Assembly (NCBI GenBank): GCA_964017045.1 | Contig: OZ024811.1 | Span: forward strand, 8,953,674-9,017,673 | Source of the DNA: Omphiscola glabra | Taxonomy: Eukaryota; Mollusca; Gastropoda; Lymnaeidae | Direction of reading: 5' to 3' | Length of the DNA stretch: 64,000 bases | In this document: piece by piece, positions 1-64,000 of the stretch | Layout: each line of letters starts with the position of its first letter | Position numbering within the stretch: the first letter of the stretch is position 1 | Program-made: the position numbers and the translations under genes | The notes under the pieces: model-generated | Seen by the model: only the letters and a program-made list of their open reading frames with translations | Database searches by the model: none | What the model was told of the DNA's origin: nothing

Positions 1-255
1 TAGCCGGGAAATTTAAAATCAACTCATGAGCAGCATGTGGCCCACGGGCCACGGATTGAAGAACTGCTCAACACGAACTTCGCGCATCTCTTTCACTCTT
101 TCATATATCAATAGGATTTTAAACATTCAATGTTATTGGTTGTTATACACACGAGTCTTGTCATTCTAGATTTAATCACCGGGGAAAGGGGTGGAGAGAT
201 CGGTTTGCCCTTTTTCGGTGGGGAGGGGAGAGACATTTTCGGTCCACTTAACATA

Positions 256-440
256 CAGTGGAACCTTGGATAACGAGCGTCCCATTTAATAAACAAATCG
301 TCAAACGTACAAGTCTTGTAATTAATGTTTGTCTTGTCGAATGAACGATACTTTGGGTCACGAACATAATCATACGTCTGTACGTTTTTCAGTAAACATC
401 GTTTTGTGAGTAATGCGTTCAAAAACACGACAAATTGCTA
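256..440 (+). mobile_element. pogo/Tigger-type DNA transposon terminal fragment
   Basis: The stretch begins with CAGTGGAACCTTGGATAACG directly after a TA dinucleotide and continues with ACGAGCG and ACGAAC-like motifs. This is the usual look of pogo/Tigger transposon ends, which insert at TA. No matching inverted end or transposase was found nearby, so it appears to be a solo or truncated end. The assignment rests on motif resemblance only. Confidence 0.4.
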
Positions 441-3400
441 TCTTTGTACTTTTTCTGTTAGTTTAGCCCTCATTGTGGCCCAGAGAAAAGAATGTTATAG
501 TAGGAATCGTGTTAGTGTGGAAGTAAAAGTAAAGAATGAAATTATATTAGGTAATAGCGTTATTGTTTTAGTTATTTGAGTATTTAATGTCTATGTTTAA
601 GGATATTTTAATGTAATTCTAAAAGTTGCATTGTAAAATAACACTTAAAAATATAAATTAAAAAATATTTTTTAAACAACAATTTCTCATCCCCGGCTTT
701 CATAGTGTTCAGAAGAGATAATCTACGATATCTCCTTATGCGTAGGCACATCCCTGCTACTCCCTCTCACTTTTGGACAAGCCCTTTTGACCTCCAGACT
801 CCAAACAATCCTCTGATCTAAGGGCAGTTTTCAGATAAGAGATAGCTTCCTTTGCCCTGGCCGCAATACGCAACTGTTTGTATCAGCTGCCATATCTAGT
901 TAGACTGGACGGCGCCTTTCGGACAGATGTTAGTTAACACCTTCGAAATATTGCCCATGATACACAGTGTCCAATTTCAAAACACTTCAATAGAAGCGAC
1001 CATGGAGGCTCTGTTGATCTGGCTATCGCCGCCATTTCGTTTTGTACCAACATGCCCGCCAGAGTGGAGGTAGAGGACAAAATGATTCAGACATATCGGC
1101 ATCGGACATTGACACCACATGGCATGAATGTCATGTTCTCTAACACTTGTTAAAAAAATTTCCCCGCCTTCTCCTTGTTACAACGAAAATAACATGGACT
1201 TACTTTTCATCTTTTTCTCCCCGTTTGCATATAGCAACTCTCTTACCTATTAATGGTCTGTTACATTCCCCTTGATGTCCTCTCGGATCTTATATTGTAG
1301 GTAAGTTTAAAAAACAGAAAAATTGTTTTTCCTGTTGTTCTTTCATCGAAGAAGGCTTTTTGCCGAAACGTTCCTTGTTTTGTTGCCTCATTATTTTCAG
1401 GGTTTTCAATACTTTGGTTCACTGATTTTCTGGAAAATTAGAAGTTAACTCTTTTTTTTTGTGTGTAAAACACTTGGACACAACGGCTATGCCCTCCTAG
1501 TTTAACTAGTTTAATATGTTTATTTATATAAGAATAAGAAGACATATGCCTAACAAACAAGATGTATTTTCCATGCCCATTTATATACATTTATTTTTTC
1601 TTAAATAACTTTGTTCCACAAATGAGATTACCAAAATAAATGCTGGCGATCTCATTATTATCTCTGATGCCTAACAAGAAATTATTGATATTATCATGAG
1701 TCAAAGTTTTCATTCAACTAAAAGTGGGCTATCCCCGTTCTAAAAATAGTTTGTAACCTGACGTCAAACAAGGGAAGTAAATCTTTACTTTTTATTATAT
1801 TTTTTAGACCAATGAAAGGTGTAGAATCTGTCACGTGATTTAGATAATCAGAGATCGTGACATAGTGACTTTGAGCACAAACCCACGTAAGCGATAATTC
1901 TGATTTTCGTTTTCATATTTTAATAGTTTACATTAACGGCAAGTGTTTAGCAGATATTTTATAGCAAAGTCTTATTTCAGTGACAACATCCTCTAGAAAC
2001 GACAAAATCGCACGATAACCGGAAATATCCGACTTTTGTTCGGTAGCCATCTTGCTTTCATGACTGAGGAAGAAGGAATAGTAGAGTAGAAAGAAAGCAG
2101 CAAGTGTATATGTGTTAATTTTGATGTTCTTGACTTTCTATAGTCTATGTGTCGTATTTTGTCTTTATTTCTAGAAATATTAAAAAATCTGAAATATATT
2201 AAGTTTGTTGTTTCGATTCGTTTATTGCTTGTGGTATTCAAATAGGACTAATTTTTAATTTAAAAAAGGCTAAATCCTGTCTTTGTTGTTTCTAGCCAAC
2301 CACACCTTGGATCTGGCTGGTTAACACGGTTTCAAGCTGCATCATCATCGACCTCATCCACCACATCAAGTGAAAAATAGGAGTTCTATTAGTTAATCGG
2401 CTTCTGTTGTTGGCCTAAGGCCTTTGGGGAAAACTGATAGCGTTCAGGACATTGGTTCAAAATATAAACCATTCTGGGCCTTTAGTGGCACTAAAAAAAC
2501 AACAAATTAATTGGTAAGTTTATGATTTTTGACTTGAATAACTCACCCAACTGACAAATAAAATGACTAGCCCAAAATGGAATAATTTTTTAGGGCCTAC
2601 TTTTAATTAATCAAATTTCTACAACTATGGCATTCTATGATTCAGGCCTTAAACTTGAAGTGGGCTAGTAGAAGTAGTAAGTTTAGATGTTTTCGGTAAT
2701 CTTGCAGTTCAGGCTCAGGTGCATATATTATTTCTTAACGCATTTTGTTTTTTCGCATGTAAACTTACATGTATTCTTTATTAATTAAATCCAGGCAGTG
2801 GCAGTAATAGTTATCTAATACTGAATTATACAGTGCTTTTTTTCTTTTAATTTGATTTCTAAAGCTTCTTTGAGCATCCCCAAACCATAGTTATACAGCC
2901 CCATTTGTTTTTTGTTTTTTTTCTTTCACCCTGTTGCCAGATTTTTAACCATCAATAATTTAGTATGCTAAATGAAATTTTCAAACTATAGGCATGTTCA
3001 CTAAAAGAATGAAATACTGTATGACAAAAAGAAGGTTGGGGGGGGGGGGGGGTGTGTGAACCTAATTAGATGTTTTGTTTTGGGATAATAGGAGCCAAAT
3101 ATTCATGTGTTTTTTTTCTTATATGAGATGTATAATTATAATTCCAAGAAAAGGCTCCTGCATGGGTGAATGGATCTAGATCAAATTTAGTAGACAAACT
3201 TTTGATTAACCCTATTCAAATACTGGTACTGAAGGGTAATGAACTCACAATTTTAATTTTTTCCTAAAACTAGACAATATACACGGCAGCGTCTCAAGTG
3301 TCCTGGCTTCATCACTCGTGATGGCATTCATAAATGAACATTTTTTAGCCCTTTAGTTAACATTTAAATGCAGGGGCCTGTAAAAAAACTAATGAATACT

Positions 3401-3459
3401 TTTTTTAAAAAAAATTCTCACCTTAAAAAAAAACATTCATAAAATACAATCCAAAAGCT
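441..3459. other. Intergenic AT-rich DNA, no gene seen
   Basis: No coding region or RNA gene could be supported. The stretch holds a 14-base G run near 3039-3052 and a dispersed-repeat motif at 1341-1440. Around 2042-2056 is GCCATCTTGC, which resembles a YY1 site. The true first (non-coding) exon and promoter of the downstream zinc-finger gene may lie in this stretch or the next, but no splice donor could be fixed by eye. Confidence 0.4.
1341..1440 (+). repeat. Dispersed repeat fragment with GAAGAAGGC...GCCGAAACG hairpin motif
   Basis: The motif GAAGAAGGCTTTTTGCCGAA followed by ACGTTCCTTGTTTTGTTGC can form a small GGC/GCC stem. A related, more diverged copy lies on the opposite strand at about 41391-41460 (CTGAAGAAGGCTTCTTGAC, then CATTCGTTGTTTTGTTGCAT). 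Two copies in one window indicate an interspersed repeat, possibly the tail of a retroelement. The family is not identified. Confidence 0.4.
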
Positions 3460-3464
3460 ATCCC

Positions 3465-3800
3465 AATCCTCATTGGCATCTCTTCCCAGTTGTGATCCCA
3501 GTCCGCAGTATGGGATCATGTTCCCGAAGGTATCGTGAACTCGGTGAGGTCCTGAAACAATAAAATCCTGTTTCCTGATAGGATGCCGTTCCCGGTGGGA
3601 ATGCCAACCCCATTGGGGTCCCGACTGTTAGATCCCGTTCACTGTGAGATCCCATTCATGTTAGGATCTATTCTCTGTTGTGATACTGTTATCAGACTGA
3701 ATCACGTTTTCTCAGCTGGATCCTGTTTCCCGGTAGGATCCTGTTATTCAGTGAGATCAGATTCTCTGAGGGATCCTTTTCCCCTGTGGTATTATGAATG
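3465..3800. repeat. Degenerate GGGATCCCAAT-type short tandem repeat
   Basis: About 330 bp of imperfect 18-24 bp units built around GGATCCC/GGGATCC with CATTGGG/CCCAATG spacers. The same word set makes up the core of the inverted-repeat element at 20196-20902. The open frames on both strands here are products of the repeat. It may be a decayed copy of that element lacking its inverted-repeat arms. Confidence 0.55.
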
Positions 3801-4431
3801 GTTTTGGCCAATTTTGGCTCAGATCCATCAAACCACGAAGCCTTCAACTTAAATATGTAAATAGCTTAGGCCATAATAATGGAAATTAATTTGAAACTTT
3901 CTGGTGTAGGCCCATTTCATTAGTTTCTGTGCCATAGCTTGGGTTTTGGAGGTGGGGGTAAGCTTGGCTAAGTGGTGGAGTTGAAACTATTTCATACAAT
4001 GAAGTATTAACTAATGGTGTAACCTCAGACCTTCCTACCAAATAGTTGTACGTGGAATAAGTTAAATTTATTTTAAAAAATAATGTTTTATAATGATCAT
4101 GATAAACCTCAAGTGTTTCTTCTCTCTTCTAATGGATTTCCAACGTTGTGTCTTTATAACACTAATGATCGGCATTACGCACCCCCGCCCACCCCCCCTA
4201 TTTTCCGCTCATATCGCTTTTAATATACGGATAGTCCCTTGGTTCATTGGGGGGAGGGCAGATTAGAAGTGGATTACCGATCAAGGCAGTGAGGACACAC
4301 ATCACCATTGTCCTGGAGTGGAGCTGCTGGAAATGTGTAATCATGTGTCCAATTTGTTTTAAACAAATATTATACCCAGCGGGGGGGGGGGGGGGGCAAA
4401 AAAATCAGGAACTCTCTGGGCCCGTGGGTCT

Positions 4432-4860
4432 GCAGCAGTATCAAACATTGATGCCGAGCTTGAAGCTATACACAGGGCCCCAGAGACAGTGTATCACACA
4501 CTGAAAGAAAACGAGCTTGATGTGATCGTGTACTCGGACTGAAGACCTGCTCTCGAGATCTTGGGAAAGAGACCATATACCACTCACCTAGTTGACGTTA
4601 TCATTGATGTTATCATTGATGACGTGTGCAAAATCGGTGAACTAGGAGGCAAGGTGACAGTGCAGTGGATCCCAGGTCACGTCAACATCAGTGGCAATGA
4701 GAAAGCGGACACTCTGGTGAAAACCGGGGCTGCCCAGCCTCATACAGAAGTACCAATTACTTTTTTTGGAACTAAAGAACTGGTACACTTTTAGGACAAA
4801 GTGGTACAGGCAATTTGCAGACTATACAACTGCCAGAGGCGTCTTTTCAAATTTGCCCAC
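4432..4860 (+). pseudogene. Broken RNase H domain of a non-LTR retrotransposon
   Basis: One frame reads through an RNase H-like domain: an acidic DAELEAI segment near 4450-4470, then VIVYSD near 4521-4539, then QWIPGHVNISGNEKAD at about 4660-4710 with the LVKTGA tail. These are the spacing and motifs of RNase H domains at the end of LINE ORF2 proteins. The frame is cut by an in-frame TGA at 4540-4542 just after the second catalytic Asp, and a G-run precedes the domain. No intact reverse transcriptase is attached. It is a dead LINE remnant. A C-terminal LINE segment of similar type lies at 55087-55490 on the other strand. Confidence 0.75.
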
Positions 4861-6670
4861 TCCTAGCAGGACCCGTGGTGGGGCTGCAGCAGATGATTTT
4901 TTTCCAAATGAATCCTGTGCAACACCTAATAAAGTTACAAAATAAGGACAACAATTATTTTAATCAAGATACATCCAATTGGACATCGTTTATAACATAT
5001 TTTTGAAGACAGAAGAGTTATCCTTGATTTACCACAATGACTTCGTAAAAGACAAAAGATTCATGAAAATGTAATTGTTTTCTCTCGTAAAACTTGTTAA
5101 ATTGTTGTTGTATTCCACCAAAAAGATGGTATTTTACTTTAAAAAATACTTTCTAAAGAATTAAACTAAGTGTGAAAATACAAAATTCGATAAGAAATAA
5201 TATACGCACCTGAACTGCAAGATTACAGATGTTTTCAAAATTTGACCTAAATATTTTTAGTTCGATTCCTAGATTTTTAGTAATGTTCGTAACATGAAGT
5301 GTAACCGAAATATGATTTAGGCTTTGGGCCAGAACTGGGAACTAGATAGGTAAATGGGCAAATTGAAAAAAAGTAGATGCTTCAAATCAGTACGGTACAG
5401 CAAATCATTTTATTACTTAACCTCATTAACCTGCAATACTATAATATAAATTATAATTGTACTGCCAAAAAAATAAGGCCAAAGCTACTTGTTTTATATT
5501 CTACTTATAAGTGAATGATGATCAAGAAATTATTATGACTAGAGATAGTGTTAAATTTGGGCTTCAGAAAAAAAAAAACTTAACTAAAACGTTTTCAATC
5601 ACAATCTGTTTAACTGAATTCTGTATGGCTATTCAGTTCAGGATGCTAATAGTTTTCAGCATGTATAACTTTGAACAGCCCATGTTGTGCGAGAGGTTCA
5701 TTTTCTCAAATTATGTCATAATAAGTTTTAAAACATTTAAACAAAATTAGTACAGTACTTGGAATTAAACATTAATTTGTAATTTGCTGAATAAGTCAAC
5801 TTGATACATTTCAAACATTTACACTGCATGTACAATTCAACGATCAGACTTATGATATTTAATGGTTTCACTTCAAAATAGTAATTTATATGTAAAATGG
5901 ACTGTGACTATACTTTCCCCGCAGCGTCTGTTTTAAAAAAAAATGGATCAAGGCTGTCTCTGTCTCCCAGGTCTTACCTGTTGGTAAAATTTTGCCTTGC
6001 AGACGGAGATACATTTGCAGTTGTTTTACTGTTAGTTTAAATAGGTATTAAACATGCTGTTAATTTAACAACCCCCCCCCCCCCTTCCATGGGACCTAGT
6101 GATGTAATACTGTGTCTTTTAAAATGTCACTGTTTAATTATACTTTTGGGTCTGATAGCTAATTTGAATGAGGTTAGAATTTTACATATTTAGTTATGCA
6201 AACTATATAGATAATTCTGTTAATTTTTATTTAAAATTTGTACCAAACCTAGGCTTGGGATGTCTTTTAGAATGGCTGGACTGGAGTTTTGATTAATTGG
6301 GTAAAAGCGTTTTTTTTATCATTGAGCTTTAACTGAAAGGGGGCAATGACTTGATTCTCCTGTTGCATTGTGTACAAATTAAGATTCACCCCGCCTCCCC
6401 CAGCACCCCATAATCCATTTTTTACCCTGTTTGCGTATAAGAACTTTTAAAAAATCATTTAAACTTGTCAAATATATTTCTATTATTCTCACAAATGGGG
6501 CTTTCTACACACCCCCAGCAAAAGCCTTTGCCAAATTCCCTTAATCACTTCCCTGGTGTTATTAATGGTAATGAATGAATGTCCCCTGTTGGATTACTAA
6601 TACAATCAGTGCTTTAAGTAGATTTATAAGTTGGCTATTTAAGATTTGGTTTATTATCTTGTATTATTAG
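4861..6670. other. Upstream DNA of the ZFAND gene, no gene seen
   Basis: AT-rich DNA with a C-run at about 6071-6084 and no supportable coding exon. The splice acceptor at 6669-6670 (ATTATTAG) shows that at least one upstream non-coding exon exists, probably in this stretch or earlier, but I could not place it. Confidence 0.4.
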
Positions 6671-6692
6671 GTGACTGAATAATCTACTCAAG

Positions 6693-9600
6693 ATGTCTAT
6701 GGAACAAAATGGCAACCAGAATATGGCCACATCCATTTTCTGTAGAAATGGCTGTGGCTTTTATGCAGCCCAGGCCTTTGATGGGATGTGCTCCAAATGT
6801 TACAAGGATTTAAAACAGCTTCAGCAGAATGAGTCACCCGTAACAGCTGTCCAGTCACCAGCAGCCACACCGTCTGTCAGTAGATCTTCTGTGCTTGGTG
6901 GTGGTGATGAGAACGATGTTGACGCAGTGGCCGCTGCCCTAAGTAAAACTTCCTTAGGAGGTTTGTTCTTCTTTAATTCTTAATTTTTCAGTCTGTATTG
7001 GTGAGTGTATTTAAAATAGAAGCATTACCTCTTTGCTGGGTAAAATTTTCATTATGCCATCTGGAACAGGGTTCTTAACCTTTTATATATTCTGGCATCT
7101 CAATCTCAGGGTCCAGATCGGGTGAACTGTTACTCACTTTTAGGAACAATTGAAGCTTGCTTGTACAATATCAGAAGATGGTACAATAAAAATATTTTTT
7201 AGACTAAATATTTTTTTAAGAAAGGCATACCAGAAGATGACCATTTCAGACTCAAGTCACACAATAAGACTTGAATACTTAAAATTTGGTTTTGTTACAT
7301 ACCATTATATGGTTTTGCAAAGTTAATCTGTTTTAAGTTTGGCTCATTAGATGAACAAGGATAAACACTAACAAAAATACTCATGTTAACGATATCCAAT
7401 TTAATTATACTATAAAATTTATTTTAAAAAATACAAAATCAAATATGGGAAATAAAAACGGTAATTGCACGCTACTGGTCCCTCTGTCGCTCACCCTAAC
7501 CCGAACCCTAAATCTATCATAAACAAAGGGAAGTGACTCCCAATAAGGGGACCACAGAAGCACATTAGCCATAAAAACTATATAAACTTGCAGCACAATA
7601 AAAAAAGTATAATCATTGAAGGATACAAATATTAATATACACACACAAAGAGTAAAATCTTGTAAGGCTCTTATTTATAAGTATAATAAGTCTTGTAATT
7701 GTCGAGGAAATCCAGCCAAAATCTCTTCCGGTCGGAAAAGCTGCAAGTTTATTTATAGGGAGAGAGTTAGAACCCTCCAGGAAAAAATTCTAGAAATGGT
7801 GTTCTTAACCCTTTGAACCCTTGGCTCCTGGGCCTAAAATACCCAATCCCCTGGGCTCCTGTGAAAAAATGTCCACACATTGACACACAAACAAACAAAA
7901 TCAAATGATTATAAAATTAAATAAATTTTATTTATTTCAATCTAAATGTGTCTGTCCATTAGTATTATAAAATGTATCACAGAAATAAAATTGTCTTAGA
8001 AATGTTGTAAAATGTCATAGTAAAAGGTCATTAATATGGCCCTGATTTTTCATAAAAGCCAAGGCTAGAACTAGGGGGTAGACCTTGTTTAGTTTATTCC
8101 CTAACAACACATCGATAGCACTAGAACTAGAAGTTGTAATCAATTGATCGTCACTATCATTGTCTATTTACTTATTTCACTCCTTTTTCAAATAAATATT
8201 ATCTAAATTATTTACATTATCATAAAACTACTCTAGTTTGTGTCCTTGAGAAAAGTAATTATTGCAATTTCGCCACTTCTATACATTGAAAAACATTACT
8301 AAAACATAACAAAAACAATGCAACCATGGGCGCGGCCATTACTGTGACCTTTCCCAAGTCACGTGATAAACCATGAACTCAGTATTTATGGCACATTTTA
8401 CATACGGACTGTCGATCTATGGTAAGGTATGGGAGACCGATATATCGGTCTGGCGGGTTGTGGATTTTTAAGGCGCAGACCGATAAAGCGGGATCGAGGG
8501 TTCAAAGGGTTAAGAACAAATTAAAATTTTTAAAAAAATCCCAATCCAGGGAGGGATGTGTAATGGTACAGTGCTAGTCATTAAATTGGTGAGGTCAATA
8601 GAAAAAAAGAAAGGGTGAGAAGTGGTGGACACCACAGCCAACATTGAAGCAAAATAGGCTAACACTGCCTATTCTTATCCTGTTGAAATGTAAAGCTATG
8701 CAATGTATTTTCACAATACCCTACAAAGCCTGCTATAATTAACAATGTTTGTTGATTTACTGTTAACTGGTAAATATTGTTTGAAGCTAATTGGATAATT
8801 TTTCTCACTATAATTTCATAAATATAATTTATTATTCAAACTGTAGAATTTTAGCCACTTTCACTTTTCATTTCTCTTTTAGTTGTTTAATTATTTTTTT
8901 TATTTGAGATTCCAATATAGTAAGTATTTATAATCATGCCTTTCTGCAATTTGTAGAAATGAATGTGAACACTTCCAGCAACTCTAACAGTGATAAATTC
9001 TCTGAGAAGCTAGCTGAGAAACTTGGGGCTGCCGGGGGTTCTGCCATTGAAACAGCCAGTCCCACAGTGGCATCAGCAAAAGCTTCATGTAGTGAAACGA
9101 AAGATGAGGATGCTGGTTCTCCAGATGGTACGAACTCTTATCTAGCTCAATTCCCAGAACCATGCACAGTTTTCGGTCTAACTCTCTCCTCCTACAACTT
9201 AAAAAAATTGGTAAAGATTATGGGGTTTTAATCATGTTTTAAGCACTATATCCATAGTGCATATAGTAAAAATTCACTTGATAATAAACCAAGAAATGTC
9301 ACTTTAAATCTACATTGTGACTAATGCATGATCTGAGTAAGTTGTTTTAAAACAAAATTGCAATTGTTTGGTGTATTCAACATTAAATTTTGATCAACAT
9401 CAGACTTAACGTAAGCCATTTTCATTTTAAGGTTGTGGTTTATCCATTGTAAGCTTGTTAGAATGCCTGCCCAGGAAAGGAGAGAGTAATCATGAATATT
9501 TCTTTTTTCTGTTAAGTAGATACTGATCATTGTCATGGGGATGTAGAGGAAAAAAATCTATCCCTGGCCATCGGCGGCATGTGGATATCAAGTGTTCACC

Positions 9601-10958
9601 ATGCCCTTTGTTCCCAATCTATTTTAATATTGTTTTTAGACCTTGGTGAATCCTATGCAAAGTTTTAAAGTGTTAATTCTATAAGCCTAGATTTCATTTG
9701 GCAGTTTCTTTCATAATAAAATTTTCTTTTTATTCTTTTTTTTTTTTAAAGTGTCATTGTTTTTTACATTTTTATTGAAAATGAATTAAATTTTATATTC
9801 ACGATATAGATGAGGTTATTTAGAGAATAATCTTTTAATTATAATATCTAAAGTTGACTGGTTTTATGATCTAAGCTTTCTAGTCTAGTAAACTTTGCAG
9901 CTTGTTGCGAATGAGCTTGAAAAGTCATGCAGAACTTTGAATGTTTGTAACTTTAAGGAAAGAAAATAAAAGCATATAGATATCTTTAAAAAAAAAAAAA
10001 AACTTCAATCATGAGATCAGCATTAAATTTTAGCAGAGCAATGTATGGTAGTTTGATTGCTCTGCATCCAGAAAGAGCATCATATTTTATTGTAATTCCG
10101 ACTAAGGCTGTTAAGAACCATTTGTGTTTTACATCTGTTTGTTTTAAAAAGGATATGTGAAAGTCTGAATGTCAACAAAATGGAATCAGAATCATCATTC
10201 AGGCTTTAACATAATATGTCATTATTTCATTCACATGACTTCAATATCCAACTTCATGTGAAGATCTGAAATGTGTTCAGTGAATTATAGGTGTAATTAT
10301 TATGTTTTATTTTACCTAATCAAAATGGATTTATGTATTACTGACTCTCTGTGTTCAGGTGACAGCATCAGTGAAGCAGATAAGAGTAAGCGACCCAAAA
10401 AGAATCGTTGCATGGAATGTCGGAAAAAAGTTGGACTCACAGGTTAGTTGTTGGAATAAGATTATTTCTCCAATGAACAAATAAGTGTTTTACTAATTTT
10501 ACATCACCGAAATGGTTTTAAAATTTCCTTTTTTTCATCATTGAGATATCTTAAGCTCTTAAACTGTTTTTGGGATAGAATAGGCATGAAATCACTAGGG
10601 CTAGACAAGATTGAAATGTTCTTACCTATGCTTATTTTGATTTCCAGTACCTTGAATAACAATCAATCAAACTTGTTAATTTAAAACGTTTGCTTATCTG
10701 GTAATGTAAGTGCTATGTTATTTCTACTGGTATATCTTAATTTAAGTAATGTGTCAATTTTATTATAATGGTACAGCAATGTATAAGCATTATGCTATGT
10801 CTTCTTCAGGTTTTGTGTGCCACTGCGGCAAGTTGTTTTGCAGTTTACATCGCTACTCAGACACACATGATTGTACTTTTGATTTTAAGGAGAAGGGACA
10901 GGAGGAGATCCGTAAGAATAACCCCGTAATCAAGGGAGAGAAAATACAAAAGATATGA
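6693..10958 (+). CDS. A20/AN1 zinc-finger protein, ZFAND5/ZFAND6 type
   Basis: Coding exons are 6693-6960, 8957-9127, 10359-10442 and 10810-10958, joined at GT/AG sites, all in phase 1, giving 223 residues. An A20 zinc finger is at residues 17-36 (C17-x3-C21-x11-C33-x2-C36). A Ser/Ala-rich acidic linker follows. An AN1 finger begins with RCMECRKKVGLTG at residues 163-175 and continues through CHCGKLFCSLHRYSDTHDC to C196. The C-terminus is KNNPVIKGEKIQKI, nearly the vertebrate ZFAND5/6 ending. Length is close to the family norm of about 210. Family members bind ubiquitin through A20 and link ubiquitinated cargo to the proteasome and to stress or NF-kB signalling, in cytosol and nucleus. The ATG is 22 bases after a splice acceptor, so the 5' UTR is split. 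Exons 2 and 3 are symmetric and skippable. The gene could be ZFAND5 or ZFAND6; the two cannot be separated by eye. Confidence 0.95.
7809..8509. mobile_element. piggyBac-type short non-autonomous element in ZFAND intron 1
   Basis: The element starts CCCTTTGAACCC and ends GGGTTCAAAGGG, a perfect 12-bp terminal inverted repeat, and is flanked on both sides by TTAA (7805-7808 and 8510-8513). TTAA duplication with CCC...GGG ends is the piggyBac signature. At 701 bp it has no transposase frame, so it would be a MITE. Subterminal features are a direct repeat of CTCCTGGG near the left end and an 18-bp perfect palindrome AGACCGATATATCGGTCT at 8434-8451, repeated in part at about 8474-8488. The inverted match extends 5 bases beyond the TTAA on both sides. 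Confidence 0.7.
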
Positions 10959-13412
10959 AGTAGGTTGTCCCTTCCTGATCCCCCCCGTCCCATCCCGTTT
11001 CTTGAACCAGGGCATCCCATCTTGCCCAGTGGAACTCCTTCATCCAAGGATTTTACTCTTGGCGCTGGACAGAGGCTTATTCATCAGAGGAGTGCCACTG
11101 TCTGTTGTATTATATATATATATAAATAGTTTGGTTTGTCTTCGGATTTTAAAATTGTTTTATAAATTAAATATGTGGTGATTTGGGCATATATTTCTGG
11201 ATGGTGTATGTGTCTGATCGTGTGAAATTGTGTCAGTGGTGACATAAAGTTAGATGGGTGTGTCCGAGGGGATTGAGATGGGTATGTCTATATTTACATG
11301 GACCTGCATTCAAATATATATAAACATGCTTACAATTAAGTTAAAGCATGTTTCCAGAACCATTGGGCCTCAGTGAATATAAAGAACTGTACTATTGCTA
11401 TGATGTGGTAGTACCTTGGTCCTACTGCTAACACTTGGTTTGTGCATGCTTACATACATATTTGTGTGTGGGGCCATTACTAAACATGTGGGTGTTGTGG
11501 GTATGGTACCAGCCTTTTGTATGTATGTTTAGCTTCATCACAAAAATTGGCCATCTCTTCCTGAGAAATTAAAACCAACTAATCATAGGTTTTGTGGGTA
11601 AATGGAAAAAACCCCAATCATTTGGTATCAAAAACTTGCTCAAGGCTTCACTGAGAAATCTTTAACTTAAAGCTTTTTTTAAAAAGAGATTTCATTTTTG
11701 TGGTGACTCTTCACATATTTGGCATCTGTGATAGCAGCGGGGTGTGACTGTTTTTGAATGTGCTTTGAGGTATTATATCATTTATTGATGGATTGAAAAT
11801 GTTTGAGTGAGGTATGATATGAATAAACAATTTGATATATTTGAGCTATAATGAGACCATTTATCCACCCAAGTATGTTAAATTTGTTAGATGTTTAGCT
11901 ATTTGTGTTAACCTGTTTTAATCAATGTGGCTGAGCGCTCTAGAGGATCATGTCAACAATCGGTCTATAATACTTGTGTGGCCTAGTAGTTTTTTTTTTT
12001 TTGCCTTGGTCATTTTTAATTTAAGTCACAAAGTTTGCATTTGTTTTTGATCTCTGCTTAAATGCTGTGGTTCTTTCAAAAATCATAATATTCAATAATT
12101 TTAAGTGTCTGGAAGCTGATTGAAATTTACCTTTAAAGTCAAAGATTAATCATCCCAGACTCTGGTAGGGCATGTAAACAACTTCCCTCCTCAAAGAGCC
12201 CCAAAACATGAATAAATTTAAAATTAGGAACTGGGTAGTAAATAAATAAGTTTATTTTTGTCCAAGGCATCAACAAATGAGCCCAGGAGCTCGTCATATG
12301 TATATTACTAATGTATAGAATTGTTTGAGCTGAAATTACAAAGCATGCTGTTGTGTGTTTGACTGGCGGTCTGCCATGTTAACTTAAGATAACTAAACAT
12401 TATATAAAGCATCAGTGTGTATATTAAGACTTATTGTACGTTTCATTGTTTTTTCATATCTACTTGATTTTCTAATTTATTCTCATCATTTCTGGTTAGA
12501 GTTGAGTTTTATCTCATAAGTAACTTGAAGCTATAAATAGAAGGTTTAACTTCTGTGGGAGCGAGTCTTTAAATTGAGCTTTAAGTAAACCTTTATACCA
12601 ATAATACTTATAACAAATTAATTTTTTTCTATTTTTAGGTTAAAAAATAAAATAAATATGAGTTGATCTTATGTTACTTCTTTTTTATTTTCTCTTTTAT
12701 TTTTGGGAGAAAAATTTGTCACCTTCATTTGAAAGTTTAAGATTTTCTTACATACATATTTATTAGTTTTAGAAAGTTTTGAAATAGTTTAAATAAATAA
12801 ATAGTTGTTTATAAAATGATGGGTAAATTACTTGTATTACTATATACATATATAAATATATTAGATATTTAATTCATGTCTAGGAGATTATTTTTAAAGC
12901 ATGTTATATGTTTTTAGTGGCCACAGTTGAGTGCAAATGTATTTGGCCATGTCAGATCCACTAAAGTCTTGTAATGGGTTGGATTTGTTGCATAAATATC
13001 TGCATAATTGTTAGAAAGCATGTACAGGGGTAAAAAAACATGTACTGTTTTAAAAATCTTGTATAGGTAAAAAAAATGGCAGCTGGAAACATATACCAGT
13101 CCTCAGATTTCTTTTTCTAGATTCTATTCACATCTGCTCATGTAAACAATTCTCAATACTTAGTATTTTGTAGACGTGATCATTTTATTTAACATCAGAG
13201 GAGCAGAAAGTGTATTTTGTTCCTGTATTATTTAGATAACCAGAGCATTACTACACAGCAGCTGGTCTTTTTAGCCTGCCACTTTGTTTGTTTTGTGAGA
13301 TGATGATAGCGGCCAGCTTGTGTCATTGTGTATCATGGTCAAGTGTTTGTCTGAACTTTTCTTCCTTGCATTTTATGTTGATATTTGATGATTAATAAAA
13401 ATGATATGTGAA
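10959..13412 (+). other. Probable long 3' UTR of the ZFAND gene
   Basis: After the stop there is about 2.4 kb of AT-rich DNA with no competing frame. It contains a (TA)n stretch at about 11108-11125, GAATAAAC near 11821 and AATAAA-type signals near 12645 and 13393; the last is followed by A-rich sequence. Long 3' UTRs are usual for ZFAND5-type genes, but the cleavage site cannot be chosen without transcript data. Confidence 0.35.
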
Positions 13413-13599
13413 ATTAAAAAAAATATTCTGATGCAATGCTATTTACATAATGTTTTGTGTCTTTTTCTTTTGGTGCATTTGGTGTATACTATAATCCATT
13501 GTTTTCTCCTTAAATCTTTAACTTGTTAAGTTGTATGTCAATGGTCAACATTTAAAATAAAATATGAATCTAAATAGTAAAATTTTCACAAAATCGCAT

Positions 13600-13685
13600 C
13601 TCCCATCTGGTACCTTTAAGTTCTATGGCAATTTTTAAAGCTTTTCTGGTACCTTTAAGTTCTATGGCAATTTTTAAAGCTTTAA
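13600..13685. repeat. Two-copy direct duplication of about 39 bp
   Basis: CTGGTACCTTTAAGTTCTAT and the following GGCAATTTTTAAAGCTTT occur twice back to back with almost no change, ending in AAGCTTT. It is a recent local duplication just beyond the proposed ZFAND 3' end. Confidence 0.8.
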
Positions 13686-13689
13686 CTTT

Positions 13690-15880
13690 AAGTATATGTC
13701 ACCTTTATGTTGATATTACAAAGTTCATTGTCAAAGAGTGCCAATGATGTATTGTTGCAATTTATGACCTCGAGTATGTCTTGTTAACTTAATTCTTGAA
13801 ACTAATTTACAAATTGGTAAATTAAAAAAAAAAAAAGATTCCATTTAATTCTTTGTGATTAAAAAAAACAAACATTAATACAAAACTGCACCTTTAAAAT
13901 TGTGCACTAAGACTAATATTATTAATATTGTTCTTTGCCAAAATCCGTTTTCCCCTTATTCATCTATATTATGTAGTGCTGACAAATGCTAAGTTAAGTT
14001 GGGCTTACATGTACAACGGTGCCCCAAACTTTCAATTAAACCAGCCACACTATCACAAGAATTTAGTGAGAACGAGAGCATACTATATTTTTATGTCAGT
14101 CTTTAAAATTGTTTCTATAAAACTATCTCAAGATATAGAAATGTTCAAATCCACTTCTTGAAAATTCGTTTATTTTTAAGGGTGAGCTCGAGAAATGGGG
14201 GATAACTTTGAAATACTTTTGCTCCTAAAACAACAAAGCTACAGTGCTCGGCCCTTCAAATACTGCCCGGAAGAGAAACTTTGTAGACGAGTACGACAAA
14301 TTCGTGCTACATTACGGAGAAGCAACGAAATTATTTGGATAATTTAAAAGAAAACTGGAATTTTCGTACAAATACATTTTAAAATTTGAGGCCTACAATT
14401 ATATGGTAAGTTGCTTTTTACCTTGTTACAATTAGTACACACCATTTCGATGGGCCTGAGCAGCATTAAAAAAATATAATTTAAAATAAACTATCTGCTG
14501 TACATTTCATAATCTGTTCTAACTTCCTAACCTACACTACACATCCACATACTCACTCAAAAAAAAAAAAAAACAGCACTAAGACTTATAGACTTAATTA
14601 AGTAGTTAGACTGCAGTGCAGGCTATAGTATAAGCTAATTATTGGTAATTAAAGTACTAAAAAGTAGCTGTTAATACTGTTAAGAAATCATACAAGTCCA
14701 AAATCATCACTCATGAATGAAGTCATGATGAAGGCGAAGGGAAGGCTTGGTGAGCACTAAAAGAGTGAGTGATGACAATGACAGGCTATATGTGGCATTT
14801 GTGTCATTATAAGTTTTGCAAGCATGAAGACATAGTGGGCCTATGATACAGTATGCTGGCCCTAGTTATAGTAAACTTAACTTTGACTTTAAAAATATAA
14901 TGAGTAATAGGAATAGTTAAGCGCAGTGACGTCACTTTGGGGAATCCCAACACTAGACTTCGGATGAAAGGACCAACAGTTGGACTTGAATGATGAGAAT
15001 GTCAACTTTCCTGTTCTTCACTGAGCATTATTGGCATCGAAAACATAAAATGACGATTGATACAGCTGATATAAAATAAGTTAAAATGAAATTTTCATTT
15101 GCTTTCTATTAAAATTCAACTGACAAGTTTCAAAAGAAATAAAACGCCGGAAAAAAAGACACACTCACACATGGTTAAAATTGCTGTTTTTTAATTGGTT
15201 GAAAATGAAATACCCATATGCCACTCATTTATATAATTATAAAGTTGCAATTTAACGGGACATTTCTAGATAATTGTCTGGGGTGGGGAGAACCCTTCCC
15301 CAGTCTCAAAGAAATAGAGAGCTAAATTTTGAAATATTTTGAGAAACGGAACTATGGCCGGTAGTTGAACTGGGAAGCCTCCATGACCTATATCTCCAGC
15401 CCTGACGCTAACTGCATTTTTAGCCGAATAGACTACTAAATAGAGTACTAAATAGTATAACGATTTTGATGTTCATTAACAGTTGAGAGTGAAAAGCACT
15501 ATTTCTTGTGAGAGTAAGAATATATGGATCTAAATATAGATAAGGCGGAAAGAGAAGAGATATTGTAAAGGATAGTAAGACAGCAGTTGATCGAATGTTA
15601 TTCTGTAAAGGAATTGGATATATTGTGACTTTATTTCAATCAATCACTATTCTATTATTCATCAATGTTAAACTTATTCTATATAGTGTGATCTGTTAAT
15701 AAATACATATCTTGAAATTGGACTTCAGCTGCTTTATTGTGGGTGGGAGATGTTGGTTATCGATTATGCAAAGTAACACTATTAATGGTACAACAGTCAC
15801 ATTTATATGGATGTGAGGAATGCAAGGTTGCCTGATGATTTAAGTTAACTATGGTACAAACTACCATATTGAGAGTAATA
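13690..15880. other. Intergenic, no gene seen
   Basis: AT-rich DNA with A-runs near 13825 and 14563. Short open frames lack splice sites and recognisable domains. TGACGTCA, a CRE-like octamer, occurs near 14927-14934 but has no gene attached. Confidence 0.4.
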
Positions 15881-15883
15881 AAT

Positions 15884-16935
15884 AAATAATAATAATAAAG
15901 TTTATTTGAAAAATCACACTTCATTCCCAAAGGCTCGAAGAGCGGTACATAGTCAACCATATTAAAAGAGAAATGAAACAATCTATGTTTTATCACATTT
16001 AAATACAAAATGCAACATTACAAAAACCAAATATGTGCATACCCATTCAAAGTCTTTCATCCCTTGCAACCATAAACAATACAAGCCAATATACATATAG
16101 GAGATAATAACTAGCTGGAAAAGATGGTAGACAACATTACCCCAGCAGGTGTTTGCAAAATAGATGTGTTTTCAAATCGGTTTTGAAGGACTCCAGTGTC
16201 TGGCTGTTTCTGAGAGCGACAGGAAGGGTCTTTCAAATTGTTGGGCCATCAAATGCGAAAGTGCGCCTTCCGTAAGTCTCAAGGCGAACACGCGGTATTG
16301 AGAGTTTGCCACTATTGGATGAGCGGAGTTGTCTAGTGGGTACATAAGGCGTCATGAGCACATTGAGATGGGATGGCACCAGGTCATGCAAGCAGCAATA
16401 GCACAGAGTTGCAATTTTCTACTCTATGTGAGCGCGGACCGGCAGCCAATGCAGTTTTCTCAGAAGTGTCGAATTTGCGTTTACGAAGAACAATGCGAGC
16501 CACATTATTGTGCTTTTTAAAATTTTATCCAGGAGCTTAGCTGGAAGACCCACCATGAAAGCATTGCAGTAGTCCATGCGTGATAGCACGAATGCAGACA
16601 TCAGCCTCTTTGATGCATCAAACGTTAAGAAAGGTCTGATATGACTAATTCTGCGCAGCTCAAAAAAATCGCCTTGCAAAGCATGTTAATGTGATTTTCC
16701 ATAGTAAGTGTTCTGTCTAAGTAGACACCCAGGTTTCGCACTGTTTGAGCAAATAAGCTCAGTCTTTTCATCGTTCAATTTGAGCTTGTTTATGGTCATA
16801 TGCTTAACTGACTCCACTGTCTTCTGTGTCATACTAAGAGGCTGAGAGATCTGAGAGGGGATCACAGATTTCTATAGTTGGGTATCATCTGCGAAATATG
16901 CCATCCTTTCTGCTATGTCTGGGCCTATTTAGTAG
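15884..16935 (-). pseudogene. CR1-like LINE remnant (reverse transcriptase 3' half)
   Basis: Read on the minus strand, the conserved RT box YFADDTQL lies at about 16877-16900. It is followed by KLKLNDEKTELI, then NLGVYLD, then RISHIRPFLTFDASKRLMSAF, LSRMDYCNA and LHWLPVRAHIE (16430-16680). The typical last block FKTDLKTHLF lies near 16165-16195. It ends at 15884-15900 in a short (ATT)n tract, the usual tail of CR1-type elements. Stops and frameshifts occur throughout, so it is inactive. The 5' part of the element is missing. Confidence 0.8.
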
Positions 16936-16984
16936 GAGCTGTTTATTTTGATTTCCCGGTACTGTTTATTAGTTTGAGCCTTAT

Positions 16985-17240
16985 TATAGAAAAAACTTCT
17001 CAAGGGGAACAAAAAAGACAATATACACTACTATCATAAGACCTGAAGTAACTTACGCTAGTGAGACTTGGACACGTACCAAAAAAGCAGAGAACCTTCT
17101 CAATACATGGGAGAGGAAAATCCTCAGAAAAAATATATTGCCTAATGATGGAAAATGATATCTGGAGAATCGGTACAATCTTATGGTCATGTCGGAGGAC
17201 AATGCAGCACCCTAGGAACCATGGGTCTTGCCAAACAGTG
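16985..17240 (+). pseudogene. RTE-like LINE ORF fragment, copy 1
   Basis: The plus strand encodes TIIRPEVTYASETWTRTKKA followed by ENLLNTWERKILRKN and, after a shift, NDIWRIGT. This is the region after the RT palm that is typical of RTE/craniate-type endonuclease-RT LINEs. The same DNA words (CAAGGGGAACAAAAAAGACA, ATCATAAGACC, AACTTACGCTAG, ACCAAAAAAGCAGAG) recur on the minus strand at 26450-26535, so both fragments come from one family. Frameshifts show that it is dead. Confidence 0.75.
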
Positions 17241-17372
17241 GTGAAAATCTGTGACATCAGAATTATCTTTTGTTTTTGTGGGGGTAGGGGGATCAAAAGC
17301 CCAGTGTATGTACTCACTGGGGTGGGGGAGCTTGTAACAAGGAAATTTGACTTTCTTGCATACATACGATAA

Positions 17373-18530
17373 TCATGCTGATTTTTAAGTCTAGCTGTGA
17401 ATTCAGTTCTGTGATGCTGTGTTTGTTGCCTGCATTATTCATGGTTAAATTACATGATTAAATTTTGGGTGAACATATTTTGCCATTTCTTATAAAAATA
17501 GAAAAAGCACTGAAGTGAAAAAGTTCTGAGAAGAGCATTGAAAGTGGCATCCAGTGGTAATGAGTATTGTAATAAAGTTTTGAACATATTTCAAATTTAG
17601 TAAAATTAATATTTGGTATGTAATAAACTGTAAAAAAGTAGTTTCATTCATAGAAAATGTTCAAACTATGTGTGTGTGTTTGCATGTAAGTTTATAAGAT
17701 GTTTTGGGTATTAGAATCATCGTTTAAAGGACTAAATTTTCAGTTAACAAACATTATGACAAAACATACATACAGCATATACTGTGTTATATTCATAAGC
17801 AAACTGAGTCGGCCTTTATGACAAGAAATTATTTATGTGTCAATATTTGTAACAATAAAATGAAGTCTTAATATTAGAAATTAAATACTACTACTAAATT
17901 TAATGCGAAAGACTGAACTGTATTATTGGGCCCTTATTCTTAAATAAGAACATTGATGAATGATTGATATAGACAATTTTTTCTCAACAGAAATCAGAAT
18001 TTCCAAGGAAGTCTAATCATCCACAGAAGCCTAAAAGTCTGTAGAAGTCTGTCTAAAGAGTAATACAGTTCTCACGTTTTTAGGTGTTTGAAACAGACTA
18101 TAAGATCTTGCAGTTATTTCCTTCAGTTTTCCTGCACTGAACTTACTGCAACACAACCCCTCTTTGACAAAAGGTAAGATTTCTGTCTGTACACTGGATG
18201 TTTATGCATATTTGACAACCAACAAATTTGGTGGTGAGGCATATGTTTTAAGATATGTTACATACAAGTTTTTATGGTTATGCATCTTTTGTTGTATTTT
18301 ATTTTGATGTAATTGTATTATAATGATGTATTGTTTGTATATTTTGTATTTTAATGACCAAGAATGTTGTAATTTTTTATGTTTGACATTCCATTGTTTT
18401 ATAATGATGTATTGTTTGTATCAAGCACAAATCTGCTGATTAAAGGGGTCAAGGTCAACTCCGGACTGACCACAAACAAGGAAAAAACATGTTTGTAATA
18501 TTAACAAATATCTACATGTTGTAAACTATC
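17373..18530. other. Intergenic, no gene seen
   Basis: AT-rich DNA. A duplicated word TATAATGATGTATTGTTTGT is seen at about 18320 and 18400. No coding, RNA or transposon signature could be supported. Confidence 0.4.
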
Positions 18531-18539
18531 TCATCCATC

Positions 18540-20010
18540 CCACTCCTAACAAACACCCATCAAACACTCCACTCCAAACCCTAGGCCCACCTTATGCACT
18601 CTCCCCACTATCCACCACAATCCTATCCATAGGACCCACCTTATCAACTCACCTACCATCCACCTCACTTGTAACCCCCAGTGCCCACCTTATCAACTCA
18701 CTTAACATCCACCTCACACCTAACCCCTAGTGCCCACCTTATCAACTCACTTACCATTCACCTCACTCCTAACCCCTAGTGCCCACCTTATCAACTCACC
18801 CACCATACACCCCACTAACCCCTAGTGCCCACCTTATCAGCTCACCTACCATACACCCCACTAACCCCTAGTGCCCACCTTATCAACTCACCCACCATAC
18901 ACATCACACCTAACCCCTAGTGCCCACCTTATCAACTCACCTACCATACACCCCACTAACCCCTAGTGCCCACGTTATCAACTCACTTACCATCCACCTC
19001 ACTCCTAACCACAAGTGCCCACCTTATCAACTCACCTACCATACACCCCACTAACCCCTAGTGCCCACCTTATCAGCTCACCTGCCATCCACCCCACTAA
19101 TCCCTAGTGTCCACCTTATCAACTCACCCACCATACACCCCACTAACCCCTTGTGCCCACCTTATCAACTCACCCACCATACACCCCACTAACCCCTAGT
19201 GTCCACCTTATCAACTCACACACCATAAACCCCACTAACCCCTAGTACCCACCTTATCAGCTCACCTGCCATCCACCCCACCAACCCCTAGTGTCCACCT
19301 TATCAACTCACCCACCATAAACCCCACTAACCCCTAGTACCCACCTTATCAGCTCACCTGCCATCCACCCCACCAACCCCTAGTGCCCACCTTATCAACT
19401 CACCCACCATGCACCCCACTAACCCCTAGTGCCCACCTTATCAACTCACCTACCTTACACCCACTAACCCCTAGTGCCCACCTTATCAACTCACCCACCA
19501 TACACCCCACTAACCCCTAGTGTCCACCTTACCAACTCACCTACCTTCCACCTCACACCTAACCCCTAGTGTCCACCTTATCAACTCACCCACCATACAC
19601 CCCACTAACCCCTAGTACCCACCTTATCAGCTCACCCACCATACACCCCACTAACCCCTAGTACCCACCTTATCAACTCGCCTACCATCCATCTCACTCC
19701 TAACCCCTAGTGCCCACCCTATCAACTCATCTACCATCCACCTCACTCCTAACCCCTAGTGCCCACCTTATCAACTCACCTACCATCCACCCCCACTAAC
19801 CCCTAGTGCCTACCTTATCAACTCACCTATCATACACCCCACTAACCCCCCTCCTAACCCTAAAGCCCATTTGAACCACCATCCACTCTGTTCTTGATTC
19901 TCAGCCCGTTTTATCCACTCTCCAACCATCCACTCACACCTAACCTCTAGGCCTTATCTACTTAGCATCCACCCCACTCCTAACACCAGGATCCGCCTTA
20001 TGCATTCACC
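18540..20010. repeat. C-rich tandem repeat, unit about 46-49 bp
   Basis: About 28 units containing CCCCACTAACCCCTAGTGCC and CACCTTATCAACTCACC. The units at both ends are more diverged than the central ones, as expected for a minisatellite maintained by unequal exchange. One strand is strongly C-rich, the other G-rich. The repeated word CTAACCCC is not organised as a telomere. Confidence 0.9.
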
Positions 20011-20195
20011 CACTACCCTACTCCTACCCACATTGACCCATCTACCCACCGTCCATCCCATCTACGCACCATCCATGGGATTCCTATTCCATCCGCCATT
20101 CACAACACTCATACCCCCTTTATCCACTCAGTCACCATTACTGCTTTATGCTTATTGCGTCACATTGTTTTTCCTAACCCATGGGTAGAAATAAG

Positions 20196-20902
20196 ATTGT
20201 AGGAAAAAAGTCACAGGAAAAAAAGTCACAGAAAAAAGTCACAAAATATGTATCATATAAACTCCTAATTTTCAGTGTTTATTATATAAATCATATATAA
20301 CAGTGAATGTTTTTGGGTTTGTGGATTTGTGGGTGGCTCTGTTCCGCCAAGGCTTTTTACATGGGTTTGGGATCCCAATGGGGTCGGGATCCCAATGGCG
20401 TCGAGATCCCAAATGGGGTTGTGATCCCAATGAGATAACAATCGGGAATGGGACCCAATTGGGGTTGTGATCCCAATGGCATCAAAATCTCAATGGGTAC
20501 TTAGTGAAAGGGATCCCAATCAGGATCGGTATCCCAATGGGATCGGGATCCTAATGGGATACCAATCGGGATCGGTATCCCAATGTTGTTGGGATTCAAA
20601 TGGGATCGGGATCCAAATTGGATCCCAAATTCTAATTTCCGATTTGGAAACGGGATCCCGATTGGGTTCTCAATCTGGATCTGTAACCCAATGGGGTCGG
20701 GATCCGATTGGGGTCGGGATTAAAATGGGATATGGGATACCATTTGGGGTGGGGAGCCCGATGGGATATGGGATCCCATTAGGAAACGGAATCCCATCAC
20801 TCTTTTCAGAATTTATTTATGACTGAAAGCTTCTGTGACTTTTTTTCCTAGCAAAATTTGTGACTTTTTTCCTGTGACTTTTTTCCTGTGACTTTTTTTC
20901 CG
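20196..20902. mobile_element. Foldback-like element: inverted GTGACTTTTTTCC arms around a GGGATCCCAATGGG core
   Basis: The left arm (20196-20245) has three copies of GGAAAAAAGTCACA. The right arm (20833-20902) has four copies of the reverse complement TGTGACTTTTTTCC. Between them, 20355-20810 is an irregular array of about 20-bp units around GGGATCCCAATGGG. Arms with internal subrepeats flanking a satellite-like core fit a foldback or MITE architecture. No transposase frame is present. The core resembles 3465-3800. Confidence 0.55.
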
Positions 20903-21599
20903 CTCACCAGAAAGACATCTATAACGGGGCTCTGTTATAGAGGACTGGTCCTTTCATCCTATGATGAATTGATTTACTAACTGAATTCTGTTGGACCAAT
21001 CGATTGGACACATTTTAAAATGTTTACATCATTTATTCCGATATTTAGAATATTTTAAAGGTATACCTTGTTAATGACGAGATCTAGTATATTTGAACGA
21101 TACACATTGTATAAGCTGACACCAAGTATATTTCAAAGCTTTACATTGGATTGACGGACAATAAGTATATTTTTAAGTTATCATTGTATAAATCCACACT
21201 AGTTATATTTTAAAGGTTTACATGGGCATACTGACACTTTAATCAATTATATTTACTTTTAGATATTTATAGCAAACTAAAGATTAGCTACTTGGTATTC
21301 TGGACGCTGTTTCTATCACCAGCCTTGCTCTCTGGAGGGAACAATGATCGTCTTTCAGGGTTTCACATTAGCTAACCAGAAATCCTTCTGTTTTGTTAGA
21401 CCATGTTCCATTACTCTGTCTATGTCATGGCCCCAGGGGAGCTCACCCTGTTTGGTGCTAATGGATTTCTTGACAACAAAACTGTAGACATAACAATGGG
21501 AGTGGTGGGAGGGGTTGAAAAGAACTGAAAAACAAAAATAAATAAATAGACTAGAATTTGAGTGGCCTACAATAACGAGAAGGTTGTCCAGAATAGACT
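20903..21599. other. Spacer between repeat blocks
   Basis: It holds loose repetition of 'tatatttnaaaggtttacattg' type words (21050-21230) at roughly 60-bp spacing. No gene is seen. Confidence 0.3.
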
Positions 21600-23275
21600 G
21601 GGAAATACTAGGGGTCATTGGGGCACTAAAGTGCACTGTACTTAATATAGCAGGGGATTAGTGGGGGCCTTGGGGTACTAAAGTGAACTGTACTTTACAA
21701 TAGCAGGGGATTAGTGGGGGCCTTGGGGTACTAAAGGGAACTGTACTTAATATAGCAGGGGATTAGTGGGGGCCTTGGGGCACTAAAGTGAACTGTATTT
21801 TACAATAGTAGGGGATTAGTTGGGGCTTTGGGGTACTAAAGTGAACTGTACTTAATATAGCAGGGGATTAGTGGGGGCCTTGGGGCACTAAAGTGAACTA
21901 TACTTTACAATAGCAGGGGATTAGTGGGGGCATGGGGCACTAAAGTGAACTGTACTTAATATAGCAGGGGATTAGTGGGGGCCTTGGGGCACTAAAGTGA
22001 ACTATACTTTACAATAGCAGGGGATTAGTGGGGGCATGGGGCACTAAAGTGAACTGTACTTAATATAGCAGGGGATTAGTTGGGGCTTTGGGGTACTAAA
22101 GTGAACTGTACTTAATATAGCAGGGGATTAGTGGGGGCCTTGGGGCACTAAAGTGAACTATACTTTACAATAGCAGGGGATTAGTGGGGGCATGGGGCAC
22201 TAAAGTGAACTGTACTTAATATAGCAGGGGATTAGTTGGGGCTTTGGGGTACTAAAGTGAACTGTACTTAATATAGCAGGGGATTAGTGGGGGCCTTGGG
22301 GCACTAAAGTGAACTATACTTTACAATAGCAGGGGATTAGTGGGGGCCATGGGGCCCTAAAGTGAACTGTTCTTAATATAGAAGGGGATTAGTGGGGGCC
22401 TTGGGGCACTAAAGTGAACTGTATTTAATATAGCAGGGGATTAGTGGGGGCCATGGGGCCCTAAAGTGAACTGTTCTTAATATAGCAGGGGATTAGTGGG
22501 GGCCTTGGGGCACTAAAGTGAACTGTTCTTAATATAGCAGGGGATTAGTGGGGGCCTTGGGGCACTAAAGTGAACTGTACTTAATATAGCAGGGGATTAG
22601 TGGGGGCCTTGGGGCACTAAAGTGAACTATGCTTTACAATAGCAGGGGATTAGTGGGGGCATGCGGCACTAAAGTGAACTGTACTTACTATAGCAGGGGA
22701 TTAGTGGGGGCCATGGGGCCCTAAAGTGAACTGTTCTTAATATAGAAGGGGATTAGTGGGGGCCTTGGGGCACTAAAGTGAACTGTTCTTAATATAGCAG
22801 GGGATTAGTGGGGGCCTTGGGGCACTAAATTGAACTGTACTTAATATAGCAGGGGATTAGTGGGGGCCTTGGGGCACTAAAGTGAACTGTACTTAATATA
22901 GCAGGGGATTAGTGGGGGCCTTGGGGTACTAAAGTGAACTGTACTTAATATAGTAGGGGATTAGTGGGGGCCTTGGGGCACTAAAGTGAACTGTTCTTAA
23001 TATAGCAGGGGATTAGTGGGGGCCTTGGGGCACTAAAGCGAACTGTACTTAATATAGCAGGGGATTAGTGGGGGCCTTGGGGTACTAAAGTGAACTGTAC
23101 TTAATATATTAGGGGATTAGTGGGGGCCTTGGGGCACTAAAGTGAACTGTACTTAATATAGTAGGGGATTAGTGGGGGTCTTGGGGCACTAAAGTGAACT
23201 GTACTTTACAATAGCAGGGGAATTGTGGGGGCCTTGGGCTATACTTAAAAATAACAGGGGAATAGAGTGGTTTGG
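21600..23275. repeat. 52-bp satellite with higher-order (trimer) structure
   Basis: About 32 units of 52 bp carrying ACTAAAGTGAACTGTACTTA and GCAGGGGATTAGTGGGGGCC. Variants alternate: ACTTTACAATAG versus ACTTAATATAG, and GGGGGCATGGGGC versus TTGGGGCTTTGGGG versus GGGGGCCTTGGGG. Between about 21900 and 22340 three variants recur in fixed order as a block of about 155 bp. Strand G-richness is strong. Confidence 0.9.
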
Positions 23276-23280
23276 TGGGG

Positions 23281-24000
23281 GGGGGGGATAATGTTAGCTA
23301 CATTATAAGCACAATCCGTCTGACACTTTGGACTGACTGTATATTGTTTAATAAACCTTATTAGCAAAAATCTTATAATAATCATAATAAAAAGAATTGT
23401 TAATCTTATGAAACGTATAACAAAAAGAGTTCTTACTCCTATAACTAACAGAAGAATAATGAGTTTAGTTAGACATGACGTTGATGAATGTTACGACCTC
23501 ATTTCATACGGCCTACTCTCGTCTAGGATTCTCATCAGGTCCACACAATGAAACAATTACACTATTAAGTCCACAAATGTTACGACCTTTCCAACGTTAC
23601 GGTTTCCTAATGTTACAGCCTGGTACACTTCACAATAACTCCACATAGTTTCATAAGTTAATTCTTTATTCCATTATATACAAAATATAATGCCACATGG
23701 CCAGGAGTCACTAATACATAACGAAGTTCCTCACTACACAGTTAGGAAACTAAACTTCGACTAACACACGTTCTCTCTACTAGCTCTAAGATCTCCCTAA
23801 ATAAATCTCTTGTCCTCTCTAGCAATCACTCGATCTCTCGGTCTCTCTCTCGACAAAACTAACACACTGTCCTTTTATCCACGCACTTGTTTATTAATAT
23901 TTCCCTCTCAACCAATGACCATTCAGCCCACAATAACACAATTCATAACACAACGCATGCACCCAAAAAGTGTTCACACTAATAACAATGATTCTCACAT
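23281..24000. other. No gene seen
   Basis: A G-run at 23275-23287 is followed by AT-rich DNA. Several TTACGACCT/GTTACGG-type words at 23480-23620 hint at an old short repeat. No coding evidence. Confidence 0.3.
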
Positions 24001-24004
24001 TCAA

Positions 24005-24460
24005 ACTCTCACCATGTATGGACAACCTTTCATATCACTCTCACCATGTATGGACAACCTTTCATACCACTCTCACCATGTATGGACAACCTTTCATACC
24101 ACTCTCACCATGTATGGACAACCTTTCATATCACTCTCACCATGTATGGACAACCTTTCATATCACTCTCACCATGTATGGACAACCTTTCATACCACTC
24201 TCACCATGTATGGACAACCTTTCATACCACTCTCACCATGTATGGACAACCTTTCATATCACTCTCACCATGTATGGACAACCTTTCATATCACTCTCAC
24301 CATGTATGGACAACCTTTCATATCACTCTCACCATGTATGGACAACCTTTCATATCACTCTCACCATGTATGGACAACCTTTCATATCACTCTCACCATG
24401 TATGGACAACCTTTCATATCACTCTCACCATGTATGGACAACCTTTCATACCAAGATATC
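24005..24460. repeat. 32-bp tandem repeat, about 14 copies
   Basis: The unit contains CTCTCACCATGTATGGACAA and CCTTTCATATCA, with only a T/C variant in CATAT/CATAC. Because 32 is not a multiple of 3 and the unit lacks stops, all three plus frames stay open; these frames are not genes. Confidence 0.95.
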
Positions 24461-24483
24461 ACACTAACAAATCATGTTCACAA

Positions 24484-25870
24484 CAATGACATTGGTATTG
24501 TCACGTGGTGCAGATGACATTGGTATTGTCATCGGGTGTAGATGACATTGCCATTGCCATCGGGTGTAGATGACATTGGTATTGAAATGTGGTGTAGATG
24601 TCATTGGTATTGCCATATGGTGTAGATGACATTGGTGTTCCACGTGTGGTGTAGATGACATTGATATTGCAATGTGGTGTAGATGTCATTGGTATTGTCA
24701 TGTGGTGTAGATGACATTGGTATTGCCATGTGGTGTAGATGACATTGGTATTGCCATGTGGTGTAGATGACATTGGTATTGCCATGTGGTGTAGATGTCA
24801 TTGGTATTGCCATATGTGTAGATGACATTGGTGTTCCACGTGTGGTGTAGATGACATTGATATTGCAATGTGGTGTAGATGACATTGGGATTGCCATGTG
24901 GTTTAGATGTCATTGGTATTGTCATGTGGTGTAGATGACATTGGTATTGCCATGTGGTGTAGATGACATTGGTATTGCCATGTGGTGTAGATGACATTGG
25001 TATTGCCATGTGGTGTAGATATCATTGGAATTGCCATGTGGTGTAGATGACATTGGTATTGCCATGTGGTGTAGATGGCATTGTAGTCCCCGTGTGGTGT
25101 AGATGACATTGATATTGCCATGTGGTGTAGATGACATTGGTATTGCCATGTGGTGCAGATGGCATTGTAGTCCCCGTGTGCTGTAGATGACATTGATATT
25201 GCCATGTGGTGTAGATGACATTGGTATTGCCGCATCGGTAGTGCCATGTGGTGTAGATGACATTGTAGTCCCCGTGTGATGTAGATGACATTGATATTGC
25301 CATGTGGTGAAGATGACATTGGTATTGCCATGGGGTGTAGATGACATTGATATTGCCATGTGGTGTAGATGTCATTGGTATTGCCATGTGGTGTAGATGA
25401 CATTGGTATTGCCATGGGGTGTAGATGTATTTGGTATTGCCATGTGGTGTAGATGACATTGGTATTGTCATGTGGTGTTAATGACATTGGTATTGCCATG
25501 TGGTGTAGATGACATTGGTATTGCAATATGGTGAAGGTGACATTGGTATTGTCATGTGGTGTTAATAACATTGGTATTGCCATGTGGTGTAGATGACATT
25601 GGTATTGTCATATGGTGTAGATGTCATTGGTATTGTCATGTGGTGTAGATAACATTGGTATTGCCATGTGGTGTAGATGACTTTGGTATTGCCATGTGGT
25701 GTAGATGTCATTGGTATTGCCATGTGGTGTAGATGACATTGGTATTGCCATGTGTAGATGGCATTGGTATTGCCATGTGGTGTAGATGACATTGGTTTTG
25801 TCATGTGGTGTAGGTGACATTGGTATTGTCATGTGGTGTTAATGACATTGGTTTTGTCATGGGGTGTTGA
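24484..25870. repeat. 28-bp tandem repeat, about 48 copies
   Basis: The unit contains ATTGGTATTGCCATGTGGTG and TAGATGAC. Variants include GTCATGTGG, TCCCCGTGTG and TGGTGTTAA. It abuts the 32-bp array within about 25 bp. The minus strand lacks stops in all three frames, which makes overlapping false ORFs. Confidence 0.95.
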
Positions 25871-26039
25871 TAACCATGTATTTTTGACGATATTTTCAGT
25901 GTCATATGATGCAATCTGTCAGTTTTATGACATATGAATATGTCACGGTTGTTTCGTTTGTTAAAATACCACCATCATTTATCCTAGCATAAATATGTTA
26001 TATAATTAAGATAGCAAGACTATGTTATAAATGATATAT

Positions 26040-26535
26040 AATCATCAGCAGCAGCGGCACTACAGCCATGGGGAGCCCTGGCCTGCTCCACCACATCCTT
26101 TCCATTCAGATCGAGCCATGGCTATGCGCCTCCATGCGCGAACCCCCACCTGTTGTAAGTCCTTCTCTACACTCTTAGTCGACCGATGAGCCGTCTGCCC
26201 TTGGGTTTATGCCTGTACATCACTTTTGCTGCTCTGCAGTCTGGCATCCTTTCAATATGTCCTGCCCAGCGCAGTCTGCCTTTTTTTTTTTATTGTTGCG
26301 ACTATGGGTGGGTCTTTATACAATTGATATAGCTCTTGGTATGTACGGATTCTCCAAACATCGTTGTCTATCACTGGGCTGTATATTTTCCTGAGGAATT
26401 TCTACTTCCATGGCATGCATTGAGCACGTACTCTGCTTTTTTGGTAAGGGACCACGTTTAACTAGCGTAAGTTACTACTGGTCATATGATAGTGATGTAT
26501 ATTGTCTTCTTTGTTCCCCTTGAAAGGTTTTTGCT
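26040..26535 (-). pseudogene. RTE-like LINE C-terminal fragment, copy 2
   Basis: On the minus strand there is DNDVWRIRTYQELYQLYKDP, then RLRWAGHIERMPDCRAAKV and KGRRLIGRP, then (shifted) GVRAWRRMAMARSEWK. This is the end of an RTE-type endonuclease/RT polyprotein. The A/T run at 26281-26290 lies where ATIKKK-type residues are expected. The upstream part matches 16985-17240. Stops and frameshifts show that it is inactive. Confidence 0.8.
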
Positions 26536-26965
26536 TCCAAGTAGCTTTTGTAACCTGAAATAGGAACGTTGTCTGCTGTTATCACATACTTTGTCTTCGC
26601 TTCATTTACATCATGACCAGCTTTGACCCAAGCTATAAATGAGACAGCATGACCATGTTATAAAGAGAAAGCATGACTATGTTATAAATGAGATAGTATG
26701 CCTGTTATTTCATCAAATATTCATGGATTTAGTTGTCCCGTTCAATGATGTCTCAATAGAAACATTCATGCAATACGTTCGCGGGAACTTAACATTGTAA
26801 GTGTGCATTTACACGATTTCATGTCAATGTTAACACAGACACATACTTATTTGTACTAAGTTAACACTAAGTCTGCAAGCACGTGTTTTTTTTTTAATTT
26901 AAAGCTAGCACAGGACCATTATGTATATCAAGTTAACATAAGTCTTCAACGAGTCTCTGTGGCAA
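26536..26965. other. No gene seen
   Basis: AT-rich spacer with loosely repeated words (GACCATGTTATAAA, GACTATGTTATAAA) near 26650-26700. No coding or RNA feature could be supported. Confidence 0.3.
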
Positions 26966-26969
26966 TTTA

Positions 26970-27185
26970 ACATCCATAGCTATATCATGTGTACAATGTT
27001 ATCAACTATAGCTGTATCATGTATAAAATGTTAACAGTCATGGCTATATCATGTGTACAATATAATCGGCTATATCTTTATCACGTGTACAATGCTATCA
27101 GATAAGGCCATAGCCTATCATGTGTACAATGTTAACACTCACAGTTATAGCCTATCATGTGACAATGTTAACAGTCTTAGCTATA
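26970..27185. repeat. Degenerate tandem repeat of about 32 bp
   Basis: Six to seven diverged units share ATCATGTGTACAATGTTAAC and a GCTATA/TATAGCC word. Divergence is much higher than in neighbouring arrays, so it is older. Confidence 0.7.
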
Positions 27186-27479
27186 TATATAAATATATAT
27201 ATATGTATAATTAGATGTTCCAAGCCTTGTGTAACGGTGTGATTCAATCATTGGCTGTTTCATAACTACATGCATGTTTGTAGGAATTGTTATGTCTAAA
27301 TCTATCCTTGAGACACTATGCAGACATTTATTCAAATATTTATTACCCTGGAGGCTTTCATTTTCTTCCACTTCCTTATTAGGATTGTTCGTGATGCCAA
27401 AACCGGAAGCAATATAAACAACAACCCCGTGCTGTTTGGAACTGATCATTTACAACTTTTTGGTGGCATGCCTGGTTGT

Positions 27480-28480
27480 GTTGTTTTATTCTGGCACAAG
27501 GCAATGGTTCTCTACTTATATATAGCAGTAGTTTTCAATGAAGCAGAGAGCAGCGGTTCTCATCATGGAATATAGCAATAGTATTTAGGGTGACATTAAG
27601 CAGAGGCTATCAAAGTGGCATCTAGTAGGCCTAGTAGTTTTCACCGCTGCACACGAGCATTGGTTCTTAAATCTTAACTTGTCGTATAGCAGTACTGCGA
27701 CATAGAACAATGGTTCTCAGATTAATATAGAGCAGTGGTTCTTAAACTTGGCATAAAATAGAGCTTCTAGGTATAAATAGATGTTCTTAAACATCACATA
27801 TTGCAGTAGTTCTTAATCTAAGCATAACGCATTGGCTCTCTAACTAGGCAGAGAGCATTGGTTCTCTAACTATAGGCATAGAGCATTGGTTCTCTAACTA
27901 GGCAGAGAGTATTGGTTCTCTAACTAGACATAGTGCATTGGTTCTCTAACTAGGCAGAGAGCATTGGTTCTCTAACTAGGCATAGAGTATTGGTTCTCTA
28001 ACTAGGCATAGAGCATTGGTTCTCTAACTAGGCAGAGAGCATTGGTTCTCTAACTAGGCATAGAGCATTGGCTCTCTAACTAGGCAGAGAGCATTGGTTC
28101 TCTAACTAGGCAGAGAGCATTGGTTCTCTAACTAGGCATAGAGCATTGGCTCTCTAACTAGGCAGAGAGCATTGGTTCTCTAACTAGGCAGAGAGCATTG
28201 GTTCTCTAACTAGGCATTGAGCATTGGTTCTCTAACTAGGCATAGAGCATTAGTTCTCTAACTAGGCATTGAGCATTTGTTCTCTAACTAGGCATAGACC
28301 ATTGGTTCTCTAACTAGGCATAGAGCATTGGTTCTCTAACTAGGCATTGAGCATTTGTTCTCTAACTTGGCATAGTTCAGTGGTTCTATAACAAGACATA
28401 GAGTAGTGATTCTCATCTTGGCAAAATACAATAGTTCTCACATAGTCATAAGCAGTGGCTCTCAAATGTTACAGGACCAC
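27480..28480. repeat. 26-bp array resembling hAT transposon termini
   Basis: The core at 27835-28375 has about 21 units of GAGCATTGGTTCTCTAACTA plus GGCATA. Flanking, more diverged units read GCAGTGGTTCTTAAACTTGG and CAGTGGCTCTCAAATGTTAC. These are close to the terminal sequence of many hAT transposons (CAGNGGTTCTCAAACTT type). A C-run follows at 28525-28537. Confidence 0.85.
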
Positions 28481-28620
28481 TCTCCTCCACTCTTCCATAA
28501 ATGTACCACACGTGTCCCCGTCCCCCCCCCCCCCCACATTCCTTAAAGCCCTCGATGGCAGTGTAATCCCTCTGTCAACCTGATGGAGCTTAATGGATAA
28601 GTTTATTGATTAATGTTCTT

Positions 28621-29057
28621 GAAACAGAGGGTCTGTGCTTGAAACAGAGGGTCTGTGCTTGAAACAGAGGGTCTGTGCTTGAAACAGAGGGTCTGTGCTT
28701 GAAACAGAGGGTCTGTGCTTGAAACAGAGGGTCTGTGCTTGAAACAGAGGGTCTGTGCTTGAAACAGAGGGTCTGTGCTTGAAACAGAGGGTCTGTGCTT
28801 GAAACAGAGGGTCTGTGCTTGAAACAGAGGGTCTGTGCTTGAAACAGAGGGTCTGTGCTTGAAACAGAGGGTCTGTGCTTGAAACAGAGGGTCTGTGCTT
28901 GAAACAGAGGGTCTGTGCTTGAAACAGAGGGTCTGTGCTTGAAACAGAGGGTCTGTGCTTGAAACAGAGGGTCTGTGCTTGAAACAGAGGGTCTGTGCTT
29001 GAAACAGAGGGTCTGTGCTTGAAACAGAGGGTCTGTGCTTGAAACAGAGGGTCTGTG
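28621..29057. repeat. Perfect 20-bp tandem array, about 22 copies
   Basis: The unit is GAAACAGAGGGTCTGTGCTT, repeated without a single visible base change from 28621 to the last partial unit at 29057. The long minus-strand frame across it is a repeat artefact (three units of 20 bp make 20 codons). Confidence 0.97.
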
Positions 29058-29257
29058 AACAAGTCTTATTTAGAAATGTTGGTCATAAACAAACATGATC
29101 TTAGAATGAAACGATGTTTTATCAACATGACATCACTATTTATAATATCATCATCCATGTCTGGGAGTAAATTTTGTATACATGATATTATCGGAATTAC
29201 CATGTAAACATGACATTCTCAAAATAACCTTTGTAAACATGACAATTTATAATGAGC

Positions 29258-29480
29258 ATGATGTGTCTAGTATATGACACGTGATCATGTGTCTAGTATA
29301 TGACATGTAGTAATGTGTCTAGTATATGACATATGATCATGTGTCTAGCATATGAAATGTGATCATGTGTAAAGTATATGACATGTGATCATTTATCTAG
29401 TATATGACAAGGGATCATGTATCTAGTATATGGCATGTGAGCATCATATGTCTATTAAATTACATATAAATATGTGTCAA
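29258..29480. repeat. Degenerate tandem repeat of about 26 bp
   Basis: Seven to eight units of the form ATGTGTCTAGTATATGACAT then GTGATC, with several substitutions per unit. Confidence 0.8.
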
Positions 29481-29995
29481 GTATATTATATGTGAGCACA
29501 ATGTGTGTAGGTTTTGACATATATTATATACAAATATACAAGCCAATAGAGAATGACATGTGTGACATGCTATGTCTAAATAAGACATGTAAACAGGACA
29601 TGTCTAGAATTATATGGATGTTGATAGGACATGTCTAAATAAGACAGATGTAAACAGGATATGTCTAGAATATATTGTTTTAAATGACCTCATGATGATA
29701 TCCCTTTGCAGAGCATAAGGTCCAACTAAGTGTCTTGTCTAGGTACTTCCTGTTGGTGAACTGTTGTTATGTTGTTGAATGAGCATCACTTTATTTGCTT
29801 CATATGATATACTTGTAATCTAATATCTGCCATTTGATCTAACTCCTGTTACTAGGGTGATGTCATTCTATTGCACAAATGTCACATGTTTCAAGTTATC
29901 AGTGTTATATATTTATATTGTACCAATGTCACTTATTTCTATTATTAGTGTGAAGTCATTATAAACAATGTCTTTTTATTTACTTTCTGTCAGTT

Positions 29996-30075
29996 TGATG
30001 TTTTGTATTGTAGTAGTAGTAGCTTTATTTAGTGTGGCACCACACTGCACATACAATTTAACAAACTTAATCCTG
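29996..30075 (-). mobile_element. 3' tail of a CR1-like LINE
   Basis: (GTA)n followed by AGCTTTATTTAGTGTGGCAC mirrors the end of the LINE at 15884, where (AAT)n precedes AAAGTTTATTTG. It is probably a heavily 5'-truncated minus-strand insertion. The coding part is absent, so this is weak. Confidence 0.35.
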
Positions 30076-30244
30076 AACTTAAAAAATTAACATACATTAA
30101 TTAAATATAACAAAACAAATGTATATTCACTCCAATTTCATTTGATCTGCTTCCTGTTACCAGTTTGATGTCATACTAAAGCCATACTCACCAGTAACTC
30201 TGGCTAGCCAGGGGCATTATGGTAAATATGCATACAATATCCTG

Positions 30245-32545
30245 CATGAACCACCTAACAACATACAGTGGTTAGATGAATGTTCCTATCAACATAAAGT
30301 GGATAGATGAATGCATCTATGAACTAAAGTGGTTAGATGAATGCACATTTTACCATATAGTTGTTAGATGAATGCACAAAACAACATATAGTGGTTAGAT
30401 GAATGCACATATTAACATATTATAAAGGTTAGATAAATGCATATATCCACATATAGAGGTTAGATCAATGTACCTATCCACATATTATAGTGGTTAGATG
30501 AATGCACATAATAACATATAGTGGTTAGATAAGTGCATTTATCAACATATTCTGGATAGATGAATGCAGCAATCAACATATTGTGGATAGGTGAATGCAC
30601 CTATCAATAGTTGATAGATGAAATGAATGCTCTTATCAACATATAGTTCTTAGATGAATGTACACATCAACATATTGTGAATAGATGAATGCATCTATTA
30701 ACATATAGTGGTTAGAAGAATGCACATATCAACATGTAGTGGTTAGATGAATGCATCTTTCAACATATAGTGGTTAAAGGAATGCACATATCAACATATA
30801 GTGATTAGATAAATGCACCTGTCAACATACAGTGGTTACATGAATGGACATATCAACATATAATGATTCGATGAATGCACATATCAACATATTCTCAATA
30901 GATGAATGCACATATCAATAGTTGATAAATGAATGTTGATCGATGAATGTACCTATCAATGAATTGTGGATAGATGAATGCATCTATTAACATATAGTGG
31001 TTAGATGAATGCACATTTCAACATATAGTGGATAGATGAATGCACCGATTCAACATATAGTGGTTAGATGAATGCACACATCAACGTATAGTAGTTAGAT
31101 GAATGCACATTTTAATATATAGTTGTTAGATGAATGCATAAATCAACATATAATGTTTAGATAAATTCACATATTCATATATAGAGGTTAGATGAATGTA
31201 CCTATCAACATGTAGTGGTTAGATGAATGCACATATCAACATATTCTGGATAGATGAATTCACCAATCAACATATTGTGGATAGATGAATGCATATATTA
31301 AAAATTGGTGGCTAGATGAATGCACCTATCAACGTAAGTTGTTAGATGAATGCACATAACAACTATATGTTGATAGATGAATGTACCTATCAACATCATG
31401 AGGATAGATCAATTCACCTATCAACACATAGGGGTTAGATGAATGGAAATTTCAACATATAGTGGACCGATGAATGCACCTATCAACATATAGAGGTTAG
31501 ACGAATGCACATATCAACATATAGTGTTTGGATGAATGCACTTATCAAATTATTCTGGATAGATGAATACACCAATCAACATATAATGGTTAGATGAATG
31601 CACATAACACCTATGAGTGGTTAGATGAATGTACATATTAACATAGAGTGGTTAGATGAATGCATAAATCAACATATAGTGGTTAGATAAATGCACATAT
31701 CCACATATGGAGGTTAGATGAATTTACCTATCAACATGTAGTGGTTAGATAAATGCACATAATAAAATATAGTTGATAGATGAATGCACCTTTCAACATA
31801 TAATGGTTAGATGAATGTACATAACAATTATATGTTGGTAGATGAATATACCTATCAACATATAATGGATAGATGAATTGACCTATCAATAGTTGATAGA
31901 TGAATGCACATATCAACATATAGTTGTTAGATGAATGCACATTACAACTGTATGTTGATAGAAGAATGTACCTATCAACATCTTGTGGATAGATGAATGC
32001 ATCTATTAATATATAGTATATAAATGAATGCATCTATCAACACATAAGGTTTAGATGAATGCACATTTCAACTTATAGTGGACAGATGAATGCACCTATT
32101 AAGATATAGTGGTTAGACGAATGCACTTATCAACATATTCTGGATAGATGAATGCACCAATCAACATATGATGGTTAGATGAATGCATACATCAACATAT
32201 AGTGGTTATATGAATGTACATATATTAAATGTAGTGGTTATATGAATGCATAAATCAACATATAGTTGTTAGATGAATGCACATATCAACATATTCTGGA
32301 TAGATGAATGAACCAATCAACATATTGTGGATAGATTAATGCACCTATCAATAGTTGATAGATGAATTGACTTTTCAACATATAATGGTTAGATGAATGC
32401 ACATATCAACATATAGTGGTTAGATGAATGCACATGACAACTATAGGTTAATAGATAAATGCACCATTAACATATAGAAGTTAGATGAATGTACCTATCA
32501 ACATACAGTAGTTAAATGAATACACCTACCAATATTTAGTGGCTT
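30245..32545. repeat. Long degenerate tandem array, unit about 31 bp
   Basis: About 70 units share AACATATAGTGGTTAGATGA and ATGCACATATC. Units differ widely (TGGATAGATG, TTGATAG, CTATCAA variants). It is the longest array in the window at about 2.3 kb and lies directly upstream of the hAT element. Confidence 0.9.
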
Positions 32546-32908
32546 GAAAGAAAAGCTCATTACAATTGCTTGCAACTCTAGTTATTACTTTTTTTTCTGT
32601 GTCTGAATGGGTGCTCTCTGAATGGTGGTTGTTAGTCATTTTTTCAAAACCCCTTTTAGTAATAACTCCACCCCTGCAATCATAGCTCAACATTTTTTAT
32701 AATAGCCAGATTCTCATTTGTTTTCCTTTAATAACTCCACCTATTCTAGCATTACCTCAAACTTACTTCCAAAGCACAACCTATTCTAACATAACCAGAC
32801 CTTTTCTACCAAAGCTCCACCCATACTAATCACACATTTATTATACTCTATAAGCTTTTATACGGAAGCCTCAACTATTTACTTTTAAAACCATTTTATA
32901 TCATACAC

Positions 32909-34844
32909 AAGGGGTCACCAAACTTTTTTCACCGCAGGCCGGATAATGGACAAAATGGCGAGCGTGGGCCATATAGTCATTCTGTACAGTACTTGCATGA
33001 CAGAACAAAAGCTCTGGGAGAAAACACAAAATCTAAGTTTAGTATTCCATGTTAATCATTGGTGAGTTGCGTGCTATATACAAAAAAGAAAGATAACGAA
33101 CATATTTATTTACTAAAATAGTTATCAAAAAAGGCGATGTTAGCAAAAAGATAGTTATATATCAGGGCTAGTGCGCATATACTCGAATCTTAAAAACTAA
33201 GCAGCATAAAAAAAGGTTATGTCAAGATATGTAAAAATCTCCAACAAATGCTTTTTCAAGTGACTAATAATTGTTTTAGGAAAATCCTTGTCAATCGTAG
33301 CGCAAAACTCTTTGAAACAGTGAAAATGAGAAAAGTTTTCTCCTTCCAGTTCTGCTTAAAACAATGACAGCTAGGATCTGAACGCTGTGGATCAGCTCTA
33401 TCTTTTTCAGTGAGAAAACACCTATTTAATTTTGTTTCAAAGCTTATAAAAACGAAACAGGTGTTTACCGCAGGTAAGCAACATCGCTGCTGTATGACAA
33501 GGCAAGTCACAGAATTCAGAATCATTTTCTTAGAAAAACCTGGAACTTACATTTGTTGAGGGCATATCATCGAATGAAGTTCATATCAGAAATGACTTTT
33601 TTCGGTACACAAGAAACATTTAAGTCTTTCCCACAGAGTTCTTGCTGATATATGATGCAGTGTATAAACAGAGCGCCAGGAATTGGCCAATTTAGTCCTG
33701 ATCTGCCCCACCAGACCTTTCCTAACTCCAGCCATGTTTTTTCCTGCACCAACTGTAACACCTCAAAGCTGATTCCACTGAAGGTTATAGTGTGCCAAAG
33801 ATTTAGCAATTCCATGAAAATGTCTTTTCCAGTTGTTGATCCATGCATGCTGCAAATGGATGCCAACTCTTCCGTTATCTGAAAGTCCTAATTGACACCA
33901 CGAATAAACATGATAAGTTGTGAAGTACTCGAGAGATCAGTAGACTCATCCAGCGCCAGAGAATACCACAGCAAGTTCCTAGCTTTCTCACGTATCTGTA
34001 GCACTATGTTCTCCCCAAGTTCTTCTGTTATCTGCTCAACTGAACTTGCCAACCGCAGCAAGTATGATTTTTAATGCCCCTCTTCCTTTCCCCCATTTAC
34101 AGGTAGTGGTAGTTATCAGACTGTAATATATTTGCGGGAATATGCTTAATTGATATTAATTCTTATTTTATTATTTTTTTTAAACCAACTTTTCCTTTAA
34201 GAAAACAACCTCAAGTCACTTGGTAGGTTTTTTTAAAATTATGTCATCAGTTTGTTGGTAATTAATTCTAATTGAAATACATTTTGTTTTATGTTGATAT
34301 GACTTGGAGTTTGACCCACGTTAAATTTCACCAGTAACTTTATTATTTTTGTGATAATGTGATTTGAACGTCTACTCAATATAAATTAATATCTATAGCA
34401 AAAAAAGTGACTTGCACATTGCAATATAAAAGTCGGTCATCTACTTTTAGAGGTTAATTTTTTGTACGCTAATTTAACTGGATCCCACTAGGCTCTGTGA
34501 TGCGAGTAGTTATTGTATTCATTTTATATTCTATATTTTATTTATTTATTATTAAGATACCGCATTTTACGATTTTGAGGCGGTATTGTAAAATTTTACA
34601 GGTCTGCAATAAACAAGAAAATCTATATACAATAATTTAAAATTGAAAATGGTATATTTAAGGTGCATGCAGACAGGAGGTCTCCGCACGTCTGACGATC
34701 TCCTAGTATTCTAAACATAATATTTATATTTAAATTGCATCAGGTCGCATGTTTTATCAAGCAAATTCAAATACCGTCAGCGGGGCGGATGTACTTATGT
34801 CGCAGGCCGGATCTGTGCTGCGGGCCATAGTTTGGTGACCCCTG
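32909..34844 (-). mobile_element. Complete but inactive hAT DNA transposon with 8-bp target duplication
   Basis: Inverted ends are AAGGGGTCACCAAACT (left) and the reverse complement of CAGGGGTCACCAAACT (right), one mismatch at the outermost base. The octamer TCATACAC flanks both ends exactly (32901-32908 and 34845-34852), the hAT hallmark. Subterminal GCAGGCCGGAT and GCGGGCC motifs occur at both ends. The minus strand carries remains of a transposase: LALDESTD, with the first catalytic Asp region, at about 33937-33962, FIRGVN, then ASICSMHGSTTGKDIF, then IHCIIYQQELCGK at about 33620-33660. A TAG (33888-33890) and frameshifts inactivate it. It belongs to the hAT branch of ZBED/FAM200/SCAND3-like transposases. 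Confidence 0.9.
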
Positions 34845-34852
34845 TCATACAC

Positions 34853-35855
34853 AATAGGGCTAAGCCGACTACTATACACTCAACAATACTCAGATCTGGC
34901 TGTTGAAATGGAAAGGGATCTAGGTGCTTAAAAAAATTAAATTTTTATAAAACTTTTGGGTCATTTTTAGCTGTGCAATGATTAATAAATGATAATAGAG
35001 GACTGACTAGCGATTGGTACAAAAATCTTAATGTATTTTCTCAAAATACAGGACCAGTAACCTGACAAAATACACACCACCTTTATGTCTTTATTCCCAG
35101 CCCAATTTCATTAAAGCATTTGAAAGCTAAACTCATGCCATTGCCTACCTTTATGATTTGCATTATTATTCCTATAAAATAAACCTTGGATTGAACTGTG
35201 CAATGTTTACAGTAGCTGGAGCTACTCAATAAATTATTGGTAATAATGAGAAACTTATATTACTTGCTTTCATGGGTGTTTTCACACTGTAAACCCATTT
35301 CTCAATTTTTAAGAATTATTTTTTTAAATTCTTTAGTAACAAGTTACTTCATTGCACTTGAAAAAAATTCTTGTGATTAAAAACTCTTCAAAGTCATTTT
35401 ATTTAAATATTTTACAATTTGGATTTTTTAAAGCCTAATTTTTGTTAGAGATAATATTTTAAATTTACACTATTAATTTTGTGTAGTAATGTTAATATAT
35501 GAAGCTACACATTCAAGACGTGTTAAGCAAATACTTTGTTGAACAAAATATGATTAGGCTTGACAATAAGACAGGATCATTAAAAGGATGTATCGGCTAT
35601 GTGCCCTTTTAGGCCGAAAAAAAACAAGAAAATTCAAGAAACAGCAAATAAATTAAAAACTTTTGTGTTCAAAGATCTCTATGCAGTTTTCTCATTCAAA
35701 ATGTTGTAATGTTCATAAAGTTTTCATTTGTTATATTACTTTGCGGTAAATGTTTCATGAAATTCTCATCATTATATTACTATGCCATAAATTTTCATGA
35801 AAATGTCATTAATAAAGTACTGAACTGTACATGTTCACAGTTTGTTTCCTTCCAG
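34853..35855. other. Upstream/5' DNA of the Rab27-type gene
   Basis: No coding exon is seen. The splice acceptor at 35851-35855 (TTTCCTTCCAG) just before the first coding exon shows that a non-coding 5' exon lies upstream, not located here. Confidence 0.4.
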
Positions 35856-35863
35856 ATTTGTGG

Positions 35864-38800
35864 ATGGGGGAGGTTACTGATCGTACTGCCTCGCCCATAG
35901 CAGGGGGAGGCAATGCTGCAGCTGATTATGACTACTTGATTAAATTTCTGGCCTTAGGTGAGTATGGTTGCACCTTAAAATATTGTGTACAATAGAACAT
36001 CATGTACAGTAATAGATTGTGTATAAGAATAGATTATGTCCAAAATTGATTGTGTACAATAAAAGATTGTGTGCATTAAATGATTGTGTAACATAGTTAA
36101 ATGGTTCTCACAAAATTAAAAATAATAGTTACTTTAGGAATAATAAACACAGCATTAATTAAATCTACTCCATTCGCACACATAAACTATATGTATATAT
36201 CAATGTAGTTATCTTTTTTTAAATGTTCTAAAATGCGGGCTTTGCCATGCACAATGGTGGACACGGTGGTGAACTAAAACCAAGTGCACGCACAATGTCT
36301 GCTGGTAACTCTCCACTTTCACCTTGTCTAATAATTTCCCATTTACCCGCTAACTTGACACGAGTCCTCTTTCTTGATCCACCAGCACCACTATCAGATG
36401 AAGCATGATTGTTGAACGGCTAAATGAAATTTTAGTAACACATACAACACTGGGCTATGTATCAAAATAAAGTCTGGTCACATAATTAACGTCACTTGGG
36501 ATTCTGCAAGCTAGCCTTCTTACTTCCATGATGAAATAGTACTTACTAGGTGCTCGCTGAAAAAAAACTAGTACATTTAATAAATTATAATTGTAAAATT
36601 GTTGGGGGTTTTTTGCGCCCTGGAACCACCCTGTACCATCAAATCCCCTGTAAAATACAATATGGACCTCCTGTATAAGTATAATATATATATAATATAT
36701 ATATATACCTGTTATATACTCAACTATGGTATTTCAACATATTTCTTGACAGGTGACTCGGGTGTGGGTAAGACTAGTTTCCTCTACCAGTACACAGACA
36801 AAGCTTTCAATGGGAAGTTCATTTCAACAGTTGGCATCGACTTCAGGGAAAAACGAGTGGTAATTTGAATGTGATCCTTAAATATTAAATGTGTCATTTA
36901 TTATAGATAGAGTCATTGTGTGCTGCTATAGATAGAGTCATTGTGTGCTGCTATAGATATAGTCATTGTCTGCTGCTATAGATAGAGTCGTTGTGTGCTG
37001 CTGTCTGGTTGAAACCTAATTATTTTGTGTTCAGGTTCACAGGACTATTGGGGCTGAAGGTTCAGTTGGACGCAGTCATAGAGTCCATCTACAGCTGTGG
37101 GATACTGCTGGTCAGGAGAGGTAAGAGGTTATATTTTGTTCATTTTTTTCATTCAACTAAGCATCCAGCACATTGGTTCTCTACTTTTTGTAGCTCACCT
37201 GCCACCAAAATATATACTTCAGTACTAGACTACCACTTAATTCCTGATGAAATGAAACAGATCGTTGCTGTAAATCTCTAAACGTGTGAGTCAGGTTTGT
37301 CAAATTTGACATGACATGCTATAACCTAATAACTTTAAAAACATTTGTTTAAAATGACAGAAAATGCATTTTCCCTTAAACAATTTGAAAATACTTATAT
37401 AGGACAAGGAGAAGCCCTAGATCTTAATAAATGCATTTTTGACAAAGAATATCAGACTTTGATTTTTAGAGACTTCATTGACAAAATGCTACTGTCCTAC
37501 AAATGGCTTTTTAAACAGTTCATAATTTTTGTCTCATTTGAATGTGGTCTCTAAGCTTGAAGCTTTATGCCAAGCTCATCTAACCTTGTGCAAGCTCATC
37601 TAACCTTGTGCAAGCTCATTTTAACATCTGGTCATTAAGAATATTTATATTTGTTTATTCTTGTACAAGAGATGAAATACAGATTTAAAAAATAGGACAG
37701 CTCAAAGATCAGATAACTCTGCAAACTGTATCAGGCAGTGCTAGTTAATCATTTGACATAGTATTTTGGATGAAGAGTAAGATGGTTTCAATGATGAAAC
37801 AAATTAGAAGAATAACCAATATAGTATGGTTGTTCCTTTAAAATGCTGGCAGCACACACAACCACCGCCCTCAAGGCCAGTCAGCATCAACTAAAAAATC
37901 CCATAAGAGTTACCTACTTAACTTGTTTTTTCTGCAGATTCCGAAGCTTGACTACAGCATTCTTCCGTGACGCCATGGGATTCTTACTACTTTTTGACTT
38001 GACCAATGAAGAGTCACTGCTTAACACACGGAACTGGCTGAGTCAGCTCCAGGTGAGTCAACTTACCTTTAATACTTGTTGGAAATAGATTAAATTAAGA
38101 TATTTAAAAATATATAGGTCGATCAGTTTAATTTTTTTTGCATGTTTCCTTGATTAATGCTAAATTACTCCTGCAAATTCATCTCTAAAACAGGTTGAAA
38201 ATTTTCATACAAAAGCATTGTGCATATATTTGTTTTATTTTTCACCATGTCCATATATTTAGATTATTTTCATAGATCCATATATTTGTTTATTATCACT
38301 AGGTCAATATATTTTTTTATTTTCATTAGGTTAATATATTTAGTTTATTGTCATTGGTCCATAAATTTGTTTATTTTCACTAGGTTAATCTATTTGTTCA
38401 TTTTCATTAGGTCAATCTATTTGTTTATTTATACTTGGTCCATATTTTTTAATGTAGAATTTTTTAACACTCACTCATTTTAAAACATTTTTTTGTTCAT
38501 TTTTCATATTGATATTTTGAACAAGACATAGGTACTGGCCGAAAATATTTAATTGTAACAGAGAACTGAGAAATTGTGTTTTCATGATTGCTTATCCCTG
38601 TATGATGACACAAAATATTATTGTTGATCCCCAGACCCACGCTTATTGTGAGAACCCTGATGTTGTCTTGTGCGGTAACAAGGCAGACCTTGAGGACTCT
38701 CGCAGAGTTTCAGAGGACAGAGCTCGGGATATGGCTGAAAAATTTGGGTTAAAAAAAAATCTTATTAATCAAACATGATTATTTGTACACTCTCCCCCAA

Positions 38801-40795
38801 GCTCCTCTTTCAATTTATTCATAACAAATTATGGCTAAGCTATTAATCGAAGTCACCCATAAACCTTGTCACTGGATTTCTCCGCTGTTAGTTGCAGTGA
38901 ATACTATCTTTTGCTTAACTGAACAAAATAATAACGTGACAAATTACGTCAGACTCATGGACACATAAAAAGGCAAATGGGGATATAATGTTGTCATTTT
39001 AGTTGGTTTTTTTTTATTGTTGTTGCAATATCAAATGAGGTCACTTGTGTAAGCACAAAGCAAAATAGTATGATAATAATGATGAAACTTTGTGTTGATA
39101 TTTCTATAGCCCTTAAAAGTTATTACAAATTTTGGATTTCACATTCATGCATAAATGTATGTAAACATTCAGCATAGACCCCCACCCCTTTTATTAGCTT
39201 GATTGGAACGTTTGTCTTCCGTGCATTTCTACTTTATTCCCATTTCAGCATCTCTACTTTATTCCAATATCAACATATCTACTTTATTCCATTATCAGCA
39301 TCTCTACTTTATTCCAATATCAGCATCCCAACTTTATTCCAATATCCACTTTGATATGTTTAGTCATTTTACTATTGACAAATGTGAAATGTCACATTAG
39401 GAAATGGCATCAGCGGGCCAAGGAGCTATTGCTCCTTATGCCCTCCCCAAAGCACCCCCCCCCCCCCCTAAGCCCAAAAATCGGTCCGGGAAGTGGCATT
39501 TTGGAGATGTCCCTTTGCCAGGACGGCCCCCACCCGAGTCCGCTCGATCGGGATTTCTGCATGAGGCCGCCCTAACCCAAGGAGACCCGGTCGGTCCGAC
39601 ACTGCATACACACAGTGGAAACGATCGACTTTCCTACGGGTTGGGATGGTAAATTTATGTCCTAAAGTATTCCCCCACCCATCCCGGGGAAGCATCGGAT
39701 GCCCTATAAGAGGGTTCTACAGTGGGTTTTCACCTCGCAACTAGTTTTCAAAATAGCTGGGACGAAACGGTTGCCTGGGGTGCAGCTTTCTCAGTAATGC
39801 ATATCTAGAATCATCGACCAGAGACTTCCACCTGAGCCCTGAGCCTTGAGCCTCATATCCTTAAATGGTAACTTGTAATCATGATCCTTACCCTGTCTCT
39901 GTCTTTTCCTCCAACTGTGAAAACATCACAGCTGGCAGTCCTGTAGGAACTGTTTAATTCCGGCAGGTACCATGCTTGCCTTTGTTTGCCCACGCAGGAC
40001 ACGCAATGGTGGTCGTGTTTCCCGGATCTGGTGGCCAACGCTTCCAATTCCGCAAGACACCTCAGACTTATTGACAAATTGAAGTTCTTATCTAGAGATT
40101 ACGCCAGTTATTTGGAAATGCCATTGCGTCTTTAAAATCTTTCACAGCAAAACCTGGTGTAGACTTAAATTATACTTTTAAAAATCAGTTGTTTAATAGA
40201 GTGCAAGTGAAACCAGCATTTAGTGCTAACTATAGTGACATTAGTTGTTAATAAGAGTGCACGTGAAGCCAGCAATTAGTGCTAACTATAGTGAAATTTC
40301 TTATTTATAAGAGTGCTAATGAAGCAGGCAATAAGTGCTACCTATAGTGATTGCAAGTTTTGCTGGTAATTAGTGCTAAATATAGTGACATTTGTTTACA
40401 CGGCTTGAATGCAATCCCTCATATATTATCCTATACACAGATTATCCTACTGTTGACCTTTGTTTACACATATTACCATGCTGTTTCCAAATTTGTTTGC
40501 TCAGATCACCATACTATTTTGACATTAGTTTACACAAATTACTATACTAATTGACATTTGTTTATGCAGATTACCATACTATGTTGACATTTATATACAC
40601 AGATTACCCTACTTTGAAACAAGTGCAGTGACAGGTCAGAATGTGACAAAAGCTGTGGACTGCTTGTTGGACCGGGTTATGGCCCGCATGGATCTCTATG
40701 TGGACCAGTCACAGATGCCGAAACTAAAGAATGGTTCCAAGCACCCAGAACATCAGTCACCCCATCACATTGGCAACAATGGCTGCTCCTGTTGA
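35864..40795 (+). CDS. RAB27: Rab27-type small GTPase
   Basis: Coding exons are 35864-35957, 36753-36859, 37035-37120, 37938-38052, 38635-38747 and 40603-40795, all GT/AG, giving 235 residues. Diagnostic sequence: [13 protein letters not shown]-loop GDSGVGKT (32-39); switch I with [11 protein letters not shown]; a Rab27-type long insert before WDTAGQE (89-95); [20 protein letters not shown] (148-152); ETSA (177-180); C-terminal CSC for double geranylgeranylation. The FREKRVV stretch and [12 protein letters not shown] match Rab27A/B. Rab27 docks secretory and lysosome-related vesicles at the plasma membrane through Slp/Slac2 effectors. The N-terminus has about 15 more residues than vertebrate Rab27 (Gly/Ala-rich, starting [11 protein letters not shown]). 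The ATG is the first in-frame one in the exon, 8 bases after the acceptor. The fifth donor (GG|gttaaa) is poor. Single invertebrate Rab27 versus A/B is not resolvable. Confidence 0.96.
36895..37000. repeat. 25-bp tandem repeat in Rab27 intron 2
   Basis: Four units of TATAGATAGAGTCATTGTGT then GCTGC. It ends about 35 bp before exon 3 and so lies near the branch-point zone. Confidence 0.85.
37565..37625. repeat. 20-bp tandem repeat in Rab27 intron 3
   Basis: Three units of CAAGCTCATCTAACCTTGTG. Confidence 0.8.
38225..38455. repeat. Degenerate repeat of about 30 bp in Rab27 intron 4
   Basis: T-rich units such as TATTTGTTTATTTTCACTAG followed by GTCAATA, seven to eight diverged copies. Confidence 0.7.
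39225..39350. repeat. 25-bp tandem repeat in Rab27 intron 5
   Basis: About five units of TCTACTTTATTCCAATATCA then GCATC. Confidence 0.8.
39400..40130. mobile_element. GC-richer insert of unknown type in Rab27 intron 5
   Basis: This 0.7-kb block is clearly richer in G+C than the flanking intron, contains a C-run at about 39457-39470, and starts near GCATCAGCGGGCCAAGGAGC. Two adjacent minus-strand frames (39468-39695 and 39853-40077) have amino-acid composition unlike the repeat-derived frames, but match no family I recognise. It may be an interspersed repeat or a retroelement fragment. No terminal repeats were found. Confidence 0.35.
40140..40600. repeat. Two adjacent degenerate arrays before the last Rab27 exon
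   Basis: At 40195-40400 about four units of roughly 56 bp share AATTAGTGCTAACTATAGTG. At 40400-40600 about six units of roughly 31-35 bp share TGACATTTGTTTACACAGAT and TACCATACT. The second array runs into the splice acceptor: the word ACACAGATTACC, repeated through the array, is itself the acceptor and start of the last coding exon. Confidence 0.75.
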
Positions 40796-41310
40796 TATAA
40801 CTGCTGCTTAGGATCTCCTGAGTGGATACTGTTGGTTTCCACAAACATGCAGCGACATTTCACAAGGAACACAGCCTCAAATTACCCTTTAATTATGATC
40901 TTTCTTTCCCCTGTTTAGGGTACATCTGAGGTTTACAGTTGACCACATTTATGTCTTAATCTAGTCACTTAAGCTTTATAAATGTTAGTTATTGATAAGA
41001 AAAGAGGCATCACAAAGACATATTAATATCTGATATAAAGGCCGCTAGTTGACTGTTGAGAAAAGCAAACAAATAGGATTGAAAAGCTGACATTTACATG
41101 TGTTAAAAGCTTACATTTACATGTGTTAAAAGCTTACATTTACATGTGTTAAAAGCTTACATTTACATGTGTTAAAAGCTTACATTTACATGTGTTAAAA
41201 GCTTACATTTACATGTGTTAAAAGCTTACATTTACATGTGTTAAAAGCTTACATTTACATGTGTTAAAAGCTTACATTTACATGTGTTACGAGATCAAGT
41301 AATAAAAAAG
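40796..41310 (+). other. Probable 3' UTR of the Rab27-type gene
   Basis: Non-coding sequence after the TGA, with a canonical AATAAA at 41301-41306. It contains the 23-bp array at 41095-41288, which would therefore be transcribed. Confidence 0.45.
41095..41288. repeat. 23-bp tandem repeat, about 8-9 copies, nearly perfect
   Basis: Units of AAAAGCTTACATTTACATGT followed by GTT, with essentially no variation. HindIII-type AAGCTT sits in every unit. Confidence 0.95.
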
Positions 41311-41339
41311 AATAATATAAAAGTAAAAGCAAGTCTTAC

Positions 41340-41460
41340 AAAGAAATTAACGAATAATGGGAAATAAGTTAAACAAAGAATGGGAAAACCGGGGGGGGGG
41401 GAACGATGCAACAAAACAACGAATGTGTTGTCAAGAAGCCTTCTTCAGCGAACAAAACAA
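41340..41460 (-). repeat. Second copy of the GAAGAAGGC dispersed repeat
   Basis: On the minus strand CTGAAGAAGGCTTCTTGAC is followed by CATTCGTTGTTTTGTTGCAT, matching 1341-1390. A G-run at 41391-41400 interrupts the flank. Confidence 0.4.
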
Positions 41461-41879
41461 CAGTAAAATTAGTAAAAACAATATAAACATTAAAATAAAC
41501 ACTTAGCTGCAATGTAGTATCAAAGAGGACAACAAGAGCAATGTGATAGACCGTTAGTAGGTAACAGGGTTCATATAGGCAATAGGTGTTGGAAAAGAGG
41601 AAAAGTAAGTCCACAGCAATTGATTGTAACGAGGTGGGGGGGGGGAGAAAAGATTTATCAAGCCGAGGAGAAAATGACATTCGTGCCATGTGTTGTCATT
41701 GTCCCATATGTCTGAATCACTTTGTTCTATACGTTCACCCTAATGGTTATGTTGGTACAAGACACAATGGAGGTGCCAGCCAGCTCACTGGAGCCCATGT
41801 GGTCACTTCTATTGAAGTATTTTTAGATAGTGTTTTTGAAGGTTTTTAGTGCATCAGTCCAAGAGGATCTGTCCAGTCT

Positions 41880-42515
41880 CGCACAAACATTATGGCTAGT
41901 GCACAACACCATATGACAGCACAAACATTGTGGCTAGTGCAAAGCACCATATGACAGCACAAACATTATGGCTAGTGCAAAGCACCATATGACAGCACAA
42001 AAATTACGGCTAGTGCAAAGCACCATATGACAGCACAAACATTACGGCTAGCCAGATACACCACATGACAGCACAAACATTACGGCTATGGCAAAGCACC
42101 ATATGACAGCACAAAAATTACGTCTAGTGCAAAGCACCAAATGATAGCACAAAAATTACGGCTAGTGTAAAGCACCATATGACAGCACAAACATTACGGC
42201 TAGTGCAAAGCACCATATGACAGCACAAACATTACAGCTAGTCAGCTACACCATATGACAGCACAAACATTACGGCTAGTTAGATACACCATATGACAGC
42301 ACAATCATTACGGCCAGTGCAAAGCACCATATCACAGTTAGCACAAATATTACCGCTAGTGCAAAGCACCATATGACAACACAAACATTACGGCTAGTGC
42401 AAAGCACCATATGACAGCACAAACATTACGGCTAGTGCAAAGCACCATATGACAGCACAAACATTACGGCTAGTGCAAAGCACCATATGACAGCACAAAC
42501 ATTATGGCTAGTGCA
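41880..42515. repeat. 38-bp tandem repeat, about 17 copies
   Basis: Units contain GCACAAACATTACGGCTAGT and GCAAAGCACCATATGACA. A variant in three units replaces the middle with CAGATACACC or CAGCTACACC. Confidence 0.9.
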
Positions 42516-43014
42516 AAGGAAACTGGCTCTTATCTGAAAACTTAAGGGAAGGGAATATTTTGAGTCTGGATGACAAAATCCAAGTTTTGCAATGGTTGCA
42601 TACACATGCCTTGGTCCCAAAATGGTAAGGGGAGGGGGGGTAGAATCAGATGATCTAGTAGATTTCTCTGAACATGACCAAAAAATATATATATAAAATA
42701 ATATAACTACAAGTATATATATAAACAAATTAGAATGTTTAAAGAGAAATTCATTGAACATTTAAATATAAATATGTGATTAAAAACAGGAAGCCAAAAA
42801 ATTTCAATTGAAATGATGGATTATCATCACGTTGTTCAACATCTGGCAGTGAACTACTGCATTAGCATCATTGAGTTTTGTTCCTGGCGGTTTATTGTGA
42901 TCAAATCTTTTGCTAGTAATTTGTTGTGGCAATGTGAATTTTTGTGTGTGACAAAGGATGATTTTATTAACCTGCCATTGTGCGTTAATTTGAAATCTGT
43001 TTAATGTAATGAAC

Positions 43015-43300
43015 GATTATTGTATAATCATTGGTTGTATTCATTAAAAACAATGATGGAGTTTAAACACTGTTTTGATGCAAACAATGATGTGTTCATT
43101 TGAAACAATGGTGGTGTTTAAACATTGGTTGTGTTCATTTGAAACAATGATGATGTTCATTTGAAACAATGGTGGTGTTTAAACACCGGTTGTGTTGAAG
43201 CAAACAATGATATGTTTAAACACTGGTTGTGTTTGATGTAAACAATGATGTGTTTAAACTCTGGTTGTGTTTGATGTAAACAATGGTGCCTGATAGAGTT
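43015..43300. repeat. Degenerate repeat of about 35 bp
   Basis: Units share AAACAATGATGTGTTTAAAC and TGGTTGTGTT, seven or so, variable in length. Confidence 0.7.
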
Positions 43301-43429
43301 AAGTAACATATTTTCTATATATTTTTTCAGTCACATTTAAACCTTGCATTCAATTGTTGCCAGATTTATTTAGCAACATCAATTCAATGAATAAATAGGC
43401 CATTAAAAGAAAAATTCTCTAAATGATAG

Positions 43430-43620
43430 AAATCAAAAAATAATATCGTTTAATTCAACCAAATTGTAACATTAAGAAATAATTTCCCTTAATTCAACCA
43501 AATTGTAACATTAAGAAATAATGTCCCTTAATTCAACCAAATTGTAACATTAAGGAATATTTCCCTTAATTCAACCAAATTGTAACATTAAGTCATTAAG
43601 GTATAATGTCCCTAAATTCA
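43430..43620. repeat. 39-bp tandem repeat, about 4-5 copies
   Basis: Units share CCTTAATTCAACCAAATTGT and AACATTAAGAAATAATTTC. Confidence 0.8.
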
Positions 43621-45480
43621 AATAAATTATGACATTTAGAGGAGTTGATTTTTACTACATTAATTATTTTAACCAAATTAAAAAAATCTTGCCATCAACA
43701 GCAACAATAGAATTAGATCATTTGTCTTAACTAAGAAGGTCATCTTTCATCTTTACAAGAGAATTAAATGTACTATCTTCTAGTATTTTAATTTGTTCAT
43801 ACAATTTTGTAGCAAAACATTACTAAGCTGGTATAGTTTGAAAAAGTGGATACAGATCGTGAAATACATTTACATGCCAGTTGTTCTAATCTAAAGAAAT
43901 CTTTTTAGTAAAATGTGAGATTGCCAAATAAAGCTAACTGCCAAACTATACATATATAATGTGTTTGATAAGAGCCAGTAATTTTTGGACAAGATTGTCC
44001 TGTAGCCTGTCCACATGTCTATTTTTTGACAAACATTATAAGTTTTTGTAATCTATACCAACACATGAAATCCAATATTTCTTATTTGATCCATCTTGTC
44101 TCATTTCTCAGCAATACTGAGACAGGCTTTTTGTTATGTTATCTTTTGTTGCAGATTCAAAGAGACTTCCATTTTGTTGTCATTCGTGGCATGCCCTCCA
44201 TATTGTTGCATTTTCCCCTACATTTATGCATTTACATTTCTTTGTATGTGATAAAAATCCTTTATAAAATTATTAACATAAATTTATGTGATTGTGACCA
44301 AATTTTATACACTATTTATTTAATCAGTGACCAAATTGAATGCAAACTTCATCTCATTGTGACCAAGTTGTATAAACATTTTCTTTATGAGACAAAATCT
44401 TATACAATATGAATGTGTCAAAGCTGTTGTTTGTAATGATCATCCACAGCCTTGTCCTCTTCACCAAGCTGTTGTTTGTAATGATCATCCACAGCCGTGT
44501 CCTCCTCTTTATTTTTAAATCCCATTATAATGCTACATTTAAACATGGTCTTTTGTCTCTGAACTCACCATTCTATTTGGCACTACTTATCTTTTATGGA
44601 CTATTGTAATCTCTTCTGGTTATTTCTTATCTCTACTGGGCGCTTCTAATGTCTAATGGGCACTTCTGATCACTACTGATTGGTACTAATCCTAATTATC
44701 TTGAAATTTAGTCATTGAAAGTGTACAACTTTTTGTGTAATTTTGAATAACATAATAATAGTAATAGTCAAGCAGATGTCATATTTTTTATTATTGAGGA
44801 ACTCTTGAATGATTGATATTAAATATATCTAATGCTCTTGGTCTATTAAAAGATTGAAGATGTTCATTTCATTTCAGTTGGCTTATTTTTGTAAGGTCAA
44901 CTCTCTACAAAATCTAAAACTGATTTTTTTCTAGTGCTATTATTTATTTTTAAAGTTATTTAAAAAGATAAAAGTAAAGAAAAAATCATTTAATATGACA
45001 TTTGTATACACACTGTCATGAGGGAGACCTTGGAAGTAAGGAGTAGACAAAATGTCATTAGGCAGGGTAGGAGGACATAAAATATTAATGTTACAAATGT
45101 TATTTTTCCACATTAAATTTAAACATATATAAATATGATTTAACACTTTGTTGTACCGGTAACTGTATTATTTTATATCTATGTATAGTTTTTAAAACAT
45201 GTAACTTGTCTGTGAATTGTATTTTCAACTGACAGTGTTTAAATGTGTTCTTAACAGAATGCATTTTTAAAGGAATTTAAAAATTTTTAAAATCACCTGT
45301 GATTTTTAATGTTTCACCTGTCCAGAAGGTTTGTGCCATCTGGTGCTTATGATAAGAAAATTGTTTTCTTTAACTTGAAAACTTATAATTCTAATTTTAA
45401 AAACTATAAACAACTAGTTTTGATATTTTATTTTTGTCTTTGTCTACAAACATTTTCAGTGAATTATGTATAAATAATAT
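43621..45480. other. Intergenic, no gene seen
   Basis: AT-rich DNA. A 33-bp duplication around GCTGTTGTTTGTAATGATCA lies at 44422-44495. The 128-codon plus frame at 44026-44412 has no splice context or recognisable domain and is judged non-coding. Confidence 0.4.
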
Positions 45481-45489
45481 GTTAGCCCT

Positions 45490-46497
45490 TTGGACTGGTT
45501 ACTGAGAGTGATATATCACATTTTTAGCCTGGTTACAGTGTGTGACATGCCACATTTTGGCCTAATTAGTGAGAGTGATATGCCACATTTTGCCCTTGTT
45601 ACTGAGATTGACATGTCACATTTTGCCCTGGTTACTGAGAGTGACATATCACATTTTAGCCTGGTTACTGCACATGACATGCCACATTTTGGCCTGGTTA
45701 CTGAGAGTGATATGTCACATTTTGTCTTGGTTACTGAGATTGACACGTCACATTTTGACCTGGTTACTGAGAGTGACATGTCCCATTTTGTCCTGGTTAC
45801 TGCACGTGACATGTCACAATTCAACCTGGTTACTGAGAGTGACATGTCACATTCTGGCATGTTTACTGAGAGTGGCATGCCACATTTTGGCCTGGTTACT
45901 GAGAGTGACATGTCACATTCTGGCATGTTTACTGAGAGTGACATGCCACCTTTTGGCCTGGTTACTGAGAGTGACATGCCACATTTTGACCTGGTTACTG
46001 CACGTGACATGTCACAATTCGACCTGGTTACTGAGAGTGACATGTCACATTCTGGCATGTTTACTGAGAGTGACATGCCACATTTTGGCCTGGTTACTGA
46101 GAGTGACATGTCACATTCTGGCATGTTTACTGAGAGTGACATGCCACATTTTGGCCTGGTTACTGAGAGTGACATGTCACATTCTGGCATGTTTACTGAA
46201 AGTGACATGCCACATTTTGGCCTGGTTACTGCACGTGACATGTCACAATTCGACCTGGTTACTGAGAGTGACATGTCACATTCTGGCATGTTTACTGAGA
46301 GTGACATGCCACATTTTGGCCTGGTTACTGAGAGTGACATGTCACATTCTGGCATGTTTACTGAGAGTGACATGCCACATTTTGGCCTGGTTACTGAGAG
46401 TGACATGTCACATTCTGGCATGTTTACTGAGAGTGACATGCCACATTTTGGCCTGGTTACTGAGAGTGACATGTCACATTTTGGCCTGGTTACTGGG
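45490..46497. repeat. 33-bp array (66-bp higher order), about 30 units
   Basis: Units contain CTGGTTACTGAGAGTGACAT and GCCACATTTTGG, alternating with a TTCTGGCATGTTTACTGAG variant to make 66-bp dimers in the second half. A third variant with ACTGCACGTGACATGTCACA recurs at intervals. Because 33 is a multiple of 3, open frames of 300-400 codons run on both strands. The protein is simply an 11-residue repeat with no initiation or splice context, so I do not call it a gene. Confidence 0.93.
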
Positions 46498-46499
46498 AG

Positions 46500-46790
46500 C
46501 GTGATCAATGTGTTGATCATTCTGGCTCCTGTTTTTGTGGAGGTTGTTTGCAATGTTTCTGTGCCTGGTATTGAAGAGGATAGTTCACTGGTTGTAAGAG
46601 TTACCCAGCGAGGGTAGCAGGAACTGGGGTTTGGAAGGTCTGAAGCAATAGACACAAATGTGTCAATGGTTGTCGCTTCAACTGTCCCTTTTGGAAGCTT
46701 GTTCCAGTCCCTGAACGTGTTTGGCAAGAATAAGCAGTTCCTGTACTGTGTTCTTGCTGTTATGAGTCGGAACTGCCTATCATGGCCTGA
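46500..46790 (-). pseudogene. LINE C-terminal fragment embedded between two 33-bp arrays
   Basis: The minus strand encodes TARTQYRNCLFLPNTFRDWN followed by KLPKGTVEATTIDTF and IASDLPNPSSCY. This matches the usual last segment of CR1/L2-like LINE proteins (SFFPRTIRDWNxLP...TVDTFK). The frame continues into the satellite on the 45.5-46.5 kb side without a stop, which is accidental fusion. It is truncated at both ends. Confidence 0.7.
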
Positions 46791-46794
46791 TTAA

Positions 46795-47105
46795 TGAGAG
46801 TGACATCTCAAATTTTAGTCTGGTAACTGAAAGTGACATGTCACATAATGGCCAGGTAACTGAAAGTGACATGTCACATAATGGCCAGGTAACTGAAATA
46901 GACATGTCACATAATGGCCAGGTAACTGAAAGTGACTTGTCACATAATGGCCAGGTAACTGAAATGGACATGTCACATAATGGCCAGGTAACTGAAATAG
47001 ACATGTCACATAATGGCCAGGTAACTGAAAGTGACTTGTCACATAATGGCCAGGTAACTGAAATGGACATGTCACATAATGGCCAGGTAACTGGCAGTGA
47101 CATGC
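46795..47105. repeat. 33-bp array, second block of the same family
   Basis: Nine to ten units of AATGGCCAGGTAACTGAAAG then TGACATGTCACAT. The core GTAACTGAAAGTGACATGTC corresponds to GTTACTGAGAGTGACATGTC of the 45.5-46.5 kb array, so the two blocks are one family separated by the LINE fragment. Confidence 0.9.
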
Positions 47106-47309
47106 TATATCTGATATTAGGACCTGATCTGGATGTGGTTCACTTAGCATACAACTTACCCTAACAAATCCTAAACACGTCTCATTCTCATAACGACACA
47201 GTTCCAACATTGTAATGACCTGTCATGACGTCGCATTCAACAACTCACGCTCCAGGTCATTGACCCATGCAGCAATTAAAAACAAACACAAAAGAACATT
47301 TTCACTAGT

Positions 47310-47809
47310 TTTATTGGCCGCTGTAGCTGGTCAGTTCGCACACAACTAACATGGACACCACGAGGGAGGGGGGCGATCAAATGACATTTACTTATATTTG
47401 GAGACGTCATACACTTTCACTGACATGAGCACATGGCATTTGAGTTCTCCTACTTCAAATAAACTATTTTTTTCCAAACAAAAAAGCTAATCTGCTGTGA
47501 TGTCGTAACCCAAAGTTGTAAAGATTTCCCCAAGTGTTCAACACGTTAAACTGATCAGGTTAAATAGATACAAACTCTCCAACATCTTTAGAAAGTTTTA
47601 TTAATGGCAGCGTCGAACTTTAAGCTTGCAAGTTAGTAAATATGAAAACTGAATATCTAATTATGTACAAACATCAACATGTTGAGTAAATTTATTGATT
47701 TTATTTTCAATAAGCTTTAGTCTTTGGTACATCACGTGGCACAAAAATAACGGTAACTCGAGCTTGAAACTCTGGCCTCGCCTAGTTATCTCCCCTGCAT
47801 TAGCCAGCT
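47310..47809 (-). other. Probable 3' UTR of the micro-exon gene
   Basis: On the minus strand AATAAA signals lie at 47691-47696, 47597-47602 and 47310-47315, about 115, 210 and 495 nt after the stop codon. No competing reading frame is present. Confidence 0.5.
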
Positions 47810-50800
47810 GTGAACAAAAAGAAATGTTTGTAAAAAGGCATCATTAGGATTGTCTGGGGAGCAATCAGCCTTACTTATCTGGACGTGGACTAACGTTAAC
47901 TTTTTTTTTTTGTGTGGCTACTTCGAAATCATTATTTTACCGAATACAAGTCATAGATTTTGTCTACTGTTACATATAAGAACATTTAGTACATAATACA
48001 AATTATTTCCAAATTGACTTACGTGCGGCTGGATAGCCACCTGAAAATATAAGGAGAAAAAACGTGTTGAGTGTTATGGTGATTTGAATATGAGAAGATG
48101 GTGTTGAGGTAGTGATATGATATGATGATAATAATGAGATGGGGATTAGACAATAACTAAGTGTTTATTTGATCAAGATAATATAGTGACTTTATAATCA
48201 TAATGATTAGATGTTGAATTGATCAAGATGATGTAGTGACTTGATAATCATAATGATTAGATGTTGAATTGATCAAGATGATGTAATGACTTGATAATCA
48301 TAATGATTAGATGTTGAATTGATCAAGATGATGTAGTGACTTGATAATCATAATGATTAAATGTTGAATTGATCAAGATTATGTAGTGACTTGATAAGCA
48401 TAATGATTAAATGTTGAATTGATCAAGATGATGTAGTGACTTGATAATCATAATGATTAGATGTTGAATTGATCAAGATGATGTAGTGACTTGATAATGA
48501 TAATGATTAGATGTTGAATTGATCAAGATGATATAGTGACTTGATAATCATAATGATTAGATGTTGAATTGATCAAGATGATATAGTGACTTGATAATCA
48601 TAATGATTAGGTGCTGATTTTAAGGAAATTCAATTGTGATTTGGTAATGCTGATGTCTTGATTTTAAAGCCTTTAAGTGATGATTTTGGGTACCACGGGT
48701 TACGCCAAGCAAGGAGCTGAGAACCCTTGGCATATATTTAACACAGTTCAAGATGACGTCATAAGTTACTATAAATATTTTTATTATTTGCGGGGGTTAG
48801 GAGGGCCCGGGGTGGGGGGGGGGTAAAAGCTCATTTGTGCAAAAGTAGAGATGTGTCCATTGATGTAAATAGCACAGGTAAAATTAAATAGCCTGGTAGA
48901 GTTGGGAGCTGTTGTTAACGACAACATTCAACACCCTTGTTTGAGGTGAGCACATAACGCGGCCCGGGGGGGGGGAACTTTATACAACTTATCTTAAACT
49001 TACCTGCTGATGGAAAGCCGCCTGCGCATGTAAGGAGAAGGTAATTTATTAATGAGATTTTGAGGTGATTTGATGGTTAATAATGATAAAATGGAGTTTC
49101 GGGTAATTGTATGATTTGATGGTGAGAGAAGCTGATGGGACTGGCAATTTGATGGTGAGTTAGTGATACAATATGTAGTCATATTATTAGGAAACATAGG
49201 AATGATGATGATACTCTTAGCTTGTAATCGATCATTAAATATTTAGCTGTCAATACTTTCGTCGTCAGTTATAATACAGCAGTACTGTCATTTGGTTGTA
49301 CTTAAATCTGTCGGTACTTTTATCGGTCAGTACTTTCATCTGCCAGCACTTTATGTAAGCACTTTTATGGGAGAACATTAATAACAAGAAATGTATTGAG
49401 TAACCAGATTGGTCAGAGATCGGGTATCGTTGATCATCATTCCGGCTTGCGACCAGCAGTGAACAAGGGAATTTACTGCCAGAAGATGTTTCAGACAAAG
49501 TCATTGTATCAAGGGCTATGCTTAAGGACAAAGAAAACTAGAATTCAAGTCACTCCAGTACAGGCCTCATAAGTCACTCCAGTAAAGGCCCCATGAGTCA
49601 ATCCAGTAAAGGCCCCATAAGTCACTACAGTAAAGGCCTCATAAGTCACTCCAGTATGGGCCTCATAAGTCACTACAGTAAAGGCCTCATAAGTCACTCC
49701 AGTATGGGCCACATAAGTCACTACAATAAAGGCCCCATAAGTCACTACAGTTGAGGCCTCATAAGTCACTCCAGTATGGGCCTCATAAGTCACTACAGTA
49801 AAGGACCCATAAGTCACTACAGTAAAGGCCTTATAAGTCACTCCAGTATGGGCCTCATAAGTCACTACAGTAAAGGCCCCATAAGTCACTACAGTAAAGG
49901 CCCCATAAGTCACTACAGTAAAGGCCCCATAAGTCACTACAGTAAAGGCCCCATAAGTCACTACAGTAAAGGCACTTCAGGATAGGTCTCCTAAGTCATT
50001 CGAGAAGGTGCTAATATAATACAGACGCTGTATCATTATCCCACAAAAACTGATGGATACCAAAAATACTGGTCAGTATCGTATATGTCAGTATTTCATA
50101 TACCAGTTCTATGTCCCTCATTATTTCATCTGTCATTAATTTCAAATGTCATTTCGTTTATCTGTCAGTACTTTCAGCAGTCTGTGCTTAAAATATGTCA
50201 GTACTTTTATCAGTTAGTACTTCTATCTGTCTGTACTTTTATCCTATGGTACTTTGATCTGTCAGCACTCACCCATTCCGAAAGCACCGTGTCCCGCGTG
50301 TCCTTGTTCTTTGGGATCTCCAAGCAAACCTGAAAAATTGTGTGGAAAGTTTGTCAAACTCATCAGTTGAAATTGGCCAGTTAGGTGTATTGTCAAATAA
50401 AGTTGTATGGAAATTGAGGGCAGGACTTATACAACTTGAGGTCCACTTACAAGCGTTACATCCCTGTATGATTGGCGTGTTAGCATGTTTTGTTTGTTTG
50501 GTTAATATTGTGGCGTCATGTATATAAAAACTTTTGTTGATGATCGCCTTTGTGTATGATGTTTTGTTGAAGTGGTGATAGCGTTAGTTGCTAGTTGCCC
50601 TCGTGTGTAGTAGTGACATGAACCGAAAGTAGTGACCGACCTTTGAGCAGACAGGATTGAACAGCTCGAAGCGTTATAGTTAATTTGAGCTTTTGGGTTG
50701 GTTTTAAAAAATAAATCTTTGTGTCACCTTTAAGTCTAATGAAAGTTGCTTATTTAAAAGATCCCTAAAAAGCGACTGATCCTTATTATCACCAACAAAA

Positions 50801-53800
50801 GAATTGTGTTGCTGATGTATACTCTGTTAAACCTGTTGCATCACTGTTGAGTGTTGCATCCTCTAGACTAGACCAGGGTTCAACAAACTTTTATGAGTGA
50901 GGAGTCATTTCTATAAAATTAGATCTTAATAGAAACTATTTTTCAATTCATAATCTCATTATAGATTAGTAGAGCCGCAGGTTGCCGACCATTGCTCTTG
51001 ATAAAAAAAAAGCTGTAACATCCAGACAAGGAGGTGTGACATGGGGGAGAGGGGGAATAAACGTATGTTTGATGTCGACACAATTTAGTGAGATTATAAT
51101 TTAAGCGTCTGCACCGGATATGGGGCTCAAAGTTTGCTCCCCCCCCCCACTCTACATTGACTGTCCCAATAGTTCTGTGTTAACGCTCAGGGTGTCTTCA
51201 CAACCTTTTGTGCCACTTTCCCCTGGTGTTGCCCCTTCTATTCCCCCTAATATTGCCCCTTCTGTCCCCATTATTTTTGCAGCTCCCCCGGAAACGTTAA
51301 ATCTATTTTTAGCCATCTCCTGTCTCGCAAGTCCAATATATTAACATAAATTATGTTAATGTTTGTCACGAAGTTGTCACTGAGATGTCATTTAAATGTG
51401 CGAGAAAAGAATAGCACAACCTGAAACATGGTTTATAACTCTGGATAGCACTACGTCACTGATGTCAGCTGGTCAAGCAGAGTTAACTAAGCGTTAAATT
51501 ATATTCACTGACAATCAAATTCTTTGGTAGAAATTAATTTTCTATTGGTAGACAGTCACATTCTATTGGTAGACGGTCTCATTCTATTGGTAGACAGTCC
51601 CATTCTATTGGTAGACAGTCACATTCTATAGGTAGACAGTCACATTATATTGGTAGACAGTCACATTCTATAGGTAGACAGTCACATTCTATAGGTAGAC
51701 AGTCACATTATATTGGTAGACAGTCACATTCTATAGGTAGACAGTCACATTCTATATGTAGGCAGTCACATTCTATAGGTAGACAGTCACATTCTATAGG
51801 TAGACAGTCACATTCTATAGGTAGACAGTCAAATTCTATAGGTAGACAGTCACATTCTATGGGTAGACACTAAATATGGTGAAATCTTGTTTTTCCTAGT
51901 TCTCTACAATGGCGTATGAAAAAAAAAGGGGGGGGGGGTGGCACCACGACAGAGTTGTCATTTAAATGGAAGGCAGGATTTTCGGCAAACTGCAGTTTTT
52001 TCTCCCGAAAGAGGGCGACAAATATTTTGGCATGCCCCGGGTTGCACTAATCATAGCTACGCCAATGTATATTTGTAGCAAGTCAATTAATTTTTTTTTG
52101 ATGTTATTCTTCTTGACTGATCTCAAAATACGCTTAAATTAACTTATACCTAAACTTTAAAATTAACCAACTTACCAATGAAATACCTTAACGTACCAGT
52201 GAACTACATTAACTTACCAATCAGCTCCCATTCTTTAGGTGTCGGTGTCCGATCTGAAAATGATAACATTGACACGTAACATCACCCTTTTTCGGATTAT
52301 TTTAGCTTAAGCGATGACACATAGACACACACGTTGACACATAGACACACACACACACATTGACACATACACACAAAACATGCCAGTAACATCCACACAT
52401 TGTTAACAAATTAAATAGAATTTAAAAACAAACATGGACACAAACACTGACACAATGTTTTTGACACAAGCGAATATACATTAACAAGGGTGAAGACATA
52501 CATTTTGACACAAACGTTGATTCAAATATTAACCTACTTGGTCTAGAGTTAACCTTCATCATTAAGATATGCATTGCTGTGTCTGGAAAATACAAGTTAT
52601 ATGTTATTACATGCGTCACACATAACAATAAGCGAAATAAAAGTGTTTCATTCAACCATAAGTCAAATATGTTGGCTCATTTAATCACGTGTCCAATACA
52701 TATATGTCTCATTGGTATATGTCTCATTGATATGTGTCTCATTGGTATGTGTCTCATTGGTATATGTCTCATTGGTATGTGTCTCATTAAAAATCAAAGT
52801 AAGTTCGTTTGCCTCATTTAACTATACTTCAAATACATTGGACCGTTAGAACCTCAGTGTTATACAGGGTGAACCAGTGATCTAAACTAAGTCGATCCCA
52901 AGCTAGTGGACTAGATTTCAATCCCCAGAAAACGCATAGACAAGCAAAAACATCCCCAGCAGCCAGGGTGGATGTTACTTGTTAACTTTTGATGGCAACT
53001 AATCTAAAAGATGGCAAACTCTGAAATCCAACCCGGAGAGGGTGCCCCGGAGATGGTGCCTCGGAGATGGTGCCCCGGAGGCGATATGGCACAACGAAAA
53101 TTCCGACTACTCCTGTGAGTAAGCGCATAAAAAACATAGTTAAACCGAGCTATTAGATAAATATGAACCAGAAGTAAATGATGTAAATTAATCAGTCAAA
53201 GCATATGTGAGCTTGCTAGGACATATGTTTCAGCTGCCATAGCTTATGTGAGCTTGCTAAGACATATGTTTCAGCTGCCATAGCGTATGTGAGCTTGCTG
53301 TGACAGATGTTTCAGCTGCCATAGCTTATGTGAGCTTGCTGTGACATATGTTTCGATGCTAAGGTGTAAACAAGGAAACGCCAGTTGTTTTTTAACAAAG
53401 ATCACAGTGAAATACAATGGTGGACACCTCCTGCATCTCGGTCTATTTCCAGTCGTCTTGCCAAAGTCTTGCCATTGGATCAAATAGGTAAGGACGAGGG
53501 AGTGAGGCTGACGAATTGAGCAACACTCCCTCACATTAAAAAAAATGCAGAATTAGCCAAGTCTAATACTGAGGTCGAAATGGGCTTAGTCATCTTTGCG
53601 TGTTAAGGACGAACAAACAATATGATATAAAGATGTCAAAGTCTAGTCCCATAAAAACACCATTCTTATTTCACCAAAACTATCGCCTGTCACAGACTTG
53701 TCATATGCAACAAAGCTATCGCCTGTCACAGACTTGTCATATGCAACAAAACTATCGCTTGTCATATGCAACAAAGCTATCGCCTGTCTTAGACTTGTCA

Positions 53801-56800
53801 AATGCAACAAAACAATCACCTGTCACAATGGCCAACACGGAGGTACGTGTAATTTGATTTGTAGATTACTATTGTTCATCCTTTATTTTATATTGGATAA
53901 GCTAATCAGTGGTGGATCGGGATTAGCACTAGAGGTAGTTCATTGAGCCCTCCCTAGAAAGTTATCTGATGCATTTAAATTGCAGTATTGCATTTTGGCG
54001 CATACCTGAATTTAGTTTTTCTTCTATCTACATCTAACCGGAGAGCGACAGTTGAGAAGTTTGTTAAAATTTAGGTGTCCCTATTCAATTCTTTTCCGAA
54101 CACTGCCTTGGTAACGATGATATTATCATAACAAATCTAACGAAACAACTAATTCATTTAGGTCTAATTTGCATAAATCTACAAATAAATGTATAATTAA
54201 GAAATGAAACTTTTCAATGTAAAAATGATTGCTTCTTTGTATATCATGCAAATAATTGGTTTAAATAAAGAGTCGTAACGTTTATAACTACAAAGTAAAA
54301 AATGGCAATTGAAAAAGCCCCAACTTTCGCAAAAAAAAGTCACATTGGGAGCTGCGGCTTCTCTTGCTCCCAACATAACTACGTTACAAGATCCAATGCA
54401 TCCATCCCTGCCTCACCACATCCTTCCACTGAGACATATCTAGTGCTTTGTTTCCATGCTTGGCTTCCCAGCTGCTGTAAAGCGTTTTCCTCACCGTCCA
54501 TCTATCTATGCCTAGGTCTGCTTTTGAGTCGTTTTCCACACCGTCCATCTATCTATGCCTAGGTCTGCTTTTGAGTCGTTTTCCACACCGTCCATCTATC
54601 TATGCCTAGGTCTGCTTTTGAGTCGTTTTCATCTGTAGTTTTGGGGGGTGCACTCTCTTCACTACTCTGTCATTTTTCACTATTGTTTATCTAACAGAAC
54701 ATGTATCAGATAGACCAGTTAGTATCAACCCAATCCTACCTTTGACTGTATCAGGCAAACTGTTGTCCCATGGATTACGTGGTGGTACCCAGTTATACCC
54801 TGTAAAGGGAGGAAATATTTTAGTGCATCATTTGTTCCTGTAATTTTTTTTATCTCAGCGTGAGATTTAAAACTGCAAACACACAGTATTGACACAAACT
54901 ACACACATGATATGACAGTAGCGATTAGTTATGTGAACGCCTTCCAGTAAATCAAATACGATTTTGTGGGATCTCTAAGGAAATAATCTGTAGAATGAGA
55001 TTGGAGGGTCCAAGGGATTAAAACTGTAATGATCTGAAAGTGGACATTAAATTAAAAATATTACATTACAAGTACAACAGCTGCTACTAACTAACACACA
55101 TATTCTGGTGAGGGTCTGTGATTAATCTCTTATGACCCCGGCTAGAGCCTTGACTACCAGCTCCATCTGCTGAGCCATTCATTTTCCTCACGTAGGGCTC
55201 TCCCACCGTCCTGGCTTCCCCCGGAACATGTAGTGAGGGACATTCGGTCAACAGCTGCGCCAGTGTTTCCGGGACCAGGCTGCGATGCCGACAGGTAGGG
55301 TCCTTGTTATCTAGCCAACAGAAGTATGTGCCGATGGGGCAGGGCTCTGTGTGCATCTGCCTCACTAGAACCAGCATACTGTAGTCCATTACTGACCCTA
55401 CACTGCTTAGAAATAGAGCTCTAAGCGTACTTGCTCCTTTGCCCCAACTTATGCAAGCCGTTTTTTTCACCGGGGACAGTTGCAACTATAGAGTATGTGA
55501 CTTGCACAGACCTAAGCCATCAATCTGTTCCTCACACAGACCAAAGCCATCAACTCATACCTAAACCATCACTCTGTTCCTCACACAGACCAATGCCATC
55601 ACTCTGTTTCTCACTCATACCTAAACCATCACTCTGTTTCTCACACAGACCTAAGCCATCACTCTGTTTCTCACATAGACCTAAGCCATCACTCTGTTTC
55701 TCACATAGACCTAAGCCATAAATCTGTTTCTCACAAACATAATACATAAAACACAATGACTTAAACATCACGTGTGTTAATGAGCCTACTTGGTGTGCCA
55801 TCAGGGTGATAGAGTGCTTCCATAAGTTTCTGGTCTGTAAAAAAAAATATAAATAAAGTGTCAAAATAATAATTCCTTAATATAATACTAGCATCAAACA
55901 AACACAATTATTAATATTAAAACAATGAAAATAACACTTTTTTACTTTGCATACACAAGGTAACTACATTAATAATGACAAATGTAATGTTCCTCAAATA
56001 TTTGTTTTATGGAATGATGAAAAAAAATGCGGAGGAAAAAAAAAAGGGGGGGGGGGGTGCTGCGATTAAATTTGGTAAAATGAAAGAAGGAAGGGGAAAT
56101 CTTGGACAGACAGTCAAAGGGAAACAACGGGTGTGTCGAGGAAACAACGGGTGTGTCGAGGAAACAACGGGTGTGTCGAGGAAACAACGGGTGTGTCGAG
56201 GAAACAACGGGTGTGTCGAGGAAACAACGGGTGTGTCGAGAAAACAACGGGTATGTCGAGGAAACAACGGGTGTGTCGAGGAAACAACGGGTATGTCAAG
56301 GAAACAACGGGTGTGTCTAGGAAACAACGGGTATGTGGAGGAAAAGCCTTTTTCAACTAATCAAAACTTTGTGAACAAAATATTTAAAAGTACGTTTCTA
56401 ATGTTGTGGAGATTTCAAGAGAGAATGTGAACAGGCAGTGAGTTAAGAGGTGTTCTGTGTGTGTAGGTGGGGGGGGTCTGATGTTGTGGAGATTTCAAGA
56501 GAAAATGTGAACAGGCAGTGAGTTAAGAGGTGTTCTTTGTGTGTAGGTGGGGGAGGGGGGCTGATGTTGTGGAGATTTCAAGAGAAAATGTGAACAGGCA
56601 GTGAGTTAAGAGTTGGTGCGTGTTCTTTGTGTGGAGGTGGGGGAGGGGGGCTGATGTTGTGGAGATTTTTAAAAAATGTGAACAGGTTGTGAGTTATGAG
56701 TTGGTGTGTGTGGGTGGGGGAGAAAAAAAATACATTTGGCGGTTACCAAGAAATGGGGCGGACAAATTGAATGGGAATGAGTTTAATACCTTTAGAGAGA

Positions 56801-59800
56801 AGAGACCTAGGGAGAAGAGACATAGAGAGAAGCGATCTAGGGAGAAGAGACATAGAGAGAAGAGACCGAGGGAGAAGAGACATAGAGAGAAGAGACCTAG
56901 GGAGAAGAGACATAGAGAGAAGAGACCTAGGGAGAAGAGACATAGAGAGAAGAGACATCGAGAGAAGAAACAGAGAGAGAGACATAGAGAGAAGAGACAT
57001 AGAGAGAAGAGACATAGAGAGTAGAGACATAGGGAGAAGAGACATAGGGAGAAGAGACATAGAGAGAAGAGACCTTTTGTTCTCGGATATCGCAGGGGAT
57101 GCAAACAACCAGGCCGGTGCCGGAAAATTGTCTATTTCTATTGTTGACAACAAATTTTCATTTGATCTGTCCAAAAATTCAAATTACGATTTGAAATGGA
57201 TGAAGGATAAGAAAATAAAGGAAAGATAAAATTTTAAAGTTTTAAAATGTTTATTTCATGAACGTACATCAAATGTACACAATCCTTACATTAATGAACG
57301 TTCTTAATATGCACACAATCTTTTCATTCATGAATTCAGTTAAATTGCACACAATCCCTGCATTCGTGAAATTACATCACATGTACAAAATCCTTACATT
57401 GACGAACATCGAAAATATGGATACACTCTTTACCTTTACAATGATCACTGGTAGTCGGTCCTGGGGGGCAATAATGGTAGCTCCTCATCATGGGGGCAGC
57501 ATACCCACCAGGGCCACTGTCTGATTAGAGAAATGTCTATATCTTTGAACATGTTTATAGAGATGTTGGTATAAGATGTTTATAGAGATGTTGGTATAAG
57601 ATGTTTACATGAAGGAGGCATAAGAAGACATTAGATACGAATTCTTACAACATACAATCAAGTGATTAGATACGAATACTTACTTGGAAGATCCATAAAG
57701 AGGCCGTTTCCAGCAGCACCCCCTCCAGGTGGCCCCGGGGGTGGCTGGGGCTGGAAGGAGGGTAATGGTTGTGGTGCAAAGTTTTGTACTGGAGCGAAAA
57801 CTGAAAGAAATTTTAAGAATATCAAAGAGAATAATAATAATGAACAATTCAATGGTTACATCGGAACAGTTTTAATATAGGAATAGTCAATGGTGGATGA
57901 ACCTTTCACTTGATTACTGGCCAGTTTACTGGCTACCCTTCTGGCCAATTCACTCGTCAGTTTACTGGCTACCCTTCTGGGCAATTCACTCGTCAGTTTA
58001 CTGGCTACCCTTCTGGGCAATTCACTCGTCAGTTCGCGCAGAAATTCATTTATGAATTAAAATTTCAGTGTACTGGCCAGTTAACAGTTCTATTAAATAC
58101 TAACTTGACTCAGTAGTTCACTGGCCAGTTAACAGTTCTATTAAATGCTAACTTGACTCAGTAGTTCAATGGTAAGTTCAATGGCTAGCTCTCTGGTAAA
58201 TTCACTAGTTGACAGATCATCTCACTGGTCACTTCATGGTCAATTCAATGATCATTTGACTGGTCAGTTCAAAGGGCGATTCATTAATCTATTCACGAGT
58301 TACATCACTGGTCAATTAAGTGGTCAATGTAGTGGTAAAAAATCTTTGTTAACGTCTTGATATTATAATCGTGTTGTGACATCATAGACATAAATCAATT
58401 TCATCAATAAGATTTTAATTTTGACTTAATTTTTATAACACTTAGTATTTTATTTTGCTTGATTGTAATTTTCATTTAAAAGCTGATTGTTTCATGTTAG
58501 TGTTAAAAACTATATTTTATGTGACGTGTCAACATATTGTTAATCAATATACTTGTAAAACAATGACAAGATAACTTAAATTTAGTAGTCATAAGACTAA
58601 GGTATGAGAAACATTAGTCATAACACTGAGACATGAGAAATATTAGTCACAACACTGAGACATGAGAAACATTAGTCACAACACTGAGGTATGAGAAACA
58701 TTAGTAACAATATTGACATAGGAAAAAGACTTATTGAATAATGTTATGCTCATTGAAGGGACATTTTAAATCCATGATATTAAGTACACACGTATAATAT
58801 ATACACACGTATTATATGTTACTTGGAATCACAAACATTTTGTTACAAGCATGACTCACAGGGTGCTAAAGGTTTCTGGGGTACTAGGGAGGGAAGGGGC
58901 GGCTTCAGGTCAAATTTGAATCCCTGTGGACCTGTTGGATTAAAACAGTTTATTCATCTCACACAAAAATTCTCGATAATAGGATACTGGTATGATCGGA
59001 AAACGTATGATACTGTCATACAAATCATTCTAGGGTTTAGGTTCTTTTGCTTTGAAGAGCACATACATTAATATCGATTTAGCATTCATTATTATCGATT
59101 ATATCGAACTTTTGGTCAATTTACACAGTCCGTGCCACTTTGAGTTTCTGAGTAGGATTCGCCTCTGTTTTCTATTGGTGGAGACTTGGCTTTTCTTTTC
59201 TAAAAATGGAATGCTATCGATTGATTGTTTTGAAAAAAAAATCTATTTGGTGGTTTATTAAAATAATTTAAAAAAACAATGCTATTTTGCCGGCATTTCG
59301 GAAAGTGGATTATGGTTTTCCTGATATCTTTTTAATTTGATTTTTGTAAAAGTGTATTCGATGAAACTATTAGTTGGGTTTTCATTATTTTGAATATTTA
59401 GAAATTTAATTAAAATCTTTTATTTAAATGTCCGATTTTCTCAGTACAGAACAGTGTGCAACTGTAGCACACGAACACGTGGTTTTAAATTTCACGTCAG
59501 CTGTTAGGTCAGAGATTTTAGGTTTGAAAATTTACGCTCAAGTTTGAGGGGAGGGAGGGTTGCTAAATTTAGGTGTACATTAACTTTCAAGGTTCGAGGA
59601 CTAAATTTAGGGGAGAATTTACGCTTGAGTTAGGGAAATGACGTAGCATTCAGGTTAGAGTAGAGTTGTAGATTTTAGGATTGAAGGTTTTTTCTTTTTG
59701 AAAAAGTATTACATTAAATTTTAAGCCCTCCCCGGAATAGTTTTTATTTCTTTAGGAGGGTAGTTAAAACAATACATTTTCTCCCTTTCCCCTTCCCATT

Positions 59801-62800
59801 TTAGAAGATGTGTTTTTGTACTACTGTTTTTTTTTTTTTGTTTTACAGCCGCCATCTTTGTTGCCGTGCACGTCTATAGTGCAAAAAACCAAGGGGAAAT
59901 GAATGGCACGGATCGCGTTAATTTAACCTAATTTTAAATTTGCATATCGATACCATAATTATTATTAATTTTCTAACGTCAATTCTTATGAATTTTTAAA
60001 GGATTATTTTTCAACGTTACTGTATAGAAAGTATAGTTCTTCATTTCAACTGACGCTTGTGTTCACTTTGCCAGCTCACCTTGGTTTCCCAACACATTTT
60101 TTATCATATCGGCCAAAACCAATCGCATGGCTGAAAGAAAAAGGAAAAACTAAAGACTGCGGCTATAGAAGTGTGAATGGCGATACACACTATGCAGATT
60201 ACGGATCTTAAACTCAGGGGTTGTCAGTGGAATATGGTTTACAGAACTTGTCAGCGGAATATGGTTTACAGAACTTGTCAGCGGAATATGGTTTACAGAA
60301 GTTGTCAGTGGAATATGGTTTACAGAAGTTGTCAGCGGAATATGGTTTACAGAAGTTGTCAGCGGAATAGCGTTTACAGCAATTGTCAGTGGAATATGGT
60401 TTACAGCAGTGCGTCAATTTGCTGATCTATTTGAGACCAGTGGTGCTTCGGATAACAAATGTTTCGTAGAATCAAACTCATCCAACAAAAGATTGCACTA
60501 AAGAAGTTATTACTTGTGGCTTTTGACCACTTATATATTTTATGTAATTTAGCTCCGTGGACCCCAACCTGTTATCAATATTTTTTTAAAAAACATTTCC
60601 TTTTATATACAAAATGTCTTTAAAATATTTTTTTTCGTGACAACTAAGACATACGCTCTGACGTTGAGGAACACTGCCTTAAGTATTAACCATATGCATG
60701 ATATTTTAAAGGGTCACCAACAACCAATGAGGACTGGAATCGTGTTTCTGAGTAAATAATTTGAAGACTGAATTAAATCCGTCGTCGCTTTGTCTTACAT
60801 GTATGTATTCTGCGATTAAGGTTTGATAAACACGTTTGAAGATTGCATTATGCCAGTCTGGTTACTGCATGTACTTTATAATATATATGGATTTTATTTG
60901 GATTGTGTGACAGGGGTCGGAAATGTTTTTTTGTGAGATGGTCCATACCATGCGCGCTTACGACATAAATAATAATAAAATTATAAAAGGCAGGCTTTCC
61001 GGATAACGGACGTTTCAAATACTCGGCGTTCGGAAAATCGATGCTCTAATGGATTTAAAAAAAATTGTTTTAAACTGGGTGGTTATTTGTTACAGAACTA
61101 ATAAAAGACATTTGATGGACTTTCAGTCAAAAATAACAACAACTTGTCACCACATTTTATTGGTCAAAAATGTTTTTGTAACACTCCTCGTCTCGTTGTG
61201 ATTTCAAGACAAAATAGAACAGAGTTTAGTTTCAGTTTAATAAGCCAACTAGTTAATTAGCAAGTTAAACCTTAAAATATTACTGCAGTTCTTAGTAACA
61301 AGAATGACATTAAGTGACAAGAATATTTAGTGACAAGGCTGACAAAATGGCTTATAATATAGAAAAGTTGTAGTTTGATGAAGACCTGTTGTGACAAATG
61401 TTACCAAAAATGTTATATGCGTAGTGAATTATTTGTGTTTAAATATTGAACAAATATTGTACGAATTTAGCTCAAACATTGTACACATGTGCCGATGTTG
61501 CCCAAATGTTATACAATTAGCGTACAAGTGTTGTACAAATCGTTTTAAAGGAAAATTAAACAAAATTGTGCAAGTTAAAACCAGACCGTGTTAGTATTTT
61601 GTTGTTACTTAAAAAAACCATTGGCAAATTTCAGTGAGACTTGTGTACAATTTACCTGGTGGTAGCGGTTGGTTGTTTAGCTGTGGAGCTGACGTCACAA
61701 CTGTGGAGGAAAATTGTGTGAGTGAATTAAATATAACATCTTAAAATACAATAGTGAACATCAATGTTTCAAAATATACAATATATTGTACACTATGATA
61801 TGGACATTTGTACACTATGATATGGACATCTGTACACTATGATTAGGTACACTATGATATGGACATTTGTACACTATGAATGGACATCTGTAGACTATGA
61901 TATGGACATTTGTACACTATGATATGGACATCTTTACACTATGATATGGACATTTGTACACTATGATATGGACATCTGTAGACTATGATATGGACATCTG
62001 TAGACTATGATATGGGTATTTGGGCATTATGATATGGACATTTATACACTATGATATAGACATTTGTACACAATGATATGCACATTTATACACTATGATA
62101 TGGACATTTATACACTATGATATGGACATTTATACACTATGATATGGACATTTATACACTATGATATGGACATTTATACACTATGATATGGACATTTATA
62201 CACTAAGATATGGACATTTATACACTATGATATGGACATTTAAATGTGAAGAGGATGTGGGAATGGGGCGGTGGAAATAGATGAAGGTGTAAATAGAGGG
62301 AGGCGGAAATAGAGGGAGGCGGAAATAGAGGGAGGCGGAAATGTGGAGATTGAAATGGGAAGGTGGGAATGGAGAGAGATGGAAATGGAGGGATGGGGAA
62401 TGGAAAGGTAGGAAGGGAGGGTGGGGGAAAGGATGGAGGGAGGGTGGAATGGAAGAAGGGAAATGTAGGTAGGGGGAATTGAGGGAGAGGGAATGTAAGG
62501 AGGGGTAATGGAGAGAGGGGGAACTGAGGGAAGGGAATGGGGGATTGTGGAGGTTGGAATAAGGAGTGGGAATGGAGATAGAGGGAATGGCGGTAGGGGA
62601 ATGGAGGGAGGGGGAATGGACGGAATATGGAGAGTGCGGTGAATGGGGACCCGTAAATGTAGAGTTGGTAATTGGGGACCGGTAAATGGTGAGGTGGTAA
62701 TTGGGGACCGGAAAATGGTGAGGTGGTAATTGGGGACCAGAAAATGGTGAGGTGGTAATTGGGGACCGGAAAATGGTGAGGTGGTAATTGGGGACCGGTA

Positions 62801-63602
62801 AATGGTGAGGTGGTAATTGGGGAATGGTAAATGGTGAGGTGGTAATTGTGGACCGGTAAATGGTGAGGTGAGGATAGGGAGGTTGGAATGTGTTTCTGTC
62901 CTATTAATATAAGTATTATAAGTTAATATTCGAGAAATGTCTTTTGAACTTTCCAAAGTCAACCATTATAATATTATACATTTTAAATAAGATTTAATGA
63001 AGATGACTGAACTAATAAAACAATGAAAGAAAAGCAAGAGAAGGTTGGAATTATAAGAAAACGACAATAGAAGGTTGTAATTATGTGACAGTGATACACG
63101 TATTCATTGTAGGATGTACATTATTGAGTGATTTATGAGACTTTATATGTGTACAATATTTAACAGTGGATTGTGCTAAATGAGAATAATTAAAACTAAA
63201 TATATATGAAGCTAATGAAGGAGATAAACTTAAAGCCATAGAAAAATAAACGATTATAATGGATGGATTTTTGAAACCGATGATCATTTGAAACTAAACA
63301 CTATTTGAACCCTACAATGTTGTCAAATTTTTTAGAACAATGACTAATGAGATCGGTCAGGGACGCCACGATTATTATTGTAACGTTACAGTTATTGTTT
63401 AGGTTTGTGAGTGTGCTACAGATTCTTTCCCTAATTTGTCTGGCTTGATGTATGACGACAATGTAATGAGAGTCTAAGCAACTCAGTGTTTCCCACAAGA
63501 GAACACAAGTCACGATTTTCTACAAAAATATTTCAGTCGAGGGGAAATGTTTTGGCAACTTTCACTTCCTGAGCAATTTGTACCTGTATAACCCCCATCC
63601 AT
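47810..63602 (-). CDS. Unrecognised micro-exon gene: 13 coding exons, all introns phase 1
   Basis: Coding exons in transcript order are 63602-63584, 61700-61656, 60130-60080, 58931-58860, 57800-57684, 57520-57434, 55834-55790, 54799-54740, 52253-52218, 50329-50273, 49021-49004, 48040-48023 and 47817-47810. They sum to 633 nt: 210 residues plus TAA. Every junction is GT/AG and every intron is phase 1; internal exons are 45, 51, 72, 117, 87, 45, 60, 36, 57, 18 and 18 nt, all multiples of 3. The protein starts MDGGYTVVTSAPQ, has a short helical stretch LVLADMIKNVLGNQ, a Pro/Gln/Gly-rich middle (about 18% Pro overall), aromatic patches (RSYHYC, YNWVPPRNPW, KEWELIG), and ends GGFPSAGGYPAAPG. No signal peptide or membrane segment is visible, so it is probably cytosolic. 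I do not recognise the family. Because all phases match, extra or skipped exons cannot be excluded by frame alone. Exon 1 and its start are the least certain. Confidence 0.72.
48023..49021 (-). CDS. Exons 11 and 12, two homologous 18-nt micro-exons
   Basis: Exon 11 (49021-49004) and exon 12 (48040-48023) each have 18 nt. They encode GGFPSA and GGYPAA, respectively, when the split Gly is included. Donors are GTAAGTTT and GTAAGTCA; acceptors are CATGCGCAG and ATATTTTCAG. Flanking intron sequence is also alike (CTTATATTTTCAG versus CCTTACATGCGCAG; downstream AAGGAGAA... on the plus strand next to both). They look like a duplicated exon. Exon 13 then adds only P, G and the stop. Confidence 0.72.
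48110..48615. repeat. 50-bp tandem repeat, about 9-10 copies (micro-exon gene intron 11)
   Basis: Units contain TAATGATTAGATGTTGAATT and GATCAAGATGATGTAGTGAC. They start about 70 bp from the 18-nt exon 12. Confidence 0.9.
49545..49980. repeat. 24-bp tandem repeat, about 18 copies
   Basis: Units of CCCATAAGTCACTACAGTAA plus AGGC, with CCAGTATGGG variants. Being a multiple of 3, it creates a false 138-codon frame. It lies in an intron of the micro-exon gene. Confidence 0.9.
50874..50994. mobile_element. Short hAT-type MITE candidate (121 bp)
   Basis: The left end CAGGGTTCAACAAACTTTTA and the right end, reverse complement CAATGGTCGGCAACCTGCGG, both resemble hAT termini of the CAGGGGTCGGCAAACT type. 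No clear 8-bp target duplication is visible, so the ends may be eroded. Confidence 0.45.
51525..51875. repeat. 21-bp tandem repeat, about 16 copies
   Basis: Units of TATAGGTAGACAGTCACATT plus C, with TATTGG in place of TATAGG in a subset. Confidence 0.95.
52690..52795. repeat. 15-bp tandem repeat, about 7 copies
   Basis: Units GTATGTGTCTCATTG / GTATATGTCTCATTG. Confidence 0.8.
53195..53360. repeat. About 41-bp tandem repeat, 4 copies
   Basis: Units contain ACATATGTTTCAGCTGCCAT and AGCTTATGTGAGCTTGCT. Confidence 0.85.
53675..53830. repeat. About 36-bp tandem repeat, 4-5 copies of uneven length
   Basis: Units contain ACAAAGCTATCGCCTGTCAC and AGACTTGTCATATGCA, some with internal deletion. Confidence 0.75.
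54310..54500 (-). pseudogene. LINE C-terminal remnant (RTE-like)
   Basis: On the minus strand, frames mix KALDMSQWKDVVRQ and GMDALDLVT...LCWEQEKPQL. These are typical final residues of RTE-type LINE proteins. Frameshifts are evident, and only about 190 bp remain. Confidence 0.5.
54482..54628. repeat. 47-bp tandem repeat, 3 copies
   Basis: Units contain CGTTTTCCACACCGTCCATC and TATGCCTAGGTCTGCTTTTG. It borders the LINE remnant and may have been amplified from its edge. Confidence 0.9.
55087..55490 (-). pseudogene. LINE ORF2 C-terminal fragment (RNase H-bearing type)
   Basis: The minus frame contains LVRQMHTEPCPIGTYFCWLD, then DPTCRHRSLVPETLAQLLTECPSL. This fits the 'RTGH...CxCG...T.EHLL.ECP' segment that follows RNase H in some LINEs, and then EPYVRKMNGSADG where KLYGSLEDL-type sequence is usual. 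The zinc-knuckle-like spacing is not perfect, so assignment is moderate. It may be kin to the RNase H remnant at 4432. Confidence 0.45.
55530..55735. repeat. 30-bp tandem repeat, about 7 copies
   Basis: Units of CTAAGCCATCACTCTGTTTC then TCACATAGAC. It ends about 55 bp before exon 7 of the micro-exon gene. Confidence 0.9.
56125..56345. repeat. 20-bp tandem repeat, about 11 copies
   Basis: Unit GAGGAAACAACGGGTGTGTC; the first six copies are identical, later ones carry single changes (GTATGTC, GTGTGTCTAG). Frames on both strands are artefacts. Confidence 0.95.
56400..56715. repeat. About 88-bp tandem repeat, 3.5 copies
   Basis: Units start TGATGTTGTGGAGATTTCAA and contain ACAGGCAGTGAGTTAAGAG and GTGTAGGTGGGGG. 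Confidence 0.9.
56800..57080. repeat. Purine-only 15/30-bp repeat
   Basis: Units GAGAAGAGACATAGA and GAGAAGAGACCTAGG alternate. The strand is almost pure A/G. It gives false Arg/Glu/Lys-rich frames on plus and Leu/Ser-rich ones on minus. Confidence 0.9.
57684..57800 (-). CDS. Exon 5, proline/glutamine-rich low-complexity segment
   Basis: The largest exon (117 nt) lies between TTTCTTTCAG and AAGTAAGT-type sites. It encodes FAPVQNFAPQPLPSFQPQPP, then PGPPGGG and GLFMDLP. Such PQ/PG-rich runs are typical of disordered linkers or SH3/WW-binding segments. The role is inferred from composition only. Confidence 0.78.
57925..58035. repeat. 36-bp tandem repeat, 3 copies
   Basis: Units contain GTTTACTGGCTACCCTTCTG and GGCAATTCACTCGTCA. 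Confidence 0.85.
58585..58730. repeat. About 29-bp tandem repeat, 4-5 copies
   Basis: Units contain ACACTGAGACATGAGAAACA and TTAGTCACA. It lies just upstream (plus sense) of the 72-nt exon 4. Confidence 0.8.
60205..60415. repeat. 27-bp tandem repeat, 7-8 copies
   Basis: Units of GTCAGCGGAATATGGTTTAC then AGAAGTT, with GTCAGTGG variants. It sits between exons 2 and 3 of the micro-exon gene. Confidence 0.92.
61770..62245. repeat. 22-bp tandem repeat, about 20 copies
   Basis: Units of CACTATGATATGGACATTTA plus TA, with CATCTGTAGAC and CATTTGTACAC variants toward 61800-62000 and a homogeneous block at 62090-62240. Confidence 0.93.
62255..62640. repeat. Purine-rich (GGGAATGGAGGGAGG)n low-complexity block
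   Basis: Nearly 400 bp where the plus strand is mostly G and A with irregular GGAATGGAGGG/GGAAATAGAGGG units. The reverse strand is a pyrimidine tract that gives a false 240-codon Pro/Ser-rich frame. It could favour triplex or G-quadruplex structure. Confidence 0.8.
62640..62880. repeat. 29-bp tandem repeat, about 8 copies
   Basis: Units of GGGGACCGGTAAATGGTGAG plus GTGGTAATT. Confidence 0.93.
62960..63560. other. Intron 1 remainder of the micro-exon gene, nothing recognised
   Basis: AT-rich DNA without a supportable exon or repeat. Short minus frames (63081-63287, 63301-63513) lack phase-1 splice borders. Confidence 0.4.
63584..63602 (-). CDS. Candidate first coding exon of the micro-exon gene
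   Basis: ATGGATGGGGGTTATACAG is followed by the donor gtacaaat. It encodes MDGGYT plus one base, placing the next exon in phase 1. Upstream in the transcript is a GGT-rich leader that is open in the same frame for some distance, so the true start could be further 5'. The acceptor-like TAAG at about 63673 is poor. The choice rests on phase agreement, the Met and the donor. Confidence 0.5.
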
Positions 63603-64000
63603 GTAATGCACCACCACCCCCCTCCCCATAAACAGCAACACCACCCAGGTATAGCCCACACCAGCACCGCCCACTTAGCTCAACGTATTTGGGGTTAAAA
63701 TTTATGTTTTAAAAGGCACTTTTTATTTTCTCGTCCTACATAACCTACCAAAGCATTTCCACGACATTGCGATAAATGTCAACATATTTAAATACCAGGG
63801 TTTTTTATGTAGGCGGGAGATATCTAGGGTGGGGAGGTGACTAGGGAGAGGATATGTCTAGGGTGAGAAGATGTCTAGGGTGGGGAGATATCTAGGGCTG
63901 GGGAGGAACGAAATTTCGTATTCTTGTCTTGTGACGTTATGTTCAAAACTGGTGACATTTTATAATGTCAGTCCCGGAGAGACAATGCACAGAAAGGACG

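Follow-up and report, generated by a model that had tools for sequence, protein, structure and literature searches.

A minus-strand gene of 14 exons and 13 introns was rebuilt from the raw sequence of Omphiscola glabra; it spans ~23 kb, and all 13 introns are phase 1, i.e. each splits a codon after its first base. The window is the whole stretch of DNA analysed (64,000 nt; GCA_964017045.1, contig OZ024811.1, positions 8,953,674 to 9,017,673 of the forward strand); coordinates are counted from its first letter, and those above 64,000 lie past its edge. The minus-strand gene model proposed in an earlier note was confirmed, with corrections to the exon count, the start exon and the agreement with the exon size of micro-exon genes (MEGs); the gene is real and tidy, but less singular than first claimed. 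The favoured reading, held with moderate confidence, is that of a real 14-exon gene for a secreted Pro/Gly-rich protein, extended by gain of 1-1 exons and with a likely extracellular structural or secretion role. In its likeliest form the protein would be lineage-restricted, would belong to the extracellular matrix or to a secretion, and would have been built up as phase-1 introns gained exons.

Exon anatomy and possible frame-safe skipping

The model consists of the following features, for which splice scores are given where they bear on the text.

70712-70745 (C19:9024385-9024418), minus strand: candidate first exon, outside the window; 34 nt, MKWLISFLFFG, phase-1 donor 3.7
61656..61700, minus strand: exon 2; 45 nt, phase 1-1, VTSAPQLNNQPLPPA; acceptor 2.3, donor 4.7
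60080..60130, minus strand: exon 3; 51 nt, phase 1-1, MRLVLADMIKNVLGNQG; top splice score of the region, 14.0
58860..58931, minus strand: exon 4; 72 nt, phase 1-1, PQGFKFDLKPPLPSLVPQKPLAPF; phase 1 the sole open phase
57684..57800, minus strand: exon 5; 117 nt, phase 1-1; a Pro/Gln/Phe part, then a Gly-rich part
57434..57520, minus strand: exon 6; 87 nt, phase 1-1; both cysteines of the protein (its only two); phase 1 the sole open phase
55790..55834, minus strand: exon 7; 45 nt, phase 1-1, QKLMEALYHPDGTPR; weak donor, 2.1
54740..54799, minus strand: exon 8; 60 nt, phase 1-1, YNWVPPRNPWDNSLPDTVKD
52538..52582, minus strand: exon 9; 45 nt, phase 1-1, TAMHILMMKVNSRPN; phase 1 the sole open phase
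52218..52253, minus strand: exon 10; 36 nt, phase 1-1, RTPTPKEWELIG; phase 1 the sole open phase
50273..50329, minus strand: exon 11; 57 nt, phase 1-1, LLGDPKEQGHAGHGAFGMG
49004..49021, minus strand: exon 12; 18 nt, phase 1-1, GFPSAG
48023..48040, minus strand: exon 13; 18 nt, phase 1-1, GYPAAP
47800..47807, minus strand: coding part of exon 14; 8 nt, last Gly codon and TAA; acceptor 5.9
47691..47705, minus strand: two AATAAA polyadenylation signals, ~95-110 nt 3' of the stop

Each of the 12 internal exons has AG directly 5' and GT directly 3', all are multiples of 3 (45, 51, 72, 117, 87, 45, 60, 45, 36, 57, 18 and 18 nt), and a single open frame runs to the TAA. With the 34-nt outside first exon the full model comprises 693 nt and 230 residues, the first intron being 9.0 kb long. 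GC content: exons 51% vs introns 37%; codon positions 1/2/3, 0.60/0.49/0.44. Phase 1 is the sole open phase in 4/12 internal exons; exon 2, open in phases 1 and 2 only, is the probable end of the signal peptide and start of the mature protein.

The earlier note had described twelve introns, all phase 1, and eleven internal exons of 18-117 nt, all multiples of 3, in a coding sequence of 633 nt closing on a stop. Intron phase, open frame, exon size range, divisibility by 3 and the closing TAA were all recovered; the counts had to be raised to 13 introns and 12 internal exons, and with the same start exon the total is 678 nt. The difference from 633 nt is 45 nt, which suggests that one 45-nt exon was missed (three exons have this length). 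The left edge of the gene, set at 47810, was slightly off, the stop codon being at 47800-47802 (minus strand).

The model is least secure at exons 6 and 7. The splice-score sum of exon 6 (5.4) is the lowest among the twelve, and at its site the free-phase search favours a 27-nt sub-exon (57434-57460). For exon 7 the rival donors 55621 and 55561 are slightly better (2.5); the resulting exons enter a minisatellite (55559-55735). An internal rival acceptor of exon 5 at 57750 scores 8.8 vs 8.5, but yields a 67-nt exon.

Just 5' of the AG of exon 12, a TGC is found (acaTGCgcag; 49022-49031, minus strand); it is one instance and may be chance. Microexon-specific enhancer motifs have been described directly before the AG of microexons.

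The claim that any internal exon can be skipped without a frame change was borne out in full: all 4096 of the 4096 in-order combinations of internal exons stay open, and no exon pair creates a junction stop. Exon skipping is thus allowed by the frame-safe design, and the gene might make use of it. The same anatomy is obtainable by exon gain alone, so that symmetric phases do not demonstrate skipping.

In MEGs, according to the part of PMC4350168 drawn on here, most of the coding sequence lies in very small symmetric exons and the products all carry a signal peptide; by the same part of that paper, MEGs appear restricted to platyhelminths. The criterion given in the portion of PMC5825161 used is that exons of 6-36 bp make up ~80% of the coding region. 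Compared by description only, the gene shares with MEGs the location of most coding sequence in small symmetric exons (94% of the CDS), would share the signal-peptide start if the probable first exon outside the window is the true one, and differs in its exons of 18-117 nt vs 6-36 bp and in its Pro/Gly-rich product. Only 3/12 internal exons (72/651 nt) are ≤36 nt, and the median is 48 nt.

It is unlikely, on this account, that the gene is a MEG-like system outside flatworms, in which combinatorial exon skipping would give a pool of secreted variants: the exons mostly exceed the MEG size, and exon gain alone can yield their symmetry. The probable signal-peptide exon, the high share of symmetric exons, the open skip combinations and the two 18-nt exons would fit such a system, as would several weak donors (2.1-3.3; exons 4, 6, 7 and 9) and the in-frame rival splice sites within exons 5 and 6. 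A fuller version, slightly harder still to credit, would be an independent MEG-like locus in a non-flatworm, with a signal peptide and twelve interchangeable phase-1 exons giving up to 4096 secreted variants by skipping alone; minisatellites in the introns would promote the duplication and loss of exons. If the exons were skipped in vivo in a mollusc, combinatorial use of micro-exons would have arisen convergently as a way to diversify secreted proteins and would be no flatworm speciality; if they were not, the gene would be a clean case of a phase-1 signal-peptide exon possibly channelling later exon gain into one phase.

Predicted product and proposed growth of the gene

The predicted protein of 230 residues (Pro 19%, Gly 12%) would be shortened to ~214 on removal of the signal peptide; mature protein: calculated pI 8.7, two cysteines, three tryptophans; dibasic sites in the predicted protein: none; amphipathic-helix scan: modest moments. 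Most likely the product has a structural or secretion role outside the cell (matrix, mucus, shell or capsule type), a role suggested by its composition alone.

Searches with the version carrying the earlier start exon gave no family in Pfam (E up to 10) and no relative in the PDB (E up to 1), and a 190-residue piece of the product found no relative among viral contigs. In the window, neither Rfam at gathering scores nor a tRNA scan gave a hit. The whole-genome search (745 Mb, 37 contigs; 225-residue version with the earlier start exon) returned 5 matches at E ≤ 1e-3, all at the gene's own locus; 9 candidates were scored, and exons of 18-45 nt could be missed. Within the 103-kb region, tblastn with the 230-residue protein returned the gene's own exons and otherwise only weak matches (E 1.4 and above). 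As far as the whole-genome search goes, no close second copy was found in the genome. Among the best-ranked titles and abstracts of the literature no mollusc gene of this design appeared, part of the terms being too broad to say much.

In overall build the gene resembles MEG, SCPP and elastin systems, and it is assigned to none of them. Vertebrate elastin has many small symmetric phase-1 exons, a Pro/Gly/hydrophobic product and frame-safe skipping; elastin is not known to occur outside vertebrates. Small symmetric phase-1 exons and a Pro/Gly product are thus common to both, whereas the exon peptides of the present gene, examined by eye, hold no repeating VPGVG and no Lys/Ala cross-link exons. 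In vertebrate SCPP genes phase-0 introns are ubiquitous and splicing always keeps the frame, as stated in the part of PMC6732285 drawn on here. With these genes (amelogenin, ameloblastin, enamelin), compared by description only, the present one would share the secreted matrix protein, a type suggested here by the predicted product, and a single, frame-safe intron phase; that phase is 0 there vs phase 1 in 13/13 introns here, and no intron of the gene is phase 0. Most shell-forming genes of Lymnaea are apparently spliced differently between tissues (PMC6007483), and no symmetric phase-1 architecture is named in the part of that paper drawn on, the comparison again being by description only.

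Exons 12 and 13 look like a duplicated pair, 13/18 bases being identical; as control, this level of identity is reached in 5/18915 in-frame 18-mer pairs drawn from the remaining ten internal exons. No match was found between the flanks, 150 nt on either side of both exons, and the duplication, if real, would therefore be old.

For the favoured reading the following course is proposed. Exon 1 would encode a signal peptide, which would send the protein out of the cell, and would end in phase 1; behind such a phase-1 intron, only 1-1 exons could be gained, duplicated or lost without a break of the frame. All later introns would be phase 1 because the signal-peptide exon ends in that phase and only 1-1 exons are frame-safe after it. 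The gene would have grown as a chain of 1-1 units, and its Pro/Gly/aromatic product would act as an extracellular structural or secretion protein.

By Patthy's rule, extracellular proteins often have phase 1 after the signal peptide, together with 1-1 exons. A secreted protein of a different class with constitutive splicing, such as a hormone or peptide precursor, an immune effector or a seminal or egg protein, would also fit the phase-1 pattern, which would then be only the bias common to extracellular genes. Exons 3, 7 and 9, which by reading of the translation are not low-complexity, agree with such a product; zero dibasic sites, just two cysteines and the high Pro/Gly content speak against it and make it improbable.

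Gene start and candidate signal peptide

In the 40 kb of upstream sequence the candidate first exon was found 6.7 kb past the window edge: ATG AAG TGG TTG ATT TCG TTC CTT TTC TTT GGA G, donor GAG|GTCAGT; AAACC directly 5' of the ATG; start context AAACCATGA. Its residues are basic, then hydrophobic, and between 61.7 and 77 kb it is the sole phase-1 initial exon above the hydropathy cut-off. It lies inside 400 bp with CpG o/e 0.97 and 46% GC, clear of tandem arrays; the other stretches at 45-80 kb that pass the CpG/GC filter overlap either an open stretch of low complexity (72.7-73.5 kb) or tandem arrays (56 and 62-63 kb). Joined to exon 2 it reads MKWLISFLFFGVVTSAPQ..., MKWLISFLFFGVVTSAPQLNNQ..., which is signal-peptide-like, and the junction gives MKWLISFLFFGVVTS-APQ. 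We take this to fit the (-3,-1) rule, with the cut presumably after VTS or TSA.

As background, 12 further hydrophobic ATG-to-phase-1-donor candidates, counted from the candidate list, lie on the two strands of 103 kb once one tandem array is set aside, a rate of ~0.06 per kb. About 0.5 would thus be expected by chance in the 9-kb first intron, so that a hydrophobic exon alone is no proof. The start context, the charge pattern, the base composition and the clean junction raise belief in it, and we are fairly confident that 70712-70745 is the true signal-peptide exon; the product is, on its predicted N-terminus, probably secreted. The earlier note had reported no signal peptide, which is probably wrong and came about because the first exon probably lies past the window edge; if that exon is the true one, one claimed difference from MEGs falls away.

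The start exon of that note, 63584..63602 (minus strand; MDGGYT), has a very weak donor (0.58, vs 3.7 for the exon upstream and 2.1-8.7 for the other exons) and is probably not an exon. Its ATG and GT do preserve the frame, as expected of an intracellular gene with its start close to 63.6 kb or in some other unseen exon; given the difference in donor score, we lend little credence to a gene of this kind.

Splice-site scans, chain searches and surroundings

Candidate internal exons were scored with a generic animal splice-site matrix at cut-offs of 2 per site and 5 for the sum; these were fixed with the scores of the 12 exons known, so that all 12 pass, and were applied identically to the shuffle, plus-strand, remaining-region and other-contig controls. 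At 47.8-63.7 kb, 29 candidates open in some frame were obtained on the minus strand, all 12 model exons among them, vs 3 on the plus strand. After reduction to the best non-overlapping candidates, the minus strand keeps 15, of which 11 are symmetric and phase-1-open, and the plus strand 3, of which none is. Nine of the 15 are exact model exons; the others are overlapping variants (exons 5, 6 and 7) or lie at two unrelated places. At four of the 12 places an overlapping candidate, and not the model exon itself, scores best (55621-55834; 57684-57750; two pieces, lying within or spanning exon 6).

Controls: 200 dinucleotide shuffles, 0.98 ± 0.99 symmetric phase-1-open candidates (max 4) vs 11 in the gene; remainder of the 103-kb region, both strands (190.7 kb), 13/59 candidates symmetric and phase-1-open; contig C1, 200 kb, both strands, symmetric candidates sharing one open phase never above 4 per 16 kb. 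That there is no gene, its exons being picked by eye from noise, is hardly credible: the exons were indeed chosen by eye and the cut-offs set with their scores known, but shuffles, plus strand and other contig give ≤4 where the gene gives 11.

In the chain search with free phase, 10/12 exons stayed in phase 1 whichever of the three exon costs was used; at an exon cost of 3.5 an eleventh was kept too, but in phase 0. At an exon cost of 4.5 the free-phase chain (15 exons) scored 64.1 vs 61.6 for the symmetric phase-1 chain (14 exons), each adding two candidates in the first intron or elsewhere. The gain of the free-phase chain comes from a detour at 57.5-55.6 kb, where it takes different borders, adds a 68-nt exon and changes phase. 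This non-phase-1 detour (57434-57460, 57290-57357 and a 214-nt exon ending at 55621) has a slightly higher score, but is regarded as noise because its exon runs into the minisatellite. Two first-intron candidates present in the best chains were left out of the model: 64737-64919, in a TA-repeat stretch (score 5.7), and 67020-67031 (12 nt; score 6.3); the latter may be a true exon.

Symmetric chains in phase 0 or 2 gave 8 exons and scores of 39-40. Chain scores elsewhere: plus strand of the same stretch, 19.7 (7 exons); 32 kb upstream, 13.8; rest of the window (47.6 kb, twice as long and with other genes), 46.8 and 51.8 by strand. Since the rest of the window reaches such values, the total chain score alone does not single the gene out; its distinguishing feature is phase coherence. 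For 13/13 introns in phase 1, P = 4e-8 to 1e-6 is calculated if the phase-1 rate is 0.27-0.35 (assumed) and the choice of exons was phase-blind, which the choice by eye was not. A Rab27-like gene in the window (35921-40792, plus strand; six tblastn pieces) has introns of phases 0, 2 and 0, read from the matches at two internal exons only (86 and 115 nt).

Tandem repeats of period at least 10 make up 31% of the 103-kb region and, on contig C1 (20.0-20.2 Mb), 23% of 200 kb. For an animal genome these shares look very high; 11/13 introns of the gene carry such repeats, three of them over more than half their length. Open stretches at 55090-55485 (inside intron 7 of the gene), 16422-16685 and 45519-46790, all on the minus strand, look like decayed pieces of non-LTR retrotransposons. 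On the plus strand, an open stretch at 6675-6980 has the look of an A20-type zinc finger and is taken by us to be ZFAND5/6-like, and a 297-residue open stretch at 76983-77873 (window coordinates) has a PCPCRACRGS...WGEVNIVTATHVVFDDDE look; proteins of this sort presumably occur in mollusc genomes. A 36-nt minisatellite at 78314-78850 (minus strand) is open and carries a donor-like site in-frame in many of its units (GDCVSGLMAMIT repeats).
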